Positions 1 to 64,000 of a stretch of 64,000 nucleotides of DNA are shown one piece after another. The stretch is from Acidaminococcaceae bacterium (GTDB lineage Bacteria > Bacillota > Negativicutes > Acidaminococcales > Acidaminococcaceae): assembly GCA_017405945.1 (NCBI GenBank), contig JAFQZL010000055.1:1-64000 (forward strand). Direction: 5' to 3'. The notes under the pieces were generated by a model, which saw only the letters and a program-made list of their open reading frames with translations, was not told where the DNA came from and ran no database searches. Within the stretch, counting starts at the first letter, position 1. Each line of letters begins with the position of its first letter. The position numbers were made by a program, and so were the translations under genes.

Positions 1-1
1 A

Positions 2-859
2 ACCACCAGCCGTTTCACCCCGGTGCTGATCAACAAACGTATCTGCCACAGCGACCATGTGATCCTGACCGGCACCATCGTGCACCACTATTTCGCCGGC
101 TACGGCGGAGGCCGCAAGGCCGTGCTGCCCGGCTGCGCCGCCACGGAGACCATCCGCCACAACCACAGCTTCATGCTGGACCCCCGGGCCGGCTTAGGCG
201 CCATGGACGGCAACCCCGTGTATGACGACCAGATGGAAGGCGTGGCCCTGTGGGCGGAAGCCATGAAGAAACGGGGCACAAGCATTTTCCTGTTCAACGC
301 GATCCTGGACGCGGAGCACCGCTTCCTGCGCATGTTCGCCGGCGATTACATCGCCGCCCACAAAGAAGCCTGCAAGTTCGTGGACCAGGTGTATGGCGTA
401 AAGATCCCGAAACAGGCCGACGTAGTTATCGTATCCTGCGGCGGCTATCCGAAAGATATCAATGTGTACCAGATGCAGAAGACCATGGACAACGCCGTGC
501 TGGCCTGCCGTCAGGGCGGTGTGGTGATCTTGCTGGCGGAATGCGAGGAAGGCAGCGGCAGTGCCGTTCTGGAAGAAACCTGTAAACGTCTGGGAAGCAT
601 CGATGCCATTGAAAAAGAAATCAAAGACCGGTTCGTCATCGGCGCCAACAAGGCCTATGCGGTGACCCGGCTGTTCCGCAAAGCACATTACATCCTGGTG
701 ACCGGGCTGGACCGTCAGATGGCGAAAGATATGCTCTTTGACGGCGCCGTGGATACCGTGGAGGAAGCCCTGGCCGCCGCGGAAAAATACGTAGGCAAGG
801 ACTACAGCGTAGTACTGATGCCGACAGGCAGCCTGACAGTGCCGCTGGTGGAAGGGTAA
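2..859 (+). CDS. larA: LarA-like nickel-dependent lactate racemase family protein, 5' truncated by window edge
   Basis: The reading frame is open from base 2, so the N-terminus lies outside the window; an internal ATG at 23 is not the real start. The protein shows the LarA (DUF2088) hallmarks: the segment VILTGTIVHHYFAGYGGGRK, then a LPGCAATETIRHNH stretch that in the family carries catalytic and nickel-pincer-binding residues. LarA interconverts D- and L-lactate (or another 2-hydroxy acid) in the cytoplasm using a nickel-pincer cofactor. About 285 residues are present of the usual ~420. LarA paralogues often act on other hydroxy acids, so the substrate is not certain. A hairpin terminator follows at 941, separating this gene from the glycan genes downstream; it is probably unrelated to them. 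Confidence 0.82.
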   Translation, partial: TTSRFTPVLINKRICHSDHVILTGTIVHHYFAGYGGGRKAVLPGCAATETIRHNHSFMLDPRAGLGAMDGNPVYDDQMEGVALWAEAMKKRGTSIFLFNAILDAEHRFLRMFAGDYIAAHKEACKFVDQVYGVKIPKQADVVIVSCGGYPKDINVYQMQKTMDNAVLACRQGGVVILLAECEEGSGSAVLEETCKRLGSIDAIEKEIKDRFVIGANKAYAVTRLFRKAHYILVTGLDRQMAKDMLFDGAVDTVEEALAAAEKYVGKDYSVVLMPTGSLTVPLVEG

Positions 860-940
860 CGGCAGAACGGTATCGCGGGTAAGACAGAACCATACGGATC
901 CCGGTTCGCACAGTGACCCGTCGATACCTGATTTACAAAC

Positions 941-991
941 AAAAGCCTCTCCGGCAAAAAGCGAGGATGCTTGGCCGCGAGGGGCTTTTTT
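941..991 (+). terminator. Rho-independent terminator after the LarA-like gene
   Basis: An 11-bp stem (941-951 with 979-989, one G-U pair) is followed by a run of six T. It ends the LarA-like transcription unit. Confidence 0.7.
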
Positions 992-1005
992 ACGAAAAGT
1001 GAAAA

Positions 1006-1055
1006 TTTCTCATTCCATGAAAGAAGACAGTTTCTCATGCCATGAAAGAAGACAG
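1006..1055 (+). repeat. Tandem 25-bp duplication spanning a start codon
   Basis: Bases 1006-1030 and 1031-1055 are two adjacent 25-base copies differing at one position (t versus g at position 8 of the unit). Each copy contains CCATGAAAGAAGACAG, so each has an ATG (1017 and 1042). Because 25 is not a multiple of three, the first ATG opens a 13-codon reading frame that stops at TAA 1056-1058, inside the main gene, while the second ATG opens the full membrane protein. Confidence 0.9.
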
Positions 1056-3045
1056 TAAAGAAAACATTAAACAAGAATCCCGTTTCACGGTATTTTTACG
1101 ACAACTGCAAACAGACCTGAAAGGCTTTGTCTGGTTCAATGTATTGTTTTTCCTGTTCCGGATTGCTTTTATCCTGTTGTTCGGCAGCCAGCTGGTCCGG
1201 GGGCTGTTTACGGCGGATACGGCCGCCGCGCTATGGCTTGGGCTGCGGATGAGCCTGAAGACCTCCGGTTTTATCATGCTCATCGGCGCCGTCCTGAGCA
1301 CGGTCCCCAAACTGTTCTTCCTCCGATGGAAAGCAGACAGTATCCGATATTACTGGTATGTGGTGTGCAACTTTGTTTTTACCCTGCTGTTTATCGCCCG
1401 CATCCCATACTATAGAATTTTTAATTCCGGTTACAACCTGATGCTCATCAACGGCAAACACGATGACACCCGGGCCATTATCCTGACGGCCGTACAGGAA
1501 TACGGACTTTTGTGGCGGCTGCCGCTGGCCATCCTGTTAACAGCCTGCCTCTGCGTGCTGCTGAAAAGATGGCTGCGGACCCCGACGCGCGCTTTTGTGT
1601 CCCACAGCAGGGGAGAAACTCTCGGCAAATCCGTGCTGATCCTGGCCGGTATAGCCGTGTTCTGGGTGTTTGTCCGGTTTGGGGGTGCCTTTGGCTATAC
1701 CCATTCCGTCAACTGGGAAAACGCCTCGCGCCTGCGGTCGAACCTGCTGAATGAAGCGGTGCTGGACGACGGGCAGGCCCTGTACCGGGTCTACAGCATG
1801 CACAAACGCATGAAAAAAACAACGGAAGTCACCTTTAACGCAGAAGAACTGCGCCGGAAAATTGCCGCAACCGGCGGCAACCCGGACAAAGGGACCCTTG
1901 ACGAAGCCTATCGGCACATTATTACCGAAGAGAAAATGCGAATCCAGCCCCGCCACATCGTGCTGGTGCTTGGGGAATCCTATTCCCAGTGGCCGTTTTT
2001 GCCAAAGTTTGACAGTGTGGGCACATACCTGACGGAAAAAGGACGCAGGTTCGCCGCTTCTCCCCGGGCCATGCAGACGCAGTATATGCTGGCCCACGGC
2101 ACCGGAACCATGCCGGCGGTGAACGGGTTTGTCTCCGGCCTGCCGGATACGGGCATCTACCTCAATTACGAAAAGGAAAGCTACGAAGAAACCTACGGCG
2201 CCGGCATCGGTTCCGTCATGAAGCAGCTGGGCTACAAAACGGTTTTCTGGTACGGCGGCTTTGGCGCCTGGCAGAACGTAGAGCGTTTTGTTACGTCCCA
2301 GAATTTTGACGAATTCCGGGATGCCGGCAGTTTTACCGGCGAACGGGGGGGCAACGCCTGGGGCGTGCCGGACAAGGTTTTGTTTGACAATGCATTAAAT
2401 TATATCAGACAGCATAAAAGCGAAAAAATCTTCCACATGATCCTGACCACTACCAACCATCCACCCTACACCATCGATCTGAAGGCAGCGGGGTTTGACA
2501 GCGAACGCGTCAAAAAGAATCTGCCGGACACCATTCCCGGCGATGCCAACACACTGAACGAACTGGGGCATATCTGGTACGCAGACCACGTCATGGGGGA
2601 ATTTGTGGAAGAAACAGAAAAAGAAATTCCGGAATCCCTGTTTGTTATTACCGGCGACCACGGGGAACGGTTCAGTTTTGCCAGGGAAATGGACCTGCAA
2701 AGCCTGTCCTCCATTCCCTGCATCTTTTACGGCAAGGGCATCGACCCCGCATGGATGCCGGAAAAACAGTTCGGATCCGCCCTGCAGGTCGCTCCCACAC
2801 TGGCCGTGCTTATTGGTCGTAAGGGAGACACTTACAGCAGTCTGGTGCCGGATCTGCTGCAAAAACAGGATTTTGTATTTAATCACCGGCTGTGGGGGGA
2901 CGCGGCCGGAATGCATGAACAGCGTGTATCTGAAACAGGCCGGGATCGGACAAAAAAAGCCATGGCCCCGGCACACCGGAAGCAGATAGAACAACTGCGG
3001 CAGATTGCGGCCTGGCGGATCCTGAAAGGGAACCGGATAAAATGA
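1042..3045 (+). CDS. LTA synthase/sulfatase-fold membrane phosphotransferase
   Basis: A 667-residue protein with about five membrane segments in its first ~210 residues and an extracytoplasmic alkaline-phosphatase/sulfatase-fold domain from about 300. Visible metal and active-site elements are LGES (310-313), a GTGTMPAVNG segment whose Thr near 356 is the probable nucleophile, and GDHGE near 540. Lipoteichoic acid synthases and related enzymes use this layout to transfer phosphoglycerol or phosphoethanolamine groups outside the membrane. In an LPS-making diderm the acceptor may be LPS or another glycan; this is inference. The start is the ATG in the second copy of a 25-bp tandem repeat. No strong Shine-Dalgarno sequence is visible. 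Confidence 0.8.
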   Translation: MKEDSKENIKQESRFTVFLRQLQTDLKGFVWFNVLFFLFRIAFILLFGSQLVRGLFTADTAAALWLGLRMSLKTSGFIMLIGAVLSTVPKLFFLRWKADSIRYYWYVVCNFVFTLLFIARIPYYRIFNSGYNLMLINGKHDDTRAIILTAVQEYGLLWRLPLAILLTACLCVLLKRWLRTPTRAFVSHSRGETLGKSVLILAGIAVFWVFVRFGGAFGYTHSVNWENASRLRSNLLNEAVLDDGQALYRVYSMHKRMKKTTEVTFNAEELRRKIAATGGNPDKGTLDEAYRHIITEEKMRIQPRHIVLVLGESYSQWPFLPKFDSVGTYLTEKGRRFAASPRAMQTQYMLAHGTGTMPAVNGFVSGLPDTGIYLNYEKESYEETYGAGIGSVMKQLGYKTVFWYGGFGAWQNVERFVTSQNFDEFRDAGSFTGERGGNAWGVPDKVLFDNALNYIRQHKSEKIFHMILTTTNHPPYTIDLKAAGFDSERVKKNLPDTIPGDANTLNELGHIWYADHVMGEFVEETEKEIPESLFVITGDHGERFSFAREMDLQSLSSIPCIFYGKGIDPAWMPEKQFGSALQVAPTLAVLIGRKGDTYSSLVPDLLQKQDFVFNHRLWGDAAGMHEQRVSETGRDRTKKAMAPAHRKQIEQLRQIAAWRILKGNRIK

Positions 3046-3056
3046 TGTCCGCAATG

Positions 3057-3085
3057 TTTTCATTATACGTTAAAAATGGTATAAT
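3057..3085 (+). promoter_or_regulatory. Sigma70-type promoter for the VirK/YbjX-like gene
   Basis: A -35 TTTTCA (3057-3062), a 17-nt spacer and a perfect -10 TATAAT (3080-3085) lie 39 nt upstream of the start codon; an AGGAG ribosome site follows at about 3113. Confidence 0.6.
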
Positions 3086-3123
3086 AAAATGATAAGTAAT
3101 AACTGATAGTACAGGAGACCACA

Positions 3124-4056
3124 ATGGATGAATCAATCCTGCGGGAAGCAGGGCACCGCCTTTACGTAACCAGCCGTCTGAAAGAGATGAAACGGTATCT
3201 GGTGTTCCGTGCCCGCTGCCGCATGCACAAGGATGTTGTTGGCGATCTGCTTGATTTTTTTGCGGAAACCCAGCTGCGCAAAGATATGTTAAAAGGGATG
3301 CCTGCCTTTATCGAGCAGGTGACCCGGGCTTTCTTTTATAAAGATTCGGATTACGCGGGACGCTCTGAACTGATCAAAAACCACATACGGTATATGGAAA
3401 AGCGCTTTACGAAGGAAGCGCTTACGAAACTCTACATAGATGTAGACGTAAAAGAGAATGCCGGCCAGAAAATCCCGCTATGGGAAGATACTTTTGAAGG
3501 CAAACCGCTCCGTATGTCGCTCTATTTCCATGCGGGGCAATATAAGGAAGGCTGCCTTTCCCTGATCCTGACATGGGACGGGGAAGCTTTTTACCAGATC
3601 ATGTTCTGGTTCGGTCCCGACATGGGGAAAACCGGCGACGCCGTCTGGGTCGGCGCCCTGCAGGGCCCCAATCACGACAGCGATGCCATCAAGCGGATGA
3701 CCAAGGCGTTTTTCGGTTACCGGCCCAAGAACCTGATTTTCTACGGACTTCGCAATCTGGCCCGCTGCCTTGGCATCAGCAAAATCTACGGGGTGACCAA
3801 CGAAGGCTACTATGCCATGAATCATATCCGCCTCGACCGCAAACTGAAAACCGACTTCGCCGCGTTCTGGAAAGAATGCGAAGGCGAACCCTGTGAGGCG
3901 GACAAGCGCTTCTACGTGATGCCGGTGAAAGAATACCGCAAAGACATGAGCGAGCTGAAGCCCTCCAAACGGGCCCAGCACCGCCGCCGGTTCGGGAAGC
4001 TGGACACCATTGACGCGGCGTTTGATGAAAGCTGCAAAAGGCTGCTGAAAGATTAA
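3124..4056 (+). CDS. VirK/YbjX family protein (DUF535)
   Basis: A 310-residue protein matching the VirK/YbjX (DUF535) family by overall length and by segments such as WVGALQGPNH, the adjacent YRPKNLIFYGLRNLAR stretch and the ending SKRAQHRRRFGKLD. Family members occur in Gram-negative bacteria and are linked to outer-membrane or antimicrobial-peptide resistance functions, but no biochemical activity is established. No signal peptide or membrane segment is evident, so the product is probably cytoplasmic. It has its own good promoter and an ACAGGAGACCACA ribosome site. It sits just upstream of an LPS-core glycosyltransferase, which agrees with an envelope role. Confidence 0.75.
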   Translation: MDESILREAGHRLYVTSRLKEMKRYLVFRARCRMHKDVVGDLLDFFAETQLRKDMLKGMPAFIEQVTRAFFYKDSDYAGRSELIKNHIRYMEKRFTKEALTKLYIDVDVKENAGQKIPLWEDTFEGKPLRMSLYFHAGQYKEGCLSLILTWDGEAFYQIMFWFGPDMGKTGDAVWVGALQGPNHDSDAIKRMTKAFFGYRPKNLIFYGLRNLARCLGISKIYGVTNEGYYAMNHIRLDRKLKTDFAAFWKECEGEPCEADKRFYVMPVKEYRKDMSELKPSKRAQHRRRFGKLDTIDAAFDESCKRLLKD

Positions 4057-4083
4057 ATAAATGCATTTTTAACAGATAAGGGT

Positions 4084-4842
4084 ATGCTAAGCGTAATCAT
4101 CTTAACCAAAAATGAAGAAAAAGATATAGAAGCGGCGATCCAAAACGCCCGGCAGTGCGCGGATGAGGTGCTGGTTGTGGATTCCGGCAGTACGGACAGG
4201 ACGGTGGAACTGGCGGAAAAAAACGGCGCCCGGGTAGTGTTCCGCGCCTGGGACAACGATTTTGCCGCCCAGCGTAATTTTGCCCTGTCACAGACAGACG
4301 CTGACTGGGTGCTGTATCTGGATGCGGACGAGCGCATGAATGACGAGCTGACCGGCGCTGTTAAAAAAGTTGTTTCCGCCGGCCCGTCAGATGCAGGAAA
4401 GAAGCAGTACAGACTGCAGCGGAAGTCCGTAGCGTTTGGGAAAAAATTCAGTTACGGCCCCCTGTATCCCGACTGGGTTACCCGGTTGTTTCCGGGGAAA
4501 AACGTGACCTGGGCGGGGAAGGTGCATGAGCATCCGGAATGCAGCCTGCCTCTGGAAAAACTGCCCGGACATATTGAACACTACACCTACCGGGACTGGC
4601 AGGAGTGGGAAGAAAAAATGAGCCGCTATTCCACCATCTGGGCGGAAGAAGCCTGGCAAAAAGGCAGACGCGCCTCGCTGCCTGAGGCGCTGCTGCACGG
4701 GATCGGAAGCCTTTTCAGCACGCTGCTCCTGCGCCGCGGTTTTCTGGACGGCTGGATGGGGATATGCCTGAGCTGTATGTATTTTTCCTATACAATGCTG
4801 AAGTACCTGAAGCTGTATCATAAGCAGAAAACGCCTGAGTAA
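4084..4842 (+). CDS. LPS-core glycosyltransferase, family 2 (WaaE/KdtX-like)
   Basis: A 252-residue GT-A enzyme. It opens with LSVIILTKNEEKDIEAAI, then VVDSGSTDRT (nucleotide-binding) and the DxD-like LYLDADERM near residue 80. The short length, the QRNFAL segment and the WAGKVHEHPE segment near residue 140 are typical of WaaE/KdtX enzymes that add glucose to the LPS inner core. Such enzymes work at the cytoplasmic face of the inner membrane. It is followed by two hairpins (4849-4900) that probably end the unit begun at 3057. The exact sugar and acceptor cannot be read from the sequence. Confidence 0.8.
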   Translation: MLSVIILTKNEEKDIEAAIQNARQCADEVLVVDSGSTDRTVELAEKNGARVVFRAWDNDFAAQRNFALSQTDADWVLYLDADERMNDELTGAVKKVVSAGPSDAGKKQYRLQRKSVAFGKKFSYGPLYPDWVTRLFPGKNVTWAGKVHEHPECSLPLEKLPGHIEHYTYRDWQEWEEKMSRYSTIWAEEAWQKGRRASLPEALLHGIGSLFSTLLLRRGFLDGWMGICLSCMYFSYTMLKYLKLYHKQKTPE

Positions 4843-4848
4843 GCACAA

Positions 4849-4900
4849 AAAACCGGGTTAAAACCCGGTTTGCCATGATAAAACACGGTTTCCGTGTTTT
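4849..4900 (+). terminator. Two consecutive hairpins, probable tandem terminators
   Basis: AAACCGGGTT pairs with AACCCGGTTT (4849-4871) and AAAACACGG pairs with CCGTGTTTT (4880-4900). Both arms are flanked by A and T, so each could terminate in either direction. Confidence 0.6.
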
Positions 4901-4929
4901 ACAGATAAAGGTTGCACATAGGAGTCGGA

Positions 4930-5895
4930 ATGCCTGAGTTATCGGTTATCGTGCCTGTATATAAGGCTGAAAACTACATACACAAATGCATTGATTCCAT
5001 CTTAAACCAGTCCTTTCGTGATTACGAGCTGATTTTGGTGGATGACGGTTCTCCTGACCGCTGCGGCGTAATTTGTGATGAATACGCGGAGCGGGATGCC
5101 CGGATAAAAGTAATCCACAAACGGAACGGCGGCGTCAGTGAGGCGCGCAATGTGGGGCTGGATATTGCCGGGGGTACGTATATTTCCTTTATCGACCCGG
5201 ACGACTGGGTGGAACCGGAGCTGTTTCATGAGACGGTTGGTTTTTGTAAAAACAGGCAGACGGATATTGTCTGCTTTGAGGTCTGCGAGGTAAGAAACGG
5301 CAGGAAACGGTTCCACTACCGTTTTGATTCAGACAAAGTTTTTACTGCAGGAGAAGCTTTGGAAAAGATTCTTGTGGATATAATCGACAATTCGCCCTGC
5401 AACAAGATTTATAAAAAAGCAGTATGGAACGGTGTGCGCTTTCCCGCCGGCAGACGGTTTGAAGACGTCGCGACGATTTACAAAACGTTTTGCAATGCGG
5501 AAAAGATCGGTTACATAAAAAAGTATTTCTATTATTACCTGAAACATGAAGGCAGCGCCATTGCGTTGTCCTTTGACGCGCAGCGGCGGTATGAATGCTT
5601 TCTGGGATATAAAGAACGTTACGAATTTTCCGGACAGTATTGCAGGGAAGCGGAAGAAAAATGTAAAACTTTTGCGGTGAACGCGGCTGTTTCCACTGTA
5701 ACCGCACTGGCAGCGGGCAGCGGTCATATTGGCGAAAGCGAGAAAGAAAACCTGTACGGTTTCCTGCATAACCTGCAGGGGGACATTAAATACCTGAAAG
5801 CAAAAAACAGGCTGCTGTTGTGGGGAATCCGTCACTGTCCTTTCATCAATAAAGTTTACGGGAAGTTATCGTTGTGGAGCAAAAAGCTGAGATGA
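4930..5895 (+). CDS. Glycosyltransferase family 2
   Basis: A GT-A glycosyltransferase of about 321 residues. Seen: LSVIVPVYKAENYIHKCIDS, VDDGSPDRCG (nucleotide site) and the catalytic-metal motif FIDPDDWVEP. The GGVSEARNVG segment is standard for EpsJ/WcaA-type enzymes. The frame could be extended to a TTG at 4912, but AGGAG at 4920-4924 is correctly spaced for ATG 4930, which also begins directly before the conserved strand, so 4930 is preferred. It lies between LPS-core genes and probably adds a sugar to the core or to a lipid-linked glycan. Donor and acceptor are unknown. Confidence 0.85.
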   Translation: MPELSVIVPVYKAENYIHKCIDSILNQSFRDYELILVDDGSPDRCGVICDEYAERDARIKVIHKRNGGVSEARNVGLDIAGGTYISFIDPDDWVEPELFHETVGFCKNRQTDIVCFEVCEVRNGRKRFHYRFDSDKVFTAGEALEKILVDIIDNSPCNKIYKKAVWNGVRFPAGRRFEDVATIYKTFCNAEKIGYIKKYFYYYLKHEGSAIALSFDAQRRYECFLGYKERYEFSGQYCREAEEKCKTFAVNAAVSTVTALAAGSGHIGESEKENLYGFLHNLQGDIKYLKAKNRLLLWGIRHCPFINKVYGKLSLWSKKLR

Positions 5896-5936
5896 TTTTT
5901 TATCGGACTTTTTTGGCCTGGAGTTAACTGTAAGGC

Positions 5937-6965
5937 ATGGATATCAAAAACAGAGAGTATAAAAACATCCTCATTATCAAAATGAGCTCGCTGGGTGACG
6001 TTTTGCACACCCTGCCGGCTGTGGCGGCGTTGCGGAAAGGGTTCCCCAAAGCCCGGCTGACATGGCTGGTGCACCCGCAGTTCGGCGATTTTGTGCCGGA
6101 CCCGCCCATCATTGACGAAGTGCTTTATTTTGATAAGGTAAAATTTAATAAGATGGGCCCCGGGGGAAAATGGTCGTATTTCAGGGAAATGCGGGATTTG
6201 CTTCACAGCCGTCATTTCGATCTGGTCATTGATATGCATGGCTTATTTAAAAGCGCGGTGCTGGCAGCCATCAGCGGCTGTGATAACCGCATCGGTTTCT
6301 GTGAGATGTGGGAAGGCAGCGGCTATATAAGCAAACCCATCCGGGGAGAACATGCCGAAGGCCACGCAATCGAGCAGTATCTGGACGTGGCCCGTTATCT
6401 GGGCTGCCCGGCGGACGAAATCGTGTTCCCCCTGCCGGACCTGCAAAAGGAATGGCAGGCCGTGCAGCAAAAAACAGACGCTGTCCGGAAACCGTATGTG
6501 GTGCTCGTTCCCGGCGCCCGCTGGGATACCAAAGTCTGGCCGGCGGAACATTTCGCAAAACTGGCGGACATGATCCTGCGGGACGGAAAACAGGTCGTGC
6601 TGGCCGGGGACTCGGAGGATGCCCCCACAGGGGCGCAAATCGCCGGGATGACGCCCGGGGTTACAGACCTGACGGGAAAGACCGGCCTGCGGGAGCTGGG
6701 GGCGCTGATCCGGCATTGTACGCTGTATATCAGCGCGGATACCGGTCCGCTGTTTATCGCGACGGCCATGAAAAAACCGCTGATCGCCCTGTACGGGCCT
6801 ACCCGCCCGGACAAGACCGGCCCTTACGGAAATGAGGACGCGGTGGTCATAAAAGCGCCGGTACCCTGCGCAGGCTGCCTGAAGAGGCATTGCCGGAAAT
6901 GGATCTGTATGCAGTCCATCACGCCGGAAATGGTGTTTGAAGAGTATAAGAAAAAAGTGCAGTGA
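5937..6965 (+). CDS. ADP-heptose:LPS heptosyltransferase family protein (GT9)
   Basis: A 342-residue GT-B enzyme of the WaaC/WaaF/RfaF family. Seen: KMSSLGDVLHTLPAVAALRK at the N-terminus, VLVPGARWDTKVWP in the middle and SADTGPLFIATAMKKP followed by ALYGPTRPD in the donor-binding half. A cysteine-rich tail, CAGCLKRHCRKWICM, matches the C-terminal cysteine pattern found in many heptosyltransferases. These enzymes transfer L-glycero-D-manno-heptose to the LPS inner core, which is one of the strongest signs that this organism makes LPS. The next gene begins about 40 nt after its stop codon. Confidence 0.88.
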   Translation: MDIKNREYKNILIIKMSSLGDVLHTLPAVAALRKGFPKARLTWLVHPQFGDFVPDPPIIDEVLYFDKVKFNKMGPGGKWSYFREMRDLLHSRHFDLVIDMHGLFKSAVLAAISGCDNRIGFCEMWEGSGYISKPIRGEHAEGHAIEQYLDVARYLGCPADEIVFPLPDLQKEWQAVQQKTDAVRKPYVVLVPGARWDTKVWPAEHFAKLADMILRDGKQVVLAGDSEDAPTGAQIAGMTPGVTDLTGKTGLRELGALIRHCTLYISADTGPLFIATAMKKPLIALYGPTRPDKTGPYGNEDAVVIKAPVPCAGCLKRHCRKWICMQSITPEMVFEEYKKKVQ

Positions 6966-7008
6966 AGAACGGTTGATCCGGTTCAGCCGTGGAAGAAAGG
7001 TGATTGAC

Positions 7009-8238
7009 TTGCCATATCCCGAAGACCGCAAACTGGTAAAATACATGGCATTTTTTATCGGGCTTATGATATGTGTGTTACGCATTTCAACAGCAGCCAT
7101 GCAGTCGGCCTGCGGAATCGCCACTTTATTGGGCCTTATCTTATGGTATAAAAATAAAGACAGCCTTGCCATTTCTGAAGAAATACAAGGCTATCTGAAA
7201 GCGTATGGAGTATTTCTCCTGTCCTTACTGCCTTCCGTTATCTTTTCCGATAATCCGGCCGCAAGCGCAAAAGAGTTTGCCAATTTATGGATCTGGCGGT
7301 TTGTAGTCTTTGTTTTAATTGTGGCTTTCATTAAACAGAGAGAGTATCTGGTCAATATGCTGACAGGCGTCTTGACGGTGATTTCCGTGGAATGTCTGTT
7401 TACACTGGTAGAAGTATTGAAGCACACAAGACTGGACGGGCGTGGCGCCGGGTTTGACCGCCTGGTGCTGCCGCTGGGAGGCATCATGTGCATGATGCTG
7501 CCCGTCGTATTAGTTATTCTTATGGATTCCCGCTTTGAGAAGAAACTGAAAAAAGCCGCTTCTTTTTCCACAATCAGCATTCTGGTGGGGCTGCTTTGCA
7601 ACAAAAGCCGGGGGGCCTGGCTGACAGAACTGGTCGTGGTTCCCATTGCAACGTTTCAATATTTAAAACAAAATAAAAAACGCCTGCTGGCGGTTGTGGC
7701 TGTTTTTTTAGGAATTCTGGGTTTCATGCTGAGCAGTCCCCATTATGTGCAACGGATACAGTCTATCACCAATACCACTACGGACCGGTCAAACGCGGAC
7801 CGGATCTGGTCCTGGAAATCGGCGGAAAAAATGATCCGGGACCATCCGGTAACCGGGGTCGGTGTGGAACGGTTCCAGAAACACTATCAAAAATACAGAT
7901 TTAAACAGGAAAAACAGAATCTGGGCCACACGCATAATAATTTTATTCATATAGCTACCGAAAGCGGAATCACAGGTCTCGCAGGCCTTATCTGTTTTCA
8001 GGGTTTCTGGCTTTATACAAGTTTTCGGAATTACCGTAAGAACAAAAACCCCTATGATATTCTTATTTTTACAACCTGTCTGGGTTATATCTGCATTTTC
8101 GGGCAGATCGACTATACGCTGGGTATTTCGGACGGGATGCGCATCATGTGGTTTTTGCTTGCGGTGCTGTTGCAGCTGAAGGAAACAGAAAAGCTGTGCC
8201 AATCAGGCCCTGCTGAAATAAAACAACACATTTTTTAA
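7009..8238 (+). CDS. waaL: O-antigen ligase-like membrane protein (WaaL/Wzy_C family)
   Basis: A roughly 410-residue polytopic membrane protein with about ten hydrophobic segments. A large extracytoplasmic loop near residues 240-320 contains DRIWSWKSAEKMIRDHPVTG and GHTHNNFIHIATESG, the pattern of the Wzy_C/O-antigen-ligase family. WaaL joins lipid-linked O-antigen to lipid A-core at the periplasmic face. The position next to a heptosyltransferase favours WaaL over a Wzy polymerase, but the two are hard to separate by sequence. The frame extends to TTG 6937 and GTG 7000; TTG 7009 is chosen because AGAAAGG lies at 6994-7000, 8 nt before it. ATG 7045 is a further alternative. Confidence 0.78.
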   Translation: MPYPEDRKLVKYMAFFIGLMICVLRISTAAMQSACGIATLLGLILWYKNKDSLAISEEIQGYLKAYGVFLLSLLPSVIFSDNPAASAKEFANLWIWRFVVFVLIVAFIKQREYLVNMLTGVLTVISVECLFTLVEVLKHTRLDGRGAGFDRLVLPLGGIMCMMLPVVLVILMDSRFEKKLKKAASFSTISILVGLLCNKSRGAWLTELVVVPIATFQYLKQNKKRLLAVVAVFLGILGFMLSSPHYVQRIQSITNTTTDRSNADRIWSWKSAEKMIRDHPVTGVGVERFQKHYQKYRFKQEKQNLGHTHNNFIHIATESGITGLAGLICFQGFWLYTSFRNYRKNKNPYDILIFTTCLGYICIFGQIDYTLGISDGMRIMWFLLAVLLQLKETEKLCQSGPAEIKQHIF

Positions 8239-8251
8239 GAGGGGGATTCGT

Positions 8252-9460
8252 ATGTCAAATTTATTTGGAGCATCACATCTGGAAAACTTTAAGGCTTCGC
8301 TGGACGAAAGGTCCCGGGCCGCCGTTACTTCCGCCATTGAAAGAATTACAGAAATAAAAAAACGCGGCGGAAAAGTAATGGTCGTAACGGGAAGCGGCCC
8401 CAACATCCACGAGGGCGTTACCACCCTGATCGCCGAACTGATCCGGGTCGGGATCGTAGACGCGGTGTCCACCAGTTCCGCGGTCATTTCCCATGAAATG
8501 GCAGGCTCTCTGGACCGGGTGTTCCGCGTTGATGCCAAAGCCCTTGGCATGGACATGGAAAAAATGCCCCGGGGCGATGTTTTTGAATTTACCTGCATGA
8601 CGGATGAAGAAATTGCAAACTTAAAGCGCGAAATGCCGCTGGACGACGACCTGTTAAAACGCGGCAGGGAACTGCCCAAACAAAACGAGATCATCAAAGC
8701 AGCCGGGAACATGGCCTATCCCATGGGTCCCAGAACGGAGAAAGTCGCCCACGAAATCCTGGGCATGGCGAGAATGTACGGCCTGCCCTTCGAGACGGTG
8801 GCCGGCTGGGGCTGCGACGAGCATACCATGCTGGGCGCGGCCGCGCGGAAAGGCGTTCCGATCCTGGTTACCATTCCCCAGCTGATCGGCGGCGGCGCTG
8901 TGGGCATGTCTATCGGCGATTCCATCCCCGTATCCCAGCGTTCCATGCGTCTTTCCCGGATGCTGGCTTCCTGCGATGCGATCATCGAAAGCGCCGTGGC
9001 CCTGACCCAGGAAATCCACGACGGTCCTTTTGAATGTTACACAGGGCACGGCATCTGGGCCTGGTGGTCCGGAGAAAACACCTACGACCTGCGGAATAAG
9101 AGCCTGATCCGCTTTGACCTGGATGAAAACCTGCGCAAAGCAGTGGAACTGAACAAGACCGTGCAGGAAGCCATCGACAAGGGCCTGCCCAAGACGAAAG
9201 CCGCCAAAATCCCGTTCCGTATGGAAATGTCGGCCTTCGCGCGGCACGAAAACAGCATCCCGGTCATTGGCGATATCGGCAAGGTATGGCCGCTGGTGGC
9301 CGCCGGCGTGGCCAAAAATCTGGGCATTGAGCTGGAATTCCTGTCCGCGTCCCAGGATACCCCGGAAGGGGCGGCCATGCGGGAATGGATCGTAGAAAAC
9401 GTGAAACCCTTTGACAGGGAAAAAATGCTTGCCCATACAAGGAATTATGAAGTGCTGTAA
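8252..9460 (+). CDS. Uncharacterised conserved protein, faint deoxyhypusine-synthase-like features
   Basis: I do not recognise a named family with confidence. The 402-residue product is soluble, without signal peptide or membrane segments. The stretch VMVVTGSGPNIHEGVTTLIA, followed by GIVDAVSTSSAVISHEM, is reminiscent of the NAD-binding part of deoxyhypusine and homospermidine synthases, where a strand reading VD(A/V)(L/I)VST is followed by a conserved His. Glycine-rich PQLIGGGAVGMSIGDS and the aromatic GHGIWAWWSGENTYD are other likely conserved sites. The gene has an AGAGGGGG ribosome site, starts 13 nt after the O-antigen-ligase-like gene and lies 33 nt before an ELM1-like gene, so it is probably in the LPS-core operon. 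Its role is unknown. Confidence 0.5.
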   Translation: MSNLFGASHLENFKASLDERSRAAVTSAIERITEIKKRGGKVMVVTGSGPNIHEGVTTLIAELIRVGIVDAVSTSSAVISHEMAGSLDRVFRVDAKALGMDMEKMPRGDVFEFTCMTDEEIANLKREMPLDDDLLKRGRELPKQNEIIKAAGNMAYPMGPRTEKVAHEILGMARMYGLPFETVAGWGCDEHTMLGAAARKGVPILVTIPQLIGGGAVGMSIGDSIPVSQRSMRLSRMLASCDAIIESAVALTQEIHDGPFECYTGHGIWAWWSGENTYDLRNKSLIRFDLDENLRKAVELNKTVQEAIDKGLPKTKAAKIPFRMEMSAFARHENSIPVIGDIGKVWPLVAAGVAKNLGIELEFLSASQDTPEGAAMREWIVENVKPFDREKMLAHTRNYEVL

Positions 9461-9493
9461 TAGAAAATACAGAAATCTTCAGGAGGCTGATCC

Positions 9494-10621
9494 ATGAATA
9501 CAAAGAAAGCCGGCCCGGGACGCGTTGTCCTCCTCATCGACGATACCCGGGGACATTTTCACCAGTCACGGGGCATTGCCCGCTGGCTGGAACGGCTTTG
9601 CGGGGCGGACGTCCGTGAAATCCAGGTCCCGATCCTGAAAGGGCTGCGGCGTTTTCTTGTTCTCAAGATACAGGGCCGCCACCTGGATTCGGCATCCCCG
9701 GAAGAGGCGAAGGCCTGGCTGCGGAAGGCGGGCTTCTCCGTCGAAGCGCACGCGGATATCCTGGGCAGCGGGCCGGGGACCCTGTTTATGGCGACCGGCA
9801 ACTCGGCGTCTTCGTTCTGTCTCGCGCTGGCAAAGGCGCTGAAAGGATATTCCGCCGTCATTATGACCCCCGACGTGGTGGGGACGCGGCCCTTTGACTT
9901 TGCCATCGTCCCCGAGCATGACCGCCCCGGCCGGTCGGATAAGATCCTGACGACACTGGGGGCGCCCAATCACATATACTGCCCGGATCTGGAAGTAGAG
10001 GCGGATAGGCTTTTTGCCCCGCTGAAACCTTTCCCCGGGAAGGTGGTTTCCCTTCTCCTGGGCGGAAGCGACGACAACTATGAACTCACGCCTGCCTGGA
10101 TCCGCACAGTGCTTCCCTCACTGCGGGAAGCCGCGGAAAAGCAGGGGGCCGCGCTGCTCGTTACGACCTCGCGCCGTACCGGCGCGGAGGCGGACCGGGC
10201 CGTGGAGTCTGTGTTTGCCGGAAGCCCCGCCACCCGCTACCTGCTGCTGGCATCGGAGAGCGCGGAGAATCCCGTTCCTGCCATGCTGGGCGCGGCAACC
10301 CACGTCCTCGTCACGGAAGATTCCGTCTCCATGGTGTCGGAGGCCGCCACGGCCGGGTTCCGGGTAGGCCTGCTCCGGGTTGGCCGGAAGCAGACCCCGA
10401 AGACGAAATCCCGCAATCTGTTCGGGGCAGGAACCGTGCGGTTTGACGAACTTTTTGAGAGAATGGCCGGAAAAGGGCTGGTGGAGGATCTGGGGGCCGC
10501 CCCGGACTTTGACGCCTTCCTGACCCATGCGGCCCGCAGGACAGAGGTTCCTTTTAATGAGGCCAGGAAGGCCGCGGAATGGATCATGGACCGCTGGCCC
10601 GGCCGGAAAGAAGGAACATGA
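9494..10621 (+). CDS. ELM1/GtrOC1-family putative glycosyltransferase
   Basis: A 375-residue protein resembling the ELM1/GtrOC1 (Mito_fiss_Elm1) family: an early LLIDDTRGHFHQSRGIARWL segment, LGAPNHIYCP in the middle, LLLGGSDDNYELT, then VTEDSVSMVSEAATAGFRVG near the C-terminus, which looks like a GT-B donor-binding site. Bacterial members occur in LPS gene clusters and are annotated as putative glycosyltransferases; few have been tested. It starts after an AGGAGG ribosome site and its stop codon is one base from the next ATG (10623), indicating translational coupling with the following glycosyltransferase. Confidence 0.72.
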   Translation: MNTKKAGPGRVVLLIDDTRGHFHQSRGIARWLERLCGADVREIQVPILKGLRRFLVLKIQGRHLDSASPEEAKAWLRKAGFSVEAHADILGSGPGTLFMATGNSASSFCLALAKALKGYSAVIMTPDVVGTRPFDFAIVPEHDRPGRSDKILTTLGAPNHIYCPDLEVEADRLFAPLKPFPGKVVSLLLGGSDDNYELTPAWIRTVLPSLREAAEKQGAALLVTTSRRTGAEADRAVESVFAGSPATRYLLLASESAENPVPAMLGAATHVLVTEDSVSMVSEAATAGFRVGLLRVGRKQTPKTKSRNLFGAGTVRFDELFERMAGKGLVEDLGAAPDFDAFLTHAARRTEVPFNEARKAAEWIMDRWPGRKEGT

Positions 10622-10622
10622 C

Positions 10623-11624
10623 ATGAGGATTCTTCACATCGTCCCGGAGTTTGAACAGGGGGGCGTGGAGCGTTACGTGATCGAACTTTCCAGGGAACAG
10701 GTATCCCACGGGCATCAGGTCTCTCTGGCCACGGCGGGAGGGAAGCTGGAAGCGGAGCTGCCCCGGGAAGTGGAAGTCATCCATCTGCCGGTCCAGCGGA
10801 AGAATCTGTTCACGGGGCTGTACTGTGTGTACCGCCTTGCGCAGAAGCACAGGCAGTGGGATATTGTCCACGCCCATTCCCGGGTTCCCGCCTGGATTAC
10901 CTGGTGGACCTCGGCTTTGACAGACATGCCCTGGATCTATACGGCCCACTCCACCTATTCCCTGAATGCAGGGCTGACACCGTTGAAGCACGCAAAGGGC
11001 GTGATCTGTGTTTCCGACGCGGTGCGAAAGCATCTGGCGGATTATCTTCCGGAACGCACGGTCACCCTCACCAACGGGATACGGAAGCCTTCCTGCTTCT
11101 GGGAAGGCAGGGGCTTTCCCGGACATACCCGTTTTCTTTTCGTGGGACGCCTGGCCCGGCCGAAAGGGCTGGACATGGCGCTCCGGGCCCTGGGACAGCT
11201 GAAAGACCGTCCATGGACCCTGGACGTGGTCGGCGACGGGCCCCAGCGTGGGGAATGGGAGGCCCTGACGGCAGAGATGGATCTGCAGGACCGGGTCACC
11301 TTTCACGGTTTCCGGAACGATGCGGAGGCGTGGATGGCCCGTTCCGCCTGTCTGCTTTTCACGTCCTATCAGGAAGGCATGCCGCTGACGGTGCTGGAAG
11401 CGTTAAGTGTCGGCATCCCCATCCTGGCTTCGGACATTGAACAGTTGCGTCCCCTGGCTTCCGGTCCCCTGGTTCCTCCCCGGGACGCGGAGGCATGGCG
11501 CAGGGCCATTGAAAAAGTGCTGGACCGCGGAGAAACGAGTCCGCTCTCTGCGGAGAAACTGACCACGTTTGAGGAAACGGCAAACCGGATCGAGGCGTTT
11601 TACCGGGAGGTCCTGGATAATTGA
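10623..11624 (+). CDS. Glycosyltransferase family 4
   Basis: A GT-B enzyme of 333 residues. It begins MRILHIVPEFEQGGVERYVI, has the YTAHSTYS segment in the acceptor half, LFVGRLARPKG at the start of the donor half and the EX7E-type motif SYQEGMPLTVLEALSVGIP near the C-terminus. The open frame extends upstream to 10527, but the ATG at 10623 has AAGGAA 9 nt before it and follows the preceding stop codon by one base. It is probably an LPS-core or O-chain glycosyltransferase acting at the inner face of the membrane. The sugar specificity cannot be told. Confidence 0.85.
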   Translation: MRILHIVPEFEQGGVERYVIELSREQVSHGHQVSLATAGGKLEAELPREVEVIHLPVQRKNLFTGLYCVYRLAQKHRQWDIVHAHSRVPAWITWWTSALTDMPWIYTAHSTYSLNAGLTPLKHAKGVICVSDAVRKHLADYLPERTVTLTNGIRKPSCFWEGRGFPGHTRFLFVGRLARPKGLDMALRALGQLKDRPWTLDVVGDGPQRGEWEALTAEMDLQDRVTFHGFRNDAEAWMARSACLLFTSYQEGMPLTVLEALSVGIPILASDIEQLRPLASGPLVPPRDAEAWRRAIEKVLDRGETSPLSAEKLTTFEETANRIEAFYREVLDN

Positions 11625-12700
11625 AGGTTTTACATTATGTTGACTGCGCGTCCCTTTCCTGGGGCGTGCCCTACATTGCCCATATGAAAGCCCTTGCCGG
11701 CCTGGGCGTGGAACAGACGCTCCTCTGCCGGGCCGGGGACAATCTGGAGCGCCTTGCCCGGGAAAACGGGATCCCCGTCCGGACATGGCGGCCCCTTACT
11801 TCGGCGCTGCCCCAACTTTCGCCGGGCTTCACCGGCATCGTGAAAGAACTGGCCCCGGACATCATCCATACCCGGCTGCTGTCCGCCGCCGGCATTGCGG
11901 GAACCTGGCGTTCCAAACTGGGAATCCCGATTGTGGCAACATTTGATAAACCGGGGAAAGCAAAATATTATAAAAATATTGACCGGTACATCTCCTGCGC
12001 CAGCTGGCTGAAGCAGTATATGGCCGAACAGGAAGGCCTGCCTGCGGTTAAGATCGACGTGGTCCACAATCCCGCGGACACGGAACGTTTTGCCCGCAGC
12101 GAGAACAGCCGGAAAGAGGCCCGGGCGCTGCTCAATATCGCGGACGATGAGATCCTGATCTCCGGGATGGGGATCTATATCCACCGGAAGGGTTTTGATG
12201 TACTGCTCCGCGCTTTCGCGCAGCTGCGTCCCGGAGGGAAGAAGCTGCGCCTGGCGCTGATCGGGGGCGGCGGGGACCAGCGGGAAGCCTACCTGAAAAT
12301 GGCTGATGAGCTGGGCATCCGGGAAAAACTGCTGCTGCCGGAAAGCTTCGTTAAGGACGTGCGCCCATGGCTCTGGGCCTCCGATATTTTTGTCATGCCG
12401 TCCCGGGAAGAGGGATTCAGCATCGCCCTGCTGGAAGGACTGGCAGCGGAGCTGCCCACGGTGGTGTCGGACATCGCGCCCTTCACGGAAATCATCCGGG
12501 ACGGGGAAAACGGCCTCATCGCGAAAAAAGATGGCCCGGAAGATTTTTCCCGCGCCCTTCAACAGATGCTGGATATGACCCCGGAACAACGCAATCAGCT
12601 TGTGCAGAACGCCCAACGGACCATACGCGATTTTACGCCGGAAGCCATCGCCCAAAAGACCCTGACCGTCTACCGGAAGGTATTGGGGCAGGGGGCATAA
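11621..12700 (+). CDS. Glycosyltransferase family 4
   Basis: A 359-residue GT-B enzyme. The donor-binding EX7E motif appears as SREEGFSIALLEGLAAELP near residue 265, after LALIGGGGDQREAYL. The N-terminal half contains IIHTRLLSAAGIAG and the IVATFDKPGKAKYY segment. The start is TTG 11621, overlapping the previous TGA by ATTGA-type coupling, with GGGAGG 11 nt upstream. It forms a coupled pair with the previous GT4 enzyme. A compact hairpin (12732-12747) lies just after its stop codon. Confidence 0.84.
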   Translation: MKVLHYVDCASLSWGVPYIAHMKALAGLGVEQTLLCRAGDNLERLARENGIPVRTWRPLTSALPQLSPGFTGIVKELAPDIIHTRLLSAAGIAGTWRSKLGIPIVATFDKPGKAKYYKNIDRYISCASWLKQYMAEQEGLPAVKIDVVHNPADTERFARSENSRKEARALLNIADDEILISGMGIYIHRKGFDVLLRAFAQLRPGGKKLRLALIGGGGDQREAYLKMADELGIREKLLLPESFVKDVRPWLWASDIFVMPSREEGFSIALLEGLAAELPTVVSDIAPFTEIIRDGENGLIAKKDGPEDFSRALQQMLDMTPEQRNQLVQNAQRTIRDFTPEAIAQKTLTVYRKVLGQGA

Positions 12701-12774
12701 CCGGGAGCCTGAGGCTTCTTCTGCATAAAAAAACGGGCTTGCGCCCGTACCTCTTCCAAAGAAAGAAAAACGCT

Positions 12775-13788
12775 ATGCACAAAGAAAATACATATCCGCT
12801 CATCAGTGTTGTCGTGCCCGCCTGTAACGCTGAGACACGGATTGCCGGCACGCTGGAGGCCATCCTTGGGCAGGACTATCCGAACCTTGAGATCATCGTC
12901 GTCAACGATGCCTCGCAAGATAAAACAGAGCAGGCCGCCCGGCGCGTACTTGAAGGTTGCGGGCGGCCTTTTTCCGTTATAAGCCATAAAAAAAACCGCG
13001 GTGTATCCGCGGCGCGCAATACAGGCACAGAGGCCATGCACGGGGAGTTCCTCTGGTTCATGGACGCGGACGACAAGGCGGAGCCAAACCTGGTTTCCAC
13101 GCTGTATGCCCTGCATACGAAATACCCGTGCGACCTGTCGTTCTGCGGGTACCGAAACACCTATGAAGACGGAAGCCCCGATGCATATTTTCCGGTAAAA
13201 CTGGAAGGCGCTGCTCCTCGCAGCGGTGAAGAACTGTTGTGGCTGCGCATATTTAATAAAGTCGTGACGCCTGTCTGCGGTACGTTATTTCGAAAACAGT
13301 TTTTACAGGAAACCGGACTGCGTTTTCACGAAGGGTGTACGGCCGGTGAGGACGTAGAATTTCTGCTGAAGGTCTTTTGCCGTGTCCGGCAGGCTGCTTT
13401 TACACCGGACTGTCTCCATATTTATGTCCACCACGCCGGAATGGGCTCCATACACGAAAACAACAGTAAAGAAAAACAGATCCGCCGCTACCGGGATAAC
13501 ACGGATGCTCACCTCAGGGCAGCCCGGTATCTCAGCGAACACGCGCCCTCTGAAAGGATAAAGGAATTAGCGGATCATTTTCTCATGCCCCAGGCTCGCA
13601 TCCGCCAGCTTACGCTGTGTGCGAAAACAAATAACCGGGCGGAGTTTGACGCGCTTCTCTCCGATAACGCTATACGAAAGTCACTCAGTGCGTCGAAAAG
13701 CTATTTTTTCAAAAAGCCGGAAGTCTGGCTCAAAGCGTTGGCGTTGCTCCATTTTCCGGATATTTATTTCAATCGGCGTAGGGGGTAG
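12775..13788 (+). CDS. Glycosyltransferase family 2
   Basis: A 337-residue GT-A enzyme. Seen: LISVVVPACNAETRIAGTLE, VVNDASQDKTEQAA, RGVSAARNTG and the metal-binding FMDADDKAEPN. The open frame continues upstream through the previous gene to 12367, but only the ATG at 12775 leads into the family's first strand. It ends the plus-strand LPS-core block; the next two genes face it from the minus strand. The substrate is unknown. Confidence 0.85.
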   Translation: MHKENTYPLISVVVPACNAETRIAGTLEAILGQDYPNLEIIVVNDASQDKTEQAARRVLEGCGRPFSVISHKKNRGVSAARNTGTEAMHGEFLWFMDADDKAEPNLVSTLYALHTKYPCDLSFCGYRNTYEDGSPDAYFPVKLEGAAPRSGEELLWLRIFNKVVTPVCGTLFRKQFLQETGLRFHEGCTAGEDVEFLLKVFCRVRQAAFTPDCLHIYVHHAGMGSIHENNSKEKQIRRYRDNTDAHLRAARYLSEHAPSERIKELADHFLMPQARIRQLTLCAKTNNRAEFDALLSDNAIRKSLSASKSYFFKKPEVWLKALALLHFPDIYFNRRRG

Positions 13789-13861
13789 ACTGCAAAAGCC
13801 TGATCATGATGAGGCAGGGGAGATAATCAGAAACCGCTGAATACTCCATTTCCCCGCATTA

Positions 13862-14779
13862 CTATTGTTTCAGCAGATGCCCGTAAAACGTTTCATTGCC
13901 GAAGGCGGATTCTTTGTACGTCTTTTTCCAGGTCAGCTTGAAAAACATGGTTTCTGCCGTCAGTTTTTTATAAAGGGTTTCATCGAACCGGGAGGACATT
14001 AAATCGTCCAGGTTATACAGTTCGGGGTTGCTCAGCGGCACACTGTCGAGAATTTCCCTGCAGGCCGGGATCTCGTTGTACGCCAGGGCATACACGTAAT
14101 CAATTAAGAGATAATGGATTAAGATTTTCTGCTTTTTCCAGTATTCAAGGAAAAAATGATACACAAAGTCACTTAAAATATTATTGCTCTCGGAAGCCTG
14201 CAAAAAACCTGTCCAGCGTTCTTTTGAAACGTTGCGCACATTTTTTTCAGCATGCTTTACCGTAAAATAGTTCCTGTCAAAAATCCCTTCGGGGATTTTT
14301 TTTGTGGTAAAAATGGTGGCGTCAAGCCACATTCCCCCATGATGTAATAACAGGCACACCCGTATTAAATCCGATAAATGCGTGTATGAAATCTGTCCGG
14401 ATTTCACTTTATCAATAATGTATCCGGGGATGTCGGCATAATCAAGATAATTCTCCGCGGTTAAGATTTTCAAAGGGTGGGATCCGCAGTTCTTTTCCAT
14501 GTTTTTTAGGCACATTCTGACAACGTCCGGCTGGACTTCGGGGCTGTCGCCCTGCAGCCATAACGTCCAGACTGTTTTTGAGTTTTTGTTTCCGGCATTT
14601 TCGTCGTAATGTTTATGCCGGTATTCGGAGATGAAATCCCTGTATTCTTCTTTCAGGTATTTCAGGATGTTTCCGTTCCGGTAGTCGGAGGCGCCTTTAT
14701 ATATCGACGCGCAGACGGATGAAAAGGCAACATCAAAGCCGAAATTCTTATGGAGTTCTATCGCCTGGGATACTTTCAT
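13862..14779 (-). CDS. Capsular polysaccharide synthesis protein, GT32-like glycosyltransferase
   Basis: A 305-residue protein of the Caps_synth/GT32-like group. The key segment is LSDLIRVCLLLHHGGMWLDA (residues ~130-150), with the acidic DLIR and the GG-WLD donor/metal site usual in this family, preceded by VWTLWLQGDSP. Family members add sugars such as mannose, galactose or GlcNAc to capsule or LPS. It starts 20 nt downstream of the phosphoethanolamine-transferase stop codon with GGAGGG as ribosome site, so the two form a minus-strand operon. Confidence 0.75.
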   Translation of the reverse strand: MKVSQAIELHKNFGFDVAFSSVCASIYKGASDYRNGNILKYLKEEYRDFISEYRHKHYDENAGNKNSKTVWTLWLQGDSPEVQPDVVRMCLKNMEKNCGSHPLKILTAENYLDYADIPGYIIDKVKSGQISYTHLSDLIRVCLLLHHGGMWLDATIFTTKKIPEGIFDRNYFTVKHAEKNVRNVSKERWTGFLQASESNNILSDFVYHFFLEYWKKQKILIHYLLIDYVYALAYNEIPACREILDSVPLSNPELYNLDDLMSSRFDETLYKKLTAETMFFKLTWKKTYKESAFGNETFYGHLLKQ

Positions 14780-14799
14780 CTTGCAGTTTTCCCTCCGGT

Positions 14800-16557
14800 T
14801 TATTTCCCTTCCGCATCTTCTGTTATTTTCCGTTTTCCGTACATGGTCATAAAACGGTTCAGGTCATGGTCATACCGGGGCGACGTAAGGTCGTTCTCCG
14901 GCTCATACAGGGCGCTGTTCTGTATATCCATAATGCCCAGCATCACATTAAAAATCAAATCGTTGGTAAAGTAATAATTTTGCGCGGTCCTGAGGGAGGT
15001 GATTTTCTGTGGGTGCTTTTGCCGGTACGCTTCGGAAAAATACATATACATGGGAATATAGGTCATTTCAAAAACAAACGTGTCCGGATTATGGTTCAGG
15101 TCGTGAGCGACCCCTTCGCTGTGATCGGAAACGTAGACCAGACCTTTAAAATTTGGCCAGGCGCTGACTTTTTTTACCAGCTCTTCCATTACATAATCAT
15201 TATACAATATGCTGTTATCGTACTCGCTGCGTTTTCCCTCACCCTTAAATTTATTGTATTCCGCCGGGTACCGTTTTTGGTAGGCGATGTGATTCCCCAT
15301 CAGATGAATTACGATCAGCATCTTATCGGAAAGCCTGAGATCCTGTAACCGTCTGACCAGTTCGATATCCTGGTAATCCGCAGGCGCGTTCGCAGCATTT
15401 TGGGTGACGTGGGAGTTGATCCAGATCTGCCGGCCGGCCGCGCCGGCAATTACCGTAACGGGAGTGTCCCAGAGCCCGTACCGCATCTGGTTGCTGAGCC
15501 AGACCGTCTGATAGCCTGCGGCATTGGCCACATCGATGAGGGAAACAGCTTCTTTCAAATCCAGGGAATTATACTGGTTCTTTGCGGTTAACGCGTAACT
15601 CAGCGCAGGTACAGTCTGCACATGGCAGGAATACGCGTTTTGGAACAGCAGCAAATTATTGCTTTGCTTCGTTTCCTTCAGCCAGGGGGTCGTATCTAAA
15701 TGATACCCGTAGGCAGACATACGGGTGCGGTTCTGTGACTCGCCGATAACCAGAACATAGATTCCCGGTTCGCCGGCGTTTTCTGTCTGCAGCGTGTCAC
15801 GCAGCCGTTGTTTCCGGGTTTCCGACAATTTAATATATTCATTATAATTATCCTGATAGAGTTTGGTTTCCAAAAAGACCGTGGTTACAAAATTATCGAC
15901 GATTCGGCCGGTCCGCACCATAAGCACAACATTCAGAATCAGAAAAACCGCTGCGCCCGCATAGATTTTCCGGGATCTGCGTTTTAATTCCAGCCTGCTG
16001 CCAAAGGAACCGCATATAATGGTTAGCATAAGATAAAAGGAAACCAGGATCAGGGCAACAGAACGCAGCTTATCCTGCAGATATTCGGCGGCTTCCGCCG
16101 TATTTGTCTGCAGGATGGCCATGACCCCGTCCACATTCAGCCAGGAGGATTCGGAAAAATAGTAACCCCAGAATATAAGTATGGGAAGAAAAACAAACAG
16201 GCCTGCCGCCCATAACACAACGTTTTTCAGCTTACCCGGGGCCGGCAGCAGGCTTACTGTTATCAGAAGGATGTTTCCCAGGGCAAAACAGAAACTTAAA
16301 TAGGTGTCAACATCCCAGACTTTCAGTGTGGCGGAACTGTAATAACGAATTACAAATACAGAGCACAGGACTGCCATAATGAAAGCGAGAGCTTTGTAAT
16401 ACCATTTCTTCTCTTTGACCAGGTTTCCGCCGGCTGCCAGCAGGATGGCGTCCGCCAGTAAAAACAGGGTGTGCCGGAAACTGAAATCCTGCATGACTGC
16501 CGTGGTTACTGCTGTCAAAAAAACATAAATAAGAAAAGTATAAAGCAGATGTTTCAT
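14800..16557 (-). CDS. Phosphoethanolamine transferase (EptB/CptA-like)
   Basis: A 585-residue membrane enzyme with about five transmembrane segments in the first 220 residues and a periplasmic sulfatase-fold domain. Signature sites: VIGESQNRTRMSAYGY (metal-binding Glu near 273), the nucleophile-containing HVQTVPALSYALT (Thr near 315) and VYVSDHSEG near the C-terminus (Asp/His metal ligands). EptA/B/C-type enzymes move phosphoethanolamine from phosphatidylethanolamine to lipid A, Kdo or heptose. The family is typical of LPS producers and often gives resistance to cationic peptides. A TATAAT-like -10 element for this strand lies at 16701-16706. Which LPS position is modified is unknown. Confidence 0.85.
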   Translation of the reverse strand: MKHLLYTFLIYVFLTAVTTAVMQDFSFRHTLFLLADAILLAAGGNLVKEKKWYYKALAFIMAVLCSVFVIRYYSSATLKVWDVDTYLSFCFALGNILLITVSLLPAPGKLKNVVLWAAGLFVFLPILIFWGYYFSESSWLNVDGVMAILQTNTAEAAEYLQDKLRSVALILVSFYLMLTIICGSFGSRLELKRRSRKIYAGAAVFLILNVVLMVRTGRIVDNFVTTVFLETKLYQDNYNEYIKLSETRKQRLRDTLQTENAGEPGIYVLVIGESQNRTRMSAYGYHLDTTPWLKETKQSNNLLLFQNAYSCHVQTVPALSYALTAKNQYNSLDLKEAVSLIDVANAAGYQTVWLSNQMRYGLWDTPVTVIAGAAGRQIWINSHVTQNAANAPADYQDIELVRRLQDLRLSDKMLIVIHLMGNHIAYQKRYPAEYNKFKGEGKRSEYDNSILYNDYVMEELVKKVSAWPNFKGLVYVSDHSEGVAHDLNHNPDTFVFEMTYIPMYMYFSEAYRQKHPQKITSLRTAQNYYFTNDLIFNVMLGIMDIQNSALYEPENDLTSPRYDHDLNRFMTMYGKRKITEDAEGK

Positions 16558-16865
16558 AACCGGGAAAATTCCTTTACAGATGGTTTATGATATGAACGAA
16601 CTTTTTGCACAAATTGCAGATAACAATAGATTTTTTTGTTACCGTTATGCGTGTCCAAATTCCAATACGCCAATTATTAAAACATATTTCAATATAACAT
16701 ATTATAGCACAGTTTGTACCGGAATTAGAAGACAGGTTCTCCGGCGATAGCAGTCCGTACCGGAAGCGGGAAGGCGTATTTGCCATTACTATTAAAGTTT
16801 GCTATAATTATTAAGATATAGGAAGAATCTTTTTTCATGACAGGGATTGGCTTGGAGGAGGTCCT
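16558..16865. promoter_or_regulatory. Divergent intergenic region between LPS-core genes and the first Wzx/Wzy module
   Basis: This 308-base AT-rich gap separates a minus-strand operon from a plus-strand one. It contains a clear plus-strand promoter (16780-16808), a minus-strand TATAAT (reads as attata at 16701-16706) and a small hairpin (TAACAA 16621-16626 with TTGTTA 16636-16641). No coding sequence is evident. Confidence 0.6.
16780..16808 (+). promoter_or_regulatory. Sigma70-type promoter of the WbaP-headed module
   Basis: TTGCCA (16780-16785), a 17-nt spacer and a perfect TATAAT (16803-16808), 57 nt before the GTG start of the WbaP-like gene. Confidence 0.72.
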
Positions 16866-18338
16866 GTGTCCGGGAAAAAACCTGAATATAAGCAGCAGCT
16901 TACCGCTGCCGGAAAAATAAAGAAGACGAACAAATACGCGTATCTGTTTGTACCCCTGTTGCTGGTGCTGGCAGATTATGTTGCTGTGCTTTGCGCGGAA
17001 CAACTTTCCTTTACGCTGCGGAATTACCTGATCACCAATAACGGTGTATTGCGTATTACCCCTTTTACCTTTTTTGTTATTACACCGGTCATCTATCTTT
17101 TTTTTCTGCATATTTTTGAACTGTACACCCGGCAGACACAGTTCTGGCGTATTATTGCCGGTATTTTTAACGCGAACCTGTACGCCATCATAACCTGCAT
17201 TGTACTGCTGTACATCCTGCATATCGGGGGGAACATCTCCCGTCTGTATGTGGGGATGCTGGGTATCTTCAGCTTTATATTCATCGTGGTCCTCCGTTAT
17301 ATCCTGAAAGCCCTTTTCGTTAAGCTGCACGTGTTTGAAGAAGCGGTTCTTTTGCTGGGAGCCGGCCGGACCGCGCGCAACCTGCTGTATCATATCAGCA
17401 GTGACGTGGGATTAAATTACCGGTTCATCGGGTATCTGGAAGATAATACACCCAATGCGGAAGTGGCAGCACAGTTACCGTGTCTTGGCAGATTTTCCGA
17501 TGCGATTGCTGTTATTAAAAAAACCGGCGTGAAGCGGGTACTGGTTACTGCTCCGAGGCTGGAATCCGGCCAGCTGCAGAATATTATCTATGACGTGCAG
17601 CCCCTGGTGAACAGTGTGGCCTTTATACCGGATACAGGCAATATGCCTCTCTCCAATGTGGATTTTGAAAGTCTGGTTGACGGCCGCGTGATGATGTTCC
17701 AAATCCGGAACAACCTGCGCAGCCGCTGGAACCGCCTGCTGAAATTCACCTTTGACTGGTGTCTGACGCTGGCAGGGACGATTTGCATTTCCCCGATTTT
17801 GCTGGCCATCGGTATATGGGTATATCGCGATTCTCCCGGTCCCATCATCTTTAAACACCGGCGCATCGGGAAAAATGGCAGGGAGTTTGCCTGTTACAAA
17901 TTCCGGAGCATGTGCGCAGACGCGGACATAAAATTAAAAGAACTCCTGGAAACGGATCCGGGAGCCCGGGCTGAATGGGACAGGGATTTCAAACTGAAAG
18001 ACGATCCGAGGATTACCAAAAGCGGCGCCTTCCTGCGCAGGACCAGTCTGGACGAACTGCCACAGATCTTTAACGTGCTGAAAGGGGAGATGAGTCTGGT
18101 AGGGCCCCGGCCCATCATCCGGGAGGAAATACCCCGTTACGGAAAATACATTAAAGATTATTACATGGTGCGTCCGGGCATCACCGGCATGTGGCAGACC
18201 AGCGGGCGCAGCGACATCGACTACGACGAACGGGTGCAGATGGATACCTGGTATGTGCGGAACTGGAATATCTGGTTTGACATCGTACTGTTATGGCGCA
18301 CATTTAAAGTGGTAATAAACGGGAAAGGCGCGTATTGA
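16866..18338 (+). CDS. wbaP: WbaP-like undecaprenyl-phosphate sugar-phosphate transferase
   Basis: A 490-residue polyprenyl-glycosylphosphotransferase. Four to five membrane segments fill residues 25-160, followed by a Rossmann-like CoA_binding_3 domain (VLLLGAGRTARNLLY), another membrane segment near 300 and the C-terminal bacterial-sugar-transferase domain: FKHRRIGKNGREFACYKFRS, then TSLDELPQIFNVLKGEMSLV ending in GPRP. WbaP-type enzymes attach galactose-1-phosphate (or a similar sugar phosphate) to undecaprenyl phosphate and so start repeat-unit assembly. The GTG start has GGAGGAGG five bases upstream. It leads the first glycan module; the length fits full-length WbaP rather than the short PglC type seen at 30647. 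Confidence 0.88.
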   Translation: MSGKKPEYKQQLTAAGKIKKTNKYAYLFVPLLLVLADYVAVLCAEQLSFTLRNYLITNNGVLRITPFTFFVITPVIYLFFLHIFELYTRQTQFWRIIAGIFNANLYAIITCIVLLYILHIGGNISRLYVGMLGIFSFIFIVVLRYILKALFVKLHVFEEAVLLLGAGRTARNLLYHISSDVGLNYRFIGYLEDNTPNAEVAAQLPCLGRFSDAIAVIKKTGVKRVLVTAPRLESGQLQNIIYDVQPLVNSVAFIPDTGNMPLSNVDFESLVDGRVMMFQIRNNLRSRWNRLLKFTFDWCLTLAGTICISPILLAIGIWVYRDSPGPIIFKHRRIGKNGREFACYKFRSMCADADIKLKELLETDPGARAEWDRDFKLKDDPRITKSGAFLRRTSLDELPQIFNVLKGEMSLVGPRPIIREEIPRYGKYIKDYYMVRPGITGMWQTSGRSDIDYDERVQMDTWYVRNWNIWFDIVLLWRTFKVVINGKGAY

Positions 18339-18341
18339 TCT

Positions 18342-19103
18342 GTGGACATCAAAATCCTGATAGCAGCCCATAAACACTATTGGATGCCGGACGAGCCCGT
18401 CTACCTGCCGTTGCATGTGGGGGCGGAAGGAAAACCGAATCTGGGCTATACAAAAGATAATACAGGGGATAATATTTCTGCCAAAAATGCGAATTTCTGT
18501 GAATTGACCGGCCTGTACTGGGCGTGGAAGAATCTGGAAGCGGATTACATAGGGCTGGTGCATTACCGCCGCTATTTTACCCGCAGGGAAGTGCGGGATG
18601 TCCGATTCAAAAAGGAACAGATTTTACACGCGGAGGAATGGGAAAAGTTATTATCGGAACACAGCGTGGTAGTGGCGGATAAGCGGAAGTATTATATTGA
18701 AACGAACCGCAGTCATTATAATCACGCCCATCCTTCCATCGGATTGGACGAAACAGAACGGATTATTGATGAAAAATATCCGGAATACAGCGAAGCGTTT
18801 ACAACTGTCATGAACCGGACCTGGGCCCATATGTTCAACATGTTTGTGATGCGCAGGGATCTGTTTGATGCCTATTGTCAGTGGATGTTTGCCGTTTTGT
18901 TTGAACTGGAAAAGCGGCTGGATATTTCTTCCTTTGATGCTTACAATGCCCGTGTATTCGGTTTTGTGAGTGAACTGTTGCTGGATGTGTGGCTGGAAAA
19001 GAATCAGATAGCCTGTAAAGAGCAGAACGTCTCATTCATGGAGCCACAGAACTGGATCAAGAAAGGCGGACTGTTCCTGAAGCGGAAATTTTTCGGAAAG
19101 TGA
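18342..19103 (+). CDS. DUF4422 family putative glycosyltransferase
   Basis: A 253-residue protein with DUF4422 hallmarks: KILIAAHKHYWMPDE at the N-terminus, GLYWAWKNLEADYIGLVHYR and the following RYFTR, and HAHPSIGLDET near the middle. Members are found in capsule and LPS loci and include galactofuranose- and other sugar-transferring enzymes; activity is mostly predicted. The start is GTG 18342, three bases after the WbaP stop codon, so it is likely coupled to it and may add the second sugar of the repeat unit. Confidence 0.75.
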   Translation: MDIKILIAAHKHYWMPDEPVYLPLHVGAEGKPNLGYTKDNTGDNISAKNANFCELTGLYWAWKNLEADYIGLVHYRRYFTRREVRDVRFKKEQILHAEEWEKLLSEHSVVVADKRKYYIETNRSHYNHAHPSIGLDETERIIDEKYPEYSEAFTTVMNRTWAHMFNMFVMRRDLFDAYCQWMFAVLFELEKRLDISSFDAYNARVFGFVSELLLDVWLEKNQIACKEQNVSFMEPQNWIKKGGLFLKRKFFGK

Positions 19104-19185
19104 AACTTCAATGATAAATTGTAAAATGCGCTGCGCCGTCTGACATTGAAACCCGGATTTTTGCAAAGGAACTTCGGAAAGTAAC

Positions 19186-20232
19186 ATGGTAATAAAAAAA
19201 AGAGAGTCTGCGCCGGTATTCAGCATTGTGATGCCGGTTTATAATGCGGAACCGTATCTGGAAAAGTCGCTGCAAAGTATTTTACATCAGACATTTCCTG
19301 ATTTTGAACTGATCCTGGTAAATGATGCATCCACGGACCAGAGTTACAAATGCTGCGAATCCTTTGCTGCAGCAGATAACCGTATTTCTGTTTTGAATCT
19401 GAAAAAGAACCGTGGCGCAGCAGAGGCCAGAAATAAGGGAATGGATGCTGCAAGGGGAAAATACCTTTGCTTTGCGGATGCGGACGACACGGTAGAACCG
19501 GATTATCTGGAACGGTTTTATACTGCGTTGCAGGAAGAAGAATACGATTTTATAAAATGCGGCGCGTACGAGGAGTATTTTGATGGGGAAGAAACACCGG
19601 TTTATACAAGAAAGTGTATACTGCCTGAAAGGATATGCACGGGGGAAAAAGAAATCACAGAACAAATCATAGATATGGAACAGGTACCCCTGTTCGGCTA
19701 TTTATGGAACAGCGTTTATAACATGGCGGTTATCAAAGCCAATCAACTGCACTTTGACAGTGCGTTACAGGTTAATGAAGATTTTGCGTTTAATATGCAG
19801 TACCTGCCGTTTGTCTATAAAATGAAGTGCCTGTCGTATTGCGGGTATCATTATGCCAAGCGGAATGATACAAGTCTGAGCAGCCGGAAAAAGAATTACG
19901 ATTATGAAAAGCATTTACTAAAAGTCCGAAGTTTTTTAGCGTTGCTCAAACAAAATCAAATGGAAACACAGGCTCTGCTGGACAACGTGTACTGGATGTT
20001 TACCCGCTTAACATTTTCGGCGCTGGAGGCAGGCACTTCCCTGGAAGCGGTTCGCAGAGAACCGGTATTTACGGCGTATCGGAAGCATAGTTTTGGCCCG
20101 GTTGGAATCAAGAAAAAACTGTTGACCGGCATCTTACAAAGCAATACCGTTTTATTGATCCGGCCGGCTGTGATCGTAATGGGATTTGTAAAGCAGCATC
20201 TGCCGTTTTTTTTCGCAAAGGTAAAAAAATGA
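19186..20232 (+). CDS. Glycosyltransferase family 2
   Basis: A 348-residue GT-A enzyme: FSIVMPVYNAEPYLEKSLQS, VNDASTDQSYKC, RGAAEARNKG and the metal motif FADADDTVEPD. It belongs to the WbaP-headed operon and probably extends the lipid-linked repeat unit at the cytoplasmic face of the membrane. Its C-terminal third is helix-rich and basic, as in EpsJ/CpsI-type transferases. The sugar is unknown. Confidence 0.85.
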   Translation: MVIKKRESAPVFSIVMPVYNAEPYLEKSLQSILHQTFPDFELILVNDASTDQSYKCCESFAAADNRISVLNLKKNRGAAEARNKGMDAARGKYLCFADADDTVEPDYLERFYTALQEEEYDFIKCGAYEEYFDGEETPVYTRKCILPERICTGEKEITEQIIDMEQVPLFGYLWNSVYNMAVIKANQLHFDSALQVNEDFAFNMQYLPFVYKMKCLSYCGYHYAKRNDTSLSSRKKNYDYEKHLLKVRSFLALLKQNQMETQALLDNVYWMFTRLTFSALEAGTSLEAVRREPVFTAYRKHSFGPVGIKKKLLTGILQSNTVLLIRPAVIVMGFVKQHLPFFFAKVKK

Positions 20233-20251
20233 GTTTGGAAAGGTATCTGAC

Positions 20252-21376
20252 ATGCACAGTTTACCTGTAAAAGTGTTACAGATAGGTATGACCCGGAACC
20301 ATGGCGGGCTGGAGACATATCTGTTGCAGCAGTTCCGGGCGCTGGACAAAACCAGAGTAACCTATGATTTTGTCAATATAACGGGGGAATATGACATTGT
20401 GGCGCAAGAGGAGCTGATTGCCGCTGGGTGCAATGTGTTTGCAGTCAATTCCCGCCACAAAAACCCGGTAAAACATTACTGGCAATGGTTAACACTGCTG
20501 CGCAAAGCACATACACAGTATGATGCCATTGTCTTAAATACAAACAGTCTGGAATATGTATTTCCGCTCTTTGCCGCGAAACTTTTCGGGATTCCCAAAC
20601 GCATCATCCATTCCCATAATGCAGGATTTGAGAATCAAATCGGGTTATTGAGAAAACTGCTTATACGGTTTAATACAGTTTTATTGAAACATAGCGCTAC
20701 CCATTATTTTGCCTGCTCCCAAGCAGCCGGCAGGTGGATGTTTGGAGCGGAAGCTGATTTTACCGTTATCCATAATGCGATAGAACCGGATAAATTTGCC
20801 TTTAATGATGAGAAACGGGAAAAAATCAGGCATCAGTTAGAATTGGAAAACGCATTTGTCATCGGCCATGCAGGCCGTTTTTCTTACCAGAAGAACCACG
20901 GATTTCTGATCAACGTGTTTGCGGAAGTTGTGAAACGAAAAGAAAACGCCATATTGTTACTGATTGGCGATTACGTTGGGGATGATACATACTGGAACCA
21001 ATGTAAAAAGCAGGTTGCCGAATCGGGGCTTACCGATAAGGTACGTTTTCTGGGAGCGCGGAAGGATGTGCCGGATCTGATGCAGGCCATGGACTGTTTT
21101 GTTTTACCTTCCCGTTTTGAAGGACTTCCATTAGTTGGTATTGAAGCACAAGCTTGCGGACTCCCCTGTTTTTTTTCAGATAAAATTACCCGGGAAATAG
21201 GAATTACGGAACAGGCTCATTTCATAGATATCAAAGATGCCAAAGCATGGGCGGATAAGATTCTGTCCTGCTGTCAAAACAACCGCCAGCGCACTGACGA
21301 CGAAATTAAAGCCGCGGGATACGATATTGCCGGGGAAATTGAAAAAGTACAGCAGTTTTATCTGAACGTACGATAA
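20252..21376 (+). CDS. Glycosyltransferase family 4
   Basis: A 374-residue GT-B enzyme resembling EpsF-type proteins: VLQIGMTRNHGGLETYLLQQ at the N-terminus, RIIHSHNAGFENQ in the acceptor half, IGHAGRFSYQKNH and the EX7E motif SRFEGLPLVGIEAQACGLP. It starts 19 nt after the preceding gene. A similar but more AT-rich paralogue is found at 34705. Confidence 0.85.
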   Translation: MHSLPVKVLQIGMTRNHGGLETYLLQQFRALDKTRVTYDFVNITGEYDIVAQEELIAAGCNVFAVNSRHKNPVKHYWQWLTLLRKAHTQYDAIVLNTNSLEYVFPLFAAKLFGIPKRIIHSHNAGFENQIGLLRKLLIRFNTVLLKHSATHYFACSQAAGRWMFGAEADFTVIHNAIEPDKFAFNDEKREKIRHQLELENAFVIGHAGRFSYQKNHGFLINVFAEVVKRKENAILLLIGDYVGDDTYWNQCKKQVAESGLTDKVRFLGARKDVPDLMQAMDCFVLPSRFEGLPLVGIEAQACGLPCFFSDKITREIGITEQAHFIDIKDAKAWADKILSCCQNNRQRTDDEIKAAGYDIAGEIEKVQQFYLNVR

Positions 21377-21387
21377 GGAAGAATGCC

Positions 21388-22428
21388 ATGGGACAGGGAA
21401 TTACATTCATTGGGGAAAAGCCGGCGCCGAACAACCACGCGGGGAACAAGGCGCGTGTGGATGCAGACGCCATATTACGGGAAAAATACGGGAAGCCTTA
21501 CGAGAATCTGGAAGAAATCGTTTTTACCGGTCTCGCACAGAAAGTAAGGTATTTGCTGAATCTCTCCAACATGAAGCAAATATGCAGAATCCGGCAGATG
21601 CGTTCCCAAAAGGTCATCATGCAGTATCCTTTCTATTTTAACCCCGTCTTAAAAAAAGCGCTGCGGGATACGCTGGGTAAAAACGAAGTGATTTTCCTTG
21701 TTCACGATGTGAACGCGTTGCGCAGTTTTCTGGACGCGGATATTAAGAACGAAATCAGTGAACTGAATCTGGCAAAGGCTGTCATCGTTCATAACGACAG
21801 TATGGGGACGGCTTTGCAGAAATTGGGGTTAACCGTTCCGTGGATCAGTCTGGAACTGTTTGATTATTTGCTGCCGGACATACCGCAACGGTCCTTTTCA
21901 AAAGGTACAACCGTGGTATTTGCGGGAAATCTGGGGAAAAGTAAATTTTTACGCAATGGGGACATGGAAACCCTGGGACTGCATTTTAATTTATATGGCC
22001 CCGGCTTTAACGAAGAAGTAATAAAATGGAAAAATCTAAGTTATAAGGGCAGCTTCCCGCCGGATGAGATTCCTTTCCAAATCGAAGGTAATTTTGGCTT
22101 GCTGTGGGACGGATCCGCTGTCAAAACATGTGACGGCCCCACGGGAGCTTACATGAAATACAATAATCCCCATAAGCTGTCCCTGTACATTGCGGCCGGG
22201 CTGCCCGTCATTGTATGGAAACAGGCGGCGGTTGCTGCATTTGTTACAGCTTATAAGATTGGCATTGCCGTGGAATCGCTGACGGATGTTCCGGAAAAAA
22301 TACAGGCTTTGTCGGATGAAGAATATCACGCAATGGTCATGGCTGTAAAAACGTTGCAGAACCAGGTTGTACATGGCAGGTTTACCCAACGGTGTCTGGA
22401 AAGGGCAGAACGACAGGTTTTTAGTTGA
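21388..22428 (+). CDS. Probable galactofuranosyltransferase
   Basis: A 346-residue GT-B-like protein resembling the beta-1,6-galactofuranosyltransferase (WbbI-type) group: MQYPFYFNPVLKKALRD, VIFLVHDVNALR, VVFAGNLGKSKFLRN, and the donor-site region GPTGAYMKYNNPHKLSLYIA followed by AGLPVIVWKQAA. These enzymes use UDP-galactofuranose, and the gene for UDP-galactopyranose mutase (Glf) is two genes downstream, which supports the assignment. It starts 11 nt after the GT4 gene with AAGGAAG as ribosome site. Confidence 0.78.
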   Translation: MGQGITFIGEKPAPNNHAGNKARVDADAILREKYGKPYENLEEIVFTGLAQKVRYLLNLSNMKQICRIRQMRSQKVIMQYPFYFNPVLKKALRDTLGKNEVIFLVHDVNALRSFLDADIKNEISELNLAKAVIVHNDSMGTALQKLGLTVPWISLELFDYLLPDIPQRSFSKGTTVVFAGNLGKSKFLRNGDMETLGLHFNLYGPGFNEEVIKWKNLSYKGSFPPDEIPFQIEGNFGLLWDGSAVKTCDGPTGAYMKYNNPHKLSLYIAAGLPVIVWKQAAVAAFVTAYKIGIAVESLTDVPEKIQALSDEEYHAMVMAVKTLQNQVVHGRFTQRCLERAERQVFS

Positions 22429-22487
22429 TGGTTTCAAAGAAAGGCTTTTTGTAAAAGCCGCAATCGTTTTTCTGAAACAGAAGAATC

Positions 22488-23957
22488 ATGCCAAAGCAAA
22501 AATCAATCAAAGTCAACTTTATAATGAACGCGGCTCTGACCATGTCGTCCTTTGTTTTTCCGCTGATTACATTTCCCTATGTATCCCGCATTTTGTTGCC
22601 GGAAGGTATGGGAAAAGTGGCCATGGCCACAGCAGTTGTTGCCTATTTTGCGTTATTGGCCCGGCTGGGGATCCCCATGTACGGGATCCGCGCCTGCGCG
22701 GAAGTGCGGGACGATAAAGCGCAACTCTCAAAAGTAGTGCATGAACTGTTCCTTATCAATTCTGGCATGACAGGAATCAGTTATCTTTTGTTTTTTGCAA
22801 CGGTTTTTACAGTGCCTGCGTTCCGGTCAGAATATACACTATATCTTATTATCGGTTCTACGTTGCTGTTCGAAATGATAGGGGCAGAATGGCTGTACAA
22901 AGGATTAGAAGAATACAGTTATATAACGTATCGTTCAATTTTCTTTAAGATTGTGGCCCTGGCAGCCACTTTCCTTTTTGTCCATACCCGGGCGGATTAT
23001 ATAAAATACGGGGCGATTACGATTTTAGCGGCATCGGCATCCAATCTGCTGAATTTATATAACCTGCGCAAGTATATAACTTTCAAACCGTTTCCGGAGT
23101 ACAGTTTTAAACCGCATATAAAACCGGTGCTGATATTCTTTGCCACGACCTGCGCAATCGTCATTTATACACAGTTAAATACCGTTATACTGGGTCTTAT
23201 GAAAACCAATGTGGATGTAGGTCTGTATGACAGCGCCATGAAAATCAAAAATATTCTGGTCAGTGTGGTCACCGCCCTGGGTGCAGTACTGCTGCCCCGG
23301 GCGTCATACTATGTAAAGCAGGGCCTGGTTCAGGAGTTCGCAAAAATCAGTACAAAGGCAGTCCTGTTTGTGATTGGCCTTTCCCTGCCGTTAATCGTTT
23401 TTTTTACATTGTTTGCTGACAACGGAATCCATTTTCTTTCCGGCCGTTATTTTGACGGCGCAATATTCCCCATGCAGATCATCCTGCCGACGATTCTTCT
23501 GATCGGGCTGACGAATATTCTGGGGATACAGATTCTTGTGCCGCTGGGAAAGGAAAAAGAAGTTTTTTATTCTGTCGCCGCGGGAGCCGTTGTTGACCTG
23601 ATTGCCTGCCTGGCGCTGATTCCTGCATTTGCGGTTGTGGGGGCGGCTGTCAGTAATTTACTGGCAGAAGCCACTGTATTCGTGGTACAATATTATTATG
23701 TAAGCAAATGCAGGGACTGGGTGGATATCAGCAAGGCTTTCCGGCAGGTGCAATACGGAAAGATTGCGTTGGCAGTGTTCGTTGCTGTATGGCTTCCATA
23801 TTATTTCTTTAAGGCACTGGCCTGGAACGACTTTGTTATTTTGACGGTTTCCGGGATGACATTTTTCGGTATATATGGCATAGTTCTGTACATAGCAAAA
23901 GAAAGGTTTTTTATGGAATTGCTGGAGCCGGTCCGGAAAAAATTATCGGGAAGATAA
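22488..23957 (+). CDS. Wzx-type oligosaccharide flippase
   Basis: A 489-residue MATE/MOP-superfamily protein with about 12-14 membrane segments. The beginning, NFIMNAALTMSSFVFPLITF followed by PYVSRIL and GMGKVAMATAVVAYFALLAR, is characteristic of polysaccharide flippases. It should move the undecaprenyl-linked repeat unit across the inner membrane for polymerisation by the Wzy-like protein at 25909. Glf follows directly. Confidence 0.88.
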   Translation: MPKQKSIKVNFIMNAALTMSSFVFPLITFPYVSRILLPEGMGKVAMATAVVAYFALLARLGIPMYGIRACAEVRDDKAQLSKVVHELFLINSGMTGISYLLFFATVFTVPAFRSEYTLYLIIGSTLLFEMIGAEWLYKGLEEYSYITYRSIFFKIVALAATFLFVHTRADYIKYGAITILAASASNLLNLYNLRKYITFKPFPEYSFKPHIKPVLIFFATTCAIVIYTQLNTVILGLMKTNVDVGLYDSAMKIKNILVSVVTALGAVLLPRASYYVKQGLVQEFAKISTKAVLFVIGLSLPLIVFFTLFADNGIHFLSGRYFDGAIFPMQIILPTILLIGLTNILGIQILVPLGKEKEVFYSVAAGAVVDLIACLALIPAFAVVGAAVSNLLAEATVFVVQYYYVSKCRDWVDISKAFRQVQYGKIALAVFVAVWLPYYFFKALAWNDFVILTVSGMTFFGIYGIVLYIAKERFFMELLEPVRKKLSGR

Positions 23958-24033
23958 TAAGGATTTTATTCTTTGCATTCTCCAACCTGCGTAAAAACGG
24001 ATAGAGCTTGTTTTTTAGAGGAGACGCTAATTT

Positions 24034-25125
24034 ATGTATGATTTTCTGATTGTCGGCAGCGGTTTGTTTGGCAGCGTGTTTGCCCACGAAGCGAAGCTGC
24101 GCGGTAAATCCGTATTGGTAATTGAACGCCGTGACCATACGGGCGGCAATATTTTCTGTGAAGAAAAAGAAGGGATCCATATCCACAAATACGGAGCCCA
24201 TATTTTCCATACCGATGATAAAGAAATCTGGGAGTACGTGAAACAGTTCGTGGAGTTTAATAATTTTATCAATTCCCCGATAGCCAATTATAAAGGGGAA
24301 TTATACAACCTGCCTTTCAATATGAACACCTTCAGTAAAATGTGGGGGGTGGCAACGCCGGCAGAAGCAGCTGCTTTAATAGAAGAACAGCGGAAAGTCA
24401 TCACCGGGGAACCGAAAAATCTGGAAGAGCAGGCTATTTCTATAATTGGTACAGACATTTACGCCAAACTGATCAAAGGCTATACGGAAAAACAGTGGGG
24501 CCGGAGCTGTACCGAACTGCCGGCGTTTATTATCCGGCGGATTCCTGTGCGATACACCTTTGATAACAACTACTTTAATGACCGGTATCAGGGGATTCCC
24601 GTGGGGGGCTATAATAAACTGACTGACGTGCTGCTGGCCGGTATTGAAGTCCGGCTCGGCGCGGATTATAATGAACAGCGTGACGCGTATAAAAACATGG
24701 CAAAAACCATAGTTTATACTGGACCCATTGATGCCTATTTCAACTATAGCTTAGGCCAACTGGAATACCGCGGTCTGCGGTTTGAAACAGAACGGCTGGA
24801 AGAAGCGAATCATCAGGGCGTAGCCGTGATGAACTATACGGAACGGGACGTGCCCTATACCCGCAGCATTGAGCATAAGCACTTTGCATTCGGAAAACAG
24901 CCGGTAACCTATGTGACAAAAGAATACCCGGCCGACTGGAAACCGGGGGAAGAAGCCTATTATCCGGTGAATGATGATAAGAATCAGAAGTTATACAGCC
25001 AATACGTGGCATTAGCCAGGAAGGAAAAAAACGTGATTTTTGGCGGTCGACTGGCGGAATACAAGTATTATGACATGGATGACGTAATCAGGAGCGCGTT
25101 GACCAAGGTGTCTGATATGTTATAA
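24034..25125 (+). CDS. glf: UDP-galactopyranose mutase
   Basis: A 363-residue FAD enzyme. The dinucleotide-binding fold appears as FLIVGSGLFGSVFAHEAKLR, then VIERRDHTGGNIF; KYGAHIFHTDDKEIWEYV and the GYTEKQWGR, RIPVRYTFDNNYFND and QGIPVGGYNKL segments are all diagnostic. It converts UDP-galactopyranose to UDP-galactofuranose in the cytoplasm, supplying the galactofuranosyltransferase upstream. Length matches bacterial Glf (~365-390). Confidence 0.97.
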   Translation: MYDFLIVGSGLFGSVFAHEAKLRGKSVLVIERRDHTGGNIFCEEKEGIHIHKYGAHIFHTDDKEIWEYVKQFVEFNNFINSPIANYKGELYNLPFNMNTFSKMWGVATPAEAAALIEEQRKVITGEPKNLEEQAISIIGTDIYAKLIKGYTEKQWGRSCTELPAFIIRRIPVRYTFDNNYFNDRYQGIPVGGYNKLTDVLLAGIEVRLGADYNEQRDAYKNMAKTIVYTGPIDAYFNYSLGQLEYRGLRFETERLEEANHQGVAVMNYTERDVPYTRSIEHKHFAFGKQPVTYVTKEYPADWKPGEEAYYPVNDDKNQKLYSQYVALARKEKNVIFGGRLAEYKYYDMDDVIRSALTKVSDML

Positions 25126-25206
25126 TGCAACCATAAATTGAATCTTACCTTTACACACTCTTATTTACCCGACGTACTGCAGGCGCAAGAATGGGTGGGA
25201 GCTGTT

Positions 25207-25212
25207 TATAAT
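25207..25212 (+). promoter_or_regulatory. Possible -10 element upstream of the Wzz-like gene
   Basis: TATAAT 27 nt before the ATG at 25239. No convincing -35 box is seen, so this is weak. The ribosome site GGAGG is at 25225-25230. Confidence 0.3.
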
Positions 25213-25238
25213 AGTAACGTTGGCCGGAGGCGCTTTCC

Positions 25239-25919
25239 ATGGATGAAAGACTGGTATTCATTAAAAATGCGGTTTTAAAAAAACTGGGCTTTATCATGCT
25301 CTGCGGACTGGTGTGCGCAGGGCTGTTAGTGCTGGAAAAAGCGTATTTTACTAAATTTTCCATTCAGGCCGGCGGTCCGGTCACCGGGGAGTATATTGTT
25401 TCCGTAGCCGATCCCAAAGACCGCACCACCCCGAAAAAACAATTGAATTATCCGGCCCTGATGCACAGTGACGCGAATCTGGCTGATTTTATTAAATCGC
25501 TGGAAACAGAGAACCGCTTTGCGTTTGCAAAACTGCATCCGAACTGGAACCGGTTAACGGACATACAAAAACGGCAATGGCTGCGGCAGCATGTGCGTAT
25601 TTATAATTATCAGGGAAATAATTTCCGCATCTTGTTAAGTCTGAATCAAAAAGAAGTGTATGACCTTGCATTTTTGCAAAAGCACAGCGGGCTGTTTATG
25701 GATACGTTTATGCAACAGACGAACCGTACTGTAAAAAAACTGAAACCCGGCGTTGCCATTAACGTGGTGAAGCAAAATTTTGCTTTTCCCAAAGAGTTAC
25801 CGTTAGACCGGAATGATATACTGGTAAAATATGGGATCATCGGGTTCGTTCTGGGGATTCTGCTGGCAGGTTTAGCGGTCATTATTCCGGCAGCGCGAGG
25901 ATTTACCTATGGTTTATGA
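25239..25919 (+). CDS. Small Wzz-like two-membrane-segment protein, putative chain-length regulator
   Basis: A 226-residue protein with a membrane segment near residues 17-33 and another near 198-218, enclosing a ~160-residue extracytoplasmic domain. This is the topology of Wzz/chain-length-determinant proteins, and a position directly before a Wzy polymerase is usual for them. However, it lacks the typical Pro-rich second-segment motif and the long coiled coil, and is shorter than the usual ~320 residues. The assignment therefore rests on topology and context. Its stop overlaps the start of the polymerase gene by 11 nt. Confidence 0.5.
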   Translation: MDERLVFIKNAVLKKLGFIMLCGLVCAGLLVLEKAYFTKFSIQAGGPVTGEYIVSVADPKDRTTPKKQLNYPALMHSDANLADFIKSLETENRFAFAKLHPNWNRLTDIQKRQWLRQHVRIYNYQGNNFRILLSLNQKEVYDLAFLQKHSGLFMDTFMQQTNRTVKKLKPGVAINVVKQNFAFPKELPLDRNDILVKYGIIGFVLGILLAGLAVIIPAARGFTYGL

Positions 25920-27243
25920 AAATGCTTTTTATGTGCTGCTGCCTGTGTTACTTGTAATTACAGCCGTTGCGTATATTATGTCCGAATACGATGTGATGCA
26001 TCCCTTCACGGTCGTTTCCGCAGTCATGACCATCAGCACTGCCGTAGCTATGCTGGGAATCCCTGAATGGCACTTTTATATGGGTATTGATGCGGTCCTT
26101 CTTATTACAATATCTGTATTGGTTTTTGGCGCAGCCAGCCTTTGGATCGATGCTGTTACAAAAAACAGGGCTGCAGTGAACAACGGAAAAAACCTTTGTA
26201 TTGGTCAATATTCTGTGGACCGTAAATACCTGTGTCTTTTTGCTGTTGTAATTATAGGTTTCACCTGTTTGCAGTTTCAGGAAACTTACAACATGGTTCA
26301 TAAAATCAGCAAAAGTATTACATACAGCAATTTCATGTATTTTGCAAGGCAGGGCATGGTTGCCGGCAAATTTAAATACGGGCGCTGGTTATCCTATGAA
26401 ATGGTGATTTTATTATCGTTATCCTGCAGCTGCCTTTTTGTGGCCCTTTCCAATTTTATCAGCTGCGCGGGACAAAACAGTGTAAAAGAAAGAATCCTTT
26501 TGAATATAAAATATCTTATTATTCCTGTTTTGTGCCTGCCTGCTTTTTTTCTGGAAACCGGAAGAGAAAATTTTTTAAATCTTCTTTTATTTACCATGGT
26601 TACCGCTGCGGTGCTGGTGCAAAAAAAGTATGGTTTCTCATTGCAAAGTAAATATACCGTTTTGCGGGTCGCTTCTTTTGCCTGTGCCGCGTTTTTAATC
26701 CTTTTCCTGTGTTTTGGTTTTATCAGGAGCCGGTCAGGGAATCCTGATTTTCTAAGAAGTCTTATTGCCTACATGGGTTCGCCGATTCCCGAGTTGTCCT
26801 ATTTCGTGGATACCCATGCCTTTCTGGAAAACCAATATATTGGGGGAACTACGTTGTTTGGCATATACAGCAATCTGAAGAGTCTGGGTTTTGCGCTTCC
26901 CAAACCGGTTTTATTTTTGGAATTCAGCTATATTCATCAGACTTTCGGTACAAATGTGTATACCATGCTTCGCCGCTATATTGCGGATTACGGATATGTG
27001 GGAACCTGTCTGATTATGGCAATTATGGGGATTGTGTATACTGCCGCATATAATTATATCCGGTTCTATGCAAAGTCATTCTGGCATATGATTGTATACG
27101 GATGTCTGGTCAGCCCGTTGTTTCTGGCCATGTATGATGAACGGTTTCTAATGTTTATCATCAACACAACTACGATCTACAAAATGGCGGTTATTTACCT
27201 GGTCTGCAGGCTGTTTATACGAAGGGAAGTAGCGCCATCCTGA
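25909..27243 (+). CDS. Wzy-like oligosaccharide repeat-unit polymerase
   Basis: A 444-residue membrane protein with roughly 11-12 hydrophobic segments. The LETGRENFLNLLL segment, the Arg-rich FIRSRSGNPDFLRSLIAYMG and the YMGSPIPELSYFVD loop resemble the oligosaccharide-repeat-unit polymerase (O-antigen polymerase) family. It should join repeat units at the periplasmic face of the membrane. It overlaps the Wzz-like gene, indicating co-translation. It is the last gene of the first glycan module. Confidence 0.75.
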   Translation: MVYENAFYVLLPVLLVITAVAYIMSEYDVMHPFTVVSAVMTISTAVAMLGIPEWHFYMGIDAVLLITISVLVFGAASLWIDAVTKNRAAVNNGKNLCIGQYSVDRKYLCLFAVVIIGFTCLQFQETYNMVHKISKSITYSNFMYFARQGMVAGKFKYGRWLSYEMVILLSLSCSCLFVALSNFISCAGQNSVKERILLNIKYLIIPVLCLPAFFLETGRENFLNLLLFTMVTAAVLVQKKYGFSLQSKYTVLRVASFACAAFLILFLCFGFIRSRSGNPDFLRSLIAYMGSPIPELSYFVDTHAFLENQYIGGTTLFGIYSNLKSLGFALPKPVLFLEFSYIHQTFGTNVYTMLRRYIADYGYVGTCLIMAIMGIVYTAAYNYIRFYAKSFWHMIVYGCLVSPLFLAMYDERFLMFIINTTTIYKMAVIYLVCRLFIRREVAPS

Positions 27244-27302
27244 ATACGTTTGTTTCGTTTGTCAGTATTTTCCCTATGCATATGTAAAGTTGTGTAAAAA
27301 TA

Positions 27303-27311
27303 TGATATAAT
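27303..27311 (+). promoter_or_regulatory. Extended -10 promoter of the amino-sugar module
   Basis: TGATATAAT: a TGn extension plus perfect TATAAT, 32 nt before the GTG start. No good -35 is present, as expected for extended -10 promoters. Near-identical elements occur at 29240 and 57875. Confidence 0.6.
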
Positions 27312-27342
27312 AACTATTACCATTATTTAAGGAGTATCTGCT

Positions 27343-29196
27343 GTGAGACGCTATATGCTGCCGTGCATCCTGCTGATGACGGATATCCTGATCATGATTA
27401 CTGCCTGCTGGCTTTCCGTGCTGATCCGGTTCTCCATCAACGAAGCGGGATATACCTTTTTCATGACGGCCATCATGGCCAACCTGCCGTTTTTTATCAC
27501 CATCCATCTGATATTTTTCGCCGTCTTTAATCTGTACAGCCGGGCCTGGCGGTATGCGGGCAAACGGGAGCTGCTGGCCATTATTGCGGCTAATGCCTGC
27601 GGCATTCTGGTCTCGTATTTTTTCATCCAAGTGCTGCCACTGCCGATTTTTACCGGACGGGGTATGTCCCGGGGCATTTTTGTTACCTGCTTCTTTATTG
27701 ATACCTTCTTTATGGCGGCCAGCCGTTATTTTGTGCAGTGGGCCAGCTACCGGGTGGACAAGGAAGACCGGGCGGGCAAACGGCTGCGGGTGCTGATCGT
27801 AGGCGCCGGGGACGCCGGGAATATCATCCTGCGGGACATCCTGCAGCGGGATAACCGGAAAGTGGTTGGGTTTGTGGATGACGACAAAGCCAAATGGGGC
27901 CAGATCATGAACGGCGTCAAGGTATACGGAGGCCGGCAGGATATTCCTATCCTGGTGAAAAAATTACGGATTGAAGAGGTCATCATCGCCATTCCATCCC
28001 TGGAAGCAGTGGCCATGGCGGATTTGGCGGAGATTTGCGCGTCCAGCGGGGCGGTGGTACAAATTCTGCCGGAATTTTTTACCAGCCTGGACGTAAAGGA
28101 TATCAACGTCCGGTCATTACGGCCATTGTCTATTGAAGACCTGCTGAACCGGGATCCGGTACGCATGAACATGAAGGAGATCGGCGGCTATATTACGGGG
28201 AAAACCGTGCTGGTCACCGGGGCGGGGGGCAGTATCGGCAGCGAAATCTGCCGGCAGGTATTACGGATGAACCCGACAAAACTGATTCTGCTGGGCCGGG
28301 GGGAAAACAGCATTTACGAAATCCACCGGGAACTGAGCGATACCGCGCCGAAAGGCGTGTTAGTGCCCTATATTATGAACATTACCAACCGGAAAGGAAT
28401 GGAACAGGTGTACCGGCAATACCACCCCCAGGTGGTGTTCCATGCGGCGGCCCATAAACATGTGCCGCTGATGGAAGCAGAACCGGAAGAGGCGGTGTTC
28501 AACAACGTGGCAGGAACGCTGAATACGGCGGAACTGGCTGGGCAGTACGGAGTAGAACGGTTTGTGCTGATCAGTACGGATAAGGCCGTGAACCCCACCA
28601 GCGTGATGGGGGCCACCAAGCGGGTGACAGAAAAAATCGGGCAGGCCCTGAACAAAAAATACGGCAACACCAAATACATGGCGGTACGGTTCGGCAACGT
28701 GCTTGGCAGTCGGGGCAGCGTGGTACCCCTGTTCAAAAAACAACTGGCCAAAGGTGGCCCGCTGACGGTAACCCACGAAGAGATGAAACGCTACTTTATG
28801 ACGATTCCGGAAGCCAGCCAGCTGGTGATTGAAGCCGGCAGTATGGGAGAGGGCGGCGAAGTGTTCGTGCTGGATATGGGCGAACCGGTGAAGATTATGG
28901 ATCTGGCCAAGAAGATGATCAGCCTGAGCGGCCTGGTGCTGGGTCAGGACATTGAAATTAAAGTGACCGGCCTGCGGCCCGGGGAAAAACTGTTTGAAGA
29001 ACTGATGACGGCGGAAGAAGGTACGGAAAAGACAAGCCACAAAAAGATTGCCAAAGCTATTCTGCACGACGAAGACCCAGATACCCTGTACCGGCAAATT
29101 GATACGTTGCGGTCCCTGAAGGATGAAAATGCGATTATCGGGCAATTAAAGACAATGATTCCCACCTATACGCCGAATCATTTTAAAGCAGAATAG
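27343..29196 (+). CDS. pglF: PglF/CapD-like UDP-N-acetylglucosamine 4,6-dehydratase
   Basis: A 617-residue membrane-bound nucleotide-sugar dehydratase. About four membrane segments fill residues 5-130; a first Rossmann fold follows (VLIVGAGDAGNIILRDIL, ~150-167) and the catalytic extended SDR domain starts at ~288 (VLVTGAGGSIGSEICRQ). FVLISTDKAVNPTSVMGATK, with the modified active site of 4,6-dehydratases, and VRFGNVLGSRGSVVPLFKKQ are diagnostic. It should make UDP-4-keto-6-deoxy-HexNAc, the substrate of the DegT aminotransferase at 29342. It has a GGAG ribosome site and an extended -10 promoter. More GC-rich than the genes after 30.6 kb. Confidence 0.9.
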   Translation: MRRYMLPCILLMTDILIMITACWLSVLIRFSINEAGYTFFMTAIMANLPFFITIHLIFFAVFNLYSRAWRYAGKRELLAIIAANACGILVSYFFIQVLPLPIFTGRGMSRGIFVTCFFIDTFFMAASRYFVQWASYRVDKEDRAGKRLRVLIVGAGDAGNIILRDILQRDNRKVVGFVDDDKAKWGQIMNGVKVYGGRQDIPILVKKLRIEEVIIAIPSLEAVAMADLAEICASSGAVVQILPEFFTSLDVKDINVRSLRPLSIEDLLNRDPVRMNMKEIGGYITGKTVLVTGAGGSIGSEICRQVLRMNPTKLILLGRGENSIYEIHRELSDTAPKGVLVPYIMNITNRKGMEQVYRQYHPQVVFHAAAHKHVPLMEAEPEEAVFNNVAGTLNTAELAGQYGVERFVLISTDKAVNPTSVMGATKRVTEKIGQALNKKYGNTKYMAVRFGNVLGSRGSVVPLFKKQLAKGGPLTVTHEEMKRYFMTIPEASQLVIEAGSMGEGGEVFVLDMGEPVKIMDLAKKMISLSGLVLGQDIEIKVTGLRPGEKLFEELMTAEEGTEKTSHKKIAKAILHDEDPDTLYRQIDTLRSLKDENAIIGQLKTMIPTYTPNHFKAE

Positions 29197-29239
29197 GTAA
29201 AGTAAAAATGCTGACAGGGTATGATTTAGCGCGATTTTA

Positions 29240-29248
29240 TGATATAAT
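29240..29248 (+). promoter_or_regulatory. Extended -10 promoter before the aminotransferase
   Basis: TGATATAAT again, about 90 nt before the chosen start codon at 29342. No clear -35 box. Confidence 0.5.
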
Positions 29249-29341
29249 AATACGATAAAAACTGTACAATAGTATTAAGTAGTTTAACGAAAGAAAGTGC
29301 AAAAACATTCGAGACTAAAACCAAGGGAGATGCCTAACAAC

Positions 29342-30646
29342 ATGAAACATGATTTTATCAACGATTCCCGTTTTGCCGGGATAAAACCGTTTGAAAAGAA
29401 AGTGTGGCTCTCATCGCCTACCATGCATGGGGACGAACAGCATTGGGTGGATGATGCCATTACAACGAATTGGGTTTCTACTGTAGGGGCCAATATCAAT
29501 GAAGTGGAACGAATGGCGGCGGAGAAAATCGGTCGTAAATATGCTGTGGCCCTTTCCTGCGGTACGGCAGCGCTGCACCTTGCGATTAAGCTGTGCGGGG
29601 AAAAATTGTATGGCCAGCCCAAGGTGGGTTACGGCGCACTGGAGGGGCACAAAGTCTTCTGTTCCGACATGACTTTTGACGCTACCGTGAACCCGGTAGC
29701 CTACGAAGGCGGGGAAGCGGTGTTCATTGACACGGAATACGATACCTGGAACATGGATCCGGTGGCTTTGGAGAAAGCTTTTGAAATCTATCCGGAAGTA
29801 AAACTTGTAGTAGTCGCTCATTTATACGGTACACCCGGCAAGATAGATGAAATCAAAGCGGTTTGCGATAAACACGGCGCCCTGATTGTAGAAGATGCAG
29901 CGGAATCTTTTGGCGCCACTTACAAAGGTGTGCAGACCGGCATGTTCGGCACGGAAAGTATCATTTCCTTTAATGGAAATAAGATTATCACCGGCAGTTC
30001 CGGCGGCATGTACCTGACTGACAGTGAAGAAGACGCCAATAAAATCCGTAAATGGAGTACCCAAAGCCGGGAAGACGCTGCCTGGTACCAACATGAAGAA
30101 ATGGGTTTTAACTACCGCATGAGCAACATTATTGCCGGCGTCGTGCGGGGGCAGTTCCCCTATCTGGAAGAACACATTGCCCAAAAGAAAGCCATTTATG
30201 AACGGTATAAAGAAGGTTTAAAGGATTTACCGGTAAAGATGAACCCTATCGACTTTGCCAACTCCGAACCGAACTACTGGCTGAGCTGCCTGATTATTGA
30301 TGAAGATGCCATGTGTCCGCATGTTCGTGGGGAAAAGGATGCGCTGTATGTAAGTGAACCGGGTAAGAGTTGCCCGACGGAAATTCTGGATGCCATTGCT
30401 GCCTTTAATGCGGAAGGCCGCCCAATCTGGAAGCCGATGCATATGCAACCAATATACCGCATGAATCCCTTTGTAACATGTAATGGTAACGGACGGGCGC
30501 GGAGCAATGCGTATATTAAGGAAACCGGTGCCATGGATGTTGGCGCGGATGTTTTCCAACGTGGATTGTGCCTGCCCAGCGATAATAAGATGGCACTAGA
30601 AGAGCAGGATATTATTATTGATATTATTCACAGGTGTTTTAAATAA
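29342..30646 (+). CDS. DegT/DnrJ/EryC1/StrS-family sugar aminotransferase
   Basis: A PLP-dependent nucleotide-sugar aminotransferase of about 434 residues. Seen: LSCGTAALHLAIKLCG, VVAHLYGTPGKIDEI, VEDAAESFGATYKG and the PLP-lysine segment SFNGNKIITGSSGGM. It should convert the 4-keto sugar made by the PglF-like enzyme into a 4-amino-6-deoxy sugar. The UDP-bacillosamine precursor or an AAT-galactose-type sugar are both possible; no N-acetyltransferase gene is nearby, so a free 4-amino group is plausible (inference). Starts at GTG 29297 and ATG 29330 are also open; ATG 29342 has AAGGGAG 12 nt upstream and gives the usual family N-terminus. Confidence 0.88.
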   Translation: MKHDFINDSRFAGIKPFEKKVWLSSPTMHGDEQHWVDDAITTNWVSTVGANINEVERMAAEKIGRKYAVALSCGTAALHLAIKLCGEKLYGQPKVGYGALEGHKVFCSDMTFDATVNPVAYEGGEAVFIDTEYDTWNMDPVALEKAFEIYPEVKLVVVAHLYGTPGKIDEIKAVCDKHGALIVEDAAESFGATYKGVQTGMFGTESIISFNGNKIITGSSGGMYLTDSEEDANKIRKWSTQSREDAAWYQHEEMGFNYRMSNIIAGVVRGQFPYLEEHIAQKKAIYERYKEGLKDLPVKMNPIDFANSEPNYWLSCLIIDEDAMCPHVRGEKDALYVSEPGKSCPTEILDAIAAFNAEGRPIWKPMHMQPIYRMNPFVTCNGNGRARSNAYIKETGAMDVGADVFQRGLCLPSDNKMALEEQDIIIDIIHRCFK

Positions 30647-31282
30647 ATGAAAAAGACACATAAGCCCTACGGGCCTTATGAAAAATATATCAAGCGGCCA
30701 CAGGATTTTTTGTGCGCACTGGCGGCGCTAATTGTCCTTAGTCCGGTGATGTTAATCACCGCATTACTTGTCAGAATAAAATTAGGAAGTCCAGTCTTGT
30801 TTTCACAGGATCGCCCCGGTATAGACGGAAAGATATTTAAACTTTATAAATTCCGAACAATGTTACCGCCAAAGGACGGAATTATTGATGCTTCTCAGGA
30901 TGCATTAAGACTTACGCCATTTGGACGCAAATTGCGGGGAACAAGTTTAGATGAATTGCCAGAGCTGCTCAATATAATTAAGGGCGATATGAGTGTAGTA
31001 GGACCTAGACCTCTGTTGGTTCAATATTTAGAACGTTATACCCCACGACAAGCGCGTAGGCATGAGGTTAGACCAGGGTTTACCGGACTAGCTCAGGTCC
31101 ATGGGCGTAATGCTATTTCCTGGGAGGAAAAGTTTAATTGGGATGTTAAGTATGTTGATAATATCACCTTTTTAGGTGATTGGAGAATTATATTTGATAC
31201 ACTCCGAATTGTACTGAAGCGGGAAGGAATAAGTTCAACTTCCAGTGTAACAATGGAAGAGTTTATGGGAACAAAGGAATAA
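30647..31282 (+). CDS. PglC-like initiating sugar-phosphate transferase
   Basis: A 211-residue short polyprenyl-phosphate sugar-1-phosphate transferase: one N-terminal membrane/re-entrant segment (residues ~20-45), then FKLYKFRTM, GTSLDELPELLNIIKGDMSV followed by VGPRPLLVQY. This is the PglC/WcaJ-core type without the extra membrane domain of WbaP. It likely loads the amino sugar produced by the two preceding enzymes onto undecaprenyl phosphate, starting a second repeat unit. The ATG is immediately after the aminotransferase stop codon, and AT content rises sharply within this gene. Confidence 0.88.
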   Translation: MKKTHKPYGPYEKYIKRPQDFLCALAALIVLSPVMLITALLVRIKLGSPVLFSQDRPGIDGKIFKLYKFRTMLPPKDGIIDASQDALRLTPFGRKLRGTSLDELPELLNIIKGDMSVVGPRPLLVQYLERYTPRQARRHEVRPGFTGLAQVHGRNAISWEEKFNWDVKYVDNITFLGDWRIIFDTLRIVLKREGISSTSSVTMEEFMGTKE

Positions 31283-31291
31283 AATTTATTC

Positions 31292-32905
31292 ATGAAAACA
31301 TTAAGAGTATTATTTACTGGTGTAGGCAGAAGAATAGAATTGTTACAGGCTTTTCGTAATGCTGCACTTGTACTAAACAAAGAGTTAAAAATATATGGCG
31401 CCGACATGGCAGGTACTGCACCTGCCTTGGCGTATTGTGACTTTACAAGAAAAGTAGTTGCAATGAAAGATGAAGAATACATTGATAACCTTCTTCAAAT
31501 TTGTGATGAAGATCATATTGATTTAGTTATCCCAACTATTGATACCGATCTTTTGGTTCTTTCAGAAAATAAAGAACGCTTTGAAGCGATTGGTACAAAG
31601 GTTTTAATTTCCACACCGGATATGGTACGTATCTGCAGAGATAAGAACAACACATCGCAGTTTTTTGTAGATTGTGGTCTTCATGCGCCGATGCCGAGTA
31701 ATGACTGGACACAATATAAAAGCGGATATCCGGCTTTTATTAAACCGAAAGACGGCAGCAGTTCTATTAACGCATTTAAAGTAGAAAACGAAAAAGAACT
31801 GGAAGTATATGCTTCACAAATTGAGAATTATATTGTCCAACCTTTTGTGGAAGGAAAAGAATATACCATTGATATTTTCTGCGATTTTGATGGTAAGCCG
31901 ATTTCCATTGTACCCAGGGAACGTATGCAGATTCGGGCTGGAGAGGTTTTAAAAACCTGCATTACTATGGATGCGGTAATGATTGAGGAAGCAAAGAAAC
32001 TTTGTACAAAGTTTAAACCTTGTGGGCCTATGACGGTACAGTGTATTAGGGATGTGCATACAGGTAGAGACTATTTTATAGAAATCAATCCCCGTTTTGG
32101 GGGTGGAGCCCCTCTTTCCATGAAAGCGGGAGCGAGAAGTGCAGAAGCTATTCTGAAGCTACTAGATGGCGAAGATGTGGCTTATTGCAAGGATATAGCT
32201 AATGGTGCAATTTACAGTCGATTTGATCAGTCCGTTTGTATTAAAGAAGGAAAGAACCAAATCAAAGGGGTGATTTTTGATTTGGACGATACACTATATT
32301 CTGAAAAAGAATATGTGAAATCTGGCTTCAGAGCAGTTTCAAATTATCTTGGCGGTGGGTATGAAGAACAATTGTGGAAGTTTTTTGAAGAGGAAAAACC
32401 TGCTATTGATGAATTGTTGAAAGAGATAGGACGTGAATCTGAAAAAGAAACAGTACTTGCGCTTTATCGAAGCCATAAGCCAAGCATTCACCTCTATAAT
32501 GGGGTAGTCAATCTTTTAAACGAGCTACATAATAAAAGAATTAAGGTCGGTATCATTACGGATGGCAGACCTGAAGGGCAGCGGAATAAAATAGACACAT
32601 TAGGGCTTGATGGGCTAGTGGATGACATCATTATCACCGATGAGTTAGGTGGCGTACAGTTTAGAAAGCCTTGTGATATTGCATTTAGAATTATTCAGAC
32701 ACGTTGGAAATTGCCTGCTTCACAGATGGTATATGTAGGTGATAACCTGATAAAGGATTTTCAGGCACCGCAGCAGCTGGGAATGAAGAGTGTGTGGTTA
32801 TATGCTGAAGAAGGAATCTATTCGCATTATAATGCAAATGTCTTATTTAGATGGGTAATAATAAAATCAATCAAAGAATTAAATGACTTTTTGCTTGTAG
32901 AATAA
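31292..32905 (+). CDS. ATP-grasp ligase fused to a HAD-family hydrolase
   Basis: A 537-residue two-domain protein. Residues 1-~320 form an ATP-grasp unit of the carbamoyl-phosphate-synthase-like type: VLFTGVGRRIELLQAF start, FIKPKDGSSSINAF (ATP lid), VQPFVEGKEYTID and the metal site FIEINPRFGGGAPLS. Residues ~325-537 form a HAD phosphatase: GVIFDLDDTLYSEKE (motif I, residues ~327-339), KVGIITDGRPEGQRNK and VYVGDNLIKDFQAPQQLGM (motif IV). ATP-grasp proteins in glycan loci are suspected to join amino acids or amines to sugars; the HAD domain could release phosphate from the product or substrate. The reaction is unknown. It starts 9 nt after the PglC-like gene. Confidence 0.82.
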   Translation: MKTLRVLFTGVGRRIELLQAFRNAALVLNKELKIYGADMAGTAPALAYCDFTRKVVAMKDEEYIDNLLQICDEDHIDLVIPTIDTDLLVLSENKERFEAIGTKVLISTPDMVRICRDKNNTSQFFVDCGLHAPMPSNDWTQYKSGYPAFIKPKDGSSSINAFKVENEKELEVYASQIENYIVQPFVEGKEYTIDIFCDFDGKPISIVPRERMQIRAGEVLKTCITMDAVMIEEAKKLCTKFKPCGPMTVQCIRDVHTGRDYFIEINPRFGGGAPLSMKAGARSAEAILKLLDGEDVAYCKDIANGAIYSRFDQSVCIKEGKNQIKGVIFDLDDTLYSEKEYVKSGFRAVSNYLGGGYEEQLWKFFEEEKPAIDELLKEIGRESEKETVLALYRSHKPSIHLYNGVVNLLNELHNKRIKVGIITDGRPEGQRNKIDTLGLDGLVDDIIITDELGGVQFRKPCDIAFRIIQTRWKLPASQMVYVGDNLIKDFQAPQQLGMKSVWLYAEEGIYSHYNANVLFRWVIIKSIKELNDFLLVE

Positions 32906-32957
32906 ATTGGTTTCTAAAATATTGGGTTGTTTGAGTCTTTTTATCGTGGTGATTAGA

Positions 32958-33824
32958 ATGATAGATTTAGAAAAATATAAAAAAAAACAGTTGGAAATTT
33001 TACACGAATTAGACAGGGTTTGCAAAGAATACCATATTAATTATTACTTGGCCTATGGAAGTTGTTTGGGTGCTGTAAGGCATAAAGGATTTATACCATG
33101 GGATGATGATATTGACGTTGTTGTAACAGCCGAAGGTATGGATCGTCTACTTGGTGTTAAAGATTCATTTGGTGCCAAATACTTTCTTCAATGTAGAGAT
33201 ACCGATAAGAATTGGTCAATCATGAGTTGTTCACTAAGAGACTCCACAACTGCTTGCTTCGTGGAGGAAGAAGGTACCAAAGATACAAATCATGGAATAA
33301 AAGTAGATATTTACGTTTTATATCCCTATCCAGACAATCCCGTATTAGCACATAAGTTGATACTTGATTCATATATGTTGCGGCTCCTTTATATGAAATC
33401 ATGTAATGAATTGCCACGAAACCATGGCAAGTTGGCGAAGATAAGTTCGTGGCTTTTGACAAATTTGTATTCTGATAAAACTGCGGCTAAAACGATTAAG
33501 CGCATTGAAAACAGACTTAAAAATAACGGTGGTACCAAGTACTATTCTGTATTTTTTGGAAATGATGTTACTCTGTTTACCAGCTTAAAGTTCCCTGTTG
33601 AAATGTTTAAAGAACCTAAGTATCTACCATTTGAAGATTTTATGGCACCATGTCCAAGCAATCCAGAGTTAATGTGTAAAATATGTTATGGTGACTCGTA
33701 TATGGAATATCCGCCTGTAGAAAAACGAGTTTCAACACATGGTATTATTTATTTGAATTGTGATGAACCATATACTAATTTTGAAGGGTTATATTATTTT
33801 AAAGATAAAAAAACTAGAGATTAG
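32958..33824 (+). CDS. licD: LicD-family phosphotransferase (first of two)
   Basis: A LicD-type nucleotidyltransferase-fold protein of about 288 residues. The signature INYYLAYGSCLGAVRHKGFI followed by PWDDDIDVVV contains the metal-binding DDDID. LicD enzymes transfer phosphocholine (or a related head group) from a CDP donor to a sugar in teichoic acid or LPS; LicA, LicB and LicC homologues for making such a donor are at 54.4-57.7 kb. The frame extends to TTG 32907, but ATG 32958 matches the family start (MIDLEKYKKKQLEIL). It is followed by a second, different LicD. Confidence 0.85.
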   Translation: MIDLEKYKKKQLEILHELDRVCKEYHINYYLAYGSCLGAVRHKGFIPWDDDIDVVVTAEGMDRLLGVKDSFGAKYFLQCRDTDKNWSIMSCSLRDSTTACFVEEEGTKDTNHGIKVDIYVLYPYPDNPVLAHKLILDSYMLRLLYMKSCNELPRNHGKLAKISSWLLTNLYSDKTAAKTIKRIENRLKNNGGTKYYSVFFGNDVTLFTSLKFPVEMFKEPKYLPFEDFMAPCPSNPELMCKICYGDSYMEYPPVEKRVSTHGIIYLNCDEPYTNFEGLYYFKDKKTRD

Positions 33825-33833
33825 GTGCTGTAT

Positions 33834-34658
33834 ATGAATGTATATTATACCGATTTAAAAGAGTTAAGTTTGGACGAGATACACGATAGCCTTCGTGAAA
33901 TGTTACAAAAAATTAATTCTGTTTGTGATAAACATGGGATCATATACTTTCTTTCTGGTGGAACTGCCATAGGTGCAATAAGGGAAAAAGGTTTTATTCC
34001 CTGGGATGATGATCTTGATATTATGCTTCCCAGGCGCCACTATGAAAAGCTGATTACAATTCTTGAACAAGAAAAAGGCGGTTTTTTTAAAGTATATTCA
34101 CTTCGTGATCACTCTTGGAACAGACCTTACAGTTGCCTTGTTGATGAACGAACAATTGGAAAGCATGAACTGGTAGATTACTCACATCTTGGTGTTACGC
34201 TCGATATATTTCCTATGGATGGGTTGCCTTCTTCTCCTTCAAGGGCGCGCAATTATTACAGATTGTTACGCCTCAAATATGCTTTATATTATTCTGCTTT
34301 AAAAGTTAGTTATGGGCCACAGGAAAAATTGATATTCTTAAAAAAACTCATTGCAGTTGTTACTAAAAAAATAGGTGCACATCCTATTTGCATGCATATT
34401 GATAATACAGCTAAGAAATGCTCATATGATAAGAGCGAATATGTAGGTTGTTCGGTATTGATTCATTTTATGGAAAAAGAGAGATTTAAAAAAGAATGGT
34501 TCGAAAAGCAATTATTTGTACCATTTGAAGGAGAAAAATATCCGGTCATGAATGGTTATGATGAATACTTAACTACCCTATATGGTAATTATATGAAAAG
34601 GCCGGAGCAAGAGGGAAATCCGGATCATCATACGAAATATTATTGGAAGTACAAGTAA
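33834..34658 (+). CDS. licD: LicD-family phosphotransferase (second of two)
   Basis: A 274-residue LicD protein: IIYFLSGGTAIGAIREKGFI followed by PWDDDLDIMLPRRHYEKL, again with DDD-D metal residues. It differs clearly from its neighbour, so the two are diverged paralogues rather than a recent duplication and may modify different sugars or use different head groups. AGGTG at 33823-33827, overlapping the previous stop codon, sits six bases before ATG 33834, which is preferred over GTG 33825. Confidence 0.85.
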   Translation: MNVYYTDLKELSLDEIHDSLREMLQKINSVCDKHGIIYFLSGGTAIGAIREKGFIPWDDDLDIMLPRRHYEKLITILEQEKGGFFKVYSLRDHSWNRPYSCLVDERTIGKHELVDYSHLGVTLDIFPMDGLPSSPSRARNYYRLLRLKYALYYSALKVSYGPQEKLIFLKKLIAVVTKKIGAHPICMHIDNTAKKCSYDKSEYVGCSVLIHFMEKERFKKEWFEKQLFVPFEGEKYPVMNGYDEYLTTLYGNYMKRPEQEGNPDHHTKYYWKYK

Positions 34659-34704
34659 TATTTTTTTAGTAATATTAAGTAGGAGATAAAGCTTTTAAGA
34701 CACT

Positions 34705-35826
34705 ATGACCAAAGTATTAATGATTACCTATAGATTTATATTTGGTGGAATTGAAAAACTACTACTTAACATATTTGAAAATAAGAGCAATCCTTCGATT
34801 CACTATGATTTACTTACATTGATCGCCGAAACGGATAATGAATTAATTGAAAAGATAAAGTCGCTGGGAGTGGGTTATTATTCTTTGGAGTTAGATAAAC
34901 ATAGTACTTTAGAAAGGCAGTTTTATCACTATAAAGCGTTGTATAAATTTATAAAACAGAATCATTATGATGTTGTTCATATTAATATTACAAGCTATGC
35001 TAGAGCATTAGACATGGTGATAGTAAAGTTGGCCGGCGTGAAAACCCGGATAATTCATTCACATTCGGCTGATGAAATACTACCGTTCTCAAGGAAAATT
35101 TTAAGGCCGATGAGAAAATTGTACGATTTCTCAGCTACGGATTTTTTTGCATGTTCTGATAGCGCTGCTCAACATCTGTTTAGCAGTGATGTTTTTATCA
35201 CTAAAAAATATATAGTTGTAAATAACGGTATTGAAGTAAAGAATTACCTGTTTTCAAGTATTGATAGAGATAGAATCAGGCATTCTTTAGGAATAAAAAA
35301 GGATACGTTGTTATTTGGTCATGTTGGAAGATTGACAGAAGCTAAAAACCATTTATTTCTTTTGAAAATTATTAGTGAGGTAAGTAAGCTTAAGCCCAAC
35401 AGCAAGCTTTTATTAGTTGGCGACGGAGAGTTAAAGAATGAGATAGAAAAGGAAATTAATAATTTGGGAATAAAGAATAATGTAATAATGTATGGGGCGT
35501 CTTCAAATATACCTGCATTACTTTCTTCTATGGATGTGTTTTTATTTCCATCAAAGTGGGAAGGCCTTGGGATTTCAGTTGTTGAGGCTCAATGTAATGG
35601 TTTGCCATGTTATGTTTCTGAGAATGTACCTCAAACAGCTGTACTAACTTCAAATGTGTATCGTTTTAGCACTTTAAAAGGAGCAAGATGGTGGGCAAGG
35701 GAAATTTTAAGTAAGGTTAATAAGAGAGTTGATGAGACCAACAAGATAGTTCAAGCTGGATACGATATAACTTGTACTGTACAACAGTTAGAAAATATTT
35801 ATGTACGAAATCGTAAAAGTTTATAA
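34705..35826 (+). CDS. Glycosyltransferase family 4
   Basis: A 373-residue GT-B enzyme: VLMITYRFIFGGIEKLLLNI, RIIHSHSADEILPFSR, FGHVGRLTEAKNH and the EX7E motif SKWEGLGISVVEAQCNGLP. It resembles the GT4 protein at 20252 in layout but is much more AT-rich in codon use. It belongs to the second glycan module. Confidence 0.85.
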   Translation: MTKVLMITYRFIFGGIEKLLLNIFENKSNPSIHYDLLTLIAETDNELIEKIKSLGVGYYSLELDKHSTLERQFYHYKALYKFIKQNHYDVVHINITSYARALDMVIVKLAGVKTRIIHSHSADEILPFSRKILRPMRKLYDFSATDFFACSDSAAQHLFSSDVFITKKYIVVNNGIEVKNYLFSSIDRDRIRHSLGIKKDTLLFGHVGRLTEAKNHLFLLKIISEVSKLKPNSKLLLVGDGELKNEIEKEINNLGIKNNVIMYGASSNIPALLSSMDVFLFPSKWEGLGISVVEAQCNGLPCYVSENVPQTAVLTSNVYRFSTLKGARWWAREILSKVNKRVDETNKIVQAGYDITCTVQQLENIYVRNRKSL

Positions 35827-35928
35827 TTTAAAAAAGTAGCAATAAAGGACAGTTGAAAGCTGTTGTAAAACAACATAAACCGTGGTAAATAATAATGATT
35901 AATGTTGATTATTAAAGAAAGGAAAAGT

Positions 35929-35988
35929 ATGGTATCAAATTTAGAAGTTACCGTACTAGTTTTTTATGGCTTCGTATTTTTCTTTTAA
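35929..35988 (+). other. 19-codon leader ORF or frameshifted 5' end before the second Wzy-like gene
   Basis: ATG 35929 has a good ribosome site (AGAAAGGAAAAGT) and encodes MVSNLEVTVLVFYGFVFFF before TAA 35986-35988, overlapping the next gene by 23 nt in another frame. The annotated ATG at 35966 has no ribosome site. Removing one T from the run of six at 35960-35965 would fuse the two frames. This is either a translational-coupling leader or a one-base frameshift. Confidence 0.45.
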
Positions 35989-37231
35989 AATTAAAATTCC
36001 TAGAGATTTTGTTTTAGGATTAGCGGTTTTATTGCTATGTATCCTTGAGTTTTTGCCTATTGTTAATATACTACATCCATATATACGGACAGCATTAAAA
36101 GTTTCTGCTATGTTTTTTTTCTTACTAAACGTAATGAGTTGTAATTTTAAGTTATTTACACGTTTTGCTATAATCTTGTTTATAATTACATTAATTACTT
36201 TACAGGCTTTTTATAGTTGTTGGTATCGACTTGAAACTATAGGTAGCTTTGTATTAACAAATTTAGCATGTTGGATTTATATGGAAATCGGGATTTTCTT
36301 ATTAATGTACGGAACTACCGATATTAAACGAATGTTGCGTTTTTGTTTCCTTGCGATTTTAGTCGTAACAGCAATTACGTCTATTTTTTCTCTAGATATA
36401 ATACCTGAAGCTGTTAGAAGTTTAGGTAATGGATCAAAAGGAATACGCGGTTATGAACAATATTTATACCGTAGAAATACAGCTACTTGGAGTATTTTAT
36501 ATGGTACAGTTTTTGCATTACCTTACCTGATAATGTGGATGAAAGAGCAGGTGAATAGATTAAAAAAAATAATATTGCTTTCAATAATTGTATTATTATC
36601 TTTTTTTATTATAAAGTCACAAGTCTTTTTAGGTATTATATTTTCAGTTGTTTTTTTCTCTTTTATTTTTTTTAAGCCTTTAGGTATAAAAAAAATAATA
36701 TTAATTTCTTGTATTATGTTTCTTTTTTCTTCGGTTATCATGCTTTATTCTGGTGAACTGTTCTTCTATTTTAATGAACTGGCGAAAATCACAAACAGTG
36801 AGGTCCTGCAATGGCGCACAAGACAAGTGTATCTTTTGATTAGTGAATTTGAAATGACAGGAACAATACGAGATAGATTTGATCTCTATATAATGAGTTT
36901 GGTGAGTTTTTTAGAAAATCCAATAGTTGGAGTAAACTTGGAAGGGATACCGGAATTTACCATGGTTGGACAACATTCACAAATTTTAGATATGTTGGCA
37001 GTGTCAGGATTGGTTGGAGCTATTCCGCTAGTGTTTTGTTTAATATGGTTGATAAAATTGCAAACGAAATATATTCAAGATAGTCTTGAAAAGAAGTTTT
37101 ATACGTGGTCAATAGCTTTGTTGTTTTTATTAATGTTTTTAAATCCAACATATTACGCAACGAGTGTGTTTTTCTCCGTGTTTTTAGGCCCGTTTTTGTT
37201 TCAGTCAGATAAGAAATATTATAATAAGTAG
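35966..37231 (+). CDS. Second Wzy-like polymerase / O-antigen-ligase-family membrane protein
   Basis: A 421-residue protein with about ten strongly hydrophobic segments and an extracytoplasmic loop containing DRFDLYIMSLVSFLENPIVG and a downstream MVGQHSQILDMLAVSGLVGA, the Wzy_C-like pattern (short helix with ENP-x-x-G, then the H-S region). In this position, between a GT and the second flippase, it is most likely the polymerase for the second repeat unit. The start is uncertain: see the overlapping leader ORF at 35929. Very AT-rich. Confidence 0.75.
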   Translation: MASYFSFKIKIPRDFVLGLAVLLLCILEFLPIVNILHPYIRTALKVSAMFFFLLNVMSCNFKLFTRFAIILFIITLITLQAFYSCWYRLETIGSFVLTNLACWIYMEIGIFLLMYGTTDIKRMLRFCFLAILVVTAITSIFSLDIIPEAVRSLGNGSKGIRGYEQYLYRRNTATWSILYGTVFALPYLIMWMKEQVNRLKKIILLSIIVLLSFFIIKSQVFLGIIFSVVFFSFIFFKPLGIKKIILISCIMFLFSSVIMLYSGELFFYFNELAKITNSEVLQWRTRQVYLLISEFEMTGTIRDRFDLYIMSLVSFLENPIVGVNLEGIPEFTMVGQHSQILDMLAVSGLVGAIPLVFCLIWLIKLQTKYIQDSLEKKFYTWSIALLFLLMFLNPTYYATSVFFSVFLGPFLFQSDKKYYNK

Positions 37232-37487
37232 TTTAATATTTTCTTTACAAGCCATATCTTTTTTAATAGCGAAAATGGTTACCAGCGCTGTTACTCATAC
37301 TTGCAAGCATATAAAGAACCATATAGTATAAGTGTAGATAAAGTTTTTTGAAAATCAGTAATTCAGCAGAGGTTGGCAAGTAATCTAACAATATAGAACT
37401 ATTTCCCTGGAGAGGGAATCAATAATACTACTTTTGTTAATAAAGGAGTTATCTAATTATTATAATTACCATAATTAGATTATTCAA
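37232..37487 (+). promoter_or_regulatory. Untranslated region with SD, 10-bp hairpin and start codon of the polyol-phosphate transferase
   Basis: This 256-base gap has no recognisable gene. Near its end an AAAGGAG ribosome site (37442-37448) is separated from the GTG/ATG starts (37488/37494) by a perfect 10-bp inverted repeat, ATCTAATTAT (37451-37460) and ATAATTAGAT (37471-37480). If the hairpin folds, AGGAG is about 10 nt from GTG 37488. A second small hairpin, TTCCCT/AGGGAA, is at 37403-37418. Confidence 0.6.
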
Positions 37488-38702
37488 GTGTATATGAAAA
37501 AGATGTTCTTTAAAGGTTATCGTTTTGTTTTAAGTATAATTCGTGGCATTCTAAATATTATTTGTTCTTTTTTGCCGATGAACAATGAAATTTTACTTGA
37601 AAGTCATCCTGACTTAACCTGTAATACTTGGCCGCTATTTCAACATATGATAAAGGAAAAGCTAAATGAAAAATTAAAAATTACTTGGATGGTAAATGAC
37701 CCCAAATTGTATGAAGAGAAGTATAATAATTTAAGCAATGTTTCTTTTATTGAGATAAGGCCAAAAGGTATTATAAAACGAGTAAAAAAGTATGTCCGAT
37801 GCAATCGAGCAAGATGCATTATAACTTCCAATCGGTTTGTTCCCAAGAAATATGTTGGGAACAAGCAAGTAAATATTTATTTAGACCACGGTTCGCCACT
37901 AAAGGATTGTAAAAAACTTTTTGAAAAAGCAAATTTTGGTTGTGATTATTATATTTCACAAGGACCATTGTTTACTGAAACGATAATGGATCAATACAAT
38001 TTGAAAAAATCACAAGTTATTTGTTTAGGTCTTCCAAGAAATGATGAATTGTTTTTAAACAAAAACAGTATTGAACTTTTATATAATGATATACATGATT
38101 TTGATAAAATAATTATTTGGGTACCAACTTTTAGAGAACACATGGATAAAAAACGCGTTGATGTAGACACACATTTTCCATTAGGTATTCCTATTTTATA
38201 TACAAAAAATGATGTACAGGCTTTGAACAACTTTCTTCGAAAGAATAAAGTATTGTTAATTATAAAACCACATCCGGCACAAGATATTTCTGTTCTTAAA
38301 GATTTTAATGTTTCAAATATCAGATTTTTATATAATAGCGATTTAGAAAAGTACAATATCCAAACAAACGAATTGTTGGCCCAAACAGATGCAATGATTA
38401 GTGATTATTCATCAATATACTGGGACTATCTTTTGTTGAATCGTCCTATTGGCATTACATTGGATGATTACGAACAGTATAAGACGCAATTTGGTTTTGC
38501 TTTTGAGCATCCCATTGATGTTCTGATTGGCGAATATATTTATAACTATGATGATTTGCAATCATTTATAGACCATGTCAGCAAGAATATAGATATAATG
38601 AAAAAACAAAGGGAAACTATAAAACAGCAGGCTCAAGTTGGACCGGATTATGAGTCAACAAAAAGAGTTTATGATTTTATCATTAAAAAATTAGGCGGTT
38701 AA
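37488..38702 (+). CDS. CDP-glycerol glycerophosphotransferase (TagB/TagF) family protein
   Basis: A 404-residue TagF/TagB-type polyol-phosphate transferase. Seen: IYLDHGSPLKD, VICLGLPRNDEL, IIWVPTFREH, LLIIKPHPAQD and ISDYSSIYWDYLLLNRPI, the ordered motifs of the family's CDP-binding half. Members transfer glycerol- or ribitol-phosphate from the CDP form to teichoic acid or capsule chains. A possible CDP-polyol donor pathway (IspD/TarI-like, SDR, AraD-like) is at 58-60.6 kb. The start is GTG 37488 or ATG 37494; the ribosome site lies beyond a hairpin. Confidence 0.85.
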   Translation: MYMKKMFFKGYRFVLSIIRGILNIICSFLPMNNEILLESHPDLTCNTWPLFQHMIKEKLNEKLKITWMVNDPKLYEEKYNNLSNVSFIEIRPKGIIKRVKKYVRCNRARCIITSNRFVPKKYVGNKQVNIYLDHGSPLKDCKKLFEKANFGCDYYISQGPLFTETIMDQYNLKKSQVICLGLPRNDELFLNKNSIELLYNDIHDFDKIIIWVPTFREHMDKKRVDVDTHFPLGIPILYTKNDVQALNNFLRKNKVLLIIKPHPAQDISVLKDFNVSNIRFLYNSDLEKYNIQTNELLAQTDAMISDYSSIYWDYLLLNRPIGITLDDYEQYKTQFGFAFEHPIDVLIGEYIYNYDDLQSFIDHVSKNIDIMKKQRETIKQQAQVGPDYESTKRVYDFIIKKLGG

Positions 38703-38707
38703 AGTTT

Positions 38708-38782
38708 TTGAACGCATTGTTGCTGACGAGGCGACTTGCCTCTACCCTCAAACGGACAAAAAGTAGTGGCGGTTATAACTAA
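38708..38782 (+). other. 24-codon small ORF in a GC-rich patch, overlapping the flippase start
   Basis: TTG 38708, with AGGCGG nine bases upstream, opens a 24-codon frame ending in TAA that overlaps the flippase ATG as TAATG (38780-38784). It includes a GAGGC/GCCTC hairpin (38728-38742) and is visibly more GC-rich than its surroundings. It may be a coupling leader or just a recombination scar. No product is claimed. Confidence 0.25.
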
Positions 38783-40221
38783 TGATAATGAATAAATTTT
38801 TACAAAAATATAATTCTTTTAATATACAAGTTAAAGCTGCATTTTGGTTTACCATGTGCAGCTTTTTTCAAAAAGGTATTTCATTTGTTACAGTACCACT
38901 ATTTACCCGTTTAATGACGGTCGAACAATATGGAACTTTCACGCTGTATCTGTCCTGGTTGCAGGTTTTTACAGTTTTCTCGACATTATATTTGTTTAAT
39001 GGCGTTACAGATAATGCGATGTCCAAATTTGAAGATGATCGTGAAAGGTTTATATCTTCCATGCAGGGGCTCACAATCACCGTAACAACATGTGTTATGG
39101 CTCTTGTTTTTTTCTTTTGGAGAAATATTAAAATTATAATGGGTTTAACCCCTGTTATGATTTTACTGATGTTTATTGAAATCTACGTGACACCAGCACT
39201 TGCATTTTGGTCAGGTAAGCAGCGTTTTGAATATCGTTATAAGAGATTAGTTTCCGTAACTGTTCTTAAATCACTACTGAATCCTTTTTTGGGATTGCTG
39301 GCGGTTTACTTTTCTAGCGACAAAGCGTTGGCAAGAATTATTTCAACTGTTGTAGTTGAAGTGTTGATTTGTGGTAGTATTATGATAATGCAATTTTCCT
39401 CTGGTAAACTTTTCTATGATAAACAATATTGGAAATATGCAGTTACTCTTGCTGTTCCTTTGTTGCCTCATTATTTAGCAGGCATCATTTTAAGTCATGG
39501 GGACAGAATCATGATTTCTAAATTGTGTGGTACCGGGGAAGTCGCTTTGTATGGTGTTGCGTATAATATTGGTATGATAATCCTTCTTTTTGTAGCCGCT
39601 ATTAATAGTTCACTTACTCCTTGGATCTATAGTAAACTAAAACTAAAAGGAATTGAATCAATTCAACAAAGGTCACGCGGTGTTTTGTTTTTTATTTTTT
39701 GTGTTGCGCTTGGACTCATGCTTGTTAGTCCGGAAATAGTGTTGATTTTTGGTTCATCTAAATATGCGAATGCGGTTAACGTGATTCCGCCGGTAGCAGG
39801 AAGTGTTTATTTTATTTTTTTATATAATTTTCTTTCGTTTCCAGAATTTTATTTTGAAAAGACGTCTTTTTTAATGTGGGCATCCATAATTGCTGCTGGT
39901 TTGAATGTTGTGTTGAATTATATTTTTATTCCGGTATACGGCTTTATTGCTGCTGCATATACAACACTTGCTTGTTACGTTATTTACAGCTTAGGCCATT
40001 ATTTTGTTGGTGGTAAAATTCTTCATTTAAATACGGGTTACAGTACAATAATTGATAGAACTGTTGCAATAATATTATCTGTTAGCATTATTCTTATAGC
40101 GGTAAGTGTCCATTTTACGTTTGAGTGGATGTTGGTTAGGTATTTAATAATTGCTATTAGTTTTATGTGTGTTTTTCTGAAACGAAAGGACATCATGAAA
40201 CTTTTGACAGAGAAATCATGA
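38782..40221 (+). CDS. Second Wzx-type oligosaccharide flippase
   Basis: A 479-residue MOP-superfamily protein with about 12-14 membrane segments. The start, FWFTMCSFFQKGISFVTVPL followed by FTRLMTVEQYGTF, is typical of RfbX/Wzx proteins. It differs from the first flippase (22488) in sequence and base composition, so the window encodes two separate export systems. ATG 38782 and ATG 38788 are equally possible starts. Confidence 0.87.
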   Translation: MIMNKFLQKYNSFNIQVKAAFWFTMCSFFQKGISFVTVPLFTRLMTVEQYGTFTLYLSWLQVFTVFSTLYLFNGVTDNAMSKFEDDRERFISSMQGLTITVTTCVMALVFFFWRNIKIIMGLTPVMILLMFIEIYVTPALAFWSGKQRFEYRYKRLVSVTVLKSLLNPFLGLLAVYFSSDKALARIISTVVVEVLICGSIMIMQFSSGKLFYDKQYWKYAVTLAVPLLPHYLAGIILSHGDRIMISKLCGTGEVALYGVAYNIGMIILLFVAAINSSLTPWIYSKLKLKGIESIQQRSRGVLFFIFCVALGLMLVSPEIVLIFGSSKYANAVNVIPPVAGSVYFIFLYNFLSFPEFYFEKTSFLMWASIIAAGLNVVLNYIFIPVYGFIAAAYTTLACYVIYSLGHYFVGGKILHLNTGYSTIIDRTVAIILSVSIILIAVSVHFTFEWMLVRYLIIAISFMCVFLKRKDIMKLLTEKS

Positions 40222-40308
40222 TTTTTGTTATTAGCACAACCAAAGAGAAAGTTTAGAGGTTCACTTTTTGGGTAGATGATCACAAACAGTAATTAAGGTG
40301 GAAAGAAT

Positions 40309-41739
40309 ATGCTTTTTACCAGTATTGAGTTTTTATTATTCTTTTTTCCCATTGTATTAACTATATACTTTATAATTCCCTCGAAAGCTAAAAACTTTTG
40401 GTTGCTCGTTTCAAGTTTGTTTTTTTACGCTTGGGGTGAACCGGATTTTGTTCTCATTATGGTGTTTTCAATTTGTTTTAATTATATTATGGCATTAGCC
40501 ATTGATAAATTATTTTCCGGTAAAAATTTTAGAAAAGGGGTTTTGTTTCTATCCATATTTGTCAATTTAGGTATTCTGATGATATTCAAGTATCTAAATT
40601 TTATTACTGCGTCCCTTCACAGTTGGATCCCGATTACGAAAGAACTGTTTTGTGTAACGACCATAAACCTTCCTATTGGCATTTCTTTTTTTACATTCCA
40701 GGCACTAAGCTACATAATTGATGTCTACAGGGGTATTCCGGCACAGAAAAACCTGATTAATCTAGGATTATACATTTCTCTGTTTCCACAACTGATAGCA
40801 GGACCGATTGTACGCTATACAACTGTTATGAATCAGATTACATCGCGCAAAGCTTCAATAGATCTGTTTTCTAAAGGAGTCATTCGGTTTTTAGAGGGGT
40901 TCAATAAAAAAGTTCTTCTGGCAAATACCTTTGCATTAGTAGCTGATGCGGCTTTTGGTGCTGAAATGAACAGTGTAGGTATGGCATGGTTAGGGGCATT
41001 GTGCTATACATTGCAGATATTCTTTGATTTTAGCGGATATTCAGATATGGCGATCGGTCTGGGCTATATGTTTGGATTTCGTTTTTTAGAGAATTTTGAC
41101 TATCCTTATATTTCTAAGACAGTTACGGAATTCTGGCGCAGATGGCATATTTCGTTGGGAACCTGGTTTAGGGACTATGTTTATTTTCCGTTGGGTGGTT
41201 CAAAAATTGATTCAAAAAAACGAATGATACTTAATTTATTTACTGTATGGACGTTAACTGGGATATGGCATGGTGCTAATTGGACATTTATTTTATGGGG
41301 TATGTTGTATGGAGTGATTATAACTGTCGAAAAGCTGGCTTCCATACCGCAAAGGACAACAAACCGGAATATTTTAACTCAATTTTTATATGGTTTGTTT
41401 ACGTTTGTTGTGGTGATGTCAGGCTGGGTATTATTCCGATCAGAAACATTAGCAAAGGCGGGATTATATCTGCGAACAATGTTTGGCGCAGGTAGTGGTG
41501 TATTGATAGACGGTGTGTTTATATTCCATATTAGAGAATATTGTTTATTTTTGATAGTTGGCATAATTAGTTCTGTTCCGGTTTTTAAATTAGGAAAAGC
41601 AAAGTTGCGTTCATTGAATAATAGGTTGGGTGACGTTGCTGATAATGTTTATGTGTTTGCGCAATTAGGCCTGTTTATTATCAGTTTTTCATTTTTGGTA
41701 ATGAAAGCGCATAATCCTTTTATTTATTTTAATTTCTAA
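40309..41739 (+). CDS. MBOAT-family O-acyltransferase (AlgI-like)
   Basis: A 476-residue polytopic membrane protein of the AlgI/DltB-like MBOAT family. Two conserved histidines are visible: H280 in TEFWRRWHISLGTWFRDYVY and H321 in TGIWHGANWTFILWG. The N-terminal LLFFFPIVLTIYFIIP and FYAWGEPDFVLI segments are standard. These proteins pass acetyl or acyl groups across the membrane to a periplasmic transferase that modifies polysaccharide. The partner is the next gene, 16 nt downstream. Confidence 0.9.
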   Translation: MLFTSIEFLLFFFPIVLTIYFIIPSKAKNFWLLVSSLFFYAWGEPDFVLIMVFSICFNYIMALAIDKLFSGKNFRKGVLFLSIFVNLGILMIFKYLNFITASLHSWIPITKELFCVTTINLPIGISFFTFQALSYIIDVYRGIPAQKNLINLGLYISLFPQLIAGPIVRYTTVMNQITSRKASIDLFSKGVIRFLEGFNKKVLLANTFALVADAAFGAEMNSVGMAWLGALCYTLQIFFDFSGYSDMAIGLGYMFGFRFLENFDYPYISKTVTEFWRRWHISLGTWFRDYVYFPLGGSKIDSKKRMILNLFTVWTLTGIWHGANWTFILWGMLYGVIITVEKLASIPQRTTNRNILTQFLYGLFTFVVVMSGWVLFRSETLAKAGLYLRTMFGAGSGVLIDGVFIFHIREYCLFLIVGIISSVPVFKLGKAKLRSLNNRLGDVADNVYVFAQLGLFIISFSFLVMKAHNPFIYFNF

Positions 41740-41755
41740 AACAGGAGAATATAGG

Positions 41756-43357
41756 ATGTGCTTGGTAAAGGATAAAGGCAAGGCTTTTGTAGCATTATGT
41801 TTTTTAGCATTTATAGGAATTATGTCATATATGAATGCAGTGCTTGTCATCAAACCTATTAGTAAATATGTGCACGGGGAGACAGTTGGGTTTAGACAGA
41901 TTACAAAAACTATTGCTGCTAACTATGTCTCAAACTATTTAAAACACAAAAATCGTTTTATCGATTTAAATGGTTTGTTTGTAAGGCTATGTGGCAAGAG
42001 GGTACATAATGATGTTATTTGTCTAAGAAATAATATGCTTCTGAGATATGATGAGTGGAGATATAATAAACAAATTCTTTCCACAAATGCAAAAAAACTA
42101 GTTGACTTCAGTAGATTCTTGAACGAACAAAATATTCCTTTTATGTTTGTAACAGCTCCTTGTAAAGTTCCGATTACTAATAATATTCTCCCACAGGGAA
42201 TAAATGATTATCCCAATAGGAGCATTGACTTTTTTATAAACGAAATATCTAATTATGGTTTGCCTACATTAGATTTAAGATGCTATCTGTCAATGACGAC
42301 CGAACAGGTAAATAAGAGTTTCTACCGGACGGATCATCATTGGAATCCAGATGGCGCTTTTATTGCATTTCAGGTAATCATGGAAGAAATAAGAAAACAA
42401 TATAATGATCGTGTAACTAAGCATTACACAGATATCGAATTATGGCAACGTCATGAATTAAAAAATTGGTTTTTAGGAAGTATAGGTAAACGGGTCGGGT
42501 CTTTATTTGCAGGTACAGATTCGTTGATTTATTATGCTCCGCTTTTTTCTACAGAAATGTCTTTGATTGTTCCACACCGCAACCAAATTTATAAGGGTGA
42601 TTTTGTCACTGCTAACATACGGAAGGAATATATTAAAGATAGGGACTTTTTTAATAAGAATGCTTATTGTGTGTATATTGGTGGAGATTTCCCTCTATCT
42701 CAGCATCGCAATATAAATGCACCAAACAAAATGCGGATACTTTTAATTAAAGATAGTTTCATGCTTCCGTTAGAAGCGTTTCTGTCTACGGAATTTATGG
42801 AAGTAGATGTAATAGATCCCCGTCATTATAAGGTTTCCAGTCTCGCAGAATATATTTTGTGGACAAGACCCGACTTAGTGATTCAAATGAATAATGTATC
42901 AACATTATTTGATGATTCTACAAACAATAGTATTTTTTTTGATAACTATGGTGTTGACCCAAAAATAAGAATAGATAATCCAATGAAGGGGGAAGAGTTG
43001 CTAAAAGATTATAATGCCGAATTAACAGCTTCTAAATCGCAGTCGCATAGAAACAAAAGACTTCCTATATCAATACAAGCGGGAAAGACTTATACGATTC
43101 AAATTAAACAAATAAGAACAACATATGGAAAAACAGATGGAGTCAGTTTACTGTTATATGATTACAAAAAGAAAAAAATAGTACGGCATGAAATTATAGA
43201 TATTGAATATTGTAAACAAAAAGGAATTCATAAATGGACTTTTAAAGTCCCTGAAAAAGATTCAGATTATGGCCTGTTGGTATATTCAGGAATCTTTGGA
43301 AAGACTAATAATATTGGAGTCAAGTATTCCGGGATAGAGGTATTTGAAACTGTTTAG
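41756..43357 (+). CDS. DHHW/AlgJ-AlgX-type SGNH O-acetyltransferase partner protein
   Basis: A 533-residue protein with one N-terminal membrane segment (residues 9-31) and an extracytoplasmic SGNH-like domain. The catalytic motif TDHHWNPDGAF is at residues 192-202, and LLIKDSFMLPLEAFL near 335 fits the family's Ser-containing block. It should transfer acyl groups delivered by the MBOAT protein onto the surface glycan. A C-terminal ~100-residue beta-rich part (from about 430) resembles a carbohydrate-binding sandwich. AGGAG lies nine bases upstream of ATG 41756. Confidence 0.82.
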   Translation: MCLVKDKGKAFVALCFLAFIGIMSYMNAVLVIKPISKYVHGETVGFRQITKTIAANYVSNYLKHKNRFIDLNGLFVRLCGKRVHNDVICLRNNMLLRYDEWRYNKQILSTNAKKLVDFSRFLNEQNIPFMFVTAPCKVPITNNILPQGINDYPNRSIDFFINEISNYGLPTLDLRCYLSMTTEQVNKSFYRTDHHWNPDGAFIAFQVIMEEIRKQYNDRVTKHYTDIELWQRHELKNWFLGSIGKRVGSLFAGTDSLIYYAPLFSTEMSLIVPHRNQIYKGDFVTANIRKEYIKDRDFFNKNAYCVYIGGDFPLSQHRNINAPNKMRILLIKDSFMLPLEAFLSTEFMEVDVIDPRHYKVSSLAEYILWTRPDLVIQMNNVSTLFDDSTNNSIFFDNYGVDPKIRIDNPMKGEELLKDYNAELTASKSQSHRNKRLPISIQAGKTYTIQIKQIRTTYGKTDGVSLLLYDYKKKKIVRHEIIDIEYCKQKGIHKWTFKVPEKDSDYGLLVYSGIFGKTNNIGVKYSGIEVFETV

Positions 43358-43485
43358 TTTTTTGTAAGTTTTTCACAAAGGAAAAAAGAGGTACATAAAT
43401 AATTACTAGCTGACCTCCTTCTTACGACATTTTGGTCGGACTGACCCGCCCCCATTATATGTACCATTTTCATTAATCTTATAAC

Positions 43486-44376
43486 TTAAACGTCATAGGT
43501 CTTATCGATAGCTTTCAGTTCACGAAAAGTGTCAATTTCTACAATATCTTCTTCTAAGCACTCCCTAACCTCGACTTTATAATGATTACGACAGTAAACT
43601 AAAGGAACCTGTTCCCAATAGCGCTCCTTGCCGCCGGGTTGTTCATAAACTTCTTTGATATCGTATGAAAGTTTATGTCCGTCTTCCTCGTCCCAATACG
43701 AGATGCCTACCAGCTGCCAACAGTCTATTCCGCCAACTTTTTCATTAATAATAATTCCGTCCTTGACATCAACGCACCAATCATCGGTGCGGTCTTTTTT
43801 GATAGAAAGAAAGTTAGAAGTATAGTGATACTTTTTAATGATTTTGGGGTTGGAAATTAGCAAATCTGCTTCAAACACATAGGCATTAGAAAGCATATAC
43901 CGGGCACACATGGAGGATGAAATATTATTAGCCTCATTATATACTGGATTTTCCAAAAATTTTATCATGGGATATTTATACAGCAGTTGATCAAACTGTT
44001 CTGCAAGATAGCCCCTTACAATATAGATTTCGTTGATACCTGCCTCCAGGCAGGCATCAAGCAACCCGTCTATAATTCGCTTACCATGTACTCGTACCAA
44101 TGGTTTTGGTGTGTTGAACGTAATAGGAACAAGACGTGAACCAAAACCTGCAGCGATAAATATCGCTCGTTTAACCCGATAAGGTTCTAATGCAATAAAA
44201 CCATTATCGGTGATGTTTCCATTTACAACAAAGCCATATTCAGTTAGTTCTTTCATTACTTTGTTAATTGTGCCTAAAGAGTATTTTGTTAATTCTTCCA
44301 ATTGACGTTGTGTTAATGGATTGTTGTTTGTGGCAAGTGCTTCCAATAAATCAAATTGTTTTCTTGTAAGTTTCAT
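43486..44376 (-). CDS. Winged-helix domain fused to a LicC-like CTP:phosphocholine-type cytidylyltransferase
   Basis: A 296-residue fusion. Residues 1-~65 form a winged helix (LTRKQFDLLEALATN, LTQRQLEELTKYSLGTINK). From ~70 a nucleotidyltransferase follows: IFIAAGFGSRLVPITFNTPK with the pyrophosphorylase signature, IYIVRGYLAEQFD, NISSSMCARYML and YVFEADLLI. The catalytic half resembles LicC, which makes CDP-choline, or PntC, which activates 2-aminoethylphosphonate. The DNA-binding domain suggests control of the divergent transporter operon. ATG 44376 is chosen because GAGGTG lies 12 nt upstream; GTG 44391 overlaps that site. Confidence 0.82.
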   Translation of the reverse strand: MKLTRKQFDLLEALATNNNPLTQRQLEELTKYSLGTINKVMKELTEYGFVVNGNITDNGFIALEPYRVKRAIFIAAGFGSRLVPITFNTPKPLVRVHGKRIIDGLLDACLEAGINEIYIVRGYLAEQFDQLLYKYPMIKFLENPVYNEANNISSSMCARYMLSNAYVFEADLLISNPKIIKKYHYTSNFLSIKKDRTDDWCVDVKDGIIINEKVGGIDCWQLVGISYWDEEDGHKLSYDIKEVYEQPGGKERYWEQVPLVYCRNHYKVEVRECLEEDIVEIDTFRELKAIDKTYDV

Positions 44377-44403
44377 AATTATTATATTCACCTCGCGTTA
44401 ATC

Positions 44404-44435
44404 ATATTATTATCAATTTAATCACTTAATAATAT
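44404..44435. promoter_or_regulatory. 9-bp inverted repeat near the winged-helix gene start
   Basis: ATATTATTA (44404-44412) and TAATAATAT (44427-44435), separated by 14 nt. AT-rich, so moderate weight. A possible operator. Confidence 0.35.
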
Positions 44436-44458
44436 TGAGAATGTTTATACATAGGAGT

Positions 44459-44499
44459 TTGCTATATGTTATTTTAACCCAAGTATAAATATATAGCAA
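44459..44499. promoter_or_regulatory. 12-bp inverted repeat in the divergent region, candidate operator
   Basis: TTGCTATATGTT (44459-44470) pairs with AATATATAGCAA (44488-44499) with one G-T position, over a 17-nt spacer. It lies upstream of the -35 box of the transporter promoter, where an activator or repressor would bind. Confidence 0.5.
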
Positions 44500-44543
44500 C
44501 ACGTGAGTTCATAGTTTTTATATAAAATGATTAAAATACACTA

Positions 44544-44572
44544 TTGACACAGTTCAAATTTTGCTGTATTAT
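44544..44572 (+). promoter_or_regulatory. Strong sigma70-type promoter of the ABC transporter operon
   Basis: Perfect TTGACA (44544-44549), 17-nt spacer and TATTAT (44567-44572), 55 nt before the ATG of the ATPase gene. Confidence 0.8.
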
Positions 44573-44626
44573 ACTTGAAAATGAACATAAGCGGTTATTT
44601 TTGATTGATGTTTTGGGAGCTTGTTA

Positions 44627-45406
44627 ATGAATGATAGCCAGGATATTTTAGAAATTAAAAACCTGTTTTACAGCGTAGAACAAAAACAGATTTTGAACGA
44701 CATTAATTTTACCGTTCAAAATGGTGAGTTTTTGTCCATATTAGGTCCGTCCGGTTGCGGTAAAACAACAATCCTCCGGTTGCTGATCGGCTTATTGCAA
44801 CCCGATTCAGGCCAAATCATAAAAAACGGGCAGGACATAACTTTCACGCACCCTTCCAAGCGCGGTATGGGAATCGTTTTCCAGAACTATGCCCTGTTCG
44901 AAAATATGACTGCGTTTGAAAATATTGAATATGCATTAAAACTGAATCCGAAGTTTAAAGCCCGGTCAAAAGACATTGTAAATGAACTGCTCATTCAGAT
45001 GAACCTGATGGAACACGCTGATAAGAAACCCGTTAACCTTTCCGGCGGACAACAGCAGCGGGTTGCTATCGCCAGAACACTTGCAATTAATCCTGACATT
45101 ATTTTATTTGATGAACCCATGTCTGCCCTGGATGTGGAAACACGTTTAGTCCTTCGTAAAGAATTAAAAGATCTGCAGCATAAATATAAAAATACCATGA
45201 TTTATATTACCCACGATCAGGAAGAAGCTTTCGCTATGTCTGACCGGATTATGGTTATGAGCGAAGGGAAGATTCATCAAATCGATACACCGGAAAACCT
45301 GATTACCCATCCCGCAGACGACTACGTGAAACAGTTTGTCGTTCATAATCTGCGCGTAAAAATGGATTCTTTGCTGAAGCATTTAGGCGGTATGTATGAA
45401 AAGTAA
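44627..45406 (+). CDS. ABC transporter ATP-binding protein, phosphonate/iron-type importer
   Basis: A 259-residue ATPase: Walker A LGPSGCGKTT, Q-loop FQNYALFENM, signature LSGGQQQRVAIART, Walker B IILFDEPMSALD and the H-loop THDQEEAFAMSD. The sequence type is that of the Fbp/PotA/PhnT importer class. Given the phosphonate and choline genes around it, uptake of 2-aminoethylphosphonate or a related head-group precursor is more likely than iron (inference). GGGAG seven bases upstream supports ATG 44627 over TTG 44621. Confidence 0.85.
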   Translation: MNDSQDILEIKNLFYSVEQKQILNDINFTVQNGEFLSILGPSGCGKTTILRLLIGLLQPDSGQIIKNGQDITFTHPSKRGMGIVFQNYALFENMTAFENIEYALKLNPKFKARSKDIVNELLIQMNLMEHADKKPVNLSGGQQQRVAIARTLAINPDIILFDEPMSALDVETRLVLRKELKDLQHKYKNTMIYITHDQEEAFAMSDRIMVMSEGKIHQIDTPENLITHPADDYVKQFVVHNLRVKMDSLLKHLGGMYEK

Positions 45407-46946
45407 ATTAAACTGGATCCAGGTAGTGCTTGGCTGTTTTTTCCTGTTTGCGGTTATCGGTCCTTTGTTAACAATGTTCCTTACGATCGATATTCCTCAC
45501 CTGACTGCCATTTTTTCCAATAAAGCGTTTAAAGCGGCAACGTATAATTCCGTAGTCTATTCCGGCATTTCTGCTGTTTTATCTATCGTTCTGGGTGGGA
45601 CTGCCGCCTGGTGTCTGACCCGTTCAAGAGTTAAATTCAAGAGTTTTTTTATTCTTATTCTGACGATACCTATGCTGATTCCGTCTATATCTCACGGAAC
45701 AGGGTTAGTTATCCTGTTGGGCGCTAATGGCATTTTAACGAATTTGCTGGGATTAAAACTCCCTCTCTACGGTGGATTGGGGATAATCCTTGGTTCCATT
45801 ATGTATTCCCTGCCGGTAGCTTTTTTGATGTTTTATGACATACTGAAATATGAGGACGCACTGCCTTATGATATGGCGGAGATACTGGGAGTAAACAAGT
45901 TGCGCCAGTTTAAAGACCTGACGCTCCCCTATTTATATAAACCGCTGATTTCCATTATCTTTGCGATTTTCACTCTTATTGTTACCGATTACGGCGTACC
46001 TTTGACCATTGGGGGGCATGTAAAAACACTTCCGGTCATGATGTACGAAGACGTTATCGGGTTGTTAGATTTTGTGAAAGGAAGCGTAATTGGTACATTC
46101 CTGTTATTGCCTGCCGTTGTGGCTTTTGTTATTGATTTGCTGAATAAAGGAAATGCTAATGCGAGTTATGTTAGAACTCCGTTTCGCCTGAATAAAAGCT
46201 TTGCGCGGGAATGTTTCAGCTACCTTTATCTTGGGCTTATTACCATTATTGTTTTATTACCGCTAGTCACCTTTGCGTTCCTGTCGTTTGTAAAAAAGTA
46301 TCCTATGGATTTAAGCTTCACAACCTACCATATACACCGGTTGATAGAGATGGAAGGACTTGTTTATTTAGGCAACTCTTTTATTATTGCTATCAGTGTA
46401 GCTGTGATTGGTACCCTCGGCGCTTTTGTTACAGCGTATCTTTCCGCCCGTATTCAAACCAAGACCTCTTATTTTCTTCACTTAATGACTATTACGTCTC
46501 TGGCCATACCGGGTCTGGTTCTCGGTTTATCATATGTGTTGTTTTTTAATGGGACTTTAATATACGGAACGCTGGCCATGCTGATACTGGTCAATATCGT
46601 TCACTTTTTTGCATCGCCCTATTTGATCATGTACAATACTCTGAATAAGGTAAACCGGAATCTGGAAGACATTGGTATGATATTGGGTATTTCCCGTTTT
46701 AACCTGATTACCCATGTCATTATTCCACAGGTGGCACCGTCTTTAAAAGAAATGGCTGTTTACCTTTTTGTAAATTCCATGATGACAATTTCGGCGGTGT
46801 CTTTCTTAAGCAATGTGGCTACCAAACCAATAGCATTAATGATTACACAGTTTGAGGCCATTATGATGCTGGAGTGTACGGCAGTTGTTTCCCTTATAAT
46901 ATTGGGGGTCAACATTGTTGTACGTACCATTGCGTTACGCAATTAA
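45396..46946 (+). CDS. ABC transporter permease, fused two-domain type
   Basis: A 516-residue protein with about 12 membrane segments arranged as two MetI-type halves. The first EAA loop is around MAEILGVNKLRQFKDLTLPY (~160-180), the second around IGMILGISRFNLITHVIIPQ (~425-445). Fused permeases of this kind serve iron (FbpB) and 2-aminoethylphosphonate (PhnUV-like) importers. The segment ISHGTGLVILLGANG agrees with the phosphonate group. It overlaps the ATPase gene by 11 nt, so the two are co-translated. Confidence 0.83.
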   Translation: MKSKLNWIQVVLGCFFLFAVIGPLLTMFLTIDIPHLTAIFSNKAFKAATYNSVVYSGISAVLSIVLGGTAAWCLTRSRVKFKSFFILILTIPMLIPSISHGTGLVILLGANGILTNLLGLKLPLYGGLGIILGSIMYSLPVAFLMFYDILKYEDALPYDMAEILGVNKLRQFKDLTLPYLYKPLISIIFAIFTLIVTDYGVPLTIGGHVKTLPVMMYEDVIGLLDFVKGSVIGTFLLLPAVVAFVIDLLNKGNANASYVRTPFRLNKSFARECFSYLYLGLITIIVLLPLVTFAFLSFVKKYPMDLSFTTYHIHRLIEMEGLVYLGNSFIIAISVAVIGTLGAFVTAYLSARIQTKTSYFLHLMTITSLAIPGLVLGLSYVLFFNGTLIYGTLAMLILVNIVHFFASPYLIMYNTLNKVNRNLEDIGMILGISRFNLITHVIIPQVAPSLKEMAVYLFVNSMMTISAVSFLSNVATKPIALMITQFEAIMMLECTAVVSLIILGVNIVVRTIALRN

Positions 46947-47009
46947 ATCTTTAGCTTACTATTGTTTTTCATTTATATTTTTTAAATAAAAAGAAAAGGA
47001 GAAAAAAGA

Positions 47010-48020
47010 ATGAAAAAAGTTTTAGTTATGGTCATGGCAGCTGTGTTCTGCCTGGCAGCATTGGGATGCGGCGGTGGAAAAGCAGACAAAAAGCCTGCCG
47101 AAAACAAAGACGCAGGCAGCAAGAAAGTTGTGATTTTTTCCAGCGCGGAAGAGTATAAAAATGAGTTCTACAAAACAAAACTCAAGGAAAAATTCCCGCA
47201 ATATGATATTGTCATCGAATATCTTTCCACCGGGAAACATGCTGCCAAGCTGAAAGCGGAAGGCGAAAAGACGCTTTGTGACATTTCTTTGGATTTAGAG
47301 CAGGGTTACGCGCAACAGCTGAAACCGATTTTTGCGGATTTAAGCAGCTATGACACCAGCAGATATATGGAAGATCTTCTTTCCAAAGACAAAAAATATT
47401 TACCTGAATGTCGTGTAGGCGGCGCCATTATTTTAAACACCGAAGTATTAAAGGCAAAAGGCTTAAAAGCCCCCCAGTCTTATGAAGATTTGCTGAAACC
47501 TGAATATAAAGGACTTATTTCGATGCCCAGCCCCAAAGCTTCGGGTACCGGCTACATTTTCTTAAAGGCATTGGTAAATTCTATGGGTGAAGATAAGGCA
47601 TTTGCCTATTTTGATCAGTTAAGCAAAAATGTTTTGCAGTTTACCAGTTCCGGTTCCGGTCCTGTTAACGCGTTAATCAATAAAGAGGTAGCTATCGGTT
47701 TAGGTATGACTGCACAGGGCGCACTAAAGAAAACCGAAGGCGCGCCTTTTGAGATCGTTTTCTTCAAGGAAGGTTCCCCCTACACGTTCTACACTGTAGC
47801 CCTGATTAAGGGAAAAGAAAAGAACAAGGCTGTTAAAGAAGTTTTTGATTACCTGAGCGGTCCTGTCATTGAAGGCCAGGTACAGAAATATTATCCGGAA
47901 AAACTTTACAAAGATAAAGACTATACCATCAAAAATATGCCTGAAAAAATCAAATATGCGGACATGAAAAATAATACGATTGAAGAAAAAGAACGCCTGC
48001 TGGCTAAGTGGAATCACTAA
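47010..48020 (+). CDS. ABC transporter substrate-binding lipoprotein, probable aminoethylphosphonate-type
   Basis: A 336-residue extracytoplasmic binding protein. A lipoprotein signal ends in LAALGC (Cys near 20). The mature part has the SBP type II fold: VVIFSSAEEYKNEF, EYLSTGKHAAKLKAEGEKT, PSYEDLLKPEYKGL-like hinge region (PQSYEDLLKPEYKGLISMP) and MGLGMTAQGALKKTEGAPFE-type binding segment. The family covers iron, thiamine and 2-aminoethylphosphonate binders; neighbours favour the last. AAGGAG ribosome site. A strong terminator follows. Confidence 0.82.
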   Translation: MKKVLVMVMAAVFCLAALGCGGGKADKKPAENKDAGSKKVVIFSSAEEYKNEFYKTKLKEKFPQYDIVIEYLSTGKHAAKLKAEGEKTLCDISLDLEQGYAQQLKPIFADLSSYDTSRYMEDLLSKDKKYLPECRVGGAIILNTEVLKAKGLKAPQSYEDLLKPEYKGLISMPSPKASGTGYIFLKALVNSMGEDKAFAYFDQLSKNVLQFTSSGSGPVNALINKEVAIGLGMTAQGALKKTEGAPFEIVFFKEGSPYTFYTVALIKGKEKNKAVKEVFDYLSGPVIEGQVQKYYPEKLYKDKDYTIKNMPEKIKYADMKNNTIEEKERLLAKWNH

Positions 48021-48033
48021 GATTTATAAGGGA

Positions 48034-48072
48034 GGGGAAAACAGAATGCTGTTTTCCCCGTTATCTTTTTTT
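48034..48072 (+). terminator. Strong rho-independent terminator after the ABC operon
   Basis: GGGGAAAACAG (48034-48044), loop AATG, CTGTTTTCCCC (48049-48059), then a T-rich tract with seven T in a row. A perfect 11-bp stem. Confidence 0.9.
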
Positions 48073-48137
48073 GAACAATAAGAACAATAAGATAGGATAA
48101 TCTGTTCGTTAATAATATAACCGAACAAGGTTTGTTC
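48073..48137. promoter_or_regulatory. Cluster of GAACAA half-sites upstream of the PEP mutase gene
   Basis: GAACAATAA is repeated exactly twice in tandem (48073-48081, 48082-48090). A palindrome GAACAA-GGT-TTGTTC follows at 48123-48137. A TATTAT -10-like box is at 48158-48163. The four half-sites lie between the terminator and the phosphonate operon and look like a regulator-binding region. Confidence 0.4.
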
Positions 48138-48181
48138 CTGACAGAAGTATTAATTTTTATTATAGAAAGTGAGATATGATA

Positions 48182-49480
48182 ATGAAAACTGCTTATGTTT
48201 GTTTCTGTACAGATGTAATTCACGATGGGCATTTAAACATTATAAATAACGCAAGAAAATACGGACGGGTCGTTGTTGGCTGTCTTACAGATAAAGAAAT
48301 GGTGCGCTGCACAAAGTTCCCTACTACCACTATTGAGGAGCGAATCAATTTATATAAAACAATTGAAGGCGTTGAAGAAGTAGTGATTCAGGACAACATG
48401 TTATATGACGATGTAATTGAAAAAATTCATCCGGACTATGTTGTGCATGGTGATAACTGGAAAGAAGGCGCGGAGAGAGCTGTAAGAAATCATGTTGAAA
48501 AACTGCTTTCTGCCTACGGCGGACAAATTATTGATGTTCCTTATACATACAATGAAAAGGTCAGAAAAGTAGACCAACGTTTGAAAGAAAAACTGGCAAT
48601 GCCCGAATACAGGAGAAAGCGTCTTCGCCAGCTTATTGAAATGACTCCTGTGGTTAAAACAATGGAAGCGCATTCCGGTCTTACCGGCTTGATTATTGAG
48701 AAGACGGTTGTAGAAGAAGAAAACGGAAGACTGGATCAGTTCGATGCAATGTGGGTATCTTCTCTTTGTGACAGCACCGACCGCGGAAAACCCGATATCG
48801 AGCTCGTAGATATGACGTCCAGGCTCCGTACCATTAACGATATTATGGAAGTAACAACCAAACCTATTATTCTTGACGGTGATACCGGGGGGCTTACCGA
48901 ACATTTTGTTTACAATGTAAGAACCTTGGAACGGATGGGCGTAAGCGCAGTCATTATTGAGGACAAAACCGGACTGAAAAAGAACAGTTTGTTTGGAACC
49001 GAAGTTGTACAGACACAGGACACGATAGAAAACTTTTCTGCAAAGATTTCGGCAGGTAAAAGAGCACAGCTTTCCGATGATTTTATGATTATCGCACGGA
49101 TAGAAAGCCTTATTCTGGAACGTGGTATGGAAGATGCGCTGAAACGGGCTTTTGCGTTCAGAGACGCGGGTGCTGACGGGATAATGATACATAGCAGGAA
49201 AAAAGATCCTGCAGAAATCCTTGAATTCTGTGATAAGTTCCGCGCTGAAGACAAAAAGACCCCGATTGTTGTGGTGCCGACCTCATTTAACCAGATCACG
49301 GAAAACGAGCTGGCTTCCCACGGAGTTAATATCGTTATATACGCAAATCAGTTAATGCGGGCGGCATTCCCGGTTATGAAGCAGACAGCAGAAGAAATTC
49401 TCCGCGCGCATCGCGCAAAAGAAGTTGATTCCAAGTTAATGCCGTTCAAAGATATTATAAGATTAATTGACGAGTTATAA
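48182..49480 (+). CDS. pepM: Cytidylyltransferase-phosphoenolpyruvate mutase fusion
   Basis: A 432-residue two-domain enzyme. Residues 1-~135 are a nucleotidylyltransferase of the glycerol-3-phosphate-cytidylyltransferase type, with VIHDGHLNII carrying the HxGH motif (14-17) and a later ISSTR-like position replaced. From ~150 follows phosphoenolpyruvate mutase: LILDGDTGG-like IILDGDTGGLTEH and the diagnostic EDKTGLKKNS (260-269; EDKX5NS). PepM makes phosphonopyruvate from PEP, the entry step of phosphonate biosynthesis; phosphonopyruvate decarboxylase is at 53279. The N-terminal domain could activate a phosphonate or phosphate with CTP. ATG 48176 is an alternative start; ATG 48182 has better spacing from GTGAG. 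Confidence 0.9.
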   Translation: MKTAYVCFCTDVIHDGHLNIINNARKYGRVVVGCLTDKEMVRCTKFPTTTIEERINLYKTIEGVEEVVIQDNMLYDDVIEKIHPDYVVHGDNWKEGAERAVRNHVEKLLSAYGGQIIDVPYTYNEKVRKVDQRLKEKLAMPEYRRKRLRQLIEMTPVVKTMEAHSGLTGLIIEKTVVEEENGRLDQFDAMWVSSLCDSTDRGKPDIELVDMTSRLRTINDIMEVTTKPIILDGDTGGLTEHFVYNVRTLERMGVSAVIIEDKTGLKKNSLFGTEVVQTQDTIENFSAKISAGKRAQLSDDFMIIARIESLILERGMEDALKRAFAFRDAGADGIMIHSRKKDPAEILEFCDKFRAEDKKTPIVVVPTSFNQITENELASHGVNIVIYANQLMRAAFPVMKQTAEEILRAHRAKEVDSKLMPFKDIIRLIDEL

Positions 49481-49502
49481 TACGGTAACTGAGGAATAAA
49501 TA

Positions 49503-50249
49503 ATGGAGCAAAAATATCTGATCCTGTCCGATATACATGGAAATATCAGTGCTTTTGATTCTGTTCTTTCAGACTGTAAAGAGGAAGACTTTACAGGGGT
49601 TATCTTGTTAGGCGACTGTATTGATTACGGCATGCGTTCCAATGAAACCATTTCCATGTTACAGGAACTGATTTCAGGGAAATGGAAAGATAAAGTTCTT
49701 GTCAATATTTGGGGTAACCATGAACAGCTATTGACAGAAAAGAATTTGGAACGCCTTTCATCAGACCGGGGCAGGATGATTGCAAATTATACGGCAGAGC
49801 ACATTTCGGGTAATTCCATGGCGTATATCCTTACTGCAATGAACCGTAAAGGACAGGAGTGTTTCAAAATTCATGACTTGAAATGTCTGGCGGTACACGG
49901 TTCGCTGGAAGATTATTATTGGAAAGCAGTATCGCCTGATAATGCAAGAGGCGATTATAGTGATTTTGATATTGTTTTTTCCGGACATTCACACTATTCA
50001 CATTGTTTCACAAAGTTTTATTCCACGGATAATGAGGAATTGCGGAACAAGAAAGCAGTGATTTTCATTAATCCGGGTTCTGTAGGGCAACCGAGAAACC
50101 AGAATCCCTGCGCGCAATATGCGGTACTGTCTCTGCCATCAAAAAGAGTGGAATTACGGTGTGTACCGTATGATGTGGAATTCGAACAGTCTTTGTTTCC
50201 AGATGTATTAGATGCATTTTATAAAACGAGACTTACCAAGGGCATATAA
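49503..50249 (+). CDS. Calcineurin-like metallophosphoesterase (YfcE/MJ0936-like)
   Basis: A 248-residue binuclear-metal phosphoesterase: LSDIHGNISAF (motif I), LLGDCIDYG (II), WGNHEQLL (III), VFSGHSHYSH (IV-V) and INPGSVGQPRNQN. The family removes phosphate from mono- or diesters in the cytoplasm. Lodged between PEP mutase and an SDR gene, it may dephosphorylate an intermediate of the same pathway, but the substrate cannot be inferred. It starts 22 nt after the PEP mutase gene with GAGG nearby. Confidence 0.83.
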   Translation: MEQKYLILSDIHGNISAFDSVLSDCKEEDFTGVILLGDCIDYGMRSNETISMLQELISGKWKDKVLVNIWGNHEQLLTEKNLERLSSDRGRMIANYTAEHISGNSMAYILTAMNRKGQECFKIHDLKCLAVHGSLEDYYWKAVSPDNARGDYSDFDIVFSGHSHYSHCFTKFYSTDNEELRNKKAVIFINPGSVGQPRNQNPCAQYAVLSLPSKRVELRCVPYDVEFEQSLFPDVLDAFYKTRLTKGI

Positions 50250-50264
50250 AGGAGTACATCAACA

Positions 50265-51278
50265 ATGTGTAAGCTTTATGTAATCAGCGGTGTTACCGGT
50301 ATGACCGGCAACGAGTTGGTACAACAGATATTGATTGATAAAGAATGCAAGGATCATATTATCGGCTTTGATAATTTCTATGCATCGTCTATAGAAACTG
50401 TAAAAGATTTTTTAGATGACAGGCGCTTTGACTTTTTAGAGTATGACTTAAACAACAAGCAACAGATGGACGACGTCGAAAAACGAATACTGGCGATGAA
50501 GAGCCAATACGATGAAATCATCTATATTAACTGCGCAGCTGTTGTTCATACCGAACATTTCTATCATGTATATGAAACATTCGAAACGAACGTTACAGGT
50601 ATGAATGAATTTCTTCAGCAGGCGATCCGGGTCGGTGCCCAAAAGTTTATTAACTGCTCAACGTCTGAAGTGTATTCGATGGAATCGTGGAACGAGAACG
50701 GTGGTGTGCGTGAGGACAGCTATTTGCTTATTTCCCATGCAGAGCACAGTCAGCGGACCAGCTATGCTGTAGGCAAACTTTTAACAGAGTTTTTCATGAA
50801 AGACGCTGTGGATACGGGTAAAATCAAAGGTTGTTCTATCCGTTTTGCCAATGTTTACAGTAAGAATGAACGGTATCCCAAACATATTATTCCGTTCATT
50901 ATTAACAGTTTAAAAGACAATGGAAAAGTAACGCTTTTGGAAAACTCCAGAAAGAACAGGAGAACGTTCCTGAACAATTATGACAGCTGCAGCGCTGTGC
51001 TTGCTCTTGCAAATACAGATACCGCACTGGACGGAAGTATATATAACGTTGCTACCGATGAAGAGATTACAATTATTGCTTTGGCTGAACTGTGCGCGGC
51101 CAAAATGGGAATAAAGAACCCGGTTATTGATTTTAAAGGATTCAGAGCTTCTGATCCGGAAAGACGGTTGTTGTCTACAGAAAAGATCAGAGCACGTACA
51201 TCCTGGAAACCGGTAGTTAATCTGGACAAAGGCCTGGATGAATGTATCGAAAACTACCTGAAAGAGGCCGCTAAATGA
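50265..51278 (+). CDS. NAD-dependent epimerase/dehydratase (extended SDR)
   Basis: A 337-residue extended SDR. The NAD motif is YVISGVTGMTGNELVQ, the NCAAVVHTEHF segment follows the fourth strand, and the catalytic pair is in SYAVGKLLTEFF (YxxxK). FANVYSKNERYPKHIIPFII agrees with sugar-nucleotide epimerases. It is translationally coupled to the next gene (ATGA overlap at 51275). Whether it acts on a nucleotide sugar or on a phosphonate intermediate is unknown. Confidence 0.82.
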   Translation: MCKLYVISGVTGMTGNELVQQILIDKECKDHIIGFDNFYASSIETVKDFLDDRRFDFLEYDLNNKQQMDDVEKRILAMKSQYDEIIYINCAAVVHTEHFYHVYETFETNVTGMNEFLQQAIRVGAQKFINCSTSEVYSMESWNENGGVREDSYLLISHAEHSQRTSYAVGKLLTEFFMKDAVDTGKIKGCSIRFANVYSKNERYPKHIIPFIINSLKDNGKVTLLENSRKNRRTFLNNYDSCSAVLALANTDTALDGSIYNVATDEEITIIALAELCAAKMGIKNPVIDFKGFRASDPERRLLSTEKIRARTSWKPVVNLDKGLDECIENYLKEAAK

Positions 51279-52030
51279 AAGCTGCGATCATTACTGTTGC
51301 CGGAGTATCCAGCCGGTTTAATGAAGGCATTCCTGAAGAACACAAAGCCCTTAAATCAATATATTGGGAAAATGACTGTAAAGATACTTTGCTTTATCAT
51401 CTTTTGCAAAAATGTTCCTGCGCTGATTTTATAGTTGTTGTTGGCGGATACAAGTTTGATGCATTACAAGAATACTGTAAAAGCCTGGAAAGTGAATTGA
51501 AAGGAAAAATGCTTTTAGTTTACAATGAACACTTTTCAGATTTGGGATCCGGATACAGCCTGTATTTAGGATTAAAGGCTGTATTTGACAAGGGAGCAGA
51601 GGAAGTTTTGTTTGTTGAGGGTGATCTGGATATTGACGAACCGTCTTTTAATAGAGTTGCCCACGCAAAAGGGAACGTCCTGACATATAATTATCTGCCC
51701 ATTTACACAAACAAAGCTGTTGTTCTTTATAAGGATATAAAAGATAACTACCGTTATGCCTTTAACAGCGACCATGGGTATTTAAAAATAGAATCTCCTT
51801 TTTCCTGTATCCTTAATTCCGGTCAGGTTTGGAAATTTACGGAAATGGATAAGTTGAAAAAGGCTAACGAAAGATTCTTTGAGGAAAACAGGGTCGGTAC
51901 CAACCTGAACATTATACAAAACTATCTAGATGATAATACCCGGTGTGATATTATAGGGCTGAAACGATGGACAAATTGCAACACGCGTGAAGATTTTAAA
52001 CAAATCAGGTCATTTTGGGAGGAAGAATGA
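51275..52030 (+). CDS. Nucleotidyltransferase-family protein
   Basis: A 251-residue GT-A/nucleotidyltransferase-fold protein: AAIITVAGVSSRFNEGIPEE (a divergent GxGxR loop), FIVVVGGYKFDAL, GSGYSLYLGLKAV and the metal-binding VEGDLDIDEPSF. It resembles sugar-phosphate or choline-phosphate nucleotidyltransferases, with a weaker signature lysine. It overlaps both neighbours by 1-4 nt (ATGA junctions), so it is part of the phosphonate operon, and may activate the product of that operon with a nucleotide. Confidence 0.72.
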   Translation: MKAAIITVAGVSSRFNEGIPEEHKALKSIYWENDCKDTLLYHLLQKCSCADFIVVVGGYKFDALQEYCKSLESELKGKMLLVYNEHFSDLGSGYSLYLGLKAVFDKGAEEVLFVEGDLDIDEPSFNRVAHAKGNVLTYNYLPIYTNKAVVLYKDIKDNYRYAFNSDHGYLKIESPFSCILNSGQVWKFTEMDKLKKANERFFEENRVGTNLNIIQNYLDDNTRCDIIGLKRWTNCNTREDFKQIRSFWEEE

Positions 52031-53217
52031 TGAAAACGTTAAATGATAAACTGCAAGTCGTCGAAAAACACGTACAGGAAGGCACAATCAAAATAATGAT
52101 TATCGGGCTGGGCAGCGTCGGTTCTTATTTGTTGGACTACCTTGTCAGCAAAAATGATCCGGCAATCAAAATTATTGTTGTCGGCCGGAATGCTGAAAAA
52201 CTCGAGACGAAAGTTAACATTGTTAAAATTGCAGGACTTATCCGCCATTCCAATAAGTCCGTAATCGAAATTGAAAACAATGTTGACCTGACAAATATCG
52301 AAGCAATTCAAAAAGCAATTGAAAAGCATCAGCCGGATTTTATCGTTAACTCAAGTCGCGCCTACCCGGGCCTGAAATACGGCAGTATCTCCTGGTCAAA
52401 TGTCAGAGCTTATGGTATCTGGAGTCCGCTGTCCATCCGGTTCACGAAAAACATAATGGACGCATGTGAACTGGCAGATACAAATGCCGTTGTAATCAAC
52501 ACGTCATATTCGGACGTGGTAATTCCCTGGCTGAAAAGCGCAGGAAAGGCATACCCGGATTTTGGCAGCGGCAATTTAAATCATTTGGTTCCCCGTATGC
52601 AGTTTGCTGTTGCAAATATGCTGAACGTGGAAGATTTTTGGAACGTCGATATCATGTTCGCGGCCGGTCATTTCCATGATGTTTGTATCAGTAAAGAAGG
52701 GCATACTGAGGGCGTAAACCTGCCTCTCAAAATCTATTATAAAGGCGAAGAGAAAGATCTTCCCCATGATAAAATCTTTGCTGCCTGCAAAATTGCAATG
52801 CCGGTCGACCAAACCCGTAATATGATGAATGCCTCGAGTAACTATCAAATCATTACAGCGGTTATTGATGCAATCCGGACCCGGAAAGATCAAAAACTCT
52901 TTATACCTGGTTTTAACGGAAACATTGGAGGCTACCCGGTAATCATCGGTTATCGGGAGAACAGACTCTCTGCCTGGATTGATGATTCGGTCTTCAGTTT
53001 TGAAGAGATGAACCGGGCAAACCGGGAATCCATTGCTCTTGACGGTGTAGAAGATGTTGTTGGGGGAAAAATCATTTATACTGACGCCTTGATAAAGAAA
53101 GCGATAAAGGCTTTTGGGGTAGAATTGCCTAAAACAGTCGCCTATCAAGATATTGATACTACGGCAAAGTTTATTATTGATAACATTATTATGCCGCAGC
53201 TTGCTAAAAAAGACTGA
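52030..53217 (+). CDS. Saccharopine-dehydrogenase-like NAD(P)-dependent oxidoreductase of unknown function
   Basis: A 395-residue protein with an N-terminal Rossmann fold (IMIIGLGSVGSYLLDYLVSK; VVGRNAEKLE) and IVNSSRAYPGLKYG at the end of the dinucleotide domain, as in saccharopine-dehydrogenase-like reductases. The C-terminal ~200 residues are not recognised. It lies just before phosphonopyruvate decarboxylase in the same unit, so reduction or reductive amination of phosphonoacetaldehyde is a testable guess. The start is ATG 52030 (GGGAGG seven bases upstream); ATG 52027 and TTG 52015 are also in frame. Confidence 0.6.
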   Translation: MKTLNDKLQVVEKHVQEGTIKIMIIGLGSVGSYLLDYLVSKNDPAIKIIVVGRNAEKLETKVNIVKIAGLIRHSNKSVIEIENNVDLTNIEAIQKAIEKHQPDFIVNSSRAYPGLKYGSISWSNVRAYGIWSPLSIRFTKNIMDACELADTNAVVINTSYSDVVIPWLKSAGKAYPDFGSGNLNHLVPRMQFAVANMLNVEDFWNVDIMFAAGHFHDVCISKEGHTEGVNLPLKIYYKGEEKDLPHDKIFAACKIAMPVDQTRNMMNASSNYQIITAVIDAIRTRKDQKLFIPGFNGNIGGYPVIIGYRENRLSAWIDDSVFSFEEMNRANRESIALDGVEDVVGGKIIYTDALIKKAIKAFGVELPKTVAYQDIDTTAKFIIDNIIMPQLAKKD

Positions 53218-53278
53218 TAAAACCGGCTCGATGCTATTGAGACGGAAAAACAAACATCAAACTATTGGGGGTATTCTG

Positions 53279-54421
53279 ATGCGAGTTGAAGATTTTGTAA
53301 AGATTATTGGGGCAGATTTTTATACAGGTGTTCCGGATTCGCAGCTTAAAGCTTTATGTTATTATTTGATGAACACCTACGGCATTGATTCAAAGCATCA
53401 CATTATCGCGGCTAATGAAGGAAACTGTGCTGCTTTGGCTGCAGGCTATCATCTGGCAACAGGAAAAGTTCCTGTGGTTTACATGCAAAATAGCGGCGAA
53501 GGAAATATTATTAATCCGGTGGCCAGCCTGTTAAATGAAAAAGTGTATGCAATTCCTGTCATTTTTATTATAGGCTGGCGCGGCGAACCGGGTATTCATG
53601 ATGAACCCCAGCATATTTATCAGGGTGAAGTGACAGTAAAGTTGCTGGAAGATATGGGAATTGCTTCATTTGCTATTGGGACGGATACAGCATTTGAAGA
53701 AGTTGCTGCTGTCATGGCAGAGTTCCGTAATAGTCTGGCAAAAGGCAAAGATGTGGCCTTTGTGATTCGTAAAGAAGCTTTAACCTATGATAAAAAGGTA
53801 AAATACGAGAATAAAAACACGTTATTGAGAGAAGAAATCATACAGCACATTGTAAAAGCTTCCGGCGAAGATCCCATTATTTCCACAACGGGCAAAGCAA
53901 GCCGTGAATTGTATGAAACCAGGGAAGCGAACGGGCAAAGCCATAAATATGATTTTCTCACTGTAGGAAGTATGGGACATTCTTCTTCTATAGCGTTGGG
54001 CGTTGCTGTTAACAAACCGGGACAACGTATTTGGTGTATTGACGGCGACGGTGCCGTACTCATGCATATGGGGGCCATGGCATTGATTGGAGCAAACAGG
54101 CCGAATAATCTTGTTCATATAGTTATTAACAACGGCGCTCATGAATCAGTTGGCGGAATGCCTACGGTTGCCGGTTCTGTTGACCTTGTAGCAGTTGCAA
54201 GAGCGTGCGGCTATCCTTCTGCTGTAAGTGTAGATAATTTTACTGACTTGGACAAAGAACTGGAAGCGGCAAAAGCACGGAAAGAACTTTCTTTGATTGA
54301 GGTAAAGTGTGCTATTGGTGCCAGAGGTGATTTGGGCCGACCCACAACGACCGCGTTGGAGAACAAACAGGGATTTATGGAGTATTTAATCGAATTATAT
54401 AGTCTTCATAAAAAATACTAA
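53279..54421 (+). CDS. aepY: Phosphonopyruvate decarboxylase
   Basis: A 380-residue thiamine-diphosphate enzyme. The family begins with VKIIGADFYTGVPDSQLKAL, has the catalytic Glu in AANEGNCAALAAG (~47), GWRGEPGIHDEPQH around 100-110 and the ThDP/Mg site CIDGDGAVLMHMGAMAL (GDG 256-258) ending in INN near 285. It converts phosphonopyruvate to phosphonoacetaldehyde, making the PEP mutase step irreversible. Length fits the family. The open frame continues upstream to 53153 but the ATG at 53279 starts the conserved region and has GGGGG upstream. Confidence 0.93.
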   Translation: MRVEDFVKIIGADFYTGVPDSQLKALCYYLMNTYGIDSKHHIIAANEGNCAALAAGYHLATGKVPVVYMQNSGEGNIINPVASLLNEKVYAIPVIFIIGWRGEPGIHDEPQHIYQGEVTVKLLEDMGIASFAIGTDTAFEEVAAVMAEFRNSLAKGKDVAFVIRKEALTYDKKVKYENKNTLLREEIIQHIVKASGEDPIISTTGKASRELYETREANGQSHKYDFLTVGSMGHSSSIALGVAVNKPGQRIWCIDGDGAVLMHMGAMALIGANRPNNLVHIVINNGAHESVGGMPTVAGSVDLVAVARACGYPSAVSVDNFTDLDKELEAAKARKELSLIEVKCAIGARGDLGRPTTTALENKQGFMEYLIELYSLHKKY

Positions 54422-54435
54422 ATAATGTTTTAAGC

Positions 54436-54855
54436 TTGAGGTCCTTTATAGAAGAGCATAAATGTGAGTTTCAGCTGACACATATTGATGCGGTATCTGA
54501 CAACTTTCTGTTTGATATTGGAACGACCGGGGAATTGAGCGTACAGTTGACGGACTGGGAATACGCTGGTATGCAGGATAAGCATGTAGATATTGCCATG
54601 TTTGCCATATATAGTATGTATGATAAGACACAGCTTGACTACCTCATTGATCTGTATTTTGCAGAAGAAGGCGAGTGCGACATGGTTACAAGGGCCAAGA
54701 TTTATTGTTATGTTGCGGCTTGCGGTCTTTTATGGTCCAACTGGTGTGAATATAAGCGGCATTTAGGAGTTGAGTTTGGCGAATACAGTCTTTATCAATA
54801 CCGTTATGGAAAGGATTTTTATCGTTATGCTGAAGCACTGATAGCAAAGCTATGA
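54436..54855 (+). pseudogene. Truncated LicA-like choline kinase, C-terminal part only
   Basis: The 139-residue frame matches only the C-lobe of LicA/choline-kinase proteins: LTHIDAVSDNFLF (catalytic loop, with Ile where the intact copy has Asn) and LTDWEYAGMQDKHVDIAMFA (DFG-like metal site). The N-lobe with the ATP-binding loop, about 175 residues, is missing, and only 14 bases separate it from the preceding stop codon, so it is not simply frameshifted. Its only start is a TTG. An intact LicA is at 55819. Probably a deletion remnant. Confidence 0.7.
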
Positions 54856-54867
54856 GGAGGGGTAAGC

Positions 54868-55737
54868 TTGAAAGTAGACAATGCGATTATCATGGCGGCC
54901 GGAACTTCCAGCCGGTTTGCGCCGCTGTCATATGAAAAACCAAAATCACTGATAGAAGTTAAAGGGGAAGTTTTGCTGGAAAGACAGATTAGGCAGTTGC
55001 AAGAGGCAGGCGTTCCGGAGATTTTTATTGTGACGGGTTACAAGGCAGAGCAGTTTGTGTATTTAAAAGAAAAATTTGGGGTTCAACTGATTAATAATCC
55101 GGACTATTTGACAAGAAACAATAACGGATCTATTTGGTGTGCCAGGAATATTTTGCACAATACTTATATTTGTTCATCAGACAATTATTTTACTGTTAAC
55201 CCATTTGAAAAAGACACAGAGGAATGTTATTACGCAGCGGAGTTTTCGGAAAGGCATACTGCAGAATGGTGCATGACTGAGGATGAGAATGGATATATTG
55301 ATTCCGTAACTATTGGCGGGGAGAATGCATGGTATATGTTAGGGCATGCATTTTGGAGCGAGGAATTTAGTAAAAAGTTTTTGGAGATTTTAGAAAGGGA
55401 ATATAGTCTTCCGGAAACAAAGGATAAACTTTGGGAAAAAATATTTATGGCGCATCTGGATGAATTAAAAATGAAAATACGAAAATATCCGCCCGGTGTG
55501 ATTTTTGAATTTGACACCATCGATGAGTTGCGCGCATTTGATGCCAGTTATAAGACAGATTCCCGTTCTGTCATTATGAAAAAAATCGCAGAAGACTTGT
55601 GTATTTCGGAAAGTGAAATTGTAAATCTTGTGTCCGTTAGAAGCGCAAATACAGAAGCAGCTGGTTTTATATTTGATGTACCTGCTGGGCATTATCAGTA
55701 TTTATATGACACGGGTGTATTGAAAAAAGTAAGATAA
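54868..55737 (+). CDS. licC: LicC/PntC-like CTP:phosphocholine or aminoethylphosphonate cytidylyltransferase
   Basis: A 289-residue nucleotidyltransferase. The signature AIIMAAGTSSRFAPLSYEKP with the following KSL and the IFIVTGYKAEQF, NNNGSIWCARNIL and YICSSDNYF segments are typical of LicC and its relative PntC. It should form CDP-choline or the CMP-phosphonate from CTP. Residues from ~230 to 289 form an extra C-terminal extension (MKKIAEDLCISESEIVNLVS) not usual in LicC. The TTG start has GGAGGGG upstream. Confidence 0.83.
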   Translation: MKVDNAIIMAAGTSSRFAPLSYEKPKSLIEVKGEVLLERQIRQLQEAGVPEIFIVTGYKAEQFVYLKEKFGVQLINNPDYLTRNNNGSIWCARNILHNTYICSSDNYFTVNPFEKDTEECYYAAEFSERHTAEWCMTEDENGYIDSVTIGGENAWYMLGHAFWSEEFSKKFLEILEREYSLPETKDKLWEKIFMAHLDELKMKIRKYPPGVIFEFDTIDELRAFDASYKTDSRSVIMKKIAEDLCISESEIVNLVSVRSANTEAAGFIFDVPAGHYQYLYDTGVLKKVR

Positions 55738-55818
55738 CGACTGCAATTATATTACAATTAATTATATAGGTTAAATCCTGAATCATAATTCGTTTAATAA
55801 TACAGGAAAAGGGGTTTT

Positions 55819-56736
55819 ATGATGGCAGAATTAGTGCGGCAAATAGTGGAGGAAGATATTCCGAAGGTGAAAGAGCTTTTGTATATAGTCTTTTCCGACG
55901 GGGAGTATCAACAGATTGAAAGGCTTGGGGGCATGACGAATCATTCATATAAAGTGACACGGAATGACGGACAGGAGTACCTGGTTCGCATTCCAGGCGA
56001 CGGTACGGATGGGATGATTAACCGACTCGATGAACGGAAAAGTACAGAACTGGCTTGTAAACTTGGGATTGACTCGGAACTGCTTTATTTTGGTGATGAC
56101 GGAACTAAGGTAATGCGTTTCATTCATAATCCGAAACCCATGAACGAGGAAGTGATGAGAAGAAAAGAAAATCTTTTGCAGGCGGCCGAAATTTTCCGAA
56201 AATTACATACCTGCGGGGTGGATACGGGTGTGCGGTTTGAAGTTTTTGAAATGGCTGCACTTTATGAAAGAATTATCCGGGATGCCGGGGTTGCTTTTTA
56301 TGATGACTATGAAAAAGTAAAACAATGTGTAATGGATATCAAAAAGGCGGTTGATGGTGTCGGTGTTGCACCGCGTGTACCATGCCATAATGATTCCCTG
56401 ATGGGGAACTGGGTTCTTGGTCAAGATGGGAAGTTATACTTAATTGATTGGGAATATTCTGGAATGAACGAAGCTATGTGGGATTTGTCCTGTCTCTCAA
56501 TCGAAGCAAATTATGCGGAAAAGAATGACGGCGAGCTATTGAATGCATATTATAAAAGAGAAGCAACGATTGACGAAAAGAAGCGATTCGTAGCAGCGAA
56601 ATTATATGTAGATTATTTATGGACGTTATGGGGTTTGACAAGAATACCTTTTGATGGTGAGTTTATGCAGGAATATGCTGATGGGCGATATTTACGTCTT
56701 AAGAATAATATAGACGTATACAAAAAATTAGGCTAA
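55819..56736 (+). CDS. licA: LicA-like choline/ethanolamine kinase
   Basis: A 305-residue kinase of the aminoglycoside-phosphotransferase fold: RLGGMTNHSYKVTR (nucleotide loop), PCHNDSLMGNWVL (catalytic loop, HND 190-192) and LYLIDWEYSGMNEAMWDLS (metal site, D210). LicA phosphorylates choline imported by LicB, giving the substrate of LicC. The first 25 residues resemble an added N-terminal helix. ATG 55822 is equally possible as start; AAAAGGGG lies upstream of both. Confidence 0.88.
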   Translation: MMAELVRQIVEEDIPKVKELLYIVFSDGEYQQIERLGGMTNHSYKVTRNDGQEYLVRIPGDGTDGMINRLDERKSTELACKLGIDSELLYFGDDGTKVMRFIHNPKPMNEEVMRRKENLLQAAEIFRKLHTCGVDTGVRFEVFEMAALYERIIRDAGVAFYDDYEKVKQCVMDIKKAVDGVGVAPRVPCHNDSLMGNWVLGQDGKLYLIDWEYSGMNEAMWDLSCLSIEANYAEKNDGELLNAYYKREATIDEKKRFVAAKLYVDYLWTLWGLTRIPFDGEFMQEYADGRYLRLKNNIDVYKKLG

Positions 56737-56750
56737 GAGGGAAATAAATA

Positions 56751-57689
56751 ATGATTGCAGGAATTTTAGCTGCCATAACATGGGCGGTTGAAACGTTAAC
56801 TATCGGGATTGCTATGGCCATGTCGCCATTTGTTTCTACAGACCAGGCGGTTTTGTTGGCGCCTTTTGTAAGTACCTTTTTACATGACTTTTTTTCTGCA
56901 ATATGGGCTTGTGCCTATAATGGGATTAGGGGGAACCTTGTCAACGTAATAAAAGCATTAAAAACCAGAAGCGGTAAATATGTCATTCTGGCAGCTATTA
57001 TTGGTGGACCAGTTGGAATGACGGGGTATGTCCTTTCTATCAACAACATGGGAGCTTCCATTGGTGCGGTTGCTAGTGCTATTTTCCCGGCAATCGGTGC
57101 CGTTTTGGCATATTTCTTTTTAAAGGAAAAAATGCAGTGGTACAGATGGATTCTCTTAATTGTTACCATATTAGGCGTATATGGTTTGAGTTATTCGCCA
57201 GAGATTAACATTACGAATTTTTGGCTTGGTTTTGCAGGTACTTTAATGTGTGCGTTTGGATGGGGTATCGAAGCAGTTATTCTTGCAAAGAGTATGCAAG
57301 ACCCGGAGGTGACAAATGAAATTGCGCTGCAGATTCGGCAAACAACATCTGCTATTGTTTATGGATTGGTTATTCTTCCCTTTATAAAAGGCTGGGGATT
57401 CACTGTCAGTCTATTTAGCGGTACGGAAATGCTGATTCCTACGCTTGCACTGGCAGCTTTTTTTGCTACGATTTCATATCTGTGTTATTACAGGGCTATA
57501 TCTCAGATCGGTGCGTCAAAAGCCATGGCAGTAAATGTTACCTACGCAGCCTGGGCAATTGTGTTTACGATATTGGTTTTCAAGGATACAAGCGTATTGA
57601 ATCCGATAACAATTATTTGTACCATAGTGGTACTGGTGTGTGGTGTATTGGCGGCAGCGGATTATAAGGAGTTATTGGGAAAGGAATGA
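56751..57689 (+). CDS. licB: LicB-like choline transporter (EamA/DMT superfamily)
   Basis: A 312-residue protein with ten membrane segments in two EamA repeats (GGPVGMTGYVLSINNMGASI and the downstream FLKEKMQWYRW loop of repeat one; YRAISQIGASKAMAVNVTYA of repeat two). The AITWAVETLTIGIAMA beginning and the overall order after LicC and LicA fit LicB, the choline permease of lic1 loci. It begins 14 nt after licA with AGAGGG. A hairpin (57726-57747) and a terminator (57835-57870) follow. Confidence 0.83.
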   Translation: MIAGILAAITWAVETLTIGIAMAMSPFVSTDQAVLLAPFVSTFLHDFFSAIWACAYNGIRGNLVNVIKALKTRSGKYVILAAIIGGPVGMTGYVLSINNMGASIGAVASAIFPAIGAVLAYFFLKEKMQWYRWILLIVTILGVYGLSYSPEINITNFWLGFAGTLMCAFGWGIEAVILAKSMQDPEVTNEIALQIRQTTSAIVYGLVILPFIKGWGFTVSLFSGTEMLIPTLALAAFFATISYLCYYRAISQIGASKAMAVNVTYAAWAIVFTILVFKDTSVLNPITIICTIVVLVCGVLAAADYKELLGKE

Positions 57690-57725
57690 GTATTATTACC
57701 ACCGGAATGGTTTGTAGGATGTGGA

Positions 57726-57870
57726 ACTGATTTTTTATTAAATCAGTCCGGTCGCTCTTCATCGTGTCTATTTTACTTCGCGAAACCATCCGACGGAGTC
57801 CGCAGATTACAGCTAGCCAAATTACATATAGAGTAGACGCTGAACATAAAACGTTTGGCGTCCTTTTTTA
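57726..57870 (+). terminator. Hairpin plus T-run terminator after the lic genes
   Basis: The first hairpin pairs ACTGATTT (57726-57733) with AAATCAGT (57740-57747). A second structure pairs AGACGC near 57836-57840 with GCGTC at 57859-57862, followed by seven T (57864-57869 region). The 292-base gap between genes holds these, the next promoter and no recognisable gene. Confidence 0.5.
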
Positions 57871-57883
57871 TATATGATATAAT
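57855..57883 (+). promoter_or_regulatory. Extended -10 promoter of the cytidylyltransferase/SDR/AraD unit
   Basis: TTGGCG (57855-57860), 17-nt spacer, and TGATATAAT with TATAAT at 57878-57883. The -35 box lies within the 3' arm of the preceding terminator. Confidence 0.65.
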
Positions 57884-57981
57884 AATACATAAATATTTAA
57901 TGCATCTGGGATCAGGCGTTGTATATACATTGTTTTGGTCTGTAGCATTAATTAACATTGACCAGTATCAGGAGGAGAAAC

Positions 57982-58698
57982 ATGGCAAATATCGGCTTGA
58001 TTATTGCAGGAGGTTCTGGAAACCGTATGCATCAGGACATACCCAAACAGTTTTTGACGGTAAATGAGCGTCCAGTCATCGTATATACACTGGAAGCGTT
58101 TGAAAAACATCCGGAAATTGATGCAATTGCCGTGGTGTGTATTGCAGGTTGGGAACAGGTTTTATGGGCTTATGCAAAACAGTTTAATATCACCAAATTG
58201 GTATATGTGATACCCGGTGGCAAAAACGGACAGGATTCTATTCGTAATGGTGTCTATGAATTGGAAAAGCATTTTGCACCTGAAGATTTGGTGCTAATTC
58301 ACGATGCAATACGTCCCATGGTGTCTGCAGAAATTATTTCCGATAATATTCGTGTAGCCAGAGAATTCGGTAATGCCATTACGGTGATTCCCTGTGCAGA
58401 AGCCATGATGCAGACGGAAGACGGCATTGTGTCTGCAGGCAGTTATCCCCGAGACCGACTGAAGCGGACCCAAACCCCACAGGCATTCCATATTGGTGAC
58501 ATCTGTGACTTGCACAGAAGAGCGTTGGAAGCAGGTATTACCAATTCCGTAGCTTCCTGTACGCTAAAGATTGAAATGGATGAACAGGTATATTTCTCTG
58601 CCGGCTCTGAAAAAAATATCAAACTGACTACAGTTGAAGATATTGATATTTTTAAGGCACTGCTTGCGGCAAAACGGTCAGACTGGTTAAAAGCGTGA
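57982..58698 (+). CDS. IspD/TarI-family cytidylyltransferase
   Basis: A 238-residue cytidylyltransferase: IIAGGSGNRMHQDIPKQFL (CTP loop), IPGGKNGQDSIRNG, IHDAIRPMVSAEI and KRTQTPQAFHIGD, NIKLTTVEDIDIF. These are shared by IspD (methylerythritol-4-phosphate) and TarI (ribitol-5-phosphate) enzymes. Its glycan-locus position, next to an AraD-like epimerase and an SDR, favours a polyol- or pentose-phosphate substrate over isoprenoid synthesis. ATG 57982 has AGGAGG at 57970-57975; the frame extends uselessly to 57958. Confidence 0.85.
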   Translation: MANIGLIIAGGSGNRMHQDIPKQFLTVNERPVIVYTLEAFEKHPEIDAIAVVCIAGWEQVLWAYAKQFNITKLVYVIPGGKNGQDSIRNGVYELEKHFAPEDLVLIHDAIRPMVSAEIISDNIRVAREFGNAITVIPCAEAMMQTEDGIVSAGSYPRDRLKRTQTPQAFHIGDICDLHRRALEAGITNSVASCTLKIEMDEQVYFSAGSEKNIKLTTVEDIDIFKALLAAKRSDWLKA

Positions 58699-58750
58699 GA
58701 AATGAGTTAGTAAGAAACAGAGATGATTGTTAGTAAAAAAGGCGCACATG

Positions 58751-59812
58751 ATGAGTATTTATACTAGTAAGCTTTGGCTTGCTGATTTGGATAAAACAGT
58801 AGCTGTTCTTCCTGAACTGTCAGAACTGGCCGGTAAGAGTGTGATGGTAACCGGGTGCACAGGTCTCATTTGCTCTGCTGTGGTAGATGTACTGATTCGC
58901 TGGAATGAAATACATGCGGATAAGATTAAAATTTTGGCTGCGGGACGCAGTGAGAAAAAAATTGCAGAGCGATTTGCACCCTATGTTGCGAAAGACTGGT
59001 TTGTGTTTGTGCCCTATGATGCTTCGGCAGCAGACAACCATTTTTCAGAACGTTGTGATTATATCATTCATGGTGCCAGCAATGCCGCTCCGGGTAAGAT
59101 TATGAAAGAACCGGTAGAAACCATGCTGGATAATGTGCTTGGCGTGAAGGGTTTGCTGGATTATGCTAAAGAAAGCAAGGCAAAGCGGGTGATGTTTGTT
59201 TCCAGTTCAGAAGTGTATGGAAAGAAGGAGAATGCGGAGCCGTTCCGGTTAGGGGAATACGGATATATTGATCTGCTGAATTCCCGTAATTCTTATTCGG
59301 TAGGCAAACGTGCTGCGGAAACCTTGTGTGTTTCCTATGCAGATGAGTATGGAGTGGAGTCAGTGATTGTGCGCCCCGGGCATATTTACGGTCCTACTGC
59401 TACCCGAAGTGATAACCGGGTTTCTTCTGTCTGGGCCTATGATGTGGCGGAAGGCAAAGACATAGTAATGAAAAGCGATGGGTCACAGGTACGGAGTTAC
59501 TGTTATTGTTTAGACTGTGCTTCGGCCATTTTGAAAGTGTTACTGAAAGGTGAGAATTGCCATGCCTATAACATTTCCAACCCGGATTCGGTCATTAATA
59601 TCCGGCAGATGGCGGAACTGCTGGCAAACTCTGCCGATGTGCAACTGCGTATGGATTTGCCTACCGAAGAAGAGAAGAAAGGGTTTAACCCAATGAGCAA
59701 TTCGTCACTGGACAGTAAGGAACTGCTGGAATTGGGTTGGAAGGGATTGTTTGATGCTAAAGTAGGGTTTGCCCATACTGTGGAGATTTTGAAAGAGATA
59801 AAAAGCAAATGA
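58751..59812 (+). CDS. NAD-dependent epimerase/dehydratase (extended SDR)
   Basis: A 353-residue extended SDR: VMVTGCTGLICSAVVDVLIR (NAD loop), HGASNAAPGKIMKEP, FVSSSEVYG, SYSVGKRAAETL (YxxxK) and IVRPGHIYGPT. These are the features of nucleotide-sugar epimerases and dehydratases such as UDP-xylose synthase. It is co-transcribed with the IspD/TarI-like and AraD-like genes, so it may work on a CDP-linked pentose or pentitol. ATG 58748 is an alternative start; AAAGG lies 8 nt before 58751. Confidence 0.82.
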   Translation: MSIYTSKLWLADLDKTVAVLPELSELAGKSVMVTGCTGLICSAVVDVLIRWNEIHADKIKILAAGRSEKKIAERFAPYVAKDWFVFVPYDASAADNHFSERCDYIIHGASNAAPGKIMKEPVETMLDNVLGVKGLLDYAKESKAKRVMFVSSSEVYGKKENAEPFRLGEYGYIDLLNSRNSYSVGKRAAETLCVSYADEYGVESVIVRPGHIYGPTATRSDNRVSSVWAYDVAEGKDIVMKSDGSQVRSYCYCLDCASAILKVLLKGENCHAYNISNPDSVINIRQMAELLANSADVQLRMDLPTEEEKKGFNPMSNSSLDSKELLELGWKGLFDAKVGFAHTVEILKEIKSK

Positions 59813-59817
59813 AACTT

Positions 59818-59877
59818 ACCCCGCTCACGAAGTGAGGCAGGAGCATGGAAAATGCGCCTGTGTGTATGCACCGGGGT
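59818..59877 (+). ncRNA. Predicted four-stem RNA structure in the leader of the AraD-like gene
   Basis: A closing stem ACCCCG (59818-59823)/CGGGGT (59872-59877) encloses three hairpins: CTCAC-gaa-GTGAG (59824-59836), CAGG-a-GCAT/ATGC-g-CCTG (59838-59860) and GTG-tatg-CAC (59862-59871). The layout is a compact four-way junction of 60 nt. It has no T-loop or CCA end, so it is not a tRNA. It was found by eye and may be cis-regulatory. Confidence 0.35.
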
Positions 59878-59918
59878 TATTTGTTTAAGATAATTAATTG
59901 TAAAGGATGGATAGAAAT

Positions 59919-60614
59919 ATGCTGGAGACGTTGAAAGAGCAGGTTTGTGAAGCGAATCTGGAATTAAACCGGCGCGGGATTGTAATCTATACCTTTGGTA
60001 ATGTCAGTGGGATTGACAGAGAAGCGGGTCTTATAGTTATTAAGCCCTCCGGGATTGCGTATGATATCATGAAACCGGAAGACATGGTAGTTGTGGACTT
60101 GAAAACAGGCGATCCGGTGGAAGGGAAGTGGAAACCTTCTTCTGATACAAAAACGCATTTGGAAATTTACCGGGCTTTTCCGGAAGTCAGGGGTATTACT
60201 CACACTCACTCTATTAATGCAGTAGCTTTTGCCCAGGCAGGTTTGGATATACCGGCATTGGGAACGACTCACGCAGATTATTTTTATGGGGCTATTCCCT
60301 GTACGCGTGAATTGACCAAAGAAGAAGTTGAAGAAGCCTATGAACTGAATACTGGCAAAGTAATCGTGGATTGTATCAAAGAACGTGGTATCGATCCTAT
60401 GGCGGTGCCAGGTATTGTGGTAAAAAACCATGGTCCTTTCAGTTGGGGCAAAGATGCTGATGCAGCCGTTTACCATGCAGTGGTCATGGAGGCAGTGGCA
60501 GAAATGGGTTTGAAAACGTTGCTGTTAAACCAAACTGCTTCTATGCAACAATATGTGTTGGATAAACACTATAAGCGCAAGCATGGACCGGGGGCGTATT
60601 ACGGACAGAAATAG
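59919..60614 (+). CDS. L-ribulose-5-phosphate 4-epimerase family protein (AraD/UlaF-like)
   Basis: A 231-residue class II aldolase-fold enzyme, exactly the usual AraD length from ATG 59919. Signature sites: [20 protein letters not shown], the zinc ligands in [35 protein letters not shown] and [20 protein letters not shown]. AraD interconverts L-ribulose-5-phosphate and D-xylulose-5-phosphate. No arabinose genes are near; instead it follows a CDP-transferase and an SDR, suggesting supply of a pentulose phosphate for an activated polyol. ATG 59907 is in frame but directly abuts AAAGG. Confidence 0.88.
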
Positions 60615-60643
60615 TTTAAGGAAGTCGGTGGTGTTTTGCTATT

Positions 60644-61705
60644 ATGAAGGGAAAAAAAAGAATACTATATGCGATGCATTTAGATTGGAGTTGGATTAAA
60701 CAAAGGCCGCAATTTATTGAAGAAAGACTTGAGAATGAATTTGACGTGTATGTTACCTGCAATAGGAATTACAGAATTAGAAAATATTATAAAAAAGGCA
60801 ATATGAGCGTATTTTACAGAATCCCATTTATTTCCCGTTACCCACAATTATGGAAAATCAATCATTTTAGGATGAAACAGTTCCTTTATAAACATATTGA
60901 ACGGTTTGATCCGGATATTATATACGTATCATCACCTGATTTTATTGAAGGAATTCCACTATCGTACAAAGGGAAAATTGTTTATGATTGCATGGATGAT
61001 ATGATTGCGTTTGCGCTAATGCATAGAAAAGTAAATATGTTACAGCTTGAACAAAAGCTGGTTGAAAGGGCAGATGCGGTCATTGTTTCAAGTGATTGGC
61101 TAAAATCGGTGTTGTGCAAACGCAATCCGAACTATGCGTCAAAATTGCACATCATTAAAAATGGTTTTGATGGAAATATTGTGAAGGAAGAGCAGCACCC
61201 ACAAAATCAGTTATATACATTTTGCTATTTTGGGACGATAAGTCATTGGTTTAATTTTGATATCCTTGTTAAAAGTTTAGTGGATTTTCCCGATATTCAG
61301 TATTTATTGATTGGCCCGGTAAGTCCGGGTACAACCATTCCAAAACATGACAGAATCATTCATGTACCGGCAGTTGGACATGGTGAATTGTATGAAAGGA
61401 CTAAAAATGCAGATGCATTTATCATGCCCTTTAAAATAAACGATATCGTGTTGGCGGTGGATCCTGTAAAACTGTATGAATACATCAATTTTAATAAAAA
61501 TATTCTTTGTGTAGAGTACCCGGAAGTGAAGCGTTTCGAACCGTTTGTTTTCTTTTACAATGACTATGAATCGTTTTGTAGTCAAATTAGAAAGATGAAA
61601 GAATTAACGGGAACAAAATACAGCAATAAGGACAGGTTGTTTTTTTTGCGGTTAAATACCTGGGAACAACGCGTGAAACAAATTGTTACTTTGATTGATG
61701 TTTGA
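60644..61705 (+). CDS. Glycosyltransferase, GT-B fold (TuaH-like)
   Basis: A 353-residue protein resembling TuaH-type glycosyltransferases: LYAMHLDWSWIKQRPQFIEE at the N-terminus, IVYDCMDDMIAF, ADAVIVSSDWLKSVL, FCYFGTISHWFNFDIL and a C-terminal FKINDIVLAVDPVKLYEYIN donor-site segment. It is AT-rich and part of the last glycosyltransferase block. Sugar and acceptor are unknown. Confidence 0.78.
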   Translation: MKGKKRILYAMHLDWSWIKQRPQFIEERLENEFDVYVTCNRNYRIRKYYKKGNMSVFYRIPFISRYPQLWKINHFRMKQFLYKHIERFDPDIIYVSSPDFIEGIPLSYKGKIVYDCMDDMIAFALMHRKVNMLQLEQKLVERADAVIVSSDWLKSVLCKRNPNYASKLHIIKNGFDGNIVKEEQHPQNQLYTFCYFGTISHWFNFDILVKSLVDFPDIQYLLIGPVSPGTTIPKHDRIIHVPAVGHGELYERTKNADAFIMPFKINDIVLAVDPVKLYEYINFNKNILCVEYPEVKRFEPFVFFYNDYESFCSQIRKMKELTGTKYSNKDRLFFLRLNTWEQRVKQIVTLIDV

Positions 61706-62734
61706 ATGGATGGAATACTTATGCAACCTATCGTCAGTGTCATAGTTCCTGTTTATAAAGTTGAGTTCTACTTACCCAAGTGTCTTGATAGCGTTGTTAA
61801 TCAAACTTTCCGTCATTTGGAAATCATTCTTGTGGACGACGGTTCACCTGATAAATGTGGAGAAATTTGCGATGAATATGCGAAAACAGATGCAAGAATA
61901 AAGGTTTTTCATACAGAAAATAAAGGGCTGTGCGCTGCCCGGAACTACGGTATTGCAAGAGCCAAAGGTATATATATAGGCTTTGTTGACAGCGATGACT
62001 GGATCGAACCTGATATGTATGAAATATTGGTTAATGAAATTGAAAAAAATAAAGCAGATATAGTTAATTGTGGTGTATATGACGAGTATCCAACAAGAAC
62101 CGTCATAACATCTGCCACGGATAGAATATTTGATAACAGCAAAGATTTAATCAAAGCACTGATTACTGCTGATATTGGCAACGGAATTTGGCATAAACTT
62201 TTTAGAAAAAGTTGCTTTACGAATATTGCGTTCCCGGAAGGCCACGTATATGAAGATATTGTTATGACGTACAGACTGTTTTCCAATGCAGCAAAAGTTG
62301 TTTGTATTTCCAAACCGCTCTATCATTACCGAAAAAGAAGAACCGGCGCTATAACAACAAATCATTCCATGGAGAATCTGAGAGACTATTGGCTTGCTCA
62401 CAGATTACGATACGGTTTTCTTTTAGCTGACAAACAATTACCGAGTGATAAAGAACTGGTAGATATTCAACTCAATTACTGTGCAGCCGCTATAGCACGA
62501 ACATGGAGATGGTATTACGCTCTGTCAGAAAAGGAAAAGAAAACATTGCATCCATTTGTAAAAGAAATGCAATATTTTTCCAAGCAACATCTTCCAATCT
62601 TTGGTATGAAGCACTGGTCAATCCATCTTCGGTTATCTATTTTTTTGACAAGGTTTGATAATACTATTGTTTATGCTTTGCTTAATAAAATTTGTGTATT
62701 ATTATATAAAATGAATTATTTATTTAAAAAATGA
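61706..62734 (+). CDS. Glycosyltransferase family 2
   Basis: A 342-residue GT-A enzyme: VSVIVPVYKVEFYLPKCLDS, VDDGSPDKCGEICDEYA, LCAARNYGIARAKG and the metal motif FVDSDDWIEPDM. It is similar in its first 110 residues to the enzymes at 4930 and 62786. It begins immediately after the previous stop codon (ATG 61706; ATG 61721 is an equally plausible start). The basic C-terminal end is typical of capsule GT2 enzymes. Confidence 0.85.
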   Translation: MDGILMQPIVSVIVPVYKVEFYLPKCLDSVVNQTFRHLEIILVDDGSPDKCGEICDEYAKTDARIKVFHTENKGLCAARNYGIARAKGIYIGFVDSDDWIEPDMYEILVNEIEKNKADIVNCGVYDEYPTRTVITSATDRIFDNSKDLIKALITADIGNGIWHKLFRKSCFTNIAFPEGHVYEDIVMTYRLFSNAAKVVCISKPLYHYRKRRTGAITTNHSMENLRDYWLAHRLRYGFLLADKQLPSDKELVDIQLNYCAAAIARTWRWYYALSEKEKKTLHPFVKEMQYFSKQHLPIFGMKHWSIHLRLSIFLTRFDNTIVYALLNKICVLLYKMNYLFKK

Positions 62735-62785
62735 ACCCTCCAATAGCTTTTAGGATCCGTGTCCGTGCAGGACATCAGTGAGGGA

Positions 62786-63745
62786 TTAAGCCTGATTACT
62801 ACGTGTACCGTAAACATCACATATAAAATCGAATAATGGTGGACAATGTTTAAAAAGAAAAAACAGAATCTTCTGCTTCCATGTAAATTCTTCAGGAATG
62901 GTTTTTGTATTCAGGAGTGTTTGTGAGGCAAACAAATAGTTGGAATCGGATAAATCTTTCTCTTTCATAATACAATAAGTTAATGATTTTCTTTTAAATT
63001 CCAAATCGATTTTTTCAGGCGGATATATATCCCAGGATGAAAGATTCTGTAATAGTTGGCAATGCATTTCAAACCAGTCGCTCAAAACTTTTGCAGTTTT
63101 GAGAGTCGTTGTGCTTCCAGGCCGATAACTGTAATAGTATAAAACTTTGTTCAGACTGTAAATGTAATTGGCATTATAAATAACTATATTTATAAAAATA
63201 TCCTCATAGTCATATCCTTCCGGAAATTTGTCTTTATCAAATAATGATTTTTGAAATAGCTTATCACAGGAAGAGCTTCCATATTTTACCTGATGATCTA
63301 TGAGTTCTTCGCGGGTTTTATGACCAGTGGACAATGCATTGATAGTTTTAAATTGCAAACCGAGATTATTATGATTCACAACTCTTTGCATGCCGAACTT
63401 TACAATATCGGCGTTATTATTTATGGCGCACTCATAGGCGTCTTTACAAAAGTCTTCATGAACCCAGTCGTCACTATCAACGAACATCAGGTATTCGCTG
63501 GTTGCTTTGCGAATACCCAGGTTTCTGGCTACGGAAGTCCCCGCGTGCTTTTGGTGGAGTACTTTAAACCGATTGTCTTTTGCAGTATATTCGGCACAAA
63601 TTTCATCGCATTTATCCGGCGAACCGTCGTCAATTAAAAGAATTTCTATATTTGTTAAGCTTTGGCGCTGCAAGCTATCAAGGCAGCGTGGCAGATATTT
63701 TTCAGTTTGATAAATAGGGACAATGATACTGACCAGGGGTTTCAT
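62786..63745 (-). CDS. Glycosyltransferase family 2 (minus strand)
   Basis: A 319-residue GT-A enzyme: VSIIVPIYQTEKYLPRCLDS, IDDGSPDKCDEICAEYTAKD, GTSVARNLGIRKATSEY and FVDSDDWVHEDF. It faces the previous gene, with a 51-nt gap between their ends. ATG 63745 has AAGGAG nine bases upstream and is preferred over GTG 63763. It may belong to a separate minus-strand unit continuing beyond the window. Bases 63746-64000 show no further gene. Confidence 0.85.
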   Translation of the reverse strand: MKPLVSIIVPIYQTEKYLPRCLDSLQRQSLTNIEILLIDDGSPDKCDEICAEYTAKDNRFKVLHQKHAGTSVARNLGIRKATSEYLMFVDSDDWVHEDFCKDAYECAINNNADIVKFGMQRVVNHNNLGLQFKTINALSTGHKTREELIDHQVKYGSSSCDKLFQKSLFDKDKFPEGYDYEDIFINIVIYNANYIYSLNKVLYYYSYRPGSTTTLKTAKVLSDWFEMHCQLLQNLSSWDIYPPEKIDLEFKRKSLTYCIMKEKDLSDSNYLFASQTLLNTKTIPEEFTWKQKILFFLFKHCPPLFDFICDVYGTRSNQA

Positions 63746-64000
63746 GATGTTTTCTCCTTGCACTCTTTAACGGCAGTATTTGTTCAGCAGCCAAAGTTAG
63801 GCATCTTGATAGCGGGAAGAAGAGGTTTGCATAAAAAACTCCGATAATAATGTTGCAATAGCATTATTACCAATACTATCATTTTATGGTAAAAATTGGA
63901 AGAGATATGTAATGTGTGGTTCAAACTTACTGTAGATACCCAAAAGGCGTACTGACAGTGGTTCCCATTTAAAAAATTGTTGGATAGACATAAGTGAATT

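Follow-up and report, generated by a model that had tools for sequence, protein, structure and literature searches.

What does a cytidylyltransferase gain from a winged-helix DNA-binding domain, and does the joined protein act on the promoter of the transporter genes that its own gene faces? These questions are raised by a fusion gene in the stretch of DNA analyzed here, 64,000 nucleotides of contig JAFQZL010000055.1 from an Acidaminococcaceae bacterium, which we refer to as the window. The reading that we favor, with a probability of roughly 0.7, is that the fusion is a BirA-like enzyme-repressor: a 2-aminoethylphosphonate (AEP) cytidylyltransferase that would repress the import and synthesis of AEP.

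The open reading frame of the fusion occupies 43486-44391 on the minus strand, and the ATG at 44376 is its likelier start. This choice gives a protein of 296 residues (43489-44376) with a winged helix at residues 1-66 and a LicC/PntC-type transferase, probably an AEP cytidylyltransferase, at residues 67-296. Domain searches, which used a 301-residue reading, matched Pfam MarR_2 (1.2e-7, residues 8-55), HTH_24 (2e-5, residues 9-55), and NTP_transferase (4.3e-11, residues 76-139), and the best sequence matches in the PDB are S. pneumoniae LicC (1jyk, 1.9e-26) and T. denticola PntC (6pd1, 3.4e-10). An AlphaFold model built with 63 family members as input (mean pLDDT 92) has helices at residues 5-16, 23-30, and 34-46, a short wing, and a helix at 57-66, followed by the transferase. 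The top Foldseek structure for this model is LicC 1jyk (30% identity, TM 0.87 on the target), and PntC 6pd2 occupies the third row, as the second-best among different proteins. The statement of an earlier note on this DNA, that a DNA-binding domain is joined to a cytidylyltransferase, is confirmed by these domain, structure, and model comparisons.

The MarR-like winged helix comprises ≈66 residues. When the first 67 residues were modeled separately (pLDDT 94), the nearest folds were MarR-family chains, the best with a Foldseek E value of 0.019 and none below 0.001. Whereas MarR family regulators are stand-alone winged-helix dimers with dimerization helices, the model of the fusion has the winged-helix core alone, with the transferase directly after it and the MarR dimerization helices absent, and the fusion thus falls outside that family. 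Family comparison places the recognition-helix residues among the best kept of the domain, residues 33-39 reading SLG[T/S][I/V]N[R/K] in at least 97 of 121 distinct homologs. The earlier note had proposed that loss of key helix-turn-helix residues in close homologs would speak against its reading; these residues are largely retained, and the 10 homologs in which the helix-turn-helix is lost or strongly diverged also lack the DNA site described below, a pattern that favors DNA binding by the others.

Divergent from the fusion, on the plus strand, lie ABC transporter genes (44621-48020) whose best models are PhnT2, PhnU2, and PhnS2, all under their curated cut-offs. They encode an ATP-binding protein at 44627-45406 (the ATG at 44627 is preferred over the TTG at 44621; TIGR03265, 300 bits, cut-off 457.7), a permease at 45396-46946 (TIGR03262, 340 bits, cut-off 593), and a substrate-binding protein at 47010-48020 (TIGR03261, 184 bits, cut-off 393). 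Because the models score below these cut-offs, AEP is a putative cargo; import of a head-group precursor, as the earlier note suggested, is probable. Farther along, Ppm at 48176, with an N-terminal CTP_transf_like domain, and Ppd at 53153 both exceed their curated cut-offs. No AEP aminotransferase (AEPT) in the same genome does so, the best reaching 31.7 bits vs 360.8, so that AEP for the fusion enzyme is probably imported. The stretch from 48176 to 54421 holds, between Ppm and Ppd, a metallophosphatase, an epimerase, a DUF6564 NTP transferase, and a 400-residue protein with no NCBIfam match at 1e-5; since these middle genes recur beside Ppm in loci L033 and L080, the product of this cassette may be a different phosphonate from AEP. 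Beyond it, the stretch 54436-56736 contains a stand-alone LicC-like gene together with a 139-residue kinase fragment and a full kinase (GntI and thiamine kinase are the best NCBIfam matches, under cut-off); this may be a lic-like phosphocholine module of its own.

Gene context was also counted in 87 loci, which were chosen by presence of the fusion and are not an unbiased genome sample; their fusion reading frames were set by a forced call, a first ORF-calling pass having missed 12 of the 87. The next same-strand gene downstream of the fusion is AEPT in 27, an APC-type permease in 18, and PhnS2 in 16 (61/87 loci), and it is often followed by Ppm-Ppd or PhnT2-PhnU2. With the window, L089, L032, and L058 left out, 83 distinct loci remain. 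At least two AEP biosynthesis genes are found in 35 of them and at least two PhnSTU2 genes in 21; at least one context type is seen in 72 and none in 11, several of which are short contigs. The ppm/AEP gene context typical of PntC enzymes is accordingly a feature of many fusion loci. The APC-type amino acid permease family is present in 24 of the 83 loci (for example, L011 6887-8404), and import of AEP or a related amine by this permease is possible.

The active site of the transferase bears on the same question of substrate. The nucleotide-site residues G77, R81, K91, and D171, characteristic of the LicC/NTP-transferase fold, are present in 121/121 fusion homologs. According to Rice and co-workers, in their 2019 article on PntC, Glu104 and Glu196 of the T. 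denticola enzyme lie near the AEP amine, where LicC has Asp105 and Asp192 (PMC6697681). In alignments of the fusion with PDB sequences, E169 and E255 correspond to E104/E196 of PntC, not to D105/D192 of LicC; the second position was placed through LicC only, with LicC numbering taken as the chain number minus 20. E169 is found in all 121 homologs and E255 in 111, with Asp there in 7, so that the fusion family has Glu at both AEP-amine positions, the mark of PntC membership. A point against the AEP reading is that the aromatic residues W200 and Y253 are retained as in LicC; the AEP-preferring Ari-PntC is said in the same main text to retain the aromatic box too (PMC6697681).

LicC is the closest solved structure, and the window has separate choline-kinase-like and LicC-like genes, adjoining each other ≈10 kb from the fusion, which might be taken to mean that the fusion is a phosphocholine cytidylyltransferase and that the transporter imports choline or phosphocholine. 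The neighbors of the fusion are, however, AEPT/Ppm/Ppd or PhnSTU2, a match to the choline-kinase-like protein of the window occurs in 1/83 loci, the two glutamates are PntC-like, and the transporter scores best, if below cut-off, with AEP models. The Asp pair and the LicA/choline context of LicC were looked for in the fusion family and not found beyond that one locus and the seven Asp residues at the second position. We consider a LicC-type role unlikely. The substrate is probably AEP rather than phosphocholine, as judged from gene neighbors, co-occurrence with AEPT (below), and the two active-site glutamates, and the phosphocholine named in the earlier note is not supported.

The predicted operator lies in the divergent region, which is 25% G+C. 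A sigma-70-type promoter of the transporter operon at 44544-44572 on the plus strand, with TTGACA at 44544-44549 and TATTAT at 44567-44572 separated by 17 bp, matches the consensus at 11 of 12 positions and bears out the near-consensus promoter of the earlier note; a promoter scan of the region overall found 3 promoter-like sites vs 3.3 in shuffles, no excess. Over the −10 box of this promoter is the sequence GTTCA-N25-TGAAC (44552-44586), its half-sites GTTCA (44552-44556) and TGAAC (44582-44586) flanking TATTAT. This pattern was seen in 1/2000 shuffles of the region and recurs across the family. In the sister species L006, whose fusion is 80% identical and likewise divergent from phnT2, the transporter strand carries TTTCA-N25-TGAAC (one mismatch) with a −35 box TTGATT at −8 and a −10 box TATTAT at +15, which is the spacing of the window and gives the promoter the same position relative to the site; the rest of the L006 divergent region aligns poorly. 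Because the window site is ≈175 bp from the fusion start, autoregulation is not evident in the window.

Two inverted repeats had been proposed in the earlier note as elements of this region, and both are present with perfect 9-bp arms, at 44404-44435 and 44459-44499. They are mildly unusual for the region, at least two such repeats arising in 6/500 dinucleotide shuffles, and the second overlaps a weak minus-strand promoter-like site (44499-44471), as might be expected if they served, in addition to the transporter site, as operators of the promoter from which the fusion is transcribed. Against such a role, a MAFFT alignment read by eye gave no obvious counterpart of either repeat in the divergent region of L006, and their sequences differ from the family motif, which makes it improbable. 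As the operator proper the repeats were rejected because of the missing L006 counterpart, and the family-wide site is the one at 44552-44586.

The search that defined this site used 85 distinct 250-bp regions upstream of the fusion (87 loci minus identical upstreams). In an unguided count of all 6-mers, TGTTCA/TGAACA is the most enriched, occurring in 67/85 upstreams vs 13.7 expected from shuffles. Convergent GTTCA/TGAAC pairs within 60 bp number 46, with 24 at a spacing of 30 and 12 at a spacing of 31 (36/46). Exact GTTCA-N25/26-TGAAC pairs are present in 34/85 upstreams, compared with a mean of 0.05 and a maximum of 1 in 200 shuffles, and pairs with at most one mismatch in 57/85 vs 1.9 in 30 shuffles; 8/85 upstreams have no half-site whatever. 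Over the 87 loci as a whole (1.46 Mb), 57 exact pairs were counted, where equal base frequencies would give 2.8; duplicate records (L089 duplicates L022, and L058 nearly duplicates L054) account for at least two of these pairs. By target, 54 of the 57 lie before the fusion (36), PhnS2 (10), AEPT (7), or PhnT2 (1), and the remaining 3 are elsewhere. Same-direction GTTCA pairs in the family upstreams peak at 21 bp (9/25), a distance of two turns that could mean a third half-site in some operators.

The genome of the window has 5 exact sites, with ≈4.7 expected at equal base frequencies, and none of the backward-read pattern. Among 20 fusion genomes, a longer operator pattern was found at 42 places vs 17 for the backward-read pattern, with none in one genome; the excess is ≈1 place per genome and hence mainly the AEP locus itself, and a wider regulon was rejected on this ground. 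LexA was likewise discarded as the binder of the GTTCA site. The LexA box, GAAC-N4-GTTC, has the opposite orientation and a short spacing.

The position of the site relative to promoters suggests how it would act. Of the 54 sites, 38 have a promoter with a score of 9 or more out of 12, and 16 have none such. The −10 box of these 38 promoters starts at −20 to −6 relative to the site in 23 cases and at +8 to +15 in 8, the remaining 7 lying farther downstream, a distribution counted without a shuffle control. The −10 box or start point therefore lies under the site in 31/38, the geometry of a repressor. MarR-like proteins can activate, and the fusion might do so at the GTTCA site, yet a protein bound where these 31 sites lie would cover the −10 box or start site, so that we hold activation to be very unlikely. 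That the fusion controls the facing transporter promoter, as the earlier note envisaged, is very likely, and repression is the mode that we favor.

The winged helix and the site vary together, as a comparison in 121 distinct family members (149 minus identical upstreams) shows, with sites counted within 300 bp ahead of the fusion. A helix-turn-helix was called intact when at least 41% identical to that of the window, a line set after seeing the data. Among loci with an intact domain, 53/111 have the exact site and 26 have it with one mismatch (79/111 within one mismatch), vs 0/10 of those in which the domain is lost or strongly diverged. The corresponding Fisher value of 1.2e-5 is inflated by the post hoc line and by the lower transferase identity of the diverged loci (47-74%, below nearly all intact loci). 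For loci added once the motif had been defined (L108 onward; exact duplicates removed, close relatives of earlier loci retained), the counts are 19/28 exact and 22/28 within one mismatch with an intact domain and 0/8 with a diverged one. Four of the diverged homologs, L090, L111, L142, and L143, have an N-terminal part of 50-55 residues vs 62-68 elsewhere, in which the start of the recognition helix is missing, and a transferase 70-74% identical; L161 and L162, at a transferase identity of 71-74%, retain the helix and the exact site. The same four look like natural enzyme-only versions, with a damaged helix-turn-helix, a well-kept transferase, and no GTTCA site.

The correlation is incomplete, since in 32 of the 111 loci with an intact domain the 300 bp preceding the fusion contain no site within one mismatch. 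In part of these the site stands before AEPT or PhnS2 instead, and in the others none was found; L008, for example, retains the helix core SVGTVNK and has no GTTCA site. The fusion in that locus (2551-3849) immediately follows the gene of an MFS transporter, for which PgtP/GlpT-type models score best without reaching their cut-offs. Such loci would fit a winged helix that is not a regulator at all, serving in dimerization or persisting as a leftover domain, with the GTTCA site belonging to another regulator encoded elsewhere. That explanation is at odds with the joint absence of helix and site, with recognition-helix residues among the best kept of the domain, and with the MarR-family chains as its nearest folds. 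It also sits poorly with AEPT loci from genomes without the fusion, where exact pairs were found in 0/5 loci of a first control set and pairs within one mismatch in 0/5 usable loci of a second. The first set had three one-mismatch pairs in 2/5 loci, none within 300 bp before AEPT, and includes G279, a genome with a transferase that lacks the helix-turn-helix; the second left out L224 (567 bases) and L228 (162 bases) as too short. The AEPT genome of L211, first counted as fusion-free, holds a fusion fragment. We judge it unlikely that the winged helix has no regulatory part, and a regulatory winged helix is assumed in what follows.

The fusion family is large and patchily spread. In the family to which the window belongs, 4/59 genomes carry the fusion, its own included (E 1e-50), and in the phylum the same threshold gave a match in 6/398 sampled genomes; of the phylum loci besides the window, L089-L091 were counted as fusions, although the helix of L090 is damaged, and L092-L094, whose matches begin at residue 64 or later, were taken to lack the helix-turn-helix. 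One other family has a fusion match in 52/115 genomes (E 1e-80) and AEPT in 58/115. Both occur together in 50/52 fusion genomes, vs AEPT in 8/63 others (Fisher 1.9e-21, kinship ignored), and one of the eight AEPT-only genomes holds a fusion fragment. A scan of named genomes gave at least 393 transferase relatives at tblastn E 1e-3, with the winged helix checked in part. The best 80 of these, which were retained, are 72-83% identical; most stem from Clostridia assemblies of gut and rumen origin, and Schwartzia, a Spirochaetaceae, and a Flexilinea record are also represented. Two loci, L072 (10001-12200) and L088, hold two fusion-family genes each; in L072, one or more exact sites belong to the second fusion copy and one or more to PhnS2.

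We propose the following mechanism. The C-terminal PntC-type domain would make CMP-AEP from CTP and AEP, as homology, neighbors, and active-site residues suggest, and the N-terminal MarR-like winged helices would bind GTTCA-N25/26-TGAAC as a pair, as suggested by the family-wide site and its absence together with the helix. Half-sites 30-31 bp apart, about three helical turns, would suit a dimer reaching across. The pair bound at the window site would cover the −10 box of the phnT2U2S2-type promoter and so shut off AEP import, and relatives carry this site before the fusion gene, the AEP aminotransferase-Ppm-Ppd genes, and the PhnS2T2U2 genes. By analogy with BirA, AEP or CMP-AEP in the active site may provide feedback that represses AEP supply, the ligand and the sign being guesses. 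We lean, more cautiously than for the enzyme-repressor itself, toward the broader picture of a widespread regulator of surface phosphonate decoration, in which AEP synthesis and import are both under feedback repression by the enzyme committing AEP to the surface, with one shared operator moved between alternative supply modules across gut bacteria.

Enzyme-repressors are a known general kind. NadR and archaeal RbkR are helix-turn-helix domains fused to an enzyme of the regulated pathway, and they serve other pathways than the fusion. The nearest parallel is the group II biotin protein ligase BirA. In the account of it drawn on here, an N-terminal winged helix regulates the biotin synthesis and transport genes, and the remainder of the protein makes an activated nucleotide intermediate, so that the enzyme controls genes for its own substrate (PMC4016012). 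The fusion likewise joins a winged helix with a conserved recognition helix to an enzyme, and a computationally defined site with predicted binding stands at promoters of its own pathway genes. The winged-helix dimer of BirA on its forty-base-pair biotin operator, named in the title of a work that this source cites (reference 43 of PMC4016012), can be likened to the 30-31 bp half-site distance. The catalytic fold, chemistry, operator, and metabolite are different, and ligand control of the fusion is putative.

On the enzymatic side, the fusion resembles the PntC proteins Tde1415 and Ari1348 in transferase fold, in Glu/Glu at the AEP site, and in adjoining ppm/AEPT genes, whereas Tde-PntC is fused to AEPT and the present protein to a winged helix; the main text of the PntC article makes no mention of a helix-turn-helix, a winged domain, or regulation (PMC6697681). 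S. pneumoniae LicC, its nearest solved structure, differs in having no winged helix and in its lic gene context. A literature search combining these enzymes and pathways with DNA binding or regulation, in a coverage that excludes most subscription journals, found no report of the fusion. As far as our searches show, then, the union of a phosphonate cytidylyltransferase and a winged helix that has an operator of its own is new.

We know of no earlier regulator of surface-phosphonate (Pnt) pathways, and the fusion, if our reading is correct, would be the first. As an enzyme-repressor it would also serve a surface head-group pathway instead of cofactor metabolism. A defined operator and a natural series of homologs with and without the DNA-binding helix are at hand, and with them come testable predictions of how gut and rumen bacteria may set the supply of 2-aminoethylphosphonate for their surfaces.
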